DNA of 42,336 nucleotides from Myxococcaceae bacterium (lineage in GTDB: Bacteria; Myxococcota; Myxococcia; Myxococcales; Myxococcaceae), in assembly GCA_022842905.1 (NCBI GenBank), contig JALHOS010000014.1, forward strand, positions 1 through 42,336, given 5' to 3'. A model generated the notes under the pieces. It saw only the letters and a list, made by a program, of their open reading frames with translations, ran no database searches and was not told where the DNA came from. Position numbers and translations under genes: made by a program. Numbering within the stretch: position 1 is the stretch's first letter; each line of letters opens with the position of its first letter. Of this stretch, positions 1 through 42,336 are shown one piece after another.

Positions 1-2
1 AG

Positions 3-227
3 CAGGCCAAGGAGAAGGGCCTGGTCGGGGACGAAGAGCGGTACCTCAAGCGCTGCCTCAAGTACGACCCGAAGTTCCCGCAGTGCCACTGGGCGCTGTT
101 CACCTTGTTCAAGAACCGATCGGACGAGCGGCAGGCGCAGATCGCCTGCAAGAACTTCATCAAGTTCGCGACCGGGCCGGAGTTCGAGTCCCAGGTGGCC
201 GAGTGCCAGCGGATCGTGGGTGAGTGA
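3..227 (+). CDS. C-terminal end of a TPR-like protein (5' end outside window)
   Basis: Only the last 74 codons are present; the frame is open to the left edge and stops with TGA at 225-227. The visible helices have the spacing of tetratricopeptide repeats (YLKRCLKYDPKFPQCHWALF, then ACKNFIKF), with several cysteines (KCL, QCHW, ACKN, ECQR) placed as in TPR tails of myxobacterial protein kinases and FHA-linked proteins. It lies 9 bases upstream of the FHA gene on the same strand, so the two are probably co-transcribed. The full protein and its function cannot be judged from this fragment. Confidence 0.6.
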   Translation, partial: QAKEKGLVGDEERYLKRCLKYDPKFPQCHWALFTLFKNRSDERQAQIACKNFIKFATGPEFESQVAECQRIVGE

Positions 228-236
228 CGGCTGCGC

Positions 237-1397
237 ATGGGCGTTCGACTGACGGTCAAGATGCGCGGGGAGGAAGGCGGCGCCGACAAGGCGCAGGTCG
301 TCGTGCTCGACGACGACCTCATCACCATGGGCCGCGACCAGACCTGCCAGGTCGTGCTCGCCCAGCAGGCCGTCAGCCGCAGCCACGCGCGCATCTCCCG
401 AGACGGCTCGCTGTTCTTCGTGGAGGACTTGGGCTCGAGCTACGGCACGTTGATCAACGGCGCCAAGCTGCCGCGCGGTGAGAAGCGGCTGCTGCGCAAC
501 GGCGACACGATCGCGATCGCCCAGTTCGACGTGGTGTTCGACCGCGTCGCCGACGCCGCCGAAGACGGCAAGGGCGACACCAACTTCCTGTCGCGCAAGG
601 TCGTCAAGGAAGTGATGAAGGGGCTGACCACCAACCGCGAGCAGCCCTACTTCCGCGTCATGAACGGCAGGACCGAAGGCAAGCGGATCGTCATTCACGA
701 AGCGCAGGAGTACGTCTTCGGCCGCGACGAGACCGCCAACATCGTCCTCAAGGACGACCTGGTGTCCCGCCGCCACGCGAAGGTCCGGCGCGATCTGTCC
801 GGCACTCACGTCGAAGATCTCGGCAGCCGCAACGGCATCAAGGTCAACGCGAAGAAGACGCGGCGCGCCACGCTGCGCGACCGCGACGAGCTCGAGATCG
901 GCGGCGTTCGGCTGCTCTTCATCGACCCCATCGAGGTGCGCGAAGCGCCGATCGTGATGCCGTCGCTCCACGACGGCGACGACGAAGAGGGCACCCAGGC
1001 CTTGCCGAAGGAGCCCGAGGCCGTCGACGAGCCGCCCAGCATGGCCGAGGTGCCTCCGCCGGAAGAGGAAGCGCCGCCGCCAGACGACGGCTCGCCACCG
1101 CCCGAAGAGGGCGACGCCGCCGCGCCCTCGCCCAGCCAGACGCACGCCGAGGACCTCGAGCAGCCGGCCGAAGAGCAGCCGCCCGCCGACTACCCGGCCG
1201 AAGAAGCGCCACCCGAGGACGGGCCGCCGCCCGAAGGAGAGGAGTACCAAGGCGACCCGGAGGGCGAAGGTGAAGAGGGCAGCCAGGCGCGGGGCGTGGA
1301 CTTCTCCAACCGCCAGACGCAGCTCACGCTCGCCGGCGTGGGTGTCATGGTGGCGGTGGGGCTCGTGCTGCTGATCGTGCTGATCGCCGGCTGCTGA
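237..1397 (+). CDS. Tail-anchored protein with two FHA domains
   Basis: 386 aa. FHA domain 1 spans about residues 20-100 (G32-R33, S47, H50, then LGSSYGT, where the usual Asn of SxNG is missing). FHA domain 2 spans about 140-232 (G162-R163, S177, H180, then LGSRNG, fully conserved). FHA domains bind phosphothreonine peptides. Residues 233-352 are an acidic, proline-rich linker, and the last ~24 residues are one hydrophobic helix ending at the C-terminus, so the protein should sit in the cytoplasm tethered to the inner membrane. The ATG start at 237 follows the upstream TPR gene by 9 bases; no strong ribosome site is visible. It converges on sctV. Injectisome SctD proteins also carry a cytoplasmic FHA domain next to a membrane helix, but this protein lacks the periplasmic ring domains of SctD. 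A role as reduced SctD substitute or as phospho-signalling adaptor is inference. Confidence 0.85.
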   Translation: MGVRLTVKMRGEEGGADKAQVVVLDDDLITMGRDQTCQVVLAQQAVSRSHARISRDGSLFFVEDLGSSYGTLINGAKLPRGEKRLLRNGDTIAIAQFDVVFDRVADAAEDGKGDTNFLSRKVVKEVMKGLTTNREQPYFRVMNGRTEGKRIVIHEAQEYVFGRDETANIVLKDDLVSRRHAKVRRDLSGTHVEDLGSRNGIKVNAKKTRRATLRDRDELEIGGVRLLFIDPIEVREAPIVMPSLHDGDDEEGTQALPKEPEAVDEPPSMAEVPPPEEEAPPPDDGSPPPEEGDAAAPSPSQTHAEDLEQPAEEQPPADYPAEEAPPEDGPPPEGEEYQGDPEGEGEEGSQARGVDFSNRQTQLTLAGVGVMVAVGLVLLIVLIAGC

Positions 1398-1407
1398 TCG
1401 AACGCTG

Positions 1408-1426
1408 CGTCCGGGGAACGCGGACG
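1408..1426. terminator. Possible hairpin between convergent genes
   Basis: CGTCCG (1408-1413) pairs with CGGACG (1421-1426) around a 7-base loop in the 43-base gap between the FHA gene (+) and sctV (-). The stem is short and no clear T-run follows on either strand, so it is only a weak bidirectional terminator candidate. Confidence 0.3.
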
Positions 1427-1440
1427 ACGCCGGAAAAGCG

Positions 1441-3552
1441 TCAGCGGGTGCTGATGCGCGCGACCGGCTGAATGTTGAGCTCCGGCGACAGCTCTTGGTA
1501 GCTGACGACCGAGAACGGCGGGTTGAACTCGTACTCGAGCAGCTTGCGCACGTAGCGCCGAATGTCCATGGACGTGAGGATCACCGGCCGCTGCGCGGTG
1601 GGCGGCAGGTGGCCACACTCGTTCTTCACCGCCTGCACGATCTCCTGAGCGATGTCCGGCTCCAGCGCGAGGTGCGTGCCGGCCGACGTGCGCTTGATCG
1701 ACCCGCGAATGGCGTCTTCGATCTGCGGGTCGAGCAGGTACACGACGAGCGTGTTCGTGCCGCGCGCGTACTTGTGCGACACGTAGCGCTTGAGCGAAGC
1801 GCGCACGTGCTCGGTCAGCATCACCGAGTCGGCTTCGGTCTGGCCCTGCTCCGCGATCGCCTGGAGGATCCCGCGCAGATCGCGCACGGAGATCTCTTCT
1901 TCGACGAGCCGGCCCAGAATGTCGGTCAGCTTGAGGATCGTGACGACCTTCGGCACGACCTCCTTCACGATCGCCGGGAACGCCTTCTCCAGCTGATCGA
2001 GCATGGTCTGCGTTTCCTGCACGCCGACGAACTCCCGCGCGTGCCGGCGCAGCACCGCCGCCAGGTGGAGAATGATGTAGCCCGGCACGTCCCAGGTGGT
2101 CAGGCCCGCGGCCTCGAGCATTTCCTTGTGCTGCTCGGGCACCCACGCCGCTGGCTGTCGCGTCGCCGGGTTGACCGCTTCGAAGCCTTCGACGTTCATC
2201 AGCCGGAGTCGGTCGACGGTGTCGTTGACGAGAATGTGGCCCAGCGTGGCCTGCCCCGTCACCACCGGGACCTCGTTGATCTGAATCTGGTACGCGCCCG
2301 GCGGCAGGCCGGGGTTCCCGCGCGCGCGCACGCCGGGGAAGCGCACGCCGAGCTCGACGAACAAGCCGTCGCGCATGAAGGGAATGAGCTCGTAGAGGAA
2401 CTTGCCCGCGTCTTGCCGCGAGTCGACGTAGGGCACGAGGGCGTCGGACACCTCGAGCACGATCGGCGTCACGACGGGGATGAAGAGCTCCGAGTCGGGG
2501 TTGAGCGGCTGCTGCGGTGCTGGCTCCGCCGCCGCGGGCACGTCCCCTTCCATCGGCGCTTCTTCGACCGGCAGCTCCCCCGACGCGATCTGCTGCGCGC
2601 GCCGCAGCATGAAGTACGCGAGCGTGCCCACGCCGCCGCCCAGCACGAAGAAGGGCAGCTTCGGCAACCCAGGCACCAGCCCCAGGCCGAAGAGCATGCC
2701 GCCGGCGATGGCGATCGCGCGCGGGAAGGCGAGCAGCTGCTGCCCGACGTCCTGGCCGAGGTTCGCGCCTTCTTCCGCCCCGCCGACGCGCGTGACGATG
2801 ATACCGGCCGCGGTAGAGATCAGGATCGCCGGGATCATGCCGACCAGACCGTCACCGATCGTCAGCAGCGCGTACTTCTTCGCAGCGTCGCCGACGGACA
2901 GGCCTTTCTGCATGACGCCGATCGCCAGGCCACCGACGATGTTGACGACGGTGATGATGATGCCGGCGATGGCGTCGCCTTTGACGAACTTCATCGCGCC
3001 GTCCATGGCGCCGAAGAGCTGGCTCTCGCGCTCGAGGTCGCGGCGCTTGCGCTTGCCCTCTTCCATGTCGATGGACCCGGCGCGCAGGTCGGCGTCGATC
3101 GACATTTGTTTGCCGGGCATGGCGTCGAGCGTGAAGCGGGCCGCCACCTCGGCGACGCGCTCCGAGCCCTTGGAGATCACGATGAAGTTCACGATCACCA
3201 AGATGATGAAGATGATGCCGCCGACGACGAAGTTGCCGCGCGCGACGAAGTTGCCGAACGCGTAGACGACCTCGCCGGCGTCGCCGACGGACAAGATGAG
3301 GCGCGTCGTCGAGACGGTCAGCGCCAGCCGGTACATGGTGGTGATGAGCAACAGCGTCGGGAAGACGCTGAGTTCCAGCGCTCGCGGCACGTACAGCGAG
3401 ATCAGGAGAATCAGCACCGACAGGCTGATGTTGATCGTCAGCAGAATGTCGAGCAGCAGCGTCGGCAGCGGCACGATCATCATGCCGACGATCGCGATGA
3501 CGATCACCGCGAGGAGAATGTCGCTGTACTTCTTGATGAACTGGTTGCCCAT
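1441..3552 (-). CDS. sctV: Type III secretion export gate protein SctV (FlhA/FHIPEP family)
   Basis: 703 aa, normal length for FlhA/SctV. Residues ~10-320 hold the N-terminal membrane helices (DILLAVIVIAIVGMMIV, LLLDILLTINISLSVLILLI and others). The FHIPEP-family signature lies at about 129-160 (GSERVAEVAARFTLDAMPGK, then DADLRAG). The C-terminal half is the soluble domain that forms a nine-subunit ring below the export gate and receives chaperone-substrate complexes. The ATG at 3552 has no clear Shine-Dalgarno; it is 26 bases after the TPR gene 3579-4175 and is the last gene of the T3S operon. The gene order differs from most injectisomes, where sctV is near sctN. Confidence 0.97.
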   Translation of the reverse strand: MGNQFIKKYSDILLAVIVIAIVGMMIVPLPTLLLDILLTINISLSVLILLISLYVPRALELSVFPTLLLITTMYRLALTVSTTRLILSVGDAGEVVYAFGNFVARGNFVVGGIIFIILVIVNFIVISKGSERVAEVAARFTLDAMPGKQMSIDADLRAGSIDMEEGKRKRRDLERESQLFGAMDGAMKFVKGDAIAGIIITVVNIVGGLAIGVMQKGLSVGDAAKKYALLTIGDGLVGMIPAILISTAAGIIVTRVGGAEEGANLGQDVGQQLLAFPRAIAIAGGMLFGLGLVPGLPKLPFFVLGGGVGTLAYFMLRRAQQIASGELPVEEAPMEGDVPAAAEPAPQQPLNPDSELFIPVVTPIVLEVSDALVPYVDSRQDAGKFLYELIPFMRDGLFVELGVRFPGVRARGNPGLPPGAYQIQINEVPVVTGQATLGHILVNDTVDRLRLMNVEGFEAVNPATRQPAAWVPEQHKEMLEAAGLTTWDVPGYIILHLAAVLRRHAREFVGVQETQTMLDQLEKAFPAIVKEVVPKVVTILKLTDILGRLVEEEISVRDLRGILQAIAEQGQTEADSVMLTEHVRASLKRYVSHKYARGTNTLVVYLLDPQIEDAIRGSIKRTSAGTHLALEPDIAQEIVQAVKNECGHLPPTAQRPVILTSMDIRRYVRKLLEYEFNPPFSVVSYQELSPELNIQPVARISTR

Positions 3553-3578
3553 CGCGAGGGGCGAAGGCTACCCCAGCC

Positions 3579-4175
3579 TCAGCGCTTCTCGCGACCCATT
3601 CTCTTGGCCATGCGCAGCAGGCGCCGGGCGCGGTCCACGAACGGATCCTGCGGATCGCCCAGGTCGATGGCCCGCTTGAAGTCCTCGAGCGCCGGCTTGA
3701 GCTTGCGCTGCTTGAAGCGGATCTCCCCGCGGTAGACCAGCGCCGGGACGTCGGCCGAGTCGATCTGCAGCGCGGCTTCGAACAGCGCCAGCGCGCGATC
3801 GAACGCCTCCAACGCGAGGTAGATCGTGCCCAACATCGTGTGGGCGTAGGAGTCTCGTGGGCCCGACGCGACGAGGCCTTCGAACACCGCCCGCGCTTCC
3901 TGCACCCGCCCCTGCGTGAAGAGTGAGTGGCCCAGCGCGGCCAGTTCCGTCATGCCCCGCTCGACGTCTTCGGCCTTCTGCTCGACGAAGGTGACGGCGC
4001 GGGCAGGCGTGGGCGTGCGGCGCGGCGTGGTGGCGCGCTTGCCCGGCGCGATCTCCGACAGCGGCAGCTCTTTGTCGGTCGCCGAGACGGCCACCAGTTC
4101 GGGCACCGTCCGCGCGGCCGAGCCACGCCGGACCGGGAAGTGGATGATGGTGACCGGCGTGGGCTTGCGCTTCAT
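3579..4175 (-). CDS. TPR protein, SycD/LcrH-like T3S chaperone candidate
   Basis: 198 aa. Residues ~1-70 are basic and apparently disordered (KRATTPRRTPTPAR). Residues ~75-175 hold three TPR motifs in the arrangement of class II T3S chaperones: LGHSLFTQGRVQEARAVFEG, then AHTMLGTIYLALEAFDRALA, then ALVYRGEIRFKQRKLKPALE. SycD/LcrH/CesD chaperones hold hydrophobic translocators or other early substrates until export. It lies 13 bases downstream of another TPR gene and just upstream of sctV. The N-terminal extension is unusual for SycD proteins, which are mostly about 160 aa. Substrate unknown; 4868-5527 is the nearest candidate. Confidence 0.75.
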   Translation of the reverse strand: MKRKPTPVTIIHFPVRRGSAARTVPELVAVSATDKELPLSEIAPGKRATTPRRTPTPARAVTFVEQKAEDVERGMTELAALGHSLFTQGRVQEARAVFEGLVASGPRDSYAHTMLGTIYLALEAFDRALALFEAALQIDSADVPALVYRGEIRFKQRKLKPALEDFKRAIDLGDPQDPFVDRARRLLRMAKRMGREKR

Positions 4176-4188
4176 CGCCGCTACGGCG

Positions 4189-4776
4189 TCACTTCTGCCC
4201 GTCGATCGTCTCGAGCGCCGCCGCGGCCAGCACGCGCGCCCGGTGGGTCAGCGGGTCTTTGCCCTGCGGGTCGAGCTCGAGCACCTTCTGGAAGTCCAAG
4301 GCGGCGTCGAGGATCTGCCCCATGCGCAGCGAGCACTCGCCGCGGTTGACGTACGCGGCCAGCTCGCTCGCGTTCAGCTCGATCGCCTGATCGAACATGG
4401 TCTTGGCCCACTCGAGCTGATCTTCGGCCAGGTACACCGCGCCCAAGCCCAGCCGGTAGTACGCCTCGTACGGGTCGAGGGAGATGAGCCCCTGGAAGAG
4501 GACCCCCGACTCCTTGTACTTGCCTTCGTTGAAGAACGAGAACGCCTTGTTGGCGATGTCGAGCATCTCGTACCACGTGATCGCGTGGTACTCGGCGCCG
4601 GACAGCTGCCCCTGCATATACGCGCGCGTGCGGGCCGGCGAATAGAGCTTCTTCGCCCAGTCTTTGTCGACGGCGGGCTGCGGCGTCGTGAGATCCGGGA
4701 TCGCGGCCTTGGCGTACTTGCCCTTGCGCTCCGCTACGACCTTCGGGGACAGCGGCTGTCGCTTCTGGTTTGCCAT
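4189..4776 (-). CDS. TPR protein, SycD/LcrH-like T3S chaperone
   Basis: 195 aa. The core (about residues 70-180) is a very good match to the SycD/LcrH pattern: FFNEGKYKESGVLFQGLISL, then YYRLGLGAVYLAEDQLEWAK, then AAYVNRGECSLRMGQILDAA. The motif of Phe, Gly, then an LDP-Y pair followed by GLGA is typical of class II chaperones. A ~65-residue N-terminal extension precedes it. The start ATG (4776) lies 24 bases beyond the hairpin that ends the 4868-5527 transcript, so expression depends on read-through unless an unrecognised promoter exists. It probably serves the needle-like protein encoded just upstream; that pairing is inferred from position. Confidence 0.85.
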   Translation of the reverse strand: MANQKRQPLSPKVVAERKGKYAKAAIPDLTTPQPAVDKDWAKKLYSPARTRAYMQGQLSGAEYHAITWYEMLDIANKAFSFFNEGKYKESGVLFQGLISLDPYEAYYRLGLGAVYLAEDQLEWAKTMFDQAIELNASELAAYVNRGECSLRMGQILDAALDFQKVLELDPQGKDPLTHRARVLAAAALETIDGQK

Positions 4777-4800
4777 GCCTTCGTTCCCACCTCACCAACG

Positions 4801-4834
4801 AAAAAACGGGTACCTCGGCGTGAGGTACCCGTTT
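4801..4834 (-). terminator. Strong rho-independent terminator after 4868-5527
   Basis: A perfect 13-bp stem, AAACGGGTACCTC (4804-4816) with GAGGTACCCGTTT (4822-4834), and a 5-base loop. Read on the minus strand it is followed by a T-run (complement of the A-run from 4801). It is 33 bases past the stop codon of the needle-like gene and separates it from the chaperone gene 4189-4776. Confidence 0.9.
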
Positions 4835-4867
4835 CTGGCACGAAGCCGACTTCGCCTCAATTCAGAA

Positions 4868-5527
4868 TTAGGCGCGCAGGTTCTGAATGATGTTCTTGCG
4901 CGCCTCGTGCAGCATCTGCATGACCTGCGTGATCATCTGGACCATCGCGGTGTAGAGCTGCATCGCGCGCTGGTACTCCAGCATCTGCCGCTCGTCCTTG
5001 ACGTTCGCCGGCATCGGCGGCGGGCCGGAGATCTTGCTGAGCAGGCCAGACTCGAAGTCACCGCCCGTGGTGGCCGTCGCTGCGGACGACGTCGAGCCCA
5101 CGCCCGTCGCTGCCGAGGTCGTGCTGCCGGTCGCGCCGCTCACCGCCGCGGCGTTGGTCGGGCTGCCACGATCGGCGAAGGCCGGAGGCGCGACCACCGT
5201 GCCGCCACCGCTCGCCGCCGAGCCGGTGCTCGTGCCGTTCGACACGTCGCGCGGCGCCACGCGGCTGAACAGCGAGGTGACGAGCCGATCGATCGCCGCC
5301 GGCAGCAGGTTCCCCAGCTGAGGGGCCACCTGGCCGAGAATGTTCTGGGCAAAGGAGCCGAGCGGGTTGGGCAGCGTGCTCGCCAGCTGGCCCACGCGGG
5401 ACATGATGTTCTGGAACCCGTCGCCGGCGATGCGCGACAGCAGCGCCTTGACCTGCGGCTCGACGGAGCGCAGCGCGGTGGAGACGATGGGACGGAACGA
5501 AGAAACGAGGTTACGAATGTTGAACAT
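4868..5527 (-). CDS. Needle/rod-like exported subunit candidate B (SctF-like C-terminus)
   Basis: 219 aa. Residues 1-90 are helical and amphipathic (FNIRNLVSSFRPIVSTALRS), 91-165 are a Ser/Thr/Gly/Ala linker of secreted-protein type, and the last ~38 residues form a helix with MLEYQRAM (182-189) and the end IIQNLRA. Aligned without gaps, YQ...IIQNLR has the same length (34 residues) as YQ...IIQNFR of the Salmonella needle subunit PrgI (recalled from memory), with 8 identities. The same module ends SctI and 20239-20766. The ATG at 5527 has GGGAG 7 bases upstream. It has its own sigma-28-like promoter candidate, a strong terminator, and TPR chaperone genes on both sides. Known SctF needles are about 80 aa, so this would be an enlarged form; a T3S effector or tip protein remains possible. 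Confidence 0.6.
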   Translation of the reverse strand: MFNIRNLVSSFRPIVSTALRSVEPQVKALLSRIAGDGFQNIMSRVGQLASTLPNPLGSFAQNILGQVAPQLGNLLPAAIDRLVTSLFSRVAPRDVSNGTSTGSAASGGGTVVAPPAFADRGSPTNAAAVSGATGSTTSAATGVGSTSSAATATTGGDFESGLLSKISGPPPMPANVKDERQMLEYQRAMQLYTAMVQMITQVMQMLHEARKNIIQNLRA

Positions 5528-5587
5528 GGGCGGACTCCCGTTGATTGGAACCGACGGGGAGAATCCCTGTCGGGTGCGGCACTTTCA

Positions 5588-5614
5588 TTATCGGAAAGGC
5601 AGGAAGGTCCGTTG
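5588..5614 (-). promoter_or_regulatory. Sigma-28-like promoter candidate for 4868-5527
   Basis: Minus strand: CAAC (5614-5611), 15-base spacer, TCCGATAA (5595-5588). The -10 matches 7 of 8 bases of the FliA consensus GCCGATAA with the exact TAAA-N15 spacing; the -35 is weaker. It overlaps the end of the upstream chaperone gene and leaves a leader of about 55 bases. Confidence 0.6.
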
Positions 5615-5615
5615 C

Positions 5616-6086
5616 TTACGAGGCTGAAGGCTTACGGGTCAGGCTCTGAAGCAGCGCGGAAATCTTCGATTTCATAGGGTCGCCTACTCGGCAGTACATG
5701 TCGGCACGCCGCAGATCGTCGATCGCCTGGCGCCGTTCACCTTGGGCCAGCCGCACCTCGGAGCGACCGACATAGGCCGCGGCGTCGTCCGGCGAAATCT
5801 TCAGCGCGACGTCATACGCGGCCAGCGCACCTTGTGGGTTTCCAGCCGCCATCTCCACCACGCCGAGCGCCTTGGCGAAGTAGGTGTCGAGCGGGTTGAC
5901 CGCGTAGAGCCCTTGGAAGAGCGACCGGGCTTCGTCGATCTTGCCTTGGTAGAAGAAGAAGTACGCCATGCGCGCGATCGCGTAGAGCTCTTCGTCGGCG
6001 TAGCCGCGGACGTCCTTGAGCGTCGACCGACCGTCGGCCCACTTCTGCAGGCGCTCCTTGAGAGCGGCGGCATCCGGCTTGGCCAT
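5616..6086 (-). CDS. TPR protein, SycD/LcrH-like T3S chaperone
   Basis: 156 aa, the usual SycD size. The pattern is clear: ELYAIARMAYFFFYQGKIDE (residues ~33-52), ARSLFQGLYAVNPLDTYFAK, then GNPQGALAAYDVALKISPDD and AAYVGRSEVRLAQGERRQAI. Class II chaperones of this type bind translocators or other hydrophobic substrates in the cytoplasm. The ATG at 6086 overlaps the TGA of 6086-6562 by one base (TGATG), so translation is coupled; a TTG one codon earlier is a less likely start. The needle-like gene 4868-5527 follows with its own promoter between them. Its partner is probably one of these two neighbours. Confidence 0.88.
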   Translation of the reverse strand: MAKPDAAALKERLQKWADGRSTLKDVRGYADEELYAIARMAYFFFYQGKIDEARSLFQGLYAVNPLDTYFAKALGVVEMAAGNPQGALAAYDVALKISPDDAAAYVGRSEVRLAQGERRQAIDDLRRADMYCRVGDPMKSKISALLQSLTRKPSAS

Positions 6087-6562
6087 CAATACGCCTCTTC
6101 ACGAGTCTCGAGGCGACGGCGCCGCTCGATCTCGGCCATGTCGTTCGTCACGCTGCTGACGAGCGAGAGCATCTGCGCTTCGCGCTGCAAGAGCGACTTG
6201 AGCCGCTCGACGCGATCCGGCGGGGCGCGTACCTGAGCGAGCGCTTCGCCCACCAAGGTCTGCATGGCCTGGCTGGCGTTCTCGGACGCGGTCTGGAGGT
6301 AGCCGCGGTCCATGAACCCGTCGACGTCGGCCTCGTGGCCCCGGGGCATCGGGGGCATGGGCAGCCGCAGCTCTTCGGCGGAGTGCGCCGGGCCGATGAA
6401 GTCGATGAGGGCCGCCGACGCGAGCGCGGGGTTCTTCGGGTCGCCCTTCTTCTTGACCTTGCGATCGAGCTGCGCGCGGTCGACCAGTCGCTCGCGGACG
6501 GCGCGCGGGCCACCCCAGGGCCATTGGGGGGCGCGGGGCTGCGGTCCAATCGGGTTCGCCAT
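6086..6562 (-). CDS. Uncharacterised T3S-locus protein, coupled to a chaperone gene
   Basis: 158 aa, not recognised. Residues 1-45 are Pro/Arg/Lys-rich (NPIGPQPRAPQWPWGG), 46-80 are mixed (IDFIGPAHSAEELRLPMPPM), and 85-158 are predicted helical, ending in a highly charged helix (EIERRRRLETREEAY). No signal peptide or membrane helix is seen. The ATG at 6562 has GGAG about 12 bases upstream. Its stop codon overlaps the start of the SycD-like chaperone gene 5616-6086, an arrangement often used for a T3S substrate and its chaperone; an effector, regulator or tip-like role would fit, but nothing in the sequence decides. Confidence 0.75.
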   Translation of the reverse strand: MANPIGPQPRAPQWPWGGPRAVRERLVDRAQLDRKVKKKGDPKNPALASAALIDFIGPAHSAEELRLPMPPMPRGHEADVDGFMDRGYLQTASENASQAMQTLVGEALAQVRAPPDRVERLKSLLQREAQMLSLVSSVTNDMAEIERRRRLETREEAY

Positions 6563-6595
6563 GGCTCTTGTCGTCTCCTCACCACCGCCGCGCGG

Positions 6596-6868
6596 TTACT
6601 TCTTCTGTTGTTCCTGCTGCAGCACGTAGACGAAGTTCAGCACCTCGGCCACGGCGTCATACAGCTCTTCGGGGATCTCCTGGCCGACGTCGACCCGGTA
6701 CAGGGACTGGGCCAGCGTGGTGTTCTTCATGAACGGCACCCCAGCCTCCTTGGCGATCTCGCGGATCTTCTCGGCCTTCAGCCGCATGCCCTTGGCGACC
6801 ACCCGCGGGGCCTGGTCCTTGTCCTTGTCGTACTTGATCGCAATCGCGATGTCGGGGTCTTCGGCCAC
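6596..6868 (-). CDS. Stand-alone SctU/FlhB C-terminal domain
   Basis: 90 aa, almost entirely homologous to the part of SctU after its NPxH cleavage site. Compare IAIAIKYDKDKDQAPRVVAK here with VAVALKYDPNKDQAPRVLAR in the adjacent SctU, and the shared end EELYDAVAEVLNFVY. The cleavage motif is degraded to D-P-D with the His missing, so no self-cleavage is expected. Similar free FlhB C-domains ('FlhX/FhlX') in flagellar systems can replace the cleaved FlhB C-domain. The start is GTG at 6868 with no clear Shine-Dalgarno. It lies 36 bases downstream of sctU and looks like a partial tandem duplication. It may tune the substrate-specificity switch. Confidence 0.88.
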   Translation of the reverse strand: MAEDPDIAIAIKYDKDKDQAPRVVAKGMRLKAEKIREIAKEAGVPFMKNTTLAQSLYRVDVGQEIPEELYDAVAEVLNFVYVLQQEQQKK

Positions 6869-6904
6869 GCGGAGCGGGACGCTAGCAGACCTTGAACGGG
6901 GCTT

Positions 6905-7972
6905 TTAAGCGGCCGTGGGGGCCGTCTTCCGCGCGTCGAGTTGGTAGACGAAGTTCAGCACCTCGGCGACGGCGTCGTAGAGCTCTTCGGGGACCTCCTG
7001 GCCCGGCTCGACCCGCAACAGCGCGTGGGCCAGCGGCACGTTGCGCAGCAAGGGCACGTCTTCTTCCTTCGCCAGCGCCTTGATCTGCTCGGCCTTCGCG
7101 TCGAGCCCCCGCGCGAGCACCCGCGGGGCCTGGTCCTTGTTCGGGTCGTACTTGAGCGCCACCGCCACATGGTCGGGGTTGGTCACCACCACGTCCGCTT
7201 CGCGCACGCTCTCCATCTGCGCGCCTTCCATGATCTCCTGGTGCATCTGCTTGCGGTGCGCCTTGTGGTGCGGGTCGCCTTCGCTTTCCTTGTATTCCTT
7301 CTTCACGTCGTCCTTCGACATCATCTGGTCCTTCATGTACGACTTGTGCTGCCACCAGACGTCGAAGATCGCGAAGCCGATGAAGAGGGCGACGACCTTC
7401 ACGACCACGCGGTAGACCAGCTCGCCCATGACCGTCATCGTCATGTCGGCGTCGCCGCGGATCGTGGCCACGACCATGCCCATGGCGTCGCGCACCACGC
7501 CGTAGACGACGTAGCCAGTCACGCTGAGCTTGAACATGGACTTGAGCAGCTCGACCGCCTGCTTCTTGCCGAACAGGTTCTTGATGCCGTTGATGGGGTT
7601 GAGCTTGTCCAGCTTCGGCATGAGCGCCTTCGTCGCCAGCAGCGCGCCGACCTGCAGGAAGTCCATGAGCCCGCCGGCGATCGCCGACGCCGTCACCACC
7701 GGCACGCACAGCACCAGCAGGCTCGACAGCGCCAGGTACATGATCTGCTTGGTGGCCAGCTCGAGATCTTCGGGGTGAGAGATGTTGGTGATGCCGAAGA
7801 GGAAGAGCTGCTTGATCCGCACCTCGGTGTCCGGCCAGGTCGACTTGATGACGCCCATGGCGGCCGCGAACGCGACGACGCTCGACAGATCCTTGCTCTT
7901 CCAGACGTTCCCTTCTTTTCGGGCGTCGTCGAGCTTCTTCTGCGTCGGTTCTTCGGTCTTGTCGTCGGACAT
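6905..7972 (-). CDS. sctU: Type III secretion export/switch protein SctU (FlhB/YscU family)
   Basis: 355 aa, full length. The N-terminus EEPTQKKLDDARKEGNVWKS is the FlhB-family signature. Four hydrophobic segments lie between residues ~28 and ~205, followed by a charged linker. The self-cleavage motif is N265-P266-D267-H268 (NPxH, cut between Asn and Pro in the family), and the C-domain runs to residue ~345. SctU sits on the export gate and switches substrate class together with SctP. ATG at 7972; 16 bases after sctT. Confidence 0.97.
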   Translation of the reverse strand: MSDDKTEEPTQKKLDDARKEGNVWKSKDLSSVVAFAAAMGVIKSTWPDTEVRIKQLFLFGITNISHPEDLELATKQIMYLALSSLLVLCVPVVTASAIAGGLMDFLQVGALLATKALMPKLDKLNPINGIKNLFGKKQAVELLKSMFKLSVTGYVVYGVVRDAMGMVVATIRGDADMTMTVMGELVYRVVVKVVALFIGFAIFDVWWQHKSYMKDQMMSKDDVKKEYKESEGDPHHKAHRKQMHQEIMEGAQMESVREADVVVTNPDHVAVALKYDPNKDQAPRVLARGLDAKAEQIKALAKEEDVPLLRNVPLAHALLRVEPGQEVPEELYDAVAEVLNFVYQLDARKTAPTAA

Positions 7973-7988
7973 GGCTCGGCCCGCGCAC

Positions 7989-8819
7989 TCAGGACAGCAA
8001 CAGCAGGGCCTTCTTCATCCACACGAACATCACGCCGAACTCGTCGACCGTTCGGTTGATGATGAGGTGGATCGCCGAGAACATGATCACCACCGTCACC
8101 ATGGGCTTGATCTGCATGGCGACGAAGAACACCTGCACCTGCGGCGCGACGCGGTTGATCATGCCCAGCGCCAGGTCGGTGAGGAACGTGGCCAGCAGCA
8201 CCGGCGAGGCCAGCGCCACCGCGACGCGGAACATGTCGCCCGACACGCGGAGGATCAGATCCGTGAACGCCCAGAACCCGCCGCTGACGCGGGGGAAACG
8301 ATCGAGCGGCACCGCCGCGAGGCTGTCGCCGAACGCCTGAATGACGATGTGGTGGCCGCCCAGCGTCAGGAAGATCACCGTCGTCAGCTGCAGGTTCAGG
8401 TTCGAGAACAGCGTCGTTTGCTGCTGGATCTGCGGGACCATGAGCTGGGCTTGGTTGGTGCCCGACATGGTGTCGATGAAGCCACCCGCGCTCTGCGCCG
8501 ACTCGAAGACGAGGCCCACCACCATGGACAGCGCCAGGCCCATGAACAGCTCTTTGAGCATGAGCGCGACGAAGACCACCGCGGAGATCGGAATGAGCTG
8601 AATCTGCGAGACGATCGCCGGGAAGAGCACGAGCCCCAGCATGAGCCCCAGGCCCAGCTTCACCTCGCTGGGCACCGACTCACCGCCGAGGAACGGGGTG
8701 AGGATCACCACCGGCAACACCCGCGCGAGCAGCAGCGCCATGCCCATGGTGACGTGAGTGAAGTCGGTCTGGATGCCGAGCTGGTGCCGGACTTCGGCGA
8801 GCATGCTCTGGAGGTCCAT
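7989..8819 (-). CDS. sctT: Type III secretion export apparatus protein SctT (FliR family)
   Basis: 276 aa. Typical FliR/SctT: repeated hydrophobic helices (MALLLARVLPVVILTPFLGG at ~26-45, LMLGLVLFPAIVSQIQLIPI, LFMGLALSMVVGLVFESAQS), conserved GGFID in the middle, and a C-terminal part with PVLLATFLTDLALGMINRVA. SctT forms part of the helical SctRST pore of the export gate. ATG at 8819 without a clear Shine-Dalgarno; 22 bases after sctS. Confidence 0.95.
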   Translation of the reverse strand: MDLQSMLAEVRHQLGIQTDFTHVTMGMALLLARVLPVVILTPFLGGESVPSEVKLGLGLMLGLVLFPAIVSQIQLIPISAVVFVALMLKELFMGLALSMVVGLVFESAQSAGGFIDTMSGTNQAQLMVPQIQQQTTLFSNLNLQLTTVIFLTLGGHHIVIQAFGDSLAAVPLDRFPRVSGGFWAFTDLILRVSGDMFRVAVALASPVLLATFLTDLALGMINRVAPQVQVFFVAMQIKPMVTVVIMFSAIHLIINRTVDEFGVMFVWMKKALLLLS

Positions 8820-8841
8820 GAGGAGGCCGTGGGCGAGAGCG

Positions 8842-9108
8842 TCAGTGCGCGATGATCGCCGGGAAGCGATCGAAGATATGGAAGGTGAAGCGGAGCAGCT
8901 GCGTGCCGATCCACGGACCGGCCAGCCCCAGCACGCCGAAGACGATCACGAGCTTCGGCGCGAAGGACAGCGTCTGCTCCTGGATCTGCGTGGCGGCCTG
9001 GAAGACCGACACCGCGAAGCCCACCACCAGGCTCAGGACGATCGGCGGCCCCGACGCGACGAGCACCAGCAAGAGCGCTTCCTGGGTGATGTAGGTCAGT
9101 TGGTACAT
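8842..9108 (-). CDS. sctS: Type III secretion export apparatus protein SctS (FliQ family)
   Basis: 88 aa, the normal size. Two membrane helices (about residues 11-37 and 50-75) with the FliQ signature between them (QAATQIQEQTLSFAPK). It wraps around the SctRT pore in the inner membrane. ATG at 9108 with GAGGGG upstream; 13 bases after sctR. Confidence 0.96.
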   Translation of the reverse strand: MYQLTYITQEALLLVLVASGPPIVLSLVVGFAVSVFQAATQIQEQTLSFAPKLVIVFGVLGLAGPWIGTQLLRFTFHIFDRFPAIIAH

Positions 9109-9121
9109 GCAGCGGCCCCTC

Positions 9122-9934
9122 TTAGAGGTACCCGATCACGAGGCCCTTGGCGATCAGGTACCAGCCGTCCACGAGCACGAAGAGCAGCAGCTTGAACGGC
9201 ATGGAGATCGTCGTCGGAGACAACATCTGCATGCCGAGCGCGAGCAAGATGTTGGCGACCACCATGTCGATGACGAGGAAGGGCACGAACAACAAGAAGC
9301 CGATCTGAAAGGCCTCTTTGAGCTCGGACACGACGAAGGCCGGCGTGAGCACCAAGAAGTCGTTCTCGGCGATCTCCTTGCGCTCTTCCCCTTTGCGCAG
9401 CTTGAGCGCCAAGTTGAAGAAGAGCGCCTTGTCCTTGGTCGTCACCTTCTTCGCCAGGAAGCCCCGCAACGGCTCCTTCGCCCGCTTCGCCGCGGTGAGC
9501 AGCTGGTCGACGGACTTGGCGGACATGAGCCCTTCGGCGTTGCGCAGATCGCCGGACTTGTCGGCGGCGTAGAACATCTCCTGGCCGACGGGCGCCATGA
9601 TGTACACGGTGAGGATGATCGCGAGCCCCGTGATCACCTGCGTCGGCGGGATCTGCTGGGTGCCGAGCGCCGACCGGACGATCGACAGGACCACCGAGAT
9701 CTTCACGAAGCTCGTCACCATCAACAACACGAACGGCGCCAGGCCCAGCGCGGTCAGCGCCAGCAGCAACACCAGCGGCTGGTTCGCGAAGGTGCCCGAG
9801 CCGCCGCCACCCAACACGCCTGGATCGACGTTCTCGGCCCCCATCGCCGGGCGCCGGCGCTGCGCTTCGGCCAAGACTGGCAGGAGCACCGCGCTCAGAA
9901 AGACGACCCACCTGAAGCTCTTCGTCGACGGCAC
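9122..9934 (-). CDS. sctR: Type III secretion export apparatus protein SctR (FliP family) with signal peptide
   Basis: 270 aa. Residues 1-24 look like a cleavable signal peptide (FLSAVLLPVLAEA), a feature of flagellar FliP and not of most injectisome SctR proteins. It is followed by a Gly-rich stretch and then the FliP core: LVLLLALTALGLAPFVLLMV, MVTSFVKISVVLSIVRSALG, QIPPTQVI, and the C-terminal part FLLFVPFLVIDMVVANILLA and ALGMQMLSPTTISMPFKLLL. GTG start at 9934 with GGAG about 9 bases upstream. FliP needs FliO for stable assembly, and a FliO-like gene lies directly upstream. Confidence 0.96.
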   Translation of the reverse strand: MPSTKSFRWVVFLSAVLLPVLAEAQRRRPAMGAENVDPGVLGGGGSGTFANQPLVLLLALTALGLAPFVLLMVTSFVKISVVLSIVRSALGTQQIPPTQVITGLAIILTVYIMAPVGQEMFYAADKSGDLRNAEGLMSAKSVDQLLTAAKRAKEPLRGFLAKKVTTKDKALFFNLALKLRKGEERKEIAENDFLVLTPAFVVSELKEAFQIGFLLFVPFLVIDMVVANILLALGMQMLSPTTISMPFKLLLFVLVDGWYLIAKGLVIGYL

Positions 9935-9947
9935 GTTCGACCGCTCC

Positions 9948-10514
9948 TTAGCTCGCCGCAGGCGGCGGGCCCTTCTTCCCCAACAGCCGCGCGACGAACG
10001 GGCTGACCTCGGGCCCCCCGGCGGGCGGCGCGCGCAGCCGTTCGATCTCGGCCGCGTCCAGCTTGCTCAACAGCGACAGCCCGGCATCTCCCCCGCCGAT
10101 GAGCAGCACCTCATTCCCAGCGCGCACGACGAACAGCGCGCGCTTCTGGTCGAGCGACACACGCTCGAGCACGGTGATGAGCTTCGTGCCACCGGCCACC
10201 GACGCGATGCCGAGCAGCCGCCGCAGGCCCACGTTCAGCGTCAGGTAGATGATCGACACCACCAGCCCCAGCAGCACCGCCGTCCGCAGCAGCGTCCAGC
10301 CCAAGCTCACGTCTTCCCGCGCGTAGTCCGGCACGTCGGCCTTCGGCAGCCCGAGCTCGGGCTTGTCGGCGCGGAGGTCGGCGGCCACCGGCTCGCTGAC
10401 TTCGGGCACCGCGGAGGGGGCCGGAGCCGGGCTTGGAGGCGCGGGCTCAGCCGGCTGGCTCCACGCCACGCCCCCGAGCAGTCCCACCACCATGGCCAGC
10501 GCAATGCCTCGCAT
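9948..10514 (-). CDS. fliO: FliO-like export gate assembly protein
   Basis: 188 aa from the ATG at 10514; longer upstream reading would run into sctQ. Signal peptide at 1-19 (ALAMVVGLLGGVAWSQ), Pro/Ala-rich region 20-45, one membrane helix at ~73-95, then the small FliO domain (~108-155: LITVLERVSLDQKRALFVVR, then VLLIGGGDAGLSLLSKLD). FliO helps build the FliP-FliR complex in flagella and is normally absent from injectisomes. It is 13 bases upstream of sctR and 37 bases downstream of sctQ. The assignment rests on domain pattern and position. Confidence 0.85.
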   Translation of the reverse strand: MRGIALAMVVGLLGGVAWSQPAEPAPPSPAPAPSAVPEVSEPVAADLRADKPELGLPKADVPDYAREDVSLGWTLLRTAVLLGLVVSIIYLTLNVGLRRLLGIASVAGGTKLITVLERVSLDQKRALFVVRAGNEVLLIGGGDAGLSLLSKLDAAEIERLRAPPAGGPEVSPFVARLLGKKGPPPAAS

Positions 10515-10551
10515 GAAGGCTGCGCACGCTACTCGACGGGGCGCGATCACG

Positions 10552-12096
10552 TCACCCGGCGAGCGAGACGATCCGCACGCCGAGGCTCCCGTCGATCTCC
10601 ACGACCTCACCGCGCGCGACGACCTTGCCGTTGACGGACAGCTCCACCGGCTCACCGGCCGTCTTGTTGAGGTCCAGCACGTGGCCCACCTTCATCGCCA
10701 CGACGTCCTCCGCGGTGACCGACACGCGCCCCAGCTCGACCATGATCTGCAGCGGCACGTCTCCCAACAGGTCCGAGCCTTCCATCTTGTTGTCGTCCAT
10801 GTCCTGGATCACTCCGGTGACGGGTTCCTCGTGCACGCTGTCCTGCGACGACAGGTCTTCGTCGCTGGCGGGGGCGGGCGAACCTTCTGACCCTCCTTCA
10901 GCCGGCGGCGCGCCTTCGCCCGTCTCCATGTCCGGCGGCCGGCCGTCCAGCGGCTGCTCCGCCGCCACCGGCTCCCCGACTCGGCACTTGAAGCGCCCGC
11001 CCTCGAAGAGCACCTCGGCCCTCACGTAGCCCATGCGGCCGTAGCCCACGCGGAGCCGCGCGGTGCCTCCAGCCTTCTTGTCCGGCCGCGCCGACAGCGA
11101 GTCGACGATGATGACGTCCTTGGGCCGCACCTGCGCCAGGTCGGCGGCCATGATGTCCACGGTGCCGATCTCCGCCCGCACCCAGCAGCGCACCAGGCGC
11201 AGCCGCATGGCGTGGGCGCTGGCTTCGGCCGAGCGACGCGCGCGGCGCACCTGCCCCATGGGCGGCGGGTTCGCCTGCGCCAGCACCGACTCGGGAATGA
11301 ACAGGCGCAGGTACCCGGTCTGCGAGCCGATCGACGCGCGCAGCTGGACGACGGCCAGGTTCTCGACTTCCCCCAAGAGCGTCATCGCCTCGTCGAAGCT
11401 CTTCGCGAGCCCCTCGACGCGCAGCTTGGGCATGTTCTGGTCCATCGTCGGCGCCAACGCCTTGAGCGTCTCGATGATGACGTACGTCATCACCCCTTCT
11501 TCGATGTCCGTCAGCGGCCGCAGCGCCACCGCCTCACCGGCGCCGCCCATGAGCATGTCGATGGCGGTGTGCGCGAGGTTGATCTCCACCTCGAGCAGGC
11601 CGCGCGTCTTGTTCGGCTGCGGGGCGAGCACGGCAAGGAACGTCGGCTCGGACACGTACTGCCGCACCTTCGACGGCGGCACGATGTGCACGTACTCCGC
11701 CTGGAGCGAGACCGGCTCTTCCATGAGCTCGGACAGCCGCCGCTTGACGGACTCGCTCACCTCGCCGGTGGAGCGCACGTTGGGCAGCATCCACTCGAGC
11801 CTGCGCAGCAAGGACACCTGCTGCTTGGACACCTTGTCCAGCTTGGGCCAGCGGTAGGGCTTCCACAGCGCGTCCCGCCCGGAAGGCGCCGGTGGCTCGG
11901 CGGGAGCCTGCGGCATGACGGCGCGGCCCTGGGTCTGCTGAGCGCGGCCGGCGGGCGCTCGGCCCACGGTCGTCTGCTTGGGCGGACCGGCCGGCTTCTC
12001 GGCCTTGGTGACGTTCTGGAGCGGGATCATCATCGTCCGCTCGGTCGGGTACCGAGGCTTCTCAGCAGGTGCAGTGCTGCCGGGCTTCTTCGTCAC
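10552..12096 (-). CDS. sctQ: C-ring protein SctQ, FliM/FliN composite
   Basis: 514 aa, much longer than usual SctQ (~300 aa). Residues 1-75 are disordered. Residues ~85-285 resemble the FliM middle domain (LDKVSKQQVSLLRRLEWMLP, then MLMGGAGEAV with the conserved GG turn). A SpoA-like domain lies at ~295-375, an acidic Pro-rich linker follows, and a second SpoA/FliN domain closes the protein at ~434-514 (LLGDVPLQIMVELGRVSVTA, VGHVLDLNK, VARGEVVEIDGSLGVRI). It should form the cytoplasmic sorting platform/C-ring. The GTG start (12096) overlaps the sctP stop by 4 bases (GTGA). Confidence 0.9.
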   Translation of the reverse strand: MTKKPGSTAPAEKPRYPTERTMMIPLQNVTKAEKPAGPPKQTTVGRAPAGRAQQTQGRAVMPQAPAEPPAPSGRDALWKPYRWPKLDKVSKQQVSLLRRLEWMLPNVRSTGEVSESVKRRLSELMEEPVSLQAEYVHIVPPSKVRQYVSEPTFLAVLAPQPNKTRGLLEVEINLAHTAIDMLMGGAGEAVALRPLTDIEEGVMTYVIIETLKALAPTMDQNMPKLRVEGLAKSFDEAMTLLGEVENLAVVQLRASIGSQTGYLRLFIPESVLAQANPPPMGQVRRARRSAEASAHAMRLRLVRCWVRAEIGTVDIMAADLAQVRPKDVIIVDSLSARPDKKAGGTARLRVGYGRMGYVRAEVLFEGGRFKCRVGEPVAAEQPLDGRPPDMETGEGAPPAEGGSEGSPAPASDEDLSSQDSVHEEPVTGVIQDMDDNKMEGSDLLGDVPLQIMVELGRVSVTAEDVVAMKVGHVLDLNKTAGEPVELSVNGKVVARGEVVEIDGSLGVRIVSLAG

Positions 12097-13109
12097 GCGC
12101 GAGCCTCAACCTTGAACTCTTCGAGTGACAGCCCCCGTGCGGACAACGCCGCCTGGAGCGCTTCACCCTGTTGTTCAATGAGCTTCAACACATCACGATC
12201 GGACCCGGAAAACACGGCTTTGATCTTGCCCTGGTGGCTCGACACCTTCACCGTCAGCCCGGACAGCACGTCGCTGCGCATGTCGATCTGAAACTCGGCG
12301 CGACCGAGCGCATTGGTGCCCACCCGGACCCGCTCGACGATCTTCTGCGCCAGCTCGTTGGCGATCTTCCTCAGGCGCTCCGAGCCGCTGACGTCCTTCT
12401 TCTGCGCAACCGGCACCGGCGCCATGAGCGCGGGGTTGAACCGGAAGCCAGGCGCACCCGCGCCGCCCTTCCCTTCGTCCTTGCCGCCGCCGCCGCCCTG
12501 CTGCCCGCCCTTGTCCGCGTCGGACTTCAGCTCCGAAGCGTCGCCCTTCCCTTCGGCCCCGGAGACGGCCTTGCCGGACTTGGCGGCCTCGCTCGCCTCC
12601 CGGCGCTCGTCGATCCGCTCGCGTCCGGCCTTCGCGTCGGCCTTGCGAGCCTCGGTGCTCGCGCCGGCGTGCTGGGCGTCGTTGCTGCGGCCAGCGGTGG
12701 CCTGGGAATCTCCCTGGTCCGCCAACAGCTTGAGCTTCTCGGCGTGCTGCCCTTCGGAGCGGGAGCCCTGGCGCAGCCGTTCGTCCAGGCCCTTCTGCCC
12801 TAGCCGGCCCTGAAACCCCTGTTGCTGGCGCTGGCTCTCGAGGCCGGCGTGCTCGGCGGCTTCCCCGGCCTGCGCCGAAGCGCTCTCCGCTTGCTCCAAC
12901 AAGGCGGCGATCGCCGAGCGCGCGTTCGATTCCTTGGCCGTCTGCTGCTGTTGCCCGGCGCGCTTCTCGTCCTTGGCCTGGCCCACGAGCTTGGAGAACA
13001 CGCCGTCCGCCTGGACGCGGTCCTTCTTCTTCGACTCGTCCAAGCGCCGCTGCTCTGCCGCCCGCGCCGCCTGCCGTGCCGCTTCACGATCATCTTCGAC
13101 CCGGCTCAT
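12093..13109 (-). CDS. sctP: SctP/FliK-like length-control protein with Flg_hook domain
   Basis: 338 aa. Residues 1-225 are low-complexity and charged or Gln/Gly-rich, as expected for a flexible molecular ruler. Residues ~260-338 match the FliK C-terminal (Flg_hook) domain: GRAEFQIDMRSDVLSGLTVK, then HQGKIKAVFSGSDRDVLKLI, then LSARGLSLEEFKV. In related systems this domain contacts SctU/FlhB to stop hook or needle growth. ATG at 13109, 7 bases after sctO; overlaps sctQ by 4 bases. A ruler-type protein would be unneeded in a system with no hook or needle. Confidence 0.85.
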   Translation of the reverse strand: MSRVEDDREAARQAARAAEQRRLDESKKKDRVQADGVFSKLVGQAKDEKRAGQQQQTAKESNARSAIAALLEQAESASAQAGEAAEHAGLESQRQQQGFQGRLGQKGLDERLRQGSRSEGQHAEKLKLLADQGDSQATAGRSNDAQHAGASTEARKADAKAGRERIDERREASEAAKSGKAVSGAEGKGDASELKSDADKGGQQGGGGGKDEGKGGAGAPGFRFNPALMAPVPVAQKKDVSGSERLRKIANELAQKIVERVRVGTNALGRAEFQIDMRSDVLSGLTVKVSSHQGKIKAVFSGSDRDVLKLIEQQGEALQAALSARGLSLEEFKVEARA

Positions 13110-13116
13110 GGCGCGC

Positions 13117-13635
13117 TCATTCCTTGCTCCCGCCGCCGTTCGCGGCCGCCGCCCGAGTGCGCTGCAGGTGGAGCGTGTTGCCGATCTCCTCCTGGTTCAG
13201 CTCCTCCTTCATCATGCGCTCCTTGCGCACTTCCTTCTTCCAAGTGTCCTTGTGCTTCTCGATCGCCTTCTTCTCCATGGCGGCGTTCGCCATCTCCTGC
13301 CGTCGCTGCTCCATGAGCTTCTCGGCCTGGAGCACGGCCTCTTTCTGCCGTTCGATGTCGAGGGCCTTCTGGGCTTCTTCGTCCTTGAGCCGGTTTTCGA
13401 AGCGGCCCATCTGCTGAAAGCCGTTGATGCCGCCGCCCTTGGCGCTGACCTCGACCAAGAACGCCTGCACCTTCGCCTTGCGCTCGGCCTTGGCCCGCTC
13501 GAGCGCGGCCTTCATCTCCTCGAGCTTCTTCTTCTCGGCGTCGTGGGCGCGGACCGCGGCCGAGAACGCCTCCTTGGCGGCGTCTTCCGCTTTGGTGCGA
13601 ATGTCGAGCAGCGCTTCGAGCCGGTACGGAGGCAT
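13117..13635 (-). CDS. sctO: Type III secretion stalk protein SctO (FliJ/YscO family)
   Basis: 172 aa, nearly all charged coiled coil (AEKKKLEEMKAALERAKAER, EKLMEQRRQEMANAAMEKKA), starting with YRLEALLDIRTKAEDAAKEA, the N-terminal pattern of FliJ/YscO. The family forms the central stalk in the ATPase ring and links it to SctV. ATG at 13635. Its place between sctN and sctP is the usual one. Confidence 0.92.
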   Translation of the reverse strand: MPPYRLEALLDIRTKAEDAAKEAFSAAVRAHDAEKKKLEEMKAALERAKAERKAKVQAFLVEVSAKGGGINGFQQMGRFENRLKDEEAQKALDIERQKEAVLQAEKLMEQRRQEMANAAMEKKAIEKHKDTWKKEVRKERMMKEELNQEEIGNTLHLQRTRAAAANGGGSKE

Positions 13636-13699
13636 ACGGTCGCCGCGAGTCTACCACCCTGCCCCACGGTCCGCGCAGCCCTTGCGCGCCCACACGGGC

Positions 13700-15022
13700 T
13701 CACGACGCGTCGGCGAAGAGGTCGATGAGCTGCTGGACGGTGGCGTCGAAGGGCGTGCTGTCGTGGGTGTCCTGCTTCAAGTAGTCGATGATCGACTCGT
13801 ACTTGTCGATCGCGTAGTCGGTGCGCGGGTCCGTGCCGTAGCTGTACGCGCCCAGCAAGATGAGATCGCGCTGCTTCTCGTACGTCGACAGCGTCTCGCG
13901 CAGCTTCCCGGCGGCCTTCTTGTGCTCGGGCGAGACGATCTGGCTCATCACACGAGACAGCGACGCGAGCACGTCCATCGCCGGCCACTGGTTTCGTTCG
14001 CCCAGCGCGCGGTTGAGAATGAAGTGGCCGTCCAAAATACCGCGGACCTCGTCGGCGATCGGCTCTTCCATGTCACCGCCGGCCACGAGGCACGTGTAGA
14101 TCGCCGTGCACTTGCCCTTCGCCGAGTTGCCCGTGCGCTCCAGCATGCGCGGGAGCATGGAGAACACCGACGGCGGGTAGCCTTGACGGGCCGGCGGCTC
14201 GCCGATCGCCAGGCCGATCTCACGCTGGGCGCGCGCCAAACGGGTCACCGTGTCGAGCATGAACAGCACGTTGCCGCCGCGCTCACGGAAGAACTCGGCG
14301 ATCGCCGTGGCCACGTAGCCCGCGCGCAGACGCACCAGCGACGGCTGGTCGGAGGTCGCGCACACCACCACCGAGCGCTTCATGCCTTCTTCGCCGAGCG
14401 CGTCTTCGATGAACTCCAAGACTTCGCGACCACGCTCGCCGATCAGCGCGATCACCGACATCTCCGCCGCGGTGTTCCGGGCGATCTGCCCCATGAGCGT
14501 GGACTTACCGACGCCGGAGCCGGCGAAGAGCCCAATGCGCTGGCCTTCGCCGACCGTCAAGAGCCCGTCGATGCAGCGCACGCCGAGCGGGAGCGGCCGG
14601 AGAATGCGCTGGCGGGTGAACGGATCCGGACAGTCGCGATCCACCGACCAGTCCTGCATGCCTTCGGTCGGCAGCGGCTTCCCGTCGATGGGCTCGCCCA
14701 GGCCGCTGAGCACGCGCCCCAGCAGCCCGTCGCCCACGGAGATCGTCAGCGGGCGGCCGGTGGGGATCACCTCGCTGTCGGGGCCGATGCCGGACAGCTC
14801 ACCCAACGGCATGAGCATGACCGTGTCGCCCTGGAAGCCGACGACCTCGGAGCGCACCTGCTGGTTGCCGCGGCGAATGAGGCAGACCTCGCCGACGCGC
14901 ACATTGGGCACGGCCGCTTTGATCACCAGCCCGGTCAGCTCGACGACGCGGCCGCGAATGCGCACCGTCTGCGCCGTCTTGACGAGCTCCTTGTACCGCC
15001 TCAGATCGACCGCGGCGCTCAC
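13700..15022 (-). CDS. sctN: Type III secretion ATPase SctN (FliI/YscN family)
   Basis: 440 aa, typical length. Walker A GSGVGKST at residues 168-175; the Walker B region is VLFMLDTVTR; the family block PPARQGYPPSVFSMLPRMLE is intact. The hexamer unfolds or releases chaperone-bound substrates at the export gate. The GTG start (15022) overlaps the sctL stop by 4 bases, so the two are translationally coupled. A 64-base gap separates it from sctO. Confidence 0.98.
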   Translation of the reverse strand: MSAAVDLRRYKELVKTAQTVRIRGRVVELTGLVIKAAVPNVRVGEVCLIRRGNQQVRSEVVGFQGDTVMLMPLGELSGIGPDSEVIPTGRPLTISVGDGLLGRVLSGLGEPIDGKPLPTEGMQDWSVDRDCPDPFTRQRILRPLPLGVRCIDGLLTVGEGQRIGLFAGSGVGKSTLMGQIARNTAAEMSVIALIGERGREVLEFIEDALGEEGMKRSVVVCATSDQPSLVRLRAGYVATAIAEFFRERGGNVLFMLDTVTRLARAQREIGLAIGEPPARQGYPPSVFSMLPRMLERTGNSAKGKCTAIYTCLVAGGDMEEPIADEVRGILDGHFILNRALGERNQWPAMDVLASLSRVMSQIVSPEHKKAAGKLRETLSTYEKQRDLILLGAYSYGTDPRTDYAIDKYESIIDYLKQDTHDSTPFDATVQQLIDLFADAS

Positions 15023-15729
15023 TTCGATTCCTTCTTCACGTTGTCCGGCTGCAGGAGCTGCTTGAGCATTTCGAACTGCGTCTTGAGCTGGCCGTCGATG
15101 ATGCCGTAGTCCGTTTGAATGATGCAGCCGCCCCGCTCGACCTCGGGGTCGTCACGCACGGCGATGTCGATCGCCCGGCCGATGAGCTCCATGAGCCGAG
15201 GCCGCTTGTCGCGCAGCAGCTTCCCGTCTTCCGGGCTGACGCGGATCGTCATGGCCTTGGCCGCGCGGGCCGACTCCATGGCGGTGGCGACGATCTCGAC
15301 GATCGCGTCGGGGTCCCGCTCCAGATCGCGCCCGATGATCTTCGCGGCGATCTTCAACGACAGGTCGATGATCTCGCTCTCGGTGCGCGCCAAGATGTCG
15401 CCGGCCTGGATCTTCGCCTTGGCGATCTCCTCGGCGGCCTTGGCTTGGGCTTCGGCTCTCGCGTCGTCGCGAGCGCGGGCGTAGACCTCGTCCCGCTTGG
15501 CCTCGGCCTCGGCGATGATGCGCTGCGCCTCGGCTTGAGCCTTCTCGACGATCTCCTGGGCTTTGGTTCGAGCGTCGTACTCCTCGGCGTTGACGACGCG
15601 CGGCCTCGCCGCCTTCTCAGGCGCTGCGGCGGCTGGCTTCTCCGGCGCCGGGGCTGGCTCCGGGGCGGGCAAGCTGTCGCCTTTGATGACCTTGCCGATG
15701 ACCCGAGCCGGCCGACGCTCCTCATCCAT
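15019..15729 (-). CDS. sctL: Type III secretion stator protein SctL (FliH family)
   Basis: 236 aa. A Pro/Ala-rich N-terminus (to ~45), a long Ala/Glu coiled coil (~50-115: AQEIVEKAQAEAQRIIAEAE), and a C-terminal FliH domain (~118-230: IIDLSLKIAAKIIGRDLERD, then GGCIIQTDYGIIDGQLKTQF). SctL binds the N-terminus of SctN and tethers it to the C-ring. ATG at 15729; 14 bases after the FliG-like gene. Confidence 0.95.
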   Translation of the reverse strand: MDEERRPARVIGKVIKGDSLPAPEPAPAPEKPAAAAPEKAARPRVVNAEEYDARTKAQEIVEKAQAEAQRIIAEAEAKRDEVYARARDDARAEAQAKAAEEIAKAKIQAGDILARTESEIIDLSLKIAAKIIGRDLERDPDAIVEIVATAMESARAAKAMTIRVSPEDGKLLRDKRPRLMELIGRAIDIAVRDDPEVERGGCIIQTDYGIIDGQLKTQFEMLKQLLQPDNVKKESK

Positions 15730-15743
15730 ACGCGCGGCCGAGC

Positions 15744-17087
15744 TTACTCGGAACCATCACCCGGTCCACGACGACCCCGCAGCACGGGCGATCGCGCGTT
15801 CGAGCCGGTGCCGGTGCGCACGCTCTGATTCTTGCGCCGAGGAATCGGCTGCGTCGCGGGCGAGGCCACGGCCTGTCGGTCCATGGGCCGCCCGTCGCGG
15901 AGAATGCGCCGACGCTCGCCGGTCTCCGTGCCTTGGACGGTGCCCGCGCCGGCAGGCTTCGGCCGCTGCGCACCACCACCCTGGCGCTGCGGCTCGCGCA
16001 CCGGAGGCGCCACCACCTGGCCGCCCGGCAAGCCGGGGACCTTGGGCAGCGCCTGGCGAGAGGCCTGCGACCGCAGCGCGGGCAGCACGCCCGACAGCAT
16101 GTTCTCGGAAGCCCCCAGCCGCGGCGACGGCTTGAGCGGCGGCGGCAGGCGAATGGGCCGGTCGAGCACCCCCTTCTGCGCCAGCCGCTCGAGCTGCTCG
16201 ACGATGTCCATGCGCCCGCCGTCGGCCTTCACCGGCCGGTGCTGCTCGTCGCGGAGCCACCGGGCCAAGAGCTTGCCCAAGTCCGAGCCCTGGTGCCGGT
16301 CCACCAGCCGCGTGGCGAACTCCGGCGACTGGGCGATCGCCGCGCGCATGACACGCTGCGCGCCGGCGCTGCGCATGCCCGTGGACGGGTTCTCGATCGC
16401 GCCGTGCATCTCCAGGCACAGCCGCGCGTCGTCCACGTTGAGCCGCTTGGCCTTCCCAGCTTCAGCGGCGCGGGTGGCGAGGTTGCGCTGGTCCGGCGGG
16501 AGCTTGCTCAGGAACTGATCCCGGTCGATCTCGATGAGCCCGGCCACGGCCGTGGCCAGCACACGCGCCCCCATGCGATCGATCACCGCGAGCAACTCCC
16601 GCTGCTGGAGCGTGATGACGTCGCTGAAGCGGAACACCCCGACCGGCGGCGCCTTCGCGCGGATCTGCTCTTCGAGCCGCGCCCGAATGATCGACTGAAT
16701 GTCGGGGCGAATGTCGGCGTCGCTGTCCGCCCGGTGGCCCGGCAGCGCCCGCCGCGTCGCGTCTGCCAGGTCGGAAGGAAGCGACCGGAGCACCACCTCG
16801 ATCAGCCCGGGCCGCTCGCCGCTCATCACCGCGGCCAGCTGCTCCGGCTCGGCGCTGCCCAGCTGCTTGCGCCGCTGCATGACCAGCCGCTTGATCTCCT
16901 GCGTGAGGAACGAGATCCGCTTGTCCCGCGGGATCTGCAGCAACATCGGCGCGCGGTACTTGAGCAGCTCCTCTTCGTCCGGCGGCAGGTGGCCGAAGCT
17001 CTCGACCGCGTCTTGGCCTCCCAGCGCCAAGCTCGTGAGCAGGAGCATCTGCTGCCGCTTGGTGAGTGACGCGAAGACCTGCTCCAT
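15744..17087 (-). CDS. FliG-like protein at the SctK position
   Basis: 447 aa, encoded between sctJ and sctL, where injectisomes have sctK and flagella have fliG. Residues ~80-120 match the FliG middle domain (LAAVMSGERPGLIEVVLRSL, cf. the EhPq...LP pattern). Residues ~150-210 match the second FliG armadillo block (VFRFSDVITLQQRELLAVID, then ATAVAGLIEIDRDQFLSKLP). Residues ~330-447 are a Pro/Gly/Arg-rich tail absent from FliG. It would connect the SctJ ring to the FliM/FliN-like SctQ. ATG at 17087; no clear Shine-Dalgarno. The FliG relation is weak but present in two blocks; a divergent SctK is the alternative. Confidence 0.7.
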   Translation of the reverse strand: MEQVFASLTKRQQMLLLTSLALGGQDAVESFGHLPPDEEELLKYRAPMLLQIPRDKRISFLTQEIKRLVMQRRKQLGSAEPEQLAAVMSGERPGLIEVVLRSLPSDLADATRRALPGHRADSDADIRPDIQSIIRARLEEQIRAKAPPVGVFRFSDVITLQQRELLAVIDRMGARVLATAVAGLIEIDRDQFLSKLPPDQRNLATRAAEAGKAKRLNVDDARLCLEMHGAIENPSTGMRSAGAQRVMRAAIAQSPEFATRLVDRHQGSDLGKLLARWLRDEQHRPVKADGGRMDIVEQLERLAQKGVLDRPIRLPPPLKPSPRLGASENMLSGVLPALRSQASRQALPKVPGLPGGQVVAPPVREPQRQGGGAQRPKPAGAGTVQGTETGERRRILRDGRPMDRQAVASPATQPIPRRKNQSVRTGTGSNARSPVLRGRRGPGDGSE

Positions 17088-17138
17088 GGGTGCGCTCGAG
17101 ACCTGTTCGCGAAGCTTGGCTCAAGCCTCGCGCCCGCG

Positions 17139-17933
17139 TCACCCCTCCGGTGGGGGGGACGGCCGGGGCTTCTTCGAGCCGCCCGGCCGCCGGAGCGCCA
17201 GGAACGCCGTCACACCGGCCATGGCCAAGAAGAGCACCGCGAAGATCGCCAGCATCGCCTTGAGCGTGCCCGCGCTCGCCTTGTCCACGCGAATGCCGAG
17301 GATGCGGACCATGCGCTCTTCTTCGGGATCCTCGATGACGAGCAGCTGCTCCGTCATGAGCACCTTGACGTTCTCGGGCTTGAGCTCGGGCACCGCACGC
17401 GAGACGAACTCGCGAATGTCGTCGGCGCCCAGCGGAGGCTTCCCGTCGACCTTCAAGTACGTGATCAGCACCGACGCCGACGGCATGGGCTTCTTGTCCG
17501 GCTGGGTCAGATCGTTCACCTCGGGGATCATCACGATCGTGCGCGCGCCGAGAATGCCGGGGACGCGGTTGAGCGCGTTGCTCACCTCACCGCCGAGCGC
17601 CTCGAGGAACATGGCGCGCTCTTCGGTCTGGGTGGGGATCATCCCCTTCGTTTGCTTGAAGATCCCCAGGCCTTCGGCGTGCGGCCGGGGCAGCGAGTGC
17701 TTGCGCAACAGCGCGGCGGCCCGCTCGACGTCACCCTTGGGCACGGCGATGACGTAGCGCGCGTCCTTGCCTTCACCTTCGCGCAGCTTCGTCGTGTCGA
17801 TCTGGGCCTTGGTGAGGAGGACGTAGATGTCGTTCGCGTCCTCTTCGTTCAGGTCGTGGTGCAGGTTGACCGTACAGGCCGACAGCGCCAAGACCACGAA
17901 CGCGGCGGCGTATTGAGGCAGTCGAAGGCGCAT
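17139..17933 (-). CDS. sctJ: Type III secretion inner-membrane ring lipoprotein SctJ (YscJ/PrgK family)
   Basis: 264 aa. Lipoprotein signal with lipobox LSAC, modified Cys at residue 20, followed by the YscJ start VNLHHDLNEEDANDIYVLLT. The two ring-building domains are present (~20-80 and ~110-195, with ERAMFLEALGGEVSNALNRV and GARTIVMIPEVND), and a C-terminal membrane helix lies at ~228-250. ATG at 17933, 35 bases past the hairpin following sctI; no separate promoter was found. Confidence 0.97.
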   Translation of the reverse strand: MRLRLPQYAAAFVVLALSACTVNLHHDLNEEDANDIYVLLTKAQIDTTKLREGEGKDARYVIAVPKGDVERAAALLRKHSLPRPHAEGLGIFKQTKGMIPTQTEERAMFLEALGGEVSNALNRVPGILGARTIVMIPEVNDLTQPDKKPMPSASVLITYLKVDGKPPLGADDIREFVSRAVPELKPENVKVLMTEQLLVIEDPEEERMVRILGIRVDKASAGTLKAMLAIFAVLFLAMAGVTAFLALRRPGGSKKPRPSPPPEG

Positions 17934-17960
17934 GCGGAGCGACGCACTGTAGTCGAAGGA

Positions 17961-17993
17961 AAACGAAAAGGGCGGCCAACCTCAGGCCGCCCT
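17961..17993 (-). terminator. Rho-independent terminator/attenuator after sctI
   Basis: AGGGCGGCC (17969-17977) pairs with GGCCGCCCT (17985-17993) across a 7-base loop. On the minus strand it is followed by TTTTCGTTTT. It lies between sctI and sctJ, 30 bases after the sctI stop, so partial read-through would set rod:ring expression ratios. Confidence 0.8.
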
Positions 17994-18023
17994 CCGTGAG
18001 CACTTCTTCGTCGACGCTGCTCT

Positions 18024-18557
18024 CTAGACCTGCGTCTTGAGCGTGTCCTTGAGGCCCGACGTGGCCTTCTCGACGACCTTGCCTGTCAGCTCGAGCTCCT
18101 GCGTGTACTTGTACATGCCGGCCTGCAGCTGGAGCAGCTCGGCGTTGGAGAAGTTCTTCCCGTTGAAGGCGCCGTTGACGAGCTTGTCGATCGCCACCTG
18201 GCCCTTCTCCATGCTCGCCATCATGCCCATGATCATCGAGTTGGACTTGGTGACTTCGCCCTTCTGCGCGACGGGATCGAGCGCCTTGGTCGTGGCGTTC
18301 TTGTCGAGCTTGGCCAGGGTCGACTTCTCAGTCTTGCCCGCCTGCTCCACCGCGTGGGTCGTCGCGGTCTTCTGAACCTGCGGCGCCTGCTGCACCTTGT
18401 TCGCGGCCTGAACTTGGCCGGCGACGTCAGTCCCCTTCGCCTTGAGGGCCTGGTCGAACTTCGACGCCCCCTCCTTAACCTGAGGTTGTGCGCCCTGGGA
18501 TGGCAGCTTCTGCTGCGCGATCTGAGCTGCTGAGAGTCCTGCCAGCGGTCCCGCCAT
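18024..18557 (-). CDS. sctI: Type III secretion inner rod protein SctI (YscI/PrgJ family)
   Basis: 177 aa from the ATG at 18557, chosen because GGAGG lies 7 bases upstream. The N-terminal ~110 residues are Gln/Lys/Ala-rich and longer than in YscI. The C-terminal helix is typical of the YscI/HrpB family: LLQLQAGMYKYTQELELTGK, then VVEKATSGLKDTLKTQV up to the last residue. SctI polymerises as the rod/adapter under the needle. The first 83 bases overlap the end of the sigma-factor gene in another frame. It has its own sigma-28-like promoter candidate and a downstream hairpin. It directly precedes sctJ, as in Yersinia-type loci. Confidence 0.9.
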   Translation of the reverse strand: MAGPLAGLSAAQIAQQKLPSQGAQPQVKEGASKFDQALKAKGTDVAGQVQAANKVQQAPQVQKTATTHAVEQAGKTEKSTLAKLDKNATTKALDPVAQKGEVTKSNSMIMGMMASMEKGQVAIDKLVNGAFNGKNFSNAELLQLQAGMYKYTQELELTGKVVEKATSGLKDTLKTQV

Positions 18558-19245
18558 GGTCCGACCTCCTGGGTGCACCGGAATTATCGTCGTCCTCCTC
18601 GAGGAGTTTCTTCAGACTTTCCACGGCCCTAGCGTGCAGCCGGCTCGCCCACGACTTGGACTGTCCGATCTCGGCCCCCGCTTCCTCCAAGGTCTTGCTC
18701 TGAAAGTAGTAGCCCTCGAGAAGTTTTCGCTCTTTTTCTGGGAGCTTCTCTATCGCGGAGCGCACCCGCTTCTTGAGCTGCTCGAGCTGCAGCCGCTCGT
18801 CGGCAGGCAGCGCTTCGTCCGACAGCTGGAGGCCTTCGGTGCCCTCCAGGCTCGTCGCGAACACCATGGCCAGGCCGCTGACAGCTGTGGACACTTCGCG
18901 CACATCGTCTTCGAGCTTGGCCCCGCCTCCACCCGAGCGGTCCGCCAGGTTGCCCAGGTACGAGTTGGCACGATCAGCCGCCGAGCCCGCTCCCTTGAGC
19001 GCCCCCATCTTCCGCAGGCCGTCGTAGATGGCGCCCTTGATCCGGTAGTGGGCGAAGGTGAGGAAGTTGGCGCCGACCTTCGAGTCGAAGCGCTCGGCGG
19101 CCTCGAGCAGGCCGATCTGGCCCCACGCGACCAGCTCGTCCATGTCGAACTGGCCGTTGAACTGCTTGCGGACCTGGGCCGCGAGCGAACGTACGTACGC
19201 TCCGTACTTCTCCAGGATCTGCGGTTTGGACTCACCGAGAGGCAC
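18475..19245 (-). CDS. FliA/WhiG-type (sigma-28 family) sigma factor
   Basis: 256 aa. Region 2 spans ~10-80 (DMDELVAWGQIGLLEAAERF, then FLTFAHYRIKGAIYDGLRKM, the classic FliA motif). Region 4 spans ~157-215 (AIEKLPEKERKLLEGYYFQS, then LEEAGAEIGQSKSWASRLHA with the helix-turn-helix). The last ~36 residues (after LLEEDDD) are polar and correspond to DNA overlapping sctI. GTG start at 19245, 9 bases after 19255-19662. It is the likely activator of the three sigma-28-like promoters in this locus, including one inside its own 3' end. Confidence 0.93.
   Translation of the reverse strand: MPLGESKPQILEKYGAYVRSLAAQVRKQFNGQFDMDELVAWGQIGLLEAAERFDSKVGANFLTFAHYRIKGAIYDGLRKMGALKGAGSAADRANSYLGNLADRSGGGGAKLEDDVREVSTAVSGLAMVFATSLEGTEGLQLSDEALPADERLQLEQLKKRVRSAIEKLPEKERKLLEGYYFQSKTLEEAGAEIGQSKSWASRLHARAVESLKKLLEEDDDNSGAPRRSDHGGTAGRTLSSSDRAAEAAIPGRTTSG
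18584..18610 (-). promoter_or_regulatory. Sigma-28-like promoter candidate for sctI
   Basis: Minus strand: GAAA (18610-18607), 15-base spacer, GACGATAA (18591-18584): 3 of 4 and 7 of 8 matches to the FliA consensus TAAA-N15-GCCGATAA. It lies inside the 3' end of the sigma-factor gene, 26 bases before the sctI ATG. Confidence 0.65.
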
Positions 19246-19254
19246 GCGGGCTTT

Positions 19255-19662
19255 TCACTCCTGCTCGGCTTCGGCGCGGGTCCACATGCGCTCGAGCGTC
19301 TGCTTCAGGCGTGGGTCGTCCTGCAGTTGATCGACCACACGTTCGGTGAGCTTCTTGGACTGCAGGCGGACCTTCTCGCGCAAGATATCAGCGACGAGCT
19401 TCTTGGTGGCTTCGTCGCGGCTCTTGAGCTGCCCCGCCTTGAGCTGGCGCGCCAAGTTGAGCACCTGCGCGGCGACGGGATCCGCAGCGGCCGCGGCGCC
19501 CACGTTCGACGAGCCGACGAGCCCTGACGGTCCGACGAGGGATCCTGCCCGATCGACCTTGCCGGCGAAGCCAGCGCCGCCGGCCTTCGCTGGGCCAGAC
19601 GCCGCACCCGCACGTCCCGCGCCCGCCGATCTGCCTCCGCCACGAACGCCCTTCACCGACAT
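19255..19662 (-). CDS. Small helical protein next to sigma factor; possible FlgM-like anti-sigma
   Basis: 135 aa. Residues 1-60 are Gly/Ala/Ser-rich and disordered. Residues ~62-130 are helical: AAQVLNLARQLKAGQLKSRD, then EATKKLVADILREK. This stretch recalls the FlgM C-terminal pattern (helix, K..I..G.Y, then ..vA..ll), and FlgM is also a mostly disordered inhibitor of FliA. The gene sits 9 bases upstream of the FliA-type sigma gene. The resemblance is faint; another T3S-locus function is equally possible. ATG at 19662 with AAGGGG upstream. Confidence 0.6.
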   Translation of the reverse strand: MSVKGVRGGGRSAGAGRAGAASGPAKAGGAGFAGKVDRAGSLVGPSGLVGSSNVGAAAAADPVAAQVLNLARQLKAGQLKSRDEATKKLVADILREKVRLQSKKLTERVVDQLQDDPRLKQTLERMWTRAEAEQE

Positions 19663-19696
19663 GCACTGCCCCTTCCGCGCGCAGGGCGCAGCTCAC

Positions 19697-20143
19697 TCAC
19701 TTCTGCTTGCCCGGCGGCGGGAGCGCGCCCGCTTCCTTCGCGTTGACGAGGTCCTGCGCGAACTGCGCGCCGACGCTGCCCGGCTCCAGGTCGAGCGCCG
19801 CCTTGAGCTCCTTCATGGCCTCGTTCACCTTGCCCATGAAGAGCAGCACTTCGCCACAGTGCGCCCGCGGCAGCGACGCCTTGGGCGAAAGCCGCTGCGC
19901 CGCGCGAAACGCCTGCAGCGCCTTGTCGAGGTGCCCCTGGTTGAACTCGAGCGTGCCCATGGCGAGCTGCGGCACTTCGCTCTTGGGCATGAGGGACACC
20001 GTGCCACCGAACAGCTCGCGGGCGGCCTCGAAGTTGCCCAGGTCCATCCACAGGTACCCGGCCTCGAGCATGACCATGGCCTGCTGCTTGGTCAGCGGCA
20101 CCAAGCTGTGTGCGATCTCCGACTCGGACTTCGGTTCGGCCAT
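19697..20143 (-). CDS. TPR protein, SycD/YscG-like T3S chaperone candidate
   Basis: 148 aa from the ATG at 20143 (AGGAA upstream); a longer reading frame to 20221 runs into the hairpin and is unlikely. TPR motifs: AMVMLEAGYLWMDLGNFEAA, QLAMGTLEFNQGHLDKALQA, AHCGEVLLFMGKVNEAMKEL. The size and order resemble SycD/LcrH and also YscG/PscG, the TPR chaperone of needle subunits. It directly follows the needle-like gene 20239-20766, so a needle-chaperone role is an attractive inference. Confidence 0.78.
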   Translation of the reverse strand: MAEPKSESEIAHSLVPLTKQQAMVMLEAGYLWMDLGNFEAARELFGGTVSLMPKSEVPQLAMGTLEFNQGHLDKALQAFRAAQRLSPKASLPRAHCGEVLLFMGKVNEAMKELKAALDLEPGSVGAQFAQDLVNAKEAGALPPPGKQK

Positions 20144-20188
20144 GAGGTTCCTCGTGGGCGGCGTGAAGGTGGGAGCCTCATAACACGA

Positions 20189-20211
20189 AGGGCGGCCACT
20201 TGGGCCGCCCT
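20189..20211 (-). terminator. GC-rich hairpin after 20239-20766
   Basis: AGGGCGGCC (20189-20197) and GGCCGCCCT (20203-20211) form a 9-bp stem identical to that after sctI, with a 5-base loop. The following minus-strand bases (TCGTGTTATG) lack a good T-run, so it may attenuate or protect mRNA rather than fully terminate. Confidence 0.6.
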
Positions 20212-20238
20212 CGGTGAGCACTTCAGCTGGTCACTCGC

Positions 20239-20766
20239 TCAGCGGATGTTCGAGATGGAGTTCTTCACCGTGTCGTGCTTGGTCTTGAGCACGTTGGACA
20301 CGGAGCTGAACACCTGGTTCTCGCGCTGCATGGAGATCTGAACCTGGAGCAGCTTGGCGTTGTCCGCCGTCGCCTGCGCCACGTCGGTGTTCATCTGGCC
20401 GATCGTGTTCGACGCGCCGCCGCCGGACAGGTTCGGCGCACCGGAGCCCGCGCCCACCACCGAGCCGCTGCCCACCGTGGTGTTGATGCCGCCGCCGGAG
20501 CCGCCCACGTTGACCGTGCCCTGCGCCGCGTACGACGCCGACGCCGCGCCGCCCGCCATGTTGGTCACCGACGAAACCGCCGCCGAGATGATCGCGCCAC
20601 CCGGCAGAGCGCCGCCGACGAGCGACGCGCCGTTGGCGATGACGTTGCCGGCCTGCTGCAGGCCCGCGTGCATGCGCTCACCGAACGTCGAGCCTTGGGT
20701 CTGACGGCCAACCGTGACGTTCGTCGAGAGGCGGGCCGGGGTCTGATCGATGCGATTGATAGCCAT
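20239..20766 (-). CDS. Needle-like exported subunit candidate A (SctF-like C-terminus)
   Basis: 175 aa from the ATG at 20766, supported by GGAGAAG just upstream; a longer frame to 20859 overlaps the promoter. Residues 1-110 are Ala/Gly/Ser-rich with a hydrophobic stretch (SLVGGALPGGAIISAAVSSV), then a Gly/Ser linker, and a C-terminal helix from LLQVQISM (139-146) to SISNIR. The last 34 residues align without gaps to the PrgI needle C-terminus (recalled) with about 9 identities, including Q, S-N, K, D and the final N-x-R. The same module ends SctI and 4868-5527. It is followed by a hairpin and a TPR chaperone gene. Alternatives: a translocator-like or other early substrate. Confidence 0.6.
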   Translation of the reverse strand: MAINRIDQTPARLSTNVTVGRQTQGSTFGERMHAGLQQAGNVIANGASLVGGALPGGAIISAAVSSVTNMAGGAASASYAAQGTVNVGGSGGGINTTVGSGSVVGAGSGAPNLSGGGASNTIGQMNTDVAQATADNAKLLQVQISMQRENQVFSSVSNVLKTKHDTVKNSISNIR

Positions 20767-20863
20767 GTGACTTCTCCAGAAAAAGGTGAACTGCGACGAC
20801 GGAAGCTTCAGAACTCGCGAGAGCACCGCTTCGACCCGTGCCGAGAGCGCCCTCTGCATTCAT

Positions 20864-20890
20864 GTATCGCCGTTGCCTGACTGCTTGTTG
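20864..20890 (-). promoter_or_regulatory. Sigma-28-like promoter candidate for 20239-20766
   Basis: Minus strand: CAAC (20890-20887), 15-base spacer, GGCGATAC (20871-20864), 6 of 8 matches to GCCGATAA. The -35 (GCAAC) and spacing are identical to the site upstream of 4868-5527. It implies a leader of about 90 bases. Confidence 0.5.
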
Positions 20891-20935
20891 CGTGGTGTAC
20901 GAAACCGAGACGGTGACCGGCCGGCCGATCGACGA

Positions 20936-21202
20936 TCACTTCGACCCTTTGCGTTGAACTTCAATCTGTTCGCGCACTTGGAGCAGGTGGGCGAGCAGCG
21001 CCTCGGTGCGCTCAACCGCCTTCATCGCCTTCTTTCCGTGCTCCGCGCGGGGCCCCTTGAGGCCGTCGAGGGCCTCGCGAATCGGGTTGAGCAGCGTGGC
21101 GATGCTGTCGGCCGACGCGCCTTCGATGAACTGCTCGAGGTTTGGATACTCGGGCTGCGGCGGCGGGGGTGGCGGGGGCGGCTGAGTGCTGGTGGGCGCC
21201 AT
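20936..21202 (-). CDS. Small helical protein, first gene of T3S locus
   Basis: 88 aa from the ATG at 21202 (GGAG upstream; a TTG four codons earlier is less likely). A run of prolines at ~8-16 is followed by EYPNLEQFIEGASADSIATL, and a charged C-terminal helix (ALLAHLLQVREQIEVQRKGS). No signal peptide or membrane segment. Its family is not recognised; a small T3S chaperone or regulator would fit the position at the head of the locus. Confidence 0.7.
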   Translation of the reverse strand: MAPTSTQPPPPPPPPQPEYPNLEQFIEGASADSIATLLNPIREALDGLKGPRAEHGKKAMKAVERTEALLAHLLQVREQIEVQRKGSK

Positions 21203-21353
21203 GACGGTCTCCAAGGTGCAGGTGTTTGAAGGCAGACGAGGGCCCCGACGCTACGGCGTTTGCCGGCGCGCTTCAATGCGCGCGGCGCGTTCACACAACT
21301 CTACGAAAAGCGTGTTGCGGCGCAGCGCCCGTGCGCTAGTCCATGCGGCACCT
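21203..21353. promoter_or_regulatory. Divergent intergenic region between T3S locus and ABC operon
   Basis: 151 bases between the start codons of 20936-21202 (-) and 21354-22112 (+). It must hold promoters for both directions. A 6-bp inverted repeat GCGCGC (21266-21271 and 21278-21283) is present. No convincing -10/-35 pair was found; the best + strand guess (TTGCGG with TAGTCC) is poor. Confidence 0.4.
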
Positions 21354-22112
21354 ATGGCGAACTCGATCGTGTCGATCCGCGAAGTCGTGAAGGAGTACCA
21401 CCTGGGCCAGACGGTGGTGCCGGCGCTGCGCGGAGTGAACCTGGAAGTCGAGCGCGGCGAGTTTCTGTCGATCGCCGGGCCGTCGGGCAGCGGCAAGACG
21501 ACCTTGCTCAACCTGATCGGCTGCGTCGACACCGCGACGCGGGGCATCGTCGAGGTCGCCGGCAAGGACACCGCCAAGCTGTCGGAGCGCGCGCTGACGA
21601 GCCTGCGCCTGGACACCATCGGCTTCATCTTCCAGTCCTTCAACTTGGTGTCGGTGCTCACCGTCTTTCAAAACGTGGAGTTCCCCCTGCTCCTGCAGAA
21701 CCGCTTGGGCGCGAACGAGCGCAAGGCGCGGGTGATGCAACTGCTCGAGCAGGTCGGGCTGGCCACGCACGCCAAGCACCGGCCCAACGAACTGTCCGGT
21801 GGGCAGCGACAGCGCGTGGCCGTGGCGCGCGCGCTGGTGACGGAGCCGCTGATCGTGCTGGCCGACGAGCCGACGGCCAACCTCGACTCGAAGACGGGGC
21901 AGGCGATCATCGACCTGATGCGCTCGCTCAACCAGCAGAAGGGCACGACGTTCATCTTCAGCACGCACGACTTCAAGGTGATGGAGCACGCGAACGCGGT
22001 CGTTCGGCTGGCTGACGGGAAGGTGCTCGCGCGGGAAACGCCGCAGGAAGCCGTGCAGCACGTGCTCGGTCGCCGCGAAGCCGCCGCGGAAGCCTCCGTG
22101 GGCGCGCCGTGA
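21354..22112 (+). CDS. ABC transporter ATP-binding protein (LolD/MacB type)
   Basis: 252 aa from the ATG at 21354; the frame extends further upstream but without family similarity. Walker A GPSGSGKTT (42-50), Q-loop Q94, signature LSGGQ (147-151), Walker B LIVLADE with D171-E172, switch H205. The IGCVDTATRG-type region and EFLSIAGPSG are typical of the LolD/MacB/FtsE group, which powers mechanotransmission rather than substrate channels. The stop overlaps the next gene by 4 bases (GTGA). First gene of a five-gene envelope transport operon. Confidence 0.95.
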   Translation: MANSIVSIREVVKEYHLGQTVVPALRGVNLEVERGEFLSIAGPSGSGKTTLLNLIGCVDTATRGIVEVAGKDTAKLSERALTSLRLDTIGFIFQSFNLVSVLTVFQNVEFPLLLQNRLGANERKARVMQLLEQVGLATHAKHRPNELSGGQRQRVAVARALVTEPLIVLADEPTANLDSKTGQAIIDLMRSLNQQKGTTFIFSTHDFKVMEHANAVVRLADGKVLARETPQEAVQHVLGRREAAAEASVGAP

Positions 22113-24361
22113 AGACGTTCCTCCTCATCGGCTCGGTGGTTCTCGGGGGGCTGGTCGGCCTCCTCGCGCTGGCGCTGGGGCTCACGCTGCTGGCGGGCCT
22201 CATCGCCTTCGTGGTCATGGGGGTCCGCAGCCCGAGCAAGCTGACCATGCTCCTGCGCATGGCCTGGGCCAACCTGCTCGCCAGCCGAATCAACCTCGTC
22301 ATCGGCGGGCTGATCGCGGGCGGTACGGTGGTGTTCGTGGTGCTCGGCTCGCTGGTGAGCAGCCTCAACGACAGCATGGCCCGCTCCGTCGTGGGCAGCG
22401 TGGCGGGGAACATTCAGATCTACTCGGCCAAGTCGAAGGACGACGTCGCGCTCTACGGGAACATGGGCGGCGAGCCGGACCTGACGGCCATGACGACGTT
22501 CCCGGCGATCAAAGAAGCGCTCGAGAAGCACCCCAACGTGAAGACGGTGGTGCCCATGGGCGTGTCCGGCGCGGTGATCACGCCCGGCAACGTGGTGGAC
22601 CGTGCGCTCGAGCGGCTGCGCGCGCTCTACCGCGCCAAACAAGGCGACGTGGTCCCAGCGCTCAAGGACGTCCCCGCTGACGAGCTGGCGCAGCGGATCG
22701 ACGCCCAGAAGAGCCACGTGCGGCAGATCATCAAGGTGCTCAACGCCGACGCGCAGAAGGCGGCGGCGATCTTGGCGGACAAGGCGCTGGAGCCCGAGGT
22801 CGCGCAGGCGCTGGCCCGCGTGTCCTCGGACGAGTTCTGGACCGGCTTCGACGCCGATCCGTTCGACGCGCTCGAGTTCCTCGAGAACAACATCGCCCCG
22901 CAGGTCACCGACGCGCAGATGTTGTTCCTGCGCTACCTGGGCACGGACCTCGACCGGTTCCAGGACTCCTTCGACCGCATGGAGATCATCGACGGCGCCC
23001 GGGTGCCGAACGGCCAGCGGGGCTTCTTGATCGCCAAGTTCCTCTACGAAGAGCAAATGAAGCTGAAGAACGCGCGGCGGCTCGACAAGATCAACACCGC
23101 GCGCACGCTCAACGAGCGGAAGATCGCCACCGACGAAGAGCTGCAGCGCTTCGTCAAGGAGAACCGGTCGCAGACCCGCGACATCGTCCTCCAGCTCGAC
23201 GCGATCAAGACGAAGACCGCGGTGGAGCTGCTGCAAGCTGAGCTGGGCGTAGCCGAGACGGACCTGAGCGCCTTGCTCACCCGCTTCTTCGACATGACCG
23301 ACGAGACGTTCGACCGGCGGTACGCGTTCTTCTACGAGAAGCTCGCGCCGCTGGTGGAGCTGTACCGAGTGCGGGTGGGCGACACGCTGACGATCAAGGC
23401 GTTCAGCCGCGGCGGGGCGATCCAGTCGGTCAACGTGAAGGTGTACGGGACGTTCGCCTTCAAGGGGCTCGAGAAGTCCCCGCTGGCCGGCGCGACGAGC
23501 CTGATGGACCTGATGAGCTTCCGCGATCTCTACGGGTACCTCACCGCGGACAAGCTCGAGGAGCTCAAGGAGATCAAACAGGCCACCGGCGCGAAGGAGA
23601 TCTCCCGCGACAACGCGGAGGCCGAGCTGTTCGGTGGCGACAGCCAGGCGACCATCGTCGCCGAGGCGACGCCGGGCATCATCGACGCCGACAAGGAGCT
23701 GACCGGCGCGGCGCGCAAGCTGCGCAACGAAGATCTGATCCGCCGCGTGTACACGAGCGAGGAGATCAACTCTGGGGTGGTGCTGAACGCCGCGGTGGTG
23801 CTCAAGGACCCGTCGAAGACCGCGCGCACGCTCGAGGAGCTGCGTGAGTTGTCCGACCGCGAAGGACTGGGGCTCAAGGCGGTCTCGTGGCAGCAGGCCG
23901 CCGGACTGCTCGGCCAGATCATCACCGGCTTCTCGATCATCCTCCTGCTGTCGGTGCTGGTGATTTTCTTCGTGGCTGGGATCGTCATCAACAACGCGAT
24001 GATGATGGCGACCATGCAGCGCACGGCCATGATCGGCACGCTCCGGGCGATCGGGGCGCAGCGCGCGCTGGTGCTGGGCATGGTGCTGCTCGAAGCGGTG
24101 ACCTTGGGCTTCGTCTTCGGCTTGGGGGGCATCGCGCTGGGCGCGCTGGTGGTGCAGCTCTTCCACGCGATCGGGATCCCCGCGTGGAACGACTACGCGT
24201 ACTTCTTCTTCTCGGGGCCGAAGCTGCGGCCGGACCTGTCGCCGACGAACTTGGGCGTGGCGATCGGCATCATCTTCGGCGTCACGTACGTGGCCACGCT
24301 GGTGCCGGCCTTCATCGCCACCCGCGTCTCACCTTTGCGCGCCATGCAGGCGGACACATGA
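22109..24361 (+). CDS. FtsX/MacB-type ABC permease with enlarged periplasmic region
   Basis: 750 aa, about twice the usual LolC/E size. Two N-terminal hydrophobic segments (~3-37 and ~60-85), a periplasmic part of more than 500 residues (~90-600) with coiled-coil-like stretches (LERLRALYRAKQGDVVPALK, DRFQDSFDRMEIIDG), and the three C-terminal FtsX helices (~600-632, ~655-690, ~715-740). GTG start at 22109 overlapping the ATPase gene; the stop overlaps the second permease (ATGA). It probably forms a heterodimer with 24358-25671. The expanded domain likely contacts the LolA-like carrier. Confidence 0.9.
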   Translation: MKTFLLIGSVVLGGLVGLLALALGLTLLAGLIAFVVMGVRSPSKLTMLLRMAWANLLASRINLVIGGLIAGGTVVFVVLGSLVSSLNDSMARSVVGSVAGNIQIYSAKSKDDVALYGNMGGEPDLTAMTTFPAIKEALEKHPNVKTVVPMGVSGAVITPGNVVDRALERLRALYRAKQGDVVPALKDVPADELAQRIDAQKSHVRQIIKVLNADAQKAAAILADKALEPEVAQALARVSSDEFWTGFDADPFDALEFLENNIAPQVTDAQMLFLRYLGTDLDRFQDSFDRMEIIDGARVPNGQRGFLIAKFLYEEQMKLKNARRLDKINTARTLNERKIATDEELQRFVKENRSQTRDIVLQLDAIKTKTAVELLQAELGVAETDLSALLTRFFDMTDETFDRRYAFFYEKLAPLVELYRVRVGDTLTIKAFSRGGAIQSVNVKVYGTFAFKGLEKSPLAGATSLMDLMSFRDLYGYLTADKLEELKEIKQATGAKEISRDNAEAELFGGDSQATIVAEATPGIIDADKELTGAARKLRNEDLIRRVYTSEEINSGVVLNAAVVLKDPSKTARTLEELRELSDREGLGLKAVSWQQAAGLLGQIITGFSIILLLSVLVIFFVAGIVINNAMMMATMQRTAMIGTLRAIGAQRALVLGMVLLEAVTLGFVFGLGGIALGALVVQLFHAIGIPAWNDYAYFFFSGPKLRPDLSPTNLGVAIGIIFGVTYVATLVPAFIATRVSPLRAMQADT

Positions 24362-25671
24362 ACGTCTTCAGTCCCATGGTTTGGCTGTTGGCCTTCCGCT
24401 CGCTGTTGCAGCACCGGCTCTTCACGTCGGTGCTCGCGGCGGCGATCGCCTTCGTCACCGCGAGCCTCGTCGCCGTCACCGGCATCAGCAACGGCATGCG
24501 GCAGACGCTGCTCGTCTCGGCCACGACGATGATGAGCGGGCACGTGAACGTGGCGGGCTTCTACAAGTCGTCGGCCAGCTCGTCGGCGCCGGTCGTGACC
24601 GGGTACAAGCAGCTGCGCGAGCTCGTCACCCAGGAGCTGCCGGAGCTCGACTACATGGTCCAGCGAGGCCGAGGCTGGGCCAAGCTCATCTCCGACACGG
24701 GGTCGATCCAGGTCGGCATCGGCGGCATCGACATCGAGCGGGAGCCGGGCTTCCGCAAGGTGGTCATTCTCAAGGACGGCACGCTGGACGGGCTGCGGCA
24801 GCCGGACGGGGTGCTGCTGTTCGAAGAGCAGGCCAACAAGCTGGGCGTGAAGGTCGGCGACCGGCTGACCTACGTCGCGTCGACCTTCAAGGGCACCAAC
24901 AACACGCTCGACGTCACCGTGGTCGCGATCGCCACCAACATCGGCATGCTCAGCAGCTGGAACACCTTCATCAACGATCAGGGCCTGCGGCGGCTGTACC
25001 AGCTCAACGACGAGACGACCGGCGCGCTGCAGGTGTACCTCAAGGACATCACCCAGGTGAACGCGGTGGCCGAGCGGCTGCGCAAGGTGTTGGGCGCGCG
25101 CGGCTACGAGCTGCTCGACGCCAACCCGGTCGCGTTCTGGCAGAAGTTCGACGCCGTCAACCGCGAGAGCTGGACCGGGCAGAAGCTGGACATCACCACC
25201 TGGGAAGACGAGACGAGCTTCGTCAAGTGGTTCATCACGCTGTTCACGCTGCTCGCGTCGCTGGTGACCTTCTTGCTCGTAGTCGTCATCGGCGTCGGGA
25301 TCATGAACGTCATGTGGATCACGATCCGCGAGCGCACTCGGGAGATCGGCACGCTGCGGGCGGTGGGCATGCAGCGCAGCAGCGTGCTGTCCATGTTCGT
25401 GACCGAAGGCTTCTTGCTGGGCCTGATCGGTACGGTGGCCGGCGGGATCCTGGGGCTGGTGCTGTCGGCCTTGCTCAACTCGGCGCAGCTGGTGCTGCCG
25501 CGCGGCCTCCAGTTCATCTTCCTGTCCGAGAAGCTGGTGGTCACGCCGAGCGCCGGCTGGTTCGTCTTCGCGATCGTCTTCATCACGACGACGATCACGC
25601 TGGTCTCTTTGGTGCCGAGCTGGCTGGCCGCACGCATGAAGCCCGTCACTGCGATGTCTCACGTGGGGTAA
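24358..25671 (+). CDS. FtsX/MacB-type ABC permease
   Basis: 437 aa from the ATG at 24358, which overlaps the previous stop (ATGA). N-terminal helix ~20-42 (FTSVLAAAIAFVTASLVAVT), MacB-like periplasmic domain ~45-285, and C-terminal FtsX helices at ~290-322, ~350-378 and ~400-426, with the family motif REIGTLRAVGMQRSSVLSMF after the first of them. Together with the ATPase and first permease it forms a LolCDE-like complex in the inner membrane. Confidence 0.94.
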   Translation: MNVFSPMVWLLAFRSLLQHRLFTSVLAAAIAFVTASLVAVTGISNGMRQTLLVSATTMMSGHVNVAGFYKSSASSSAPVVTGYKQLRELVTQELPELDYMVQRGRGWAKLISDTGSIQVGIGGIDIEREPGFRKVVILKDGTLDGLRQPDGVLLFEEQANKLGVKVGDRLTYVASTFKGTNNTLDVTVVAIATNIGMLSSWNTFINDQGLRRLYQLNDETTGALQVYLKDITQVNAVAERLRKVLGARGYELLDANPVAFWQKFDAVNRESWTGQKLDITTWEDETSFVKWFITLFTLLASLVTFLLVVVIGVGIMNVMWITIRERTREIGTLRAVGMQRSSVLSMFVTEGFLLGLIGTVAGGILGLVLSALLNSAQLVLPRGLQFIFLSEKLVVTPSAGWFVFAIVFITTTITLVSLVPSWLAARMKPVTAMSHVG

Positions 25672-25678
25672 CGACACA

Positions 25679-26455
25679 ATGAAACGAACTGCGATCGCGC
25701 TGTTGCTGACCCTGACCTTCCCGCTGACCGCGGCGGCCGCCGAGCTGTCCGCGGCGGACATGCTCAAGATCCTCGCGGAGATCGACGACCGCCAGCGCAA
25801 CGGCGGCGACTACAAGGCCCTGTGCTACCTGGAGCAGAAGGAAAAGGACAAGGCCGACATCGTCCGCGAGCTGATCGTCTTCCGCCGCGACACCGACGAC
25901 AAGCTGATGCTCCTGTTCACCAAGCCCAAGTCCGAAGAGGGCAAGGGCTACCTGCGGCTCGACAAGAACCTGTGGCTGTACGATCCGAACACCGGCAAGT
26001 GGGATCGGTCCACTGAGCGGGAGCGGATCGGCGGCACCAACTCCCGCCGCAGCGACTTCGACGAGTCGCGCCTGGCCGAAGAGTACGTGCCCACGTTCGA
26101 CGGTGAGGAGAAGCTGGGCCGCTACGAAGCGCAGGTGATGACGCTCAAGGTGAAGGAAGGCATCGACGTCGCGGCGCCCGTCATCAAGATGTGGGTCGAC
26201 AAGGCCACGCACAACGTCCTCAAGCGGCAGGAGTTCGCCCTGTCCGGCCGGCTGACGCGCACGGCGCTCTACCCGCGTTGGCAGAAGATGTTCAGCGAGT
26301 CGAAGAAGGCCGACGTCTGGTTCCCCGGCGAGATCCGGATCTTCGACGAAGTCGAGAAGTCCAACTCGACGCTGGTGCTCTTCAAGTCGGTGGACCTGGC
26401 TGCGCTCGAGGCGAACATGTTCACCAAGGCCTGGCTCGAGAGCAAAAGCCGATGA
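25679..26455 (+). CDS. Periplasmic LolA-like outer-membrane lipoprotein-sorting protein
   Basis: 258 aa. Signal peptide 1-20 (ALLLTLTFPLTAAAA). The body shows the LolA-like half-barrel pattern: DMLKILAEIDDRQRNGG near the start, LIVFRRDTDDKLMLLFTKPK, KGYLRLDKNLWLYDPNTGKW, and a later strand region ALYPRWQKMF. This family is often encoded with MacB-type permeases and is thought to carry lipid or lipoprotein across the periplasm. 7 bases after the permease gene; the stop overlaps the barrel gene (ATGA). Confidence 0.9.
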   Translation: MKRTAIALLLTLTFPLTAAAAELSAADMLKILAEIDDRQRNGGDYKALCYLEQKEKDKADIVRELIVFRRDTDDKLMLLFTKPKSEEGKGYLRLDKNLWLYDPNTGKWDRSTERERIGGTNSRRSDFDESRLAEEYVPTFDGEEKLGRYEAQVMTLKVKEGIDVAAPVIKMWVDKATHNVLKRQEFALSGRLTRTALYPRWQKMFSESKKADVWFPGEIRIFDEVEKSNSTLVLFKSVDLAALEANMFTKAWLESKSR

Positions 26456-28134
26456 GCCGGTGGGCCTGCGTCGTCGCGGCGATCGTGGCGCTCGGTGGCC
26501 CCGCAGCGCAGGCGCAGGATCGGCCGAGCGAGGCGGATCTCTTCGGCGGACCCGCTGACGGCTCCGACGGCGGCGCACCGAGCGACGCCGGCAGCGCGGT
26601 GGCGGTCGACCGACCCAGCGAGGCGGATCTGTTCGGAGGGTCGGACACGTCTGCTTCGGACGCCGGGTCGTTCTCGAGCCCTTCCCTGCTCCCGCCGGAC
26701 CGCGACACGGCCCAGCTGAGCGGCCCCGCGGCGCAGAGCAAGTTCGACACCGACGAAGTGAAGTCCGACGCGCTGAAGATCGGCGCGAACCTGCTCATGA
26801 CGGGCCAAGTGTTCGCGCGGGAGAACATCGCCTTCAAGGACCAGTCGTTCTCGGCGCCCTTCGTGCTCGACACCTTCATGGACGGGCGGCCGAACGATCG
26901 GCTGCGGGCGTTCGGCGTGGCGCGCCTCCAGTTCGACCCGACTCGGCCTCTGTCCACGGGGGCGGCCAGCACCAGCACCGCGACGGCGACGGCGGGGACG
27001 CCCACCATCGGCCTCACCAACACCGGCAGCATCAACCCCAACGTGCTGCTCGATCAGCTCTGGCTGCGCTTCGACATCGCGCGGCGGGTGTACTTCACGA
27101 TCGGCCGCCAGAAGGTGCGCTGGGGCACCGCGCGCATTTGGTTCCCGACGGACTTCCTCAACAGCCAGCCGCGCGACGCGCTGAACCCGTTCGACGTGCG
27201 CCTCGGCGTGAACATGGTGAAGGTGCACGTGCCGATCGAGTCCCTCGGCTGGAACTTCTACGCGTACGGGATCCTCGACAACATCGCGCCGGGGGCCGCG
27301 GGGCTCACGCTGGAGCGGCTCGCAGGCGCGGTCCGCGGAGAGTTCGTGCTGGGGCCGGCGGAGCTGGGCCTGTCCGGCATTTGGCAGGCCGGGCGGCGGC
27401 CTCGCTACGCGGTGGATCTGTCGTCGGCGCTCGGTCCGTTCGACGTGTACGGGGAGGTCGCGCTGCGCGACGCCCGCGACTTCCTCAAGTACCGCTTCCC
27501 GACGGACACCACCGTCGAGAACTACCTGCTCAAGGCGTTCAACGGGGAGATCGAGGCGTACCGCCCACAAGGCGTCACCGCGCAGGTGTCGGGCGGCGTG
27601 TCCTTCCAGTTCAACTACACCGACAACAACTCGATGGTGCTGGCGGCGGAGTACTTCTTCAACCCCATGGGCTACGGGTCGACGCTCGAGTACCTGATCG
27701 ACACGTCCATGCCGCTGTTCCGCTCGGCCTTGCCGGGCGCGGCGGACCCCGGCCAGGTGGACCCGATCCAGCGAGTGCCGCTCTACCAGGGCAAACACAG
27801 CCTCGCGCTCATCGTCGCCGCGCCGGGCCTGCCACAGCTGCCGTGGATCTCGCTGACCGCAAGCACGATCATCAGCTTCATGGACCCGTCGGGCCTCACG
27901 CGCCTCGACGCGACGTTCCGCGTGCTGCAGTTCCTCAACGTGTCGGTGTTCGGCGCGGTGTTCTACGGCCAGACCGGCGGCGAGCTGCGCTTCCGGCTGC
28001 CGGCCGACGCGATCGCCGATCAGATCACCCCGTTCCTGCCCGCCGACCAACGTGGCCCGCTGCGCGTGGGCCTCCGGCAAGCCGACGCGCCGCCGATCCT
28101 CCAGGCGGGCGTGCTGCTCCGGCTGTCGATCTGA
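26452..28134 (+). CDS. Outer-membrane beta-barrel protein with N-terminal 11-residue repeat
   Basis: 560 aa from the ATG at 26452 (overlap with the previous stop). Signal peptide ~1-22. The mature N-terminus carries two exact copies of DRPSEADLFGG (23-33 and 53-63). From ~105 onward there are alternating strands with aromatic girdles (LLDQLWLRFDIARRVYFTIG, RQKVRWGTARIWFPTDFL), and the protein ends in LLRLSI. The RQKVRWG stretch recalls alginate-export/DUF1302-type porins. It is the predicted outer-membrane end of the ABC-LolA pathway. Exact family and substrate are unknown. Confidence 0.85.
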   Translation: MSRWACVVAAIVALGGPAAQAQDRPSEADLFGGPADGSDGGAPSDAGSAVAVDRPSEADLFGGSDTSASDAGSFSSPSLLPPDRDTAQLSGPAAQSKFDTDEVKSDALKIGANLLMTGQVFARENIAFKDQSFSAPFVLDTFMDGRPNDRLRAFGVARLQFDPTRPLSTGAASTSTATATAGTPTIGLTNTGSINPNVLLDQLWLRFDIARRVYFTIGRQKVRWGTARIWFPTDFLNSQPRDALNPFDVRLGVNMVKVHVPIESLGWNFYAYGILDNIAPGAAGLTLERLAGAVRGEFVLGPAELGLSGIWQAGRRPRYAVDLSSALGPFDVYGEVALRDARDFLKYRFPTDTTVENYLLKAFNGEIEAYRPQGVTAQVSGGVSFQFNYTDNNSMVLAAEYFFNPMGYGSTLEYLIDTSMPLFRSALPGAADPGQVDPIQRVPLYQGKHSLALIVAAPGLPQLPWISLTASTIISFMDPSGLTRLDATFRVLQFLNVSVFGAVFYGQTGGELRFRLPADAIADQITPFLPADQRGPLRVGLRQADAPPILQAGVLLRLSI

Positions 28135-28150
28135 GCGCCGGTCCCGGCCC

Positions 28151-29049
28151 TCACGGAGGCGGCGCGACCTTCCACCGCCGGTGCAGCCACAGCCACTGCT
28201 CCGGGCACCGCCGGACGTGGGCCTCGAGGGCGGCCGTCAGCTGCGCCACGTGCCGCCGGCAGCGCTCCCGCGGGTCCGGGCCGTCAGGCACGGGGAACGG
28301 CCCTTCGACGTGCATGACCAGGCCGTCTGCCCGGCGCTCGGCCAGCACCAGGTACACCGGCACCTCGGAGCGCAGGGCCACCATGGACAGCGCCGGCGTC
28401 GTGCTCACCAGCCGCCCGAAGAAGGGCACGAAGACGCCGTCCTTCGCCGGCAGCACCTGATCGACCAGCTGCACGACGGTGCGGCCGCGCTCGAGGGCGG
28501 TGAGCATGCCGCGCACCGCGCCGCGCTGGAGGATCAGCTCGACCCCCGCACGCTGCCGGTTCTTGACGACCCACGCGTTGAAGGCCCCGGCCAGCGGGCG
28601 CACGACGGCGCTGAAGACGTGCCCACGGCGCGCCATGAGCTCCGCGAAGAGCTCCCAGCTCCCGAAGTGCGCCGACGCGATGAGGGCGGGCTTGCCGGCA
28701 GCGAAGCGCTGGTCGAGGCCGCGCCAGTCGGGCACCTCGACGCGACGGGACAGCTCCACGTCGGGGATGAGATCGCTCGTCACCGCCTCGAGCGCGGCGC
28801 GGGCGAGGTTGTCGTACGCCGCCCGGGCGATCGCGCGGCGCCGCGCGTCCGACTCCTGCGGGAAGGCCGCGCGCAGGTTGTCCAGCGCCACGCGCCGGCG
28901 AATCCTCAAGAACCACGCGAGCGCGCCGAAGCCTCGGGCCAGCCGCAGCCGCAGCCGCTCGGGCAGCGCGCGCACCGCCGTCAGCAGCGCGCCGACGACG
29001 AGCTGCGCCAGCGGGCCTCCGGGGGTGATCGCCGGCTTGGGCGGCGCCG

Positions 29050-29053
<4 letters not shown>
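28151..29053 (-). CDS. LpxL/LpxM/HtrB-family lysophospholipid acyltransferase
   Basis: 300 aa from the ATG at 29053, which overlaps the kinase stop (ATGA). The catalytic HX4E motif is intact: H129-F-G-S-W-E134 (ASAHFGSWE). Further family blocks: AAYDNLARAALEAV before it, and QWLWLHRRWK near the end. The family adds secondary acyl chains to lipid A or acylates related inner-membrane lipids. Coupling with a Ser/Thr kinase is unusual and may be regulatory. Convergent with the barrel gene. Confidence 0.92.
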
Positions 29054-30822
<1,769 letters not shown>

Positions 30823-30841
30823 GGAGGCGCGAGAGTTTGGC

Positions 30842-31816
30842 CTACTTCTCGGGGGGGTAGCGAGTTCCGAAGAGCAGCCGCTCGAGCTCCGCGGCCCCCG
30901 CTTCGGGAGACTGGTTGACGGCCTGGGCGGCCCGCAACGTCGCCGTGCGGGGATCGTCCTTGAGCTCTGCGTCGAGGATCTTCAGCGCCTGGCCGCGCTC
31001 CCCGGCCTGGTAGAGCGCCAGCGCCCGGTAGAACTGGTACTCCCGGTTCTTCGGATCGGCCTTGGCGGCGTCGGTGAAAGCCGCCTCTGCCTTCTTGAAG
31101 TCCCGGGCCTGAAGCTCCGCCAGCCCGTCGAGGAAGCTGACCCGCGAATCGGCCGCAGACGCGCCCACGCTCGCGGCGACGTCGAACAGCGGGCGGGCGC
31201 TCTTGAGGGAGTCTCCGGACACGCGCTCGTTGAGCAGCGCCTTCTGGTGCACGGCGTTGGCTTGCGCGAGCGCGGCCACGCCGAGCTTCTGCCCCATCTC
31301 CCCCAACTCCGGCCCCAGAAACCCGTCCTTCACCAGGGTGGCGAGGTGGCCGGCGGCGCCGGTGGCCCCGAGCAGCTCACCCTTGTCGAGCGCGGCGAAG
31401 AACGTCGCCCGCACCTCGACGTACTTGGCGGACAGATCGACCGGCGCCTTCTTCAGGCCCTTGAGCTGCCGCTCACACTGATCACCTTCGGTCGCGGCCT
31501 TCTTGCGGTCCGGGCTGTCCGGCGCGGCCTTCAGGTACACGCGGTACGCGTAGCAGGCCCGGCCAATGTCCTTGGCCAGCATCGAGGCGCGGGCCAGCTG
31601 CAGGTACGTCCCCAGGTTCGCCGGGTTCGCGCGCGTCGCCTTGAGGAAGTGCTCGACCGCCTTGGGGTACTGCTTGCGGTTGAAGAGCTTGCTGCCCTCG
31701 GAGACGAGCGTGTCCGCGTTGCCCACGCCGGCGCCGAGCAAGGGCTCGTTGGCCAGGGCCGAGCCGGCGCTCAGCACGCCCAGCAGCAGCCACACCCGCG
31801 CGTCAGTTGAAGCCAT
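30842..31816 (-). CDS. Exported TPR-repeat protein
   Basis: 324 aa from the ATG at 31816; the reading frame extends further but only into low-quality sequence opposite the PEGA gene. Signal peptide ~1-21 (VWLLLGVLSAGSALA). TPR motifs: SKLFNRKQYPKAVEHFLKAT, YLQLARASMLAKDIGRACYA, and later LAELQARDFKKAEAAFTDAA and YQFYRALALYQAGERGQALK. It overlaps the end of the upstream PEGA gene by 14 bases and precedes the kinase by 19 bases, so the three are likely one operon. It is probably a periplasmic scaffold. Confidence 0.85.
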   Translation of the reverse strand: MASTDARVWLLLGVLSAGSALANEPLLGAGVGNADTLVSEGSKLFNRKQYPKAVEHFLKATRANPANLGTYLQLARASMLAKDIGRACYAYRVYLKAAPDSPDRKKAATEGDQCERQLKGLKKAPVDLSAKYVEVRATFFAALDKGELLGATGAAGHLATLVKDGFLGPELGEMGQKLGVAALAQANAVHQKALLNERVSGDSLKSARPLFDVAASVGASAADSRVSFLDGLAELQARDFKKAEAAFTDAAKADPKNREYQFYRALALYQAGERGQALKILDAELKDDPRTATLRAAQAVNQSPEAGAAELERLLFGTRYPPEK

Positions 31817-33488
31817 AGCCGAGCCCCAGCGAGCCACCGAAGAGCCCCGGCGCCGACCGCACCATGTCGGCCGTCGTCTCGGAGGCGATGGTGGCGGTGT
31901 AGTGGCCCTGCAGCGCCACGAAGAACCCGTCGTAAATGTAGAAGCGCAGGTTGCCGCGCACGGCGAGCAGCACGTCGAACGGGACGAAGCCGTCTTTGTA
32001 GAACGTGTCCCCGCTGCCGATGATCTGGCCTGAGCGGAACTCGAAGCCGCCACCCAGCGCGACCTGGAACTTCCAGAAGGCGAGCCGGAACATGGGGTGC
32101 AGCGCGCGCAGCGTCACCAGATGGGCTCGGAGGTTGAGCACCTTGGGCCCCGCAGCGCCCATGAACGTCTCCGGCTGCCGACCGGCCTCGTAGCCTACGC
32201 TCACCGTCGCGGAGTCGAGGTTGGTCATGTACGAGATCCCCACCGCCATCAGGCCCAGGTACTTGCCGACCTTGCCTTCACCGAACACGCCGAACTCGAA
32301 CGTGCCGCCGACCAGCCGAATGCCGCTGCGCAGGCTGCACTCGTTGAAGGACAGCGCCGCGTCGTTGCAGGCGGGCGAGTAGAGCCGCTCGGTGCGCCCG
32401 GTGCCGCCGTCGCCGAAGCGCCGCGCGACCAACGAAGTGCCGTTGAGCTTGCTGACGTCGAAGCCCAGCGAAATGTACGAATGCCGCTCGTACGTCTCTT
32501 CCGTGGGCGTCTTGGGCGGGGGCGGCGGCGCCGGCGTCGTGTCCTTGGCGATCACCTGCGCCGGGTTCGCCGGGTTCTGGGCCGCGACCACCGGGGCGCC
32601 CGGGACGAGGATCGCCTCGAGCTGCCGGTCGAGCGAGAACTGCTCTTCGGCCTTCACGGTGATCGTCTGCTCGTACGCCTTGAAGCCGTCGGCGGTGAGC
32701 CGAATGGTGTGCGTGCCCGGCTCGATGCCGCGGTCCACCCGGTCTTTGCCCAGCGCCTGGCCGTCGACCGAGATCTGCGTGCCCGGCGGGCTCGCGGTGA
32801 TGACGATGCGCGCGGCGACCTTCTCGAGCTTGAGCTCGAGCGACGCCGTCCCGCGAATGGGAATGGTGACCACTTCTTCGATCGGCTGGTGCAGCTTCAG
32901 GTCGACCTTCACGACGCGCTCGCCCGGCAGCACCTGGGTCGTCAGCGGCGTCTGCCCCACCTTCACGCCGTCGATGTACACGGACGCGGCAGGCGGGGTG
33001 CTCTTCACCTCGAGCGACGAGGCGGCGGGCACGACCTTGGCGACGGCGCCCAACAGCGCCTTCTCGAGCACCACGTTGACCGCAGTCGCAGGCATGACCT
33101 TGCCGGCCTTGGGCTCGTAGGAGACGACGCGGAACTTGAAGCCCGCTTCGTCCTGCCCGCCCTGAATCAGCACCAGCCGCTGAAAGCCCAGGTTGGTGAC
33201 GAAGGCGTCGATCGGATCCGCGCAGCGCTCTTCACCGGTGAAGCAGGGCAGCTCGTCCACGCGCTTGCCCTTGAGCGCCTGCGCCAGCTCACGAAGGCCA
33301 ATGACGGCGTCCTTGCGGGCTTCGCCGGGCATGAGCTTGTCGAGCGCCTTCTCGGTCTTCTCGACCAGCGCGTCCTGCCCTGGGTAGAGCGGGCGAACGA
33401 GCCACACCTGTGTCTGAGCCGACGCGGGGAACGCCACTGCCACGAGCAGCGCGATCGCCGCTCCAAGTCGAACGCGCCGACGGACCAT
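31803..33488 (-). CDS. PEGA-domain protein with C-terminal outer-membrane barrel
   Basis: 561 aa. Signal peptide 1-24. Residues ~27-155 are an uncharacterised alpha/beta region. PEGA domain 1 at ~159-222 (VKSTPPAASVYIDGVKVGQT) and PEGA domain 2 at ~227-290 (ITASPPGTQISVDGQALGKD). A Pro-rich linker follows (~315-330), then a strand-rich C-terminal barrel-like part ending in FGGSLGLGYGFN with the usual terminal aromatic pattern. PEGA domains are surface-layer or envelope binding modules common in myxobacteria. ATG at 33488. Confidence 0.85.
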   Translation of the reverse strand: MVRRRVRLGAAIALLVAVAFPASAQTQVWLVRPLYPGQDALVEKTEKALDKLMPGEARKDAVIGLRELAQALKGKRVDELPCFTGEERCADPIDAFVTNLGFQRLVLIQGGQDEAGFKFRVVSYEPKAGKVMPATAVNVVLEKALLGAVAKVVPAASSLEVKSTPPAASVYIDGVKVGQTPLTTQVLPGERVVKVDLKLHQPIEEVVTIPIRGTASLELKLEKVAARIVITASPPGTQISVDGQALGKDRVDRGIEPGTHTIRLTADGFKAYEQTITVKAEEQFSLDRQLEAILVPGAPVVAAQNPANPAQVIAKDTTPAPPPPPKTPTEETYERHSYISLGFDVSKLNGTSLVARRFGDGGTGRTERLYSPACNDAALSFNECSLRSGIRLVGGTFEFGVFGEGKVGKYLGLMAVGISYMTNLDSATVSVGYEAGRQPETFMGAAGPKVLNLRAHLVTLRALHPMFRLAFWKFQVALGGGFEFRSGQIIGSGDTFYKDGFVPFDVLLAVRGNLRFYIYDGFFVALQGHYTATIASETTADMVRSAPGLFGGSLGLGYGFN

Positions 33489-33503
33489 GCGTGAGGCGAC
33501 TTC

Positions 33504-34418
33504 CTACCGTGGCCCCCCCCTTGTCGCTACATATTCCTCGAGTTCGTCCAGGGTTGCAGGCCAGTCGTCCTTGAGCAGCTTGGACAGCGAGCGATCCGCC
33601 AAGAGCCGGCCCTGGTTCTGGCACTTCGAACAGTAGTTCGTCTCGTTCTCGGCGTGGACGATGCGCTGAATCGGCGCGCCGCACACCGGGCAGGGCTGCT
33701 TGTGCTTGCCGTGCGCCGCCATCTCCGGGCGGAAGGCCGTCACCTTCTCGGGCCAGGCGCCGCCCAACTCGGTCCACAGCCGCTCCGTCCACTCGCTGAG
33801 CACGTGCCGGGTGGCCTCGTACAGCCGAGCGATCTCCTCTCCGGTGAGCGTCTTGGTCTGCTTGAGCGGAGACAGGCGCGCCCGGTGGAGGATCTCGTCG
33901 GAGTACGCGTTGCCGATCGCCGAGAAGAGCCGCGGGTCCGTCAGCGTGCGCTTGAGGGTGTGGTTCTCGCTGCGCAGCCGCTCGGCGAAGGCGTCGAGGT
34001 GCACCGTGCCGACCTCGAGCCCGCCGCGATCGAACTGCCTGAGGGCCGGCTCGCCCAGGGCGCAGTGGAGCGACGCGCGCTTCTTGGTGCTGACCTCGGT
34101 GAGGATCAGCGTGCCGTCGTCGAAGTCGAAGGCCGCGAGCCCCGCCTTGCCCGGCAGCTTGGCTCCCGCGGCCTTCCACTGGAGCCGCCCGGCGACCATC
34201 AAGTGAATCACCAGGAAGAACTCCCCTTCGAGCTCGATCGCCAGCCGCTTGCCGAGGCGGCGCAGGCCCACCACGCGCTTGCCGTGGGCGTTCGACAGCG
34301 GCGGCTCCACGCTGCGCAAGACGAAGGGGCTGCCCAGGCGCACCCGTTCCAGGCGGTGCCCGACGATCCGCGCCTCGAGCGCGCGCAGGTAGACGGTCAG
34401 ATCCGGAAGCTCAGGCAC
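33504..34418 (-). CDS. Formamidopyrimidine-DNA glycosylase-like protein (Fpg/Nei family)
   Basis: 304 aa. N-terminal PELPDL gives the catalytic Pro2 and Glu3; the clamp lysine is K57 (RRLGKRL); the helix-two-turn-helix region has AIGNAYSDEIL (N170). The zinc finger has C243, C246, C263, C266 (CPVCG ... YCSKCQ). The arginine normally five residues before the third Cys is Asn here, so substrate contacts at the finger may differ from E. coli Fpg. It is a base-excision repair glycosylase/AP lyase. GTG start at 34418 with GAGGGG upstream. Fpg versus Nei cannot be settled. Confidence 0.9.
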   Translation of the reverse strand: MPELPDLTVYLRALEARIVGHRLERVRLGSPFVLRSVEPPLSNAHGKRVVGLRRLGKRLAIELEGEFFLVIHLMVAGRLQWKAAGAKLPGKAGLAAFDFDDGTLILTEVSTKKRASLHCALGEPALRQFDRGGLEVGTVHLDAFAERLRSENHTLKRTLTDPRLFSAIGNAYSDEILHRARLSPLKQTKTLTGEEIARLYEATRHVLSEWTERLWTELGGAWPEKVTAFRPEMAAHGKHKQPCPVCGAPIQRIVHAENETNYCSKCQNQGRLLADRSLSKLLKDDWPATLDELEEYVATRGGPR

Positions 34419-34436
34419 GGCGCAGTTCCCCTCTTC

Positions 34437-35075
34437 TCAGCGCGTGACGGCCGCGGCGATCGCCTTGGACCACGCCGCGTAGACCGTGGCGTCCGGGTGG
34501 AGCCCGTCGCTGGCGAAGTGCCCTTCTTGCGAGGCGCGCACGTTGCCCGCCCACAGGTCGAGGAAGCGGGCGCCGCGGGCCTTCGCTTCTTCGGCGAGGA
34601 TCTGGTTCATGCGCTCGATCTGCGCGCGCAGCTGCGCCGGCGTGCCGAACTGCGCCGCGACGGGAGCCACCGACCAGTCCGGCTGGGGCAGCACCACGAC
34701 GGTGGCCCCGAGCCCGCTGACGGCCTTGAGGATCCGCCGTACCTGCTGCCGGTAGCGATCCTCACCGGGCTGCCGCACGAGATCGTTCGCGCCGATCGCC
34801 ACGGTGATGAGGGTCGGCTTGAAGTCGGCGACGAGCGGCAGCTCCCGGGCGATCAGATCGTCGGTGGTGAAGCCCGCGACCGCGGGGTTGAGCAAGCTCA
34901 CCTCGCGCCCTCCGCGCTTCAGCAGAGCGGCGAGCTGCTCGGGGAAGCTCTCTTCTTTGGGCAGCGCGGTCCCGGCGGTGAAGCTGTCGCCCAGCGCGAG
35001 GTAGCGGACTGGTGGCGCTGAGGGCGCCGGCGCCGCGGCGAGGAGCGAGCACAGCACTGCCGTCGTCATCGTCAT
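34437..35075 (-). CDS. SGNH/GDSL hydrolase, arylesterase/TesA-like
   Basis: 212 aa from the ATG at 35075; two codons later is a second possible ATG. Signal-like N-terminus (TTAVLCSLLAAAPAPSA). Block I LALGDSFTAG with nucleophile S31, block III GAND (95-98), block V DGLHPD with D190 and H193. The family hydrolyses esters or thioesters; this size fits TesA/arylesterase-like periplasmic enzymes. Divergent from 35149-36036. Confidence 0.93.
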   Translation of the reverse strand: MTMTTAVLCSLLAAAPAPSAPPVRYLALGDSFTAGTALPKEESFPEQLAALLKRGGREVSLLNPAVAGFTTDDLIARELPLVADFKPTLITVAIGANDLVRQPGEDRYRQQVRRILKAVSGLGATVVVLPQPDWSVAPVAAQFGTPAQLRAQIERMNQILAEEAKARGARFLDLWAGNVRASQEGHFASDGLHPDATVYAAWSKAIAAAVTR

Positions 35076-35148
35076 GCCCAGCACCCCGCGGTTGGCCAGT
35101 GGGCCCCGAATAAACCAGCCCCGGCTCGCGTATCCTACGCGCACGGAC
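35076..35148. promoter_or_regulatory. Divergent region between SGNH hydrolase and 35149 gene
   Basis: 73 bases between two opposite start codons. It includes a TATCCT box (35131-35136) inside the small palindrome GCGTA-TCC-TACGC, a possible -10 for the + strand gene; no matching -35 is obvious. Confidence 0.3.
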
Positions 35149-36036
35149 ATGCTGCGCACCGCCTTCGCCCTCGGGATCGTCGTGGTCGCGCTGTTGGCGG
35201 CGCCGGCGGAGGCCCGCTTCGGAAAGAAGAACTCTCACAGCGGTTCGTCGACCGACACGAGTGAGTCGAGCAGCCAGTCGTCGGAGCACGCCGCGGTTCC
35301 GGTCGGCAGCAGCCCGACGAGCTCCTCCTCCAGCGCGTTCAGCGGAGCGGTTCGATCTGGCAACCGAAACGCGTTTCGCCCGTCGTGGCGCCGCGGCTAC
35401 TTCTCGGGCGCGTACGTGCCTTGGTACGGGTACGGCTACTGGGTGCGGCCGCTGTCGAGCTGTGAAGCCCCCAGCCAGGTCGACCTGCGGCGCGACGTCG
35501 AGCCCGAGGACGACGGCTGGCGGCTGGCGGCCCACGTCGAGCTGCTGATGCTCTTGGGCACCGAGCGCGGCTTCACGGCCGGGCTGCACGCCGCCGCGGA
35601 AGCCGACGTCTTGGGCCTGACGATCCTCGCGCAGAACATCGCCGCGGTGTCGAAGGAGGAGCCGGGGTTCGATCACCTCCAGCAGCTGGCGCTCCACGGC
35701 ACCGTCGCCTTCCTCACCGGTCGCTACGGCCGGCTCCGCGCGGAGCTGGGCCTCGACGTCATCGTCGCGCCAGACGCGGTGTTCCTCGGCCCGACGGGAG
35801 GCGTGTCCGGCACACTCTGGCTCGGCGGCCCCGTCGCGCTCGAAGGGAGCGCCCTGCTCACCCCGATTCCCTTCCGGCAGGTCGACGCGCGCGCGGCGGT
35901 GGCGGTCGGCTTCGGGCCCTGGGGGCTCAAGGCCGGCGTTCGGCTCCAGCTGCTCGATGATCGCGGCGTGGTCGACGGTGTCACGCACCGTGACATTTTC
36001 TGGGGGCCGTATCTGTCGGTCGGGCTGGTGCTCTAG
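35149..36036 (+). CDS. Exported protein of unknown function
   Basis: 295 aa from the ATG at 35149. Signal peptide ~1-22 (ALGIVVVALLAAPAEA), a Ser-rich region (~28-68), an aromatic stretch (GYFSGAYVPWYGYGYWVRPL), then a region with strand-like repeats (LRAELGLDVIVAPDAVFLGP, VALEGSALLTPIPF) ending in DIFWGPYLSVGLVL. The end looks like an outer-membrane strand, so a small barrel or surface protein is possible. Family not recognised. Confidence 0.75.
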   Translation: MLRTAFALGIVVVALLAAPAEARFGKKNSHSGSSTDTSESSSQSSEHAAVPVGSSPTSSSSSAFSGAVRSGNRNAFRPSWRRGYFSGAYVPWYGYGYWVRPLSSCEAPSQVDLRRDVEPEDDGWRLAAHVELLMLLGTERGFTAGLHAAAEADVLGLTILAQNIAAVSKEEPGFDHLQQLALHGTVAFLTGRYGRLRAELGLDVIVAPDAVFLGPTGGVSGTLWLGGPVALEGSALLTPIPFRQVDARAAVAVGFGPWGLKAGVRLQLLDDRGVVDGVTHRDIFWGPYLSVGLVL

Positions 36037-36133
36037 CCCGCCTTACAGACCCGACGCGCAGCGTCAGCCCGCTCGCCGCGACAACTGGAGGCAACGCGTC
36101 GTCTTCGCGTCTCCTCTTCGCTCCGAGCACTCC

Positions 36134-36403
36134 ATGATCTCGCCCGCCCTTCGTCCCGCGCTGCCGCCAGGGCTGATGGCCCCAGCTCAAAGCCGCACGT
36201 TTTCCCAGCGCGTAGGAAAGGCGCAGGACGAGCTGCGCATGGCCCGCGAGGCGCTGCAGCGGCACCAGAGCTTCATGACCCGGGCGATGTACTCGCAAGG
36301 TGGCTACGAGCGAGCGCTGGCCAAGCTCAAGGACCTCGAGGCCAAGGTGGAGACCGCGCGCGCGGCGCTGCAGGGGCTGCTCGACGCTCGGCGCAAGGCC
36401 TGA
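36134..36403 (+). CDS. Small coiled-coil protein of unknown function
   Basis: 89 aa from the ATG at 36134; an internal ATG at 36176 is an alternative. After a Pro-rich start the protein is helical and charged: VGKAQDELRMAREALQRHQS and ALAKLKDLEAKVETARAALQ. No signal peptide. The 97-base gap before it shows no clear promoter. The coding call rests on the heptad pattern and frame, and is moderately certain. Confidence 0.55.
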   Translation: MISPALRPALPPGLMAPAQSRTFSQRVGKAQDELRMAREALQRHQSFMTRAMYSQGGYERALAKLKDLEAKVETARAALQGLLDARRKA

Positions 36404-36418
36404 GGCCTTCGGCGAACC

Positions 36419-37480
36419 TCACGCTGGCTGGGCGATCCCGACGCGGGCCGCGACGTGCGGCTTACGGAGCTTCCAGATCACCCCGTCGAGCCAGTAGTGG
36501 GACAGCGTCAGCGAAATCCAGACGACGCCCATCCACGTGTTGAGATCCCATCCGCCGGCCGGAGACAGCGTCGCCAGCGCGAAGATGACGCCGTACACGC
36601 CGCCCGCCAGCCCCCACAGCAGCGCCATGTAGAGCAGCGCCCTGCCCCACCCCGGCTGTGAGAGCCAGCTGATGAGCTTGGCCGACGGCTCGACGCCCGA
36701 GCGCCACGTCGTGCGGTGATAGAAGCGCATGATCCCCAGGTACTGGAAGCCGTGCCACGCCGCCGCCGCCGCGAAGGCCGACGTGTCGTCCGACGTGATC
36801 AGCTGGAACGGCACGAAGAAGCCCAAGAACGCGCAGCACACAAACGCCGCGCGCAGCCACGCCGCTCGGGCCCAGGGCTGCTGCCGGTCCTTGAGCCGCA
36901 GCGCGACGAAAGTCGTCACCAGAATGCCGATCGGCGCCAACAGCCCCAGCACCAGCGCGTTGGGCGGCACCCAGAAGTACACCTCGTTCCCGAACAGCAC
37001 CCGCGGGCCGGTGTACACGCGGCGCAGCAGCGTCCAGGCGACCACGAGCAGGAGGATCGGCTTCTCGAGCCGCAGCGCCACGCTCGTCAGCGGCTCGCCG
37101 CTCTTGCGCTGGTAGATGCGGAGGATCCCCCAGTTCTGCGCCACGAAGTGCCAGGTCGCCCAGTAGAGGATCGCGCTGGACAGCAGCCGCGGCCCGTTGA
37201 CTCCGAAGCCGGCGAGCGCGCCCCGGGTGATCGCCGCGACGGCCGCGACGATCAGCGCCGGCACCACGAAGATCGCGATCGGGTGCTCCTTCCACTCGCG
37301 GCGATCGAAGTACGCGCGCGTCCAGGTCGAGACCAGGTGCGGCCCGTTCGACGCCACGGCGACCCCCGCCAAGATGAAGAACGGGTTCACCCCCGCCGCC
37401 GACGCCGCCCACACGACGAACACGGCCAGCGTCGAGCCGAAGAAGAACAGCCCGTCCTTCACTGGGGAGATGATCCACAT
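36419..37480 (-). CDS. Polytopic membrane protein with conserved-looking His motifs
   Basis: 353 aa with about eight hydrophobic segments. His-bearing motifs lie at helix ends: NGPHLVSTW, WATWHFVAQNWG, AAWHGFQYLGIMRFYHRTTW and LSHYWLDGVIWKLRKPHVAA. Such spacing suggests metal or heme binding, or a membrane desaturase/hydroxylase-like enzyme, but no known family is recognised with confidence. ATG at 37480, only 26 bases from the divergent methyltransferase start. Confidence 0.8.
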   Translation of the reverse strand: MWIISPVKDGLFFFGSTLAVFVVWAASAAGVNPFFILAGVAVASNGPHLVSTWTRAYFDRREWKEHPIAIFVVPALIVAAVAAITRGALAGFGVNGPRLLSSAILYWATWHFVAQNWGILRIYQRKSGEPLTSVALRLEKPILLLVVAWTLLRRVYTGPRVLFGNEVYFWVPPNALVLGLLAPIGILVTTFVALRLKDRQQPWARAAWLRAAFVCCAFLGFFVPFQLITSDDTSAFAAAAAWHGFQYLGIMRFYHRTTWRSGVEPSAKLISWLSQPGWGRALLYMALLWGLAGGVYGVIFALATLSPAGGWDLNTWMGVVWISLTLSHYWLDGVIWKLRKPHVAARVGIAQPA

Positions 37481-37506
37481 CGCCGAGCGCGTATACCAAG
37501 GGCGCC

Positions 37507-38205
37507 ATGAAGCCGCCTCGCCTGGTGCTCCTCCGCCCGCGCAACGCCGACAACCTGGGCGCCGTCGCCCGCGCCATGAAGAACTTCGGGCTGACGGACT
37601 GGGTCGTCGTCTCGCCCAACCCGCAGCTGCTCGAGGTCCCCGGCCTCAACCGCCTGGCCGTGAAGGCTGGCGAGCTGCTCGAGTCCGTGCGCCGCGTCGA
37701 CACGCTCGAGGAGGCCGTGGCCGACTGCAGCTGGGTGGTGGGGACGACGATGCGGCTGATCGACGGGCGCCGCCGCGCCACGCCCAGGGAGCTCGCTGAC
37801 CAAGCCGCCACGCGCAACGACGAGCGCTGGGCGTTGGTGTTCGGAGACGAGCGGAACGGGCTCACCCAGGACGACGTGCGGCAGTGCCACGCGCTGTCCT
37901 TCATCCCCACCGCCGACGAGCAGCCTTCGCTCAACCTCGCCCAAGCCGTCGTCGTCTACGCGTACGAGGTGCACCAGGCGCGCCGGGGTGTGGCGCCGGC
38001 GCCCTCCCCGGCCCTGGCGGACGACGCGCAGCTCCGCGGACTGCGCATGTCCCTCGAGCTGGCCTTGGACAAGTCCGGGTTCCTCAAGTCGAGCGATCGC
38101 CACGCGCTCGAAGACGCCCTGCGGCCGCTGGAGCGCTCCGCCCTGACGAAGAAGGAAGCGGCGCTGTGGAACACGCTGCTGCGCGTGTTCGGTAAGGCGA
38201 GCTGA
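37507..38205 (+). CDS. trmJ: SPOUT-family RNA methyltransferase, TrmJ-like
   Basis: 232 aa. SpoU motif 1 LLRPRNADNLGAVARAMKNF (~8-27), motif 2 LVFGDERNGLTQDD, motif 3 QPSLNLAQAVVVYAYEV. These are the three conserved blocks of TrmJ-type 2'-O-methyltransferases acting on position 32 of tRNA, using S-adenosylmethionine in a knotted fold. The C-terminal helical extension (~175-232) is also usual for TrmJ. rRNA or other SPOUT targets are possible. Confidence 0.88.
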   Translation: MKPPRLVLLRPRNADNLGAVARAMKNFGLTDWVVVSPNPQLLEVPGLNRLAVKAGELLESVRRVDTLEEAVADCSWVVGTTMRLIDGRRRATPRELADQAATRNDERWALVFGDERNGLTQDDVRQCHALSFIPTADEQPSLNLAQAVVVYAYEVHQARRGVAPAPSPALADDAQLRGLRMSLELALDKSGFLKSSDRHALEDALRPLERSALTKKEAALWNTLLRVFGKAS

Positions 38206-38232
38206 GACGGGGCGGGAGCTCTGGAGACCGCA

Positions 38233-40290
38233 TTACCGGGCGAGATCCGCGTCGCGCCGTCGCACCGCGCGCTCTTTGTACCGGTTGATCGCGCCCGACA
38301 GGATCTCGCCGATGAGCGTGCGGTAGTCCATGCCCTCTCCCTGAGCGATCAACACCAGGTCGCTCCAGCCCGGGGTCAGGCCGGGCAACGGGTTGCACTC
38401 GAGGAAGTAGATCCGCCCTGTCTCGTCCATGCGGAAGTCGATGCGGGCGACGTCTCGGCAGCCCAAGGCGATGAAGGCCCCGCGAGCCGCGGCGCGGATC
38501 CGTTCGACCTGTGCGGGCTCGAGCTTCGCCGGCACCTCGTAGCGAATGCGATCGTTCGCCTCGAGCTTGTCCTCGAACTTGTAGATCGGCGTCGGGTCCG
38601 ACTTGTCGGTGAAGACGATCTCCATGACCGGGAGCACCTTGGGGCGCCTCTCGCCGAGCAGCCCCACCGTGAACTCCCGCCCGCCCACGTACTCTTCGAT
38701 CAGCGCCGGCTGCTGGTAGCGCTCGACCAGCTCGCGCACCACCTCGCGCAGCTCCGTCTCGGAATGGCACACGCTCTTCTTCACCACGCCCTTGCTCGAC
38801 CCTTCGGCCACCGGCTTGACCATGAGCGGCCACCGGGTGAACTGCCGATCGAGCCGCTCCCGCCCCGTCGTCATGAGCTGGAAGTTCGGCGTGTCGATGC
38901 CGGCGGCGCGAACGACCTTCTTCGCGAGCCCCTTGTCGAGCGCGAGGGCGAGCGTCGCGGGGTCCGACCCGGTGTACGGAATGTCGAGCAGCTCGAGGAT
39001 CGCCGGCACCTGGCTCTCGCGGTTTCGCCCTCGAAACCCTTCGGCGATGTTGAAGACCACGTCGACCGGCGTCGCGCCGAGCAGCAGCGGGAGATCCGGC
39101 GTGGCCTCCAGATCGATCACCTCGTGCCCGTAGGACGCGATCGCCTCGCGGATCGCCTGGAGCGTCGTCGGGCTGTCGTACTCGGCTTCACGATCCTCGG
39201 CGCCGTCCGCCGTCGGCTTGACGCGCTTGACGTTGAAGGCGAACCCGACCCGCAGCGGCCCCTTGCGCGTGGGCCGCGACTGCGCCCGCCCTTTGTTCTC
39301 GCGAATGCGGTAGCGCCGCGCAGCGGACTGGATCACCGCGTCGATCACCCCGTCGTAGTGCAGCCCTTCGAGCGCGGCGGCGGCGAACAGCCCGGCGCCC
39401 GGCTCGAGCGACGGCAGCGCGTTGAGCTCGAGGAAGAACGGCACGCCCGCGTCCGACAGCCGGAAGTCGATGCGCCCCAGGTCGTTGCAGTCGAACTTCT
39501 GGAACACCGTGCGCGCGGTGCGGCGGAGGCGGTCCGCCATGTCCACCGACAGCTGCGCCGGGGCGCGGACCGTGACGGCGCGATCGTGCTTCGTCTTCAG
39601 CTCGTAGTCGTAGATCGCGTAGCGCCGGCCCCGCGTGACCTCCGGGTCGAACACGTACTCCACCGGCGCGAGCACTCCGGCGAAGTCGTTGTCGACGTTC
39701 GCCAGGAACGGCACCGCCAGATCCCGCCCGACGATGTACTCCTCGACCAAGATCCCCGCCGGGTACCGCTCGAGCGCGGCCTGGACCTTCTGCTTGAGCG
39801 CGTCGACGTTCTCCGCGACCGAGTCCTGGGTGATGCCCTTGGAGCTGCCTTCGAAGTTCGGCTTGACGATCAACGGGAAGTGCAGCTCTTCGGGCTTCAG
39901 ATCGCCCAGCCGCTCGACGAACTGCCAGCCCGGCGTGCGCACGCCATGCTCCCGGAGCATCAACTTGGTCAGCTGCTTGTCGAGCGTGACCGTCAGCGCG
40001 TAGGCGTCGGACCCGGTGTACGGGAAGCCGAGCTCTTCGAACAGCGCGGGGAAGAAGGCTTCGCGAAAGCGGCCCCGCCGCCCCTCGGCGGTGTTGAAGA
40101 TGAGATCCGGCGAGAGCGCTTCGAGCCGCGCCGCGGTGACCGACGCCGGGCCCGACACTTCGATGCGCTCGACGCGGTGGCCCAGCCGCTCGATCGCCTC
40201 GGCCAGGGCGTGCACCGTCGCTTCGGTGTCGAACTCTGCTTCTTCTTCCGCGTCGCTCAGGCGCAGGTTGTGGGTCAGCGCAATCCGCAT
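38233..40290 (-). CDS. Tandem ATP-grasp (D-Ala-D-Ala ligase-like) fusion
   Basis: 685 aa consisting of two homologous ligase units. Unit 1 (~1-335): FPLIVKPNFEGSSKGI for nucleotide binding, then GRIDFRLSDAGVPFFLELNA and ALPSLEPGAGLF. Unit 2 (~346-685): WPLMVKPVAEGSSKGVVKKS, then ARIDFRMDETGRIYFLECNP and PLPGLTPGWSDL. Both keep the E-x-N metal ligands. Ordinary Ddl proteins have one unit of ~310-360 aa. The duplicated form may ligate two successive residues or form a pseudodimer. ATG at 40290. Confidence 0.93.
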   Translation of the reverse strand: MRIALTHNLRLSDAEEEAEFDTEATVHALAEAIERLGHRVERIEVSGPASVTAARLEALSPDLIFNTAEGRRGRFREAFFPALFEELGFPYTGSDAYALTVTLDKQLTKLMLREHGVRTPGWQFVERLGDLKPEELHFPLIVKPNFEGSSKGITQDSVAENVDALKQKVQAALERYPAGILVEEYIVGRDLAVPFLANVDNDFAGVLAPVEYVFDPEVTRGRRYAIYDYELKTKHDRAVTVRAPAQLSVDMADRLRRTARTVFQKFDCNDLGRIDFRLSDAGVPFFLELNALPSLEPGAGLFAAAALEGLHYDGVIDAVIQSAARRYRIRENKGRAQSRPTRKGPLRVGFAFNVKRVKPTADGAEDREAEYDSPTTLQAIREAIASYGHEVIDLEATPDLPLLLGATPVDVVFNIAEGFRGRNRESQVPAILELLDIPYTGSDPATLALALDKGLAKKVVRAAGIDTPNFQLMTTGRERLDRQFTRWPLMVKPVAEGSSKGVVKKSVCHSETELREVVRELVERYQQPALIEEYVGGREFTVGLLGERRPKVLPVMEIVFTDKSDPTPIYKFEDKLEANDRIRYEVPAKLEPAQVERIRAAARGAFIALGCRDVARIDFRMDETGRIYFLECNPLPGLTPGWSDLVLIAQGEGMDYRTLIGEILSGAINRYKERAVRRRDADLAR

Positions 40291-40321
40291 GGTGTGTTCG
40301 TTCGCTCCAAGTGCGTTCGTG

Positions 40322-40337
40322 GACGAGCCGGCTCGTC
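40322..40337. repeat. Perfect 16-bp palindrome
   Basis: GACGAGCCGGCTCGTC, located between the RDD gene and the ATP-grasp gene, 32-47 bases before the ATP-grasp start codon. It can be a protein-binding operator or fold as a 6-bp hairpin with a CCGG loop. One such palindrome is expected by chance in a window of this size and GC content. Confidence 0.35.
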
Positions 40338-40344
40338 TTGAAAG

Positions 40345-40893
40345 TCAGCTCTCGTGCAGATCCTTCAGGCGAGCGCCAGCGCGGGCGGGGACCTGGCCGG
40401 TCGAGACGGGCTGGGCTTGATCGAACGGCACCTTCCCGTCGATCACCTGGGTCTGCGCCCAGACGTCGCCCAGGCGCAGCCCTTCGGGATCGCGCACGCA
40501 GCGCAGCGCCTCGATGCCGCCGATGACGAGCACCCCGCCCACGAAAGCGCGGAAGCCGAGCTCCGGCATCATCCCCAGGATCATGATGAGGCCGAACGGC
40601 GCGTTGCGCAGCACGCTGTCGCGGTGCCGGGCCCCTTGTCGCGTCGGGAGGTAGACGACCTTGACCCCGAAGGCCTTCTTGCCGGGGCTCTGGCCGTTCA
40701 GCATGCCGTCAGCGAACACCAGGTAGAGCAGCGCCATGACGATGCCGGCGGGTCCGGTGGACTGGTAGAGCACCCAGGCGATCGCCACGTCGATGAGCCG
40801 GGCGCCCGCGCGGAGAAAGAGCGACGCCTTCGGGTAGAACGGATCGCGCTCATCACCTCGGACGACGCGCAGGCCGGGCCGGTCCGCGCTCAT
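40345..40893 (-). CDS. RDD-family membrane protein
   Basis: 182 aa from the ATG at 40893, which overlaps the upstream stop (ATGA). RDD domain with the motif RAGARLIDVAIAWVLY (~31-46), a second helix (GIVMALLYLVFADGMLNG), the conserved NGQSPGKKAFGVKVV, and a third hydrophobic segment. Function of the family is mostly unknown; some members are ion antiporters. Confidence 0.88.
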   Translation of the reverse strand: MSADRPGLRVVRGDERDPFYPKASLFLRAGARLIDVAIAWVLYQSTGPAGIVMALLYLVFADGMLNGQSPGKKAFGVKVVYLPTRQGARHRDSVLRNAPFGLIMILGMMPELGFRAFVGGVLVIGGIEALRCVRDPEGLRLGDVWAQTQVIDGKVPFDQAQPVSTGQVPARAGARLKDLHES

Positions 40894-41315
40894 TCGCCGG
40901 CCTCGTCCTTGGCGAGCGCTGCCAGCCGTTCCCACGCATCGTTCATGGGAGAACCTTCGGCCGCCGCTTCGGCAGCCAGCCGCTTGAGGTGCGCTTCGGC
41001 GTCGTCCGCAGGCCGGAAGTCATGCACCGCGACGGCGGCGGTCACGACCAGCGACGGCTCTTCGACCACCGCGTCGCCTTCCTTCGTGAAGAAGACGAAG
41101 GCCATGGCCGGCCGCTTGCTCGACTCGCGCATGGCGAACTGCACGCCGTCGAACGCCCAGCCCTGGGCGACCCACTGGTTGATGACGTGCTCGAGCCCGT
41201 GTTCGTCCACGCTCGACAGCTCCACCACCTTGTAGAGGAGCGACCGCCGAGCCGGCGGCGCCGCGTCGACCTTCTGCTTGAGCCCACCCTTCTTCGAGCC
41301 ACGTTTGCTGGCCAT
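40890..41315 (-). CDS. DUF4177-like small protein
   Basis: 141 aa from the ATG at 41315; a longer frame exists but overlaps the upstream gene. N-terminus basic (ASKRGSKKGGLKQK), then LLYKVVELSSVDEHGLEHVI and NQWVAQGWAFDGVQFAM, the pattern of DUF4177 (Lys-Val-Val ... GW). The tail is charged and helical. 8 bases after the membrane gene and coupled to the RDD gene. Function unknown. Confidence 0.75.
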   Translation of the reverse strand: MASKRGSKKGGLKQKVDAAPPARRSLLYKVVELSSVDEHGLEHVINQWVAQGWAFDGVQFAMRESSKRPAMAFVFFTKEGDAVVEEPSLVVTAAVAVHDFRPADDAEAHLKRLAAEAAAEGSPMNDAWERLAALAKDEAGE

Positions 41316-41323
41316 GCGCCGCC

Positions 41324-42336
41324 TCACCAGAGGACTTCGAGCAGCCGCTGCTGCTGCGTCAGAGACGCCTTGGGCGTCGCCGCCGCTTCGACCCACAACA
41401 GGCTGACGACGGTCTTCGCGCCGATCGCCGCCACCGCGCTGAGCAAGTAGGGCAGGAAGTGGCTGAACCAGCGGTTGCCCGCCATCGGGTTGGGCCCCAT
41501 CGCCAGGCCGCTGATGAGCAGCACCGACGCGCCCGCGCCGGCACCGAAGAGGTTCGCGCGCATGATCTGCCCGACCGACGGATCGAACTTGAGCGTGGCC
41601 AGCGCCATGGCCGCCGCGCCGAAGGCCGGGGTGATCATGATCGCGTCCATCGCCCCGCGCGCACTGGACAGCCCGCCGAGCGACGCAACGATGCCCACGA
41701 TCAGCGCGGTGTAGATGCCCGCCCAGACGCCGCCGGAGGTGATCAGCAAACCCTTGTTCAGCGCGAGATCGCCGCCGCCGATGATCGCCGTGAGCCAGGC
41801 GCCCAGGCTGTTGCCGATCGCCGTCATCCACGCGACCGCGTAGGCGCGGCTGACGCTCTCCTGCACCGTCGGATCGGCCTTGGCCGACACCGCGTCGGTG
41901 AAGCCGCCCAACAGCGCGCCGCCGAAGAAGGAGTTGATGATGCCGAAGTTCGCGGTGCGGTGGCTCATCCAGTGGGTGAACTGCCAGATCGCAGAGCTGA
42001 CGAAGCCCAGCGCCCCGCCGCCCAGCGCGCCGAGCAAGTACAGGCCGCGCGCGTCGGCGTTGGTCCACTTCGTCGAGTCCTGCGGCATCAGCAGCGCGCC
42101 CTCGATGGCCCGGGGGATCATCTGCGTGCCGAGCAGGCCCATGCCCGTCATCAGCGAGTGGTGGAGAATGAAGGTGAGGCTCCCAGGCCCCGACAGGAAC
42201 GCGCCTTCGCGCGGGTGGCCGTCGAGCATGGCGCCCGGGCCGCTCTCGGGAACCGGCTCCCCTGACGGCAGCCGCTCGGAGCTCGCCGGGGCTTCCGCGG
42301 GAGGTGGCGGCGTGGCCGGCACCGCTTCGAAGGAAC
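41324..42336 (-). CDS. Polytopic membrane protein, 5' end cut by window
   Basis: The frame is open to the right edge; a GTG at 42322 is possible but the preceding residues (SFEAV) continue the same Pro-rich style, so the real start is probably outside. After a Pro/Glu-rich N-terminus there are about eight hydrophobic helices (LYLLGALGGGALGFVSSAIW, GIYTALIVGIVASLGGLS, LLSAVAAIGAKTVVSLLWVE), and short Gly-rich turns. No family is recognised. It ends 9 bases before the DUF4177-like gene. Confidence 0.75.
   Translation of the reverse strand, partial: SFEAVPATPPPPAEAPASSERLPSGEPVPESGPGAMLDGHPREGAFLSGPGSLTFILHHSLMTGMGLLGTQMIPRAIEGALLMPQDSTKWTNADARGLYLLGALGGGALGFVSSAIWQFTHWMSHRTANFGIINSFFGGALLGGFTDAVSAKADPTVQESVSRAYAVAWMTAIGNSLGAWLTAIIGGGDLALNKGLLITSGGVWAGIYTALIVGIVASLGGLSSARGAMDAIMITPAFGAAAMALATLKFDPSVGQIMRANLFGAGAGASVLLISGLAMGPNPMAGNRWFSHFLPYLLSAVAAIGAKTVVSLLWVEAAATPKASLTQQQRLLEVLW

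Follow-up and report, generated by a model that had tools for sequence, protein, structure and literature searches.

Protein A, encoded on the minus strand at 20239-20766 of a Myxococcaceae contig, is probably (at a rough 0.7) an enlarged subunit of SctF type in the myxobacterial type III secretion system T3SS*, as judged from its sequence, and would work there beside a second needle-type protein, B, and the inner rod protein SctI. A supposedly needleless system contains two needle-superfamily genes and not one, and both are apparently co-regulated with the rod.

Genomic setting

The window, i.e. the whole stretch of 42,336 nucleotides analysed here, is the entire contig C14 of a genome of 7.85 Mb in 667 contigs. 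Scans with Pfam and NCBIfam reveal in it a non-flagellar T3SS cluster, chiefly on the minus strand. An FHA/SctD-like protein (237-1397) lies on the plus strand; on the minus strand are found the export gate protein SctV (1441-3552), two further TPR proteins (3579-4776, that is 4189-4776 and 3579-4175), B (219 aa; 4868-5527), an LcrH/SycD-like TPR chaperone upstream of B recognized in the NCBIfam scan (5616-6089), a block of SctJ, SctK/FliG-like, SctL, SctN, SctP/FliK-like, SctQ, FliO-like, SctR, SctS, SctT and SctU genes (6905-17933), SctI (18024-18578), identified by a weak PF17001 match and synteny, a FliA/WhiG-type sigma factor found by family scans (18475-19245), the small conserved helical protein X (19255-19662), which follows A by synteny and is also present in Polyangia, and a TPR protein (19697-20143). 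A stand-alone equivalent of the SctU/FlhB C-terminal domain (6596-6868, minus strand) adjoins the full SctU, and Myxococcus has one too. No secretin, tip or translocon protein was identified; the cluster itself lacks a secretin, and to our knowledge none is known for the myxobacterial T3SS*.

The open reading frame of A runs from an ATG at 20766, which matches the starts in relatives (e.g. loci L010, L013 and L018), to a stop at 20239 and encodes 175 residues, laid out according to low-confidence AlphaFold2 secondary structure as N-terminal helices, a Gly/Ser-rich linker and a C-terminal assembly helix at residues ~121-174. The strong ribosome-binding site and the hairpin that an earlier note on this DNA had assigned to the gene are both present, the former as GGAG (20774-20777, minus strand) 7 nt upstream of the ATG, the latter as a GC-rich hairpin in the gap that separates A from the TPR gene (20183-20215, minus strand) in a stretch folding with -28.6 kcal/mol (z -3.1), which the scan did not call a terminator because it lacks a T-run. 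The adjacent TPR gene is likewise present and conserved; its product is LcrH/CdsG/SctY-like by NCBIfam, below the cut-offs, and is probably the chaperone of A. Adjoining this gene and placed four genes before SctI, A has a gene context like that of SctF.

The C-terminal helix of protein A

Is A a relative of the needle subunit? Its C-terminus shares 9 of 34 gap-free identities with the needle protein PrgI, as the earlier note had stated (P ~3e-4 against shuffles), identities that are weak by themselves, and it is the profile tests that carry the case. In a profile-profile comparison with a profile of four genuine SctF proteins, fetched independently with PF09392, A scored a probability of 86.5% with an E-value of 4.6e-6, which refers to the single pair and not to a database, and the alignment is gap-free with the C-termini ending together. 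None of 300 column shuffles, half of which kept heptad positions, was as good (best 19.0 as compared to 31.9 observed). A and B match each other with 98.1%, and B matches SctF with 95.8%. The profile of A retrieves from the window's own genome only A, its second copy A2 and four B proteins, and a profile built from B proteins alone recovers A with an E-value of 6.9e-7. The profile check against SctF and SctI that the earlier note had suggested thus did find SctF similarity for the C-terminal helix of A.

The family libraries point in the same direction. Among C-termini of A proteins the needle is the Pfam family matched by most (8/23; E 0.013 for A of the window), and SctF and HrpA are the two NCBIfam families matched by most, while full-length A has no match in either library. 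The C-terminal fragment of A reaches 16.1 bits against PF09392, for which the curated cut-off is 29.4, and with 175 residues and a long linker A departs from the helix-turn-helix of about 80 residues of SctF; because of this length and score, A is filed here as needle-type by homology and not as a curated SctF member. In a single-sequence search of the PDB, 7y6c_F ranked first of 177,635 sequences, a rank and not a significance as the E-value was 0.58; this 43-residue chain is labelled needle co-chaperone, and its letters, read by eye, we take to resemble the needle subunit SsaG. The same search with one B-type C-terminus yielded 7y6c_F and PrgI (E 0.005-0.96) and with another no match. In comparisons with HrpA, 62-residue A-type C-termini gave best E-values of 0.014 (NF053530) and 0.11 (PF09589) and one full-length A relative 0.021; A itself had no significant HrpA match. 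In the structural comparison that the earlier note had also proposed, the AlphaFold2 model of A was poor (pLDDT 53) and Foldseek found no usable match for it in the PDB.

A shared sigma-28-like promoter

Upstream of A, sigma-70 and sigma-54 promoters were sought and none was found. A scan of upstream regions revealed instead GCAAC-N15-CGATAA, a FliA-like promoter with the family form GCAAC-N14-17-CGATAA, which in the window precedes A as GCAAC-N17-CGATA (20865-20891, minus strand). The promoter of its own that the earlier note had ascribed to A therefore exists as a conserved sigma-28-like site and not as a sigma-70 site. In non-redundant regions, G[CA]AAC-N14-17-CGATA occurs upstream of A in 25 of 35 cases and upstream of SctI in 9 of 28, as compared to a single case in 231 for all other cluster genes combined; among the listed B-type reading frames, with uncurated starts and duplicates kept, it occurs in 15 of 39. 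Since the motif was defined on A, SctI and B constitute independent tests of it. Within the window the strict motif is found twice, before A and before B (5589-5615, minus strand), with 0.05 expected, and a GAAAC form precedes SctI (18585-18610, minus strand). Genome-wide, five strict sites stand against four for the reversed control, so that the motif is not enriched; it is its placement and not its genome-wide number that counts. The three further sites in the genome (C69:22343, C154:11721 and C322:4760; loci L153-L155), about the number expected by chance, are possible additional members of the regulon.

The FliA/WhiG-like sigma gene lies between X and SctI in the same operon as A, and we infer that its product is the reader of the promoters of A, SctI and B, which are apparently co-regulated.

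Conservation and gene order

Relatives of A were found in 43 of 60 related genomes and then at 80 named loci, and A is present in each of the 27 Myxococcus genomes; statements on Myxococcus hold at the level of the genus, with Myxococcus sp. RHSTA-1-4 and M. macrosporus DSM 14697 as anchors. The best conserved part is the C-terminal 43 residues. Among the 60 relatives A occurs in 42 of the 46 genomes with SctV and in one of the 14 without, and this one genome is 87% complete. Of the four genomes that have SctV and lack A, three have no SctV but a distant one (38-41% identity), which may be the flagellar FlhA, and the fourth is 82% complete. Myxococcus, Corallococcus, Archangium, Hyalangium and Citreicoccus all have the genes in the order A-TPR-X-sigma-SctI-SctJ-SctK-SctL-SctN-SctP-SctQ, with one copy of A per cluster and a clear SctI in every complete cluster.

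The second copy, A2, sits directly before SctI and SctJ. In M. macrosporus it belongs to a second, smaller T3SS of the order A2-SctI-SctJ-SctQ-SctR-S-T-U-V (L211 11184-19899, minus strand), and as the 40 kb read there contain no B-type gene, A2 is the only needle-type candidate of this system. Neither the ATPase SctN nor SctL was seen in the stretch read of this compact system.

Two other arrangements were observed. In Polyangia (L078, L083-L086, L090, L091, L098, L102, L103 and L105) a small X-like gene comes after an A-like gene and the flank read contains no T3SS genes; the genomes tested have SctV elsewhere. At L206 (1368-2906, minus strand) and L207 (453-2774, plus strand) two related lipoprotein-like genes contain three segments of A in order, with 72-87% DNA identity to the respective genome's own A gene, which looks like recombination or gene conversion.

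Protein B and a possible division of labor

The C-terminal domain of B matches PF09392 with an E-value of 1.2e-5, under the curated cut-off, which B-type proteins of two relatives pass outright. In the corresponding place Myxococcus sp. RHSTA-1-4 encodes a protein of 71 residues (PF09392, E 6.8e-5), of which residues 3-70 align to positions 4-71 of the 71 of the profile, i.e. over its full length. AlphaFold2 models it at low confidence (pLDDT 66) with helices 3-26 and 30-70 in a needle-like shape, and Foldseek found no usable match for this model in the PDB. Judged by sequence, B is nearer to canonical SctF than A is and is more likely than A to be the classical needle or major subunit. Several clusters of Myxococcaceae contain two to five B-type genes close together. 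Elsewhere in the window's genome further B-type paralogues are found on C459 (twice), C8 and C4 (L007 382-4333; L209; L210), with near-identical or related C-termini and different N-termini, and two of them adjoin a protein of 683 residues without any Pfam match.

These properties of B give weight to the most serious alternative, which falls somewhat short of even odds, namely that B is the needle and A a minor subunit of the SctF superfamily, such as a connector, cap, tip or filament extension, kin by descent with another role. It would account for the closer match of the B profile to SctF, for the needle-sized and full-length needle-like counterpart in Myxococcus and for B genes being often multiple where A is single per cluster. 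However, A2 is the sole needle-type gene in the 40 kb read of the second Myxococcus system, and A and B have their promoter in common.

Unlikely alternatives: translocator, rod or chance resemblance

A second alternative, which we regard as unlikely, would make A a translocator or an exported effector whose needle-like C-terminal helix serves no more than export or chaperone binding. Residues ~35-66 of A are indeed hydrophobic and rich in small residues, and TPR chaperones serve translocators too. Moreover, the module is not confined to T3SS: the A-type C-terminal 43 residues, very strongly conserved, also end proteins that, by visual reading, have apparent Sec signals and belong to Bacteroidota, Chlorobi, Acidobacteriota, Rokubacteria and Alphaproteobacteria (L082, L087, L088, L093-L096, L100, L107, L109-L111 and L113). 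As 10 of these 13 genomes are without SctV/FlhA, the module can live outside a T3SS. These occurrences do not fit the needle reading of A; a general role in helix stacking could reconcile them with those in T3SS. Against a translocator or effector, on the other hand, speak the strong constraint on the C-terminal helix, the near-universal presence of A with the machine, the position of A2 in the place of SctF and the promoter that A shares with the rod.

That A is instead a second inner rod protein of the SctI type is quite improbable. The earlier note had pointed to the motif [LM]L[QE]xQxxM, after which exactly 29 residues remain to the C-terminus, and this is present in both A (LLQVQISM) and SctI (LLQLQAGM); across all loci 12 of 6832 reading frames have it at this distance, and all 12 are relatives of A or SctI. 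A rod would also be favored by the known resemblance between SctF and SctI. Yet A and SctI match with a probability of only 15.6% over 28 columns, as compared to 86.5% with SctF, and A is accordingly taken as needle-type and not rod-type; a clear SctI is, moreover, already there in every complete cluster. A as a second SctI was dropped on this comparison, SctI being the separate gene at 18024-18578. The suggestion of an enlarged, unannotated needle or rod thus holds for an enlarged, unannotated member of the needle superfamily in a T3SS operon and fails for the rod. Finally, short helices can yield spurious matches and the single-sequence scores were weak, but a chance or compositional likeness of helical C-termini is hardly credible given the shuffles, heptad-preserving ones included, and the concurrence of two libraries, reciprocal profiles, synteny and the shared promoter.

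Proposed mode of action

How could an enlarged SctF-type subunit act? Homology, conservation, synteny, the shared promoter and co-occurrence with SctV were computed, and from these we infer how A might be chaperoned, exported, polymerized and located and whether it is a major or minor subunit. The C-terminal 43-54 residues of A would be the assembly helix of the needle superfamily, and the N-terminal half and Gly/Ser-rich linker would be lineage-specific additions. In the HrpA pilins of plant pathogens, too, a variable N-terminal part precedes the assembly helix. It could be imagined that the FliA-like sigma factor transcribes A, SctI and B as genes of the export stage, that the TPR proteins beside A and B hold the C-terminal helices soluble, and that the subunits then pass the export gate (SctRSTUV). 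A and B, with SctI providing the rod, would subsequently stack their C-terminal helices to give a channel or a short filament that starts at the inner membrane and either ends in the periplasm or spans it. There the filament could meet the Tad/Kil apparatus, a meeting that is proposed because no secretin is known for T3SS*; the Tad/Kil secretin as exit is speculation. This secretin has been reported to be recruited to the same contact site as T3SS*.

A more far-reaching and tentative version, which we consider possible and rather less probable than not, is a composite filament built of several paralogous SctF-type subunits, namely A and at least one B, whose variable N-terminal domains are enlarged. 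A FliA-type sigma factor devoted to this system would turn on the filament at a late checkpoint like that of flagella, and the filament might dock on the Tad/Kil secretin. In this version the same C-terminal module would also have passed to proteins of other phyla that are apparently exported by Sec, where it would serve self-assembly without any T3SS.

Relation to known systems

With SctF (PF09392, TIGR02105: PrgI, MxiH, YscF, SsaG) A shares the gap-free C-terminal helix and its end residue, the T3SS operon and the TPR neighbor, and A2-SctI-SctJ resembles SctF-SctI-SctJ. However, A has 175 residues as compared to ~80, an extra N-terminal half and Gly/Ser-rich linker and scores below the curated cut-offs, and its system is without secretin. 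The HrpA pilins (PF09589, NF053530) are similar in their variable Gly/Ser-rich N-terminal part and in weak matches to some A family members, but not significantly to A itself. Like the flagellar class 3 genes under FliA, the putative exported-subunit genes of the cluster have CGATAA-type promoters along with a FliA-like sigma factor; here, if the sigma factor acts, these would be needle-type and rod genes of an injectisome, and the -35 element is GCAAC/GAAAC and not TAAA.

The T3SS* of Myxococcus xanthus (mxan_2434-2464) has SctD, J, I, Q, RSTUV, N and L in common with the present cluster, as well as several LcrH-like chaperones, but it is described without a needle homologue, whereas the corresponding cluster in Myxococcus species contains two needle-superfamily genes. 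That related myxobacterial systems are described as needleless, as the earlier note had stated, is confirmed by the literature, where it is also argued that SctF, if present, would have been detected. The findings on B-type proteins contradict this argument and the needleless description. As A and B are both relatives of the needle, A is present in all Myxococcus genomes examined and the same promoter precedes both, the label "needleless" for T3SS* is probably wrong. If A and B are needle-type, the exit of T3SS* substrates becomes testable by deletion of a few small genes. Furthermore, the shared sigma-28-like promoter would mean that needle-type genes of an injectisome are controlled in the manner of flagellar genes, which fits the idea that such systems have retained ancestral traits.

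Follow-up and report, generated by a model that had tools for sequence, protein, structure and literature searches.

MacAB-TolC is built from a fused ATPase-permease, the MacA adaptor and TolC, and the Lol system of E. coli (LolCDE-LolA-LolB) includes two FtsX-type permeases, a separate ATPase and a carrier of the LolA superfamily. Three more systems surfaced as analogues in our search of the open-licence literature. In AmeABCD of Castellaniella defragrans, a LolA-superfamily protein and a DUF1302 barrel accompany an RND pump, and deletion of the system lowers monoterpene tolerance (available excerpts of PMC6394551). ApeLMN, which consists of a LolA-like carrier, an RND pump and a LolB-like part, has been proposed to insert aryl-polyene lipids into the outer membrane (excerpts of PMC8253772), and for the type VII ABC system YbbAP-TesA the proposed role is to pull hydrophobic compounds out of the inner membrane (excerpts of PMC12646458). 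No account of the gene combination reported here was found in that literature, and the excerpts of PMC6627406 hold nothing on these genes. For most lipids and natural products, it is an open question how amphiphilic molecules get through the periplasm and the outer membrane.

The combination lies in a stretch of 42,336 nucleotides from a Myxococcaceae bacterium (contig JALHOS010000014.1 of assembly GCA_022842905.1), called the window below, where five genes occupy positions 21354-28134 (Table 1). The initial annotation had described them as an ABC-LolA-barrel operon with three overlaps of 4 bases and one gap of 7, and the reading frames and Pfam matches agree: the ATPase and PERM1, PERM1 and PERM2, and carrier and barrel genes each overlap by 4 bases, and 7 bases separate PERM2 from the carrier gene. 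The start of PERM1, and with it the first overlap, is uncertain, since the frames of 25 out of 27 relatives, which have 690-735 residues and start no more than 16 bases from the ATPase stop, have no room for the roughly 42 N-terminal residues (22109-22234, hydrophobic) that the call from GTG 22109 adds. If real, this extension would contribute one more membrane helix and alter the topology of the protein. The PERM1 and barrel alignments (A3 and A4) consist of segments matched by tblastn and are uninformative on N-terminal extensions, which were judged from whole frames.

Table 1. Positions of the operon genes and of two features within them, numbered along the window.
Feature	Position	Strand	Details
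ABC ATPase (LolD/MacB/DevA type)	21354..22112	+	252 aa; Pfam ABC_tran 1.3e-31; TIGR02211 LolD 224.7 bits, cut-off 307.75
PERM1, large FtsX-type permease	22109..24361	+	750 aa as called, GTG start; PF02687 3.3e-12; conserved part from near 22235
PERM1 predicted periplasmic helical insertion	22589..23380	+	residues ~161-424; from model secondary structure against LolC/E alignments
PERM2, normal-size FtsX/MacB-type permease	24358..25671	+	437 aa; PF02687 9.8e-18; MacB_PCD 9.4e-7; TIGR02212 lolCE 82.4 bits, cut-off 362.45
LolA-like periplasmic carrier	25679..26455	+	258 aa; PF17131 4.4e-32, 111.6 bits, cut-off (gathering score) 30; PDB 3buu 3.6e-22
Outer-membrane beta-barrel	26452..28134	+	560 aa, 18 predicted strands; model pLDDT 81, pTM 0.77
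Barrel N-terminal tail, predicted disordered, two RPSEADLFGG motifs	26521..26643	+	pLDDT ~33-54; motif kept in relatives' tails

Our best explanation, to which we give a probability of about 55%, is that the operon encodes one type VII ABC trans-envelope exporter of an amphiphilic small molecule or lipid, which would leave the inner membrane by way of the LolA-like carrier and then the barrel; the direction of transport, the formation of a complex and the nature of the cargo are what we infer here. The enlarged domain of PERM1 may shape the docking of the substrate or of the carrier, the LolA-like protein would shield the hydrophobic part of the cargo across the periplasm, and the barrel would receive the cargo in LolB's place and pass it to the surface or to the outer leaflet, its ExxLFG tail perhaps recruiting partners. 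Such an exporter would be of a known general kind in a new combination, with a type VII ABC motor joined to a carrier and a barrel, undescribed as far as the literature was searched. If this is true, the route would be powered by ATP, use a LolA-like carrier and have an outer-membrane gate of its own, as against the RND-driven versions in print, and it would offer a way into studying how myxobacterial natural products are exported.

The inner-membrane genes place the system in the type VII ABC family, with PF02687 above its cut-off in both permeases, MacB_PCD in PERM2 and ABC_tran in the ATPase; by Pfam they encode FtsX permeases together with an ABC ATPase, and not the RND (HAE3) pump of AmeABCD-type systems. 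The AlphaFold2 model of PERM1 (mean pLDDT 86) predicts four transmembrane helices with the extracytoplasmic domain between the first and the second, the arrangement of type VII permeases. A periplasmic domain of about 500 residues had been proposed for this protein from the sequence, and the model bears this out, placing exactly 500 residues between the TM1 helix (60-99) and the TM2 helix (600-637). Its closest structures are LolE (Z 24.5 over 389 residues, rmsd 5.9) and LolC (Z 23.4 over 374 residues, rmsd 3.5), followed by other type VII permeases that include the heme exporter HrtB and MacB (5nik_J, Z 19.4). The LolC and LolE matches align only some 374-390 residues of PERM1, and the unmatched part is mostly the helical insertion of Table 1. 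PERM1 is accordingly predicted to have a LolC/LolE-like fold to which a helical block, some 260 residues long and absent from ordinary LolC and LolE, has been added. The mean pairwise identity of alignment columns is 0.40 in this insertion as against 0.43-0.46 in the flanking core, so that its conservation comes close to that of the core. MacAB-TolC, with which the operon shares the type VII ABC fold, was considered as a counterpart and rejected, as the operon ATPase is separate and the other four genes have no adaptor or TolC family match in Pfam.

The carrier belongs to PF17131, and its family profile, when compared with the PDB, finds 3buu of the LolA superfamily and, more weakly, 3bk5, 4z48 and 9tp6; judged by eye, its N-terminus resembles a Sec signal peptide. 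Together with the two FtsX-type permeases, the separate ATPase, whose nearest models are DevA and LolD, and a PERM1 fold nearest to LolE and LolC, this superfamily membership is what the operon has in common with Lol. These likenesses could also be read as the signs of a system for the export of surface lipoproteins, in which the ABC part would release some of the lipoproteins for the LolA-like protein to carry, and the barrel, replacing LolB, would flip or thread them to the surface. We regard this, the chief alternative to our reading, as possible but doubtful. The Lol equivalog models stay below their cut-offs for the ATPase and PERM2 (Table 1) and likewise for PERM1 (lolCE 35.8 bits against 362.45), and the carrier has no match to LolA proper (PF03548 or TIGR00547), Pfam returning PF17131 and a chance-level Kelch hit and NCBIfam no family. 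The operon also differs from Lol in having a barrel and no LolB gene, in the 500-residue periplasmic domain of one permease, and in that the canonical LolA lies elsewhere in the genome, as does the best LolCE-like gene (on contig C366, below the family cut-off in the split form it has there). A further point against lipoproteins is that paralogues of the permeases, one group of them with a carrier and a barrel, sit in nonribosomal peptide synthetase (NRPS) clusters, as described below. A plain Lol system was rejected on the missed family cut-offs. Delivery to or across the outer membrane, as first proposed for this operon, is retained in our reading, whereas the emphasis on Lol-style lipoprotein transport is unsupported because every Lol-specific family test missed its cut-off.

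The barrel of the window has no Pfam match. Its model is an 18-stranded barrel of the OprD/Occ or AlgE type, with fold matches to OprD/Occ porins of up to Z 23.8 (OccAB1) and to the alginate exporter AlgE at Z 22.0; by sequence it stands outside both families, and its family profile finds no sequence match at all in the PDB up to E 1. DUF1302 (PF06980) is matched by 5 of the 23 alignment members (best 5.5e-8), the window protein itself being without a match. Conservation is highest at residues ~200-252, where the motifs GRQxVxWG and PTDFL occur. The N-terminal tail carries ExxLFG or ExxMFG in 58 of 71 relatives, with 1.13 occurrences per tail as against 0.003 in shuffled sequences; some of the 13 relatives that have neither motif have short tails.

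As OprD/Occ proteins are uptake porins and give the best fold matches, the system might be thought to work inwards, with the barrel admitting hydrophobic nutrients or returning lipids, the carrier ferrying them across the periplasm and the ABC part taking them up. However, AlgE matches the barrel nearly as well, so that the fold does not give the direction of transport; published type VII ABC systems act outward or as levers (see also the excerpts of PMC12646458), and the NRPS-linked paralogues suggest export. We therefore consider uptake or retrograde transport unlikely.

Among the described analogues, AmeABCD acts on hydrophobic compounds and likewise has a LolA-superfamily periplasmic protein co-encoded with an outer-membrane barrel and an inner-membrane pump, but according to the excerpts its motor is an HAE3 RND protein, its carrier is of the DUF1329 type and it includes a COG4447 protein, whereas the operon has an ABC motor and a PF17131 carrier. 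Its barrel is a DUF1302 protein, a family that the operon barrel reaches only through the few relatives mentioned above. ApeLMN, as the excerpts describe it, is similar in that a LolA-like carrier works with an inner-membrane pump in a proposed delivery of a lipid-linked metabolite to the outer membrane; its motor is again RND, and its end point is a LolB-like DUF3261 protein where the operon ends in a barrel. In YbbAP-TesA the partner of the type VII ABC part is, on the same partial basis, a hydrolase and not a carrier and barrel.

The operon is a real, conserved unit. In a carrier-family scan of named genomes, 80 loci were kept from 218 relatives found. All five genes are present at 61 of these, most of the remaining 19 lying on short contigs. 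Where a locus has room on both sides (52 cases), the five genes stand in the same order on one strand in 50. Of the two that differ, L070 has no permeases between its ATPase and carrier genes, and L143 has no barrel; a short-contig locus, L080, is also without permeases. In the assembly that holds L070 (G017) the operon retains ATPase, carrier and barrel, and the only close permease pair is on another contig. We also surveyed 117 Myxococcota genomes (requested completeness of at least 85%), calling genes present at E values of at most 1e-20 for the carrier, 1e-60 for PERM1 and 1e-15 for the barrel. The carrier was found in 72 genomes, PERM1 in 73 and the barrel in 75; all three occur together in 72 genomes and none in 42, and only three genomes are discordant, G082 with barrel and PERM1 and G025 and G051 with a barrel-like match only. 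This 72/42/3 pattern is one of joint gain and loss, to which, the genomes being related, we attach no probability. The complete set is short and occurs widely in Myxococcales, the copy of Myxococcus xanthus being locus L110, and has been lost as a block in some genera. In genus g39 the system is dispensable, because 11 of the 13 sampled genomes lack all three genes and the other two have all three. A chance gene neighbourhood is ruled out by the ordered loci and by the phylum-wide pattern.

The initial annotation had suggested a search for co-conservation, and the genes are indeed almost never found apart. It had also raised the possibility that the barrel is an unrelated porin; in that case the barrel would merely share the operon and only the four inner genes would cooperate. 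The porin-like fold would agree with this, as would L143, a roomy locus that has no barrel. But the barrel is kept at 50 of the 52 roomy loci and is lost together with the other genes across the 117 genomes, and in the NRPS cluster of the Myxococcus type a barrel paralogue is found along with that of the carrier, so that the case of an unrelated porin seems to us very improbable. The objection had a point as regards the OprD/AlgE-like fold, yet it fails as worded on a gene that is locked to the carrier.

An indication of the cargo comes from the paralogues. Myxococcus-type genomes contain a second set of PERM1, PERM2 and carrier (the carrier about 35% identical), preceded by a 1322-residue AMP-binding/KR/carrier-protein enzyme and followed by a convergent NRPS frame of 5711 residues, on the far side of which lies a barrel paralogue. 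In genome G022 this 5711-residue frame is seen between the carrier and barrel paralogues (L157, 10562-12562; L156, 8446 onward). In genus g15 a separate permease pair flanks a CmlA-type hydroxylase and a short-chain dehydrogenase beside another NRPS, with no carrier or barrel match within 16 kb. Over the 145 loci examined, condensation domains occur in L054-L057, L156-L159, L163 and L164. As for a chance level, some 4-8% of G022 is within 6-10 kb of a condensation domain, an estimate for which 61 of the 73 domains were listed and the remaining 12 entered as an upper bound. The permease tree requires at least two origins of NRPS-linked pairs, one of them on long branches; the Myxococcus-type paralogues are long branches, which makes their placement unsure.

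Other permease paralogues are not NRPS-linked, namely those of G068 and those of the C302 type. The latter form a clade of permease pairs from G017 (contig C95, L153), from C302 (L160) and from L161 and L162, which have an extra PERM1 insertion and no ATPase, carrier or barrel match at the locus; the pair on C302 is an additional one of the source genome, and that on C95 is the only close pair that G017 retains. No ATPase match was found at any of the paralogous permease loci, whether NRPS-linked or C302-type, and because these pairs are without an ATPase of their own, we infer that the conserved ATPase can serve several permease pairs in trans.

Since permease paralogues sit in NRPS gene clusters, a small amphiphile is the favoured cargo, and we prefer the export of a small molecule or lipid to that of lipoproteins. 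One point against this preferred reading is that the conserved copy has no biosynthetic gene as a constant neighbour: an NRPS condensation domain is found at 0 of its 109 loci (L025-L053 and L065-L144, among which the locus of a single genome sometimes appears twice), and only 7 of the 52 with room downstream have an LpxL-type acyltransferase in the vicinity. Also against it stand the unsure placement of the Myxococcus-type paralogues, the second NRPS-linked pair with no carrier or barrel match close by, the paralogues that are not NRPS-linked, and the operon barrel's want of a Pfam match together with the weak profile matches given below. A more speculative extension of this reading is that the system forms a modular exporter across the phylum: paralogous permease pairs would plug into a shared ATPase-carrier-barrel backbone with different amphiphilic cargoes, the conserved copy exporting an envelope lipid of a housekeeping kind and the recruited copies nonribosomal peptides.

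The source genome has three PF17131 genes and one canonical LolA, a PF03548 protein on contig C12. On the same contig (L059, 4852-7249) a PF17131 carrier has as neighbours the only DUF1302 gene of the genome and an MJ1255/VC2487-type glycosyltransferase; no pump was found adjacent to this pair, and the canonical LolA is about 6 kb away. Profile comparison with hhalign gave weak matches between the operon barrel family and this DUF1302 gene (probability 1.5%, E 0.033) and between the operon carrier family and this carrier (5.2%, E 0.0074). Contig C175 (L060, 6154-11491) holds a second ABC-LolA-barrel series in the order two permeases, carrier, barrel and ATPase, and L061-L064 contain series that resemble it, with weak matches. 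The C175 permeases are of normal size, and a methyltransferase/TPR gene lies behind the series.

Upstream of the operon, the minus strand at 10552-19245 carries type III secretion-like genes (FliM/FliN C-terminal domain, FliG_C, YscJ/FliF and a sigma factor). A needleless type III system, T3SS*, has been described in M. xanthus as mxan_2434-2464 (excerpts of PMC12075869); the block in the window may correspond to it, and on the speculative modular reading the exporter, which in Myxococcaceae lies beside this cluster, may serve predation. A small upstream gene of the block, at 20936, is kept at 29 of the 63 loci that have enough sequence upstream of the ATPase and is missing from more distant ones, so we take the link to be lineage-specific and not an indication of function. 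On the other side, the minus-strand gene at 28151-29086, convergent with the operon, encodes an LpxL/HtrB-type lipid A acyltransferase, and that at 29050-30822, also on the minus strand, a serine/threonine kinase that weakly matches a zinc ribbon at its N-terminus and matches TPRs at its C-terminus.
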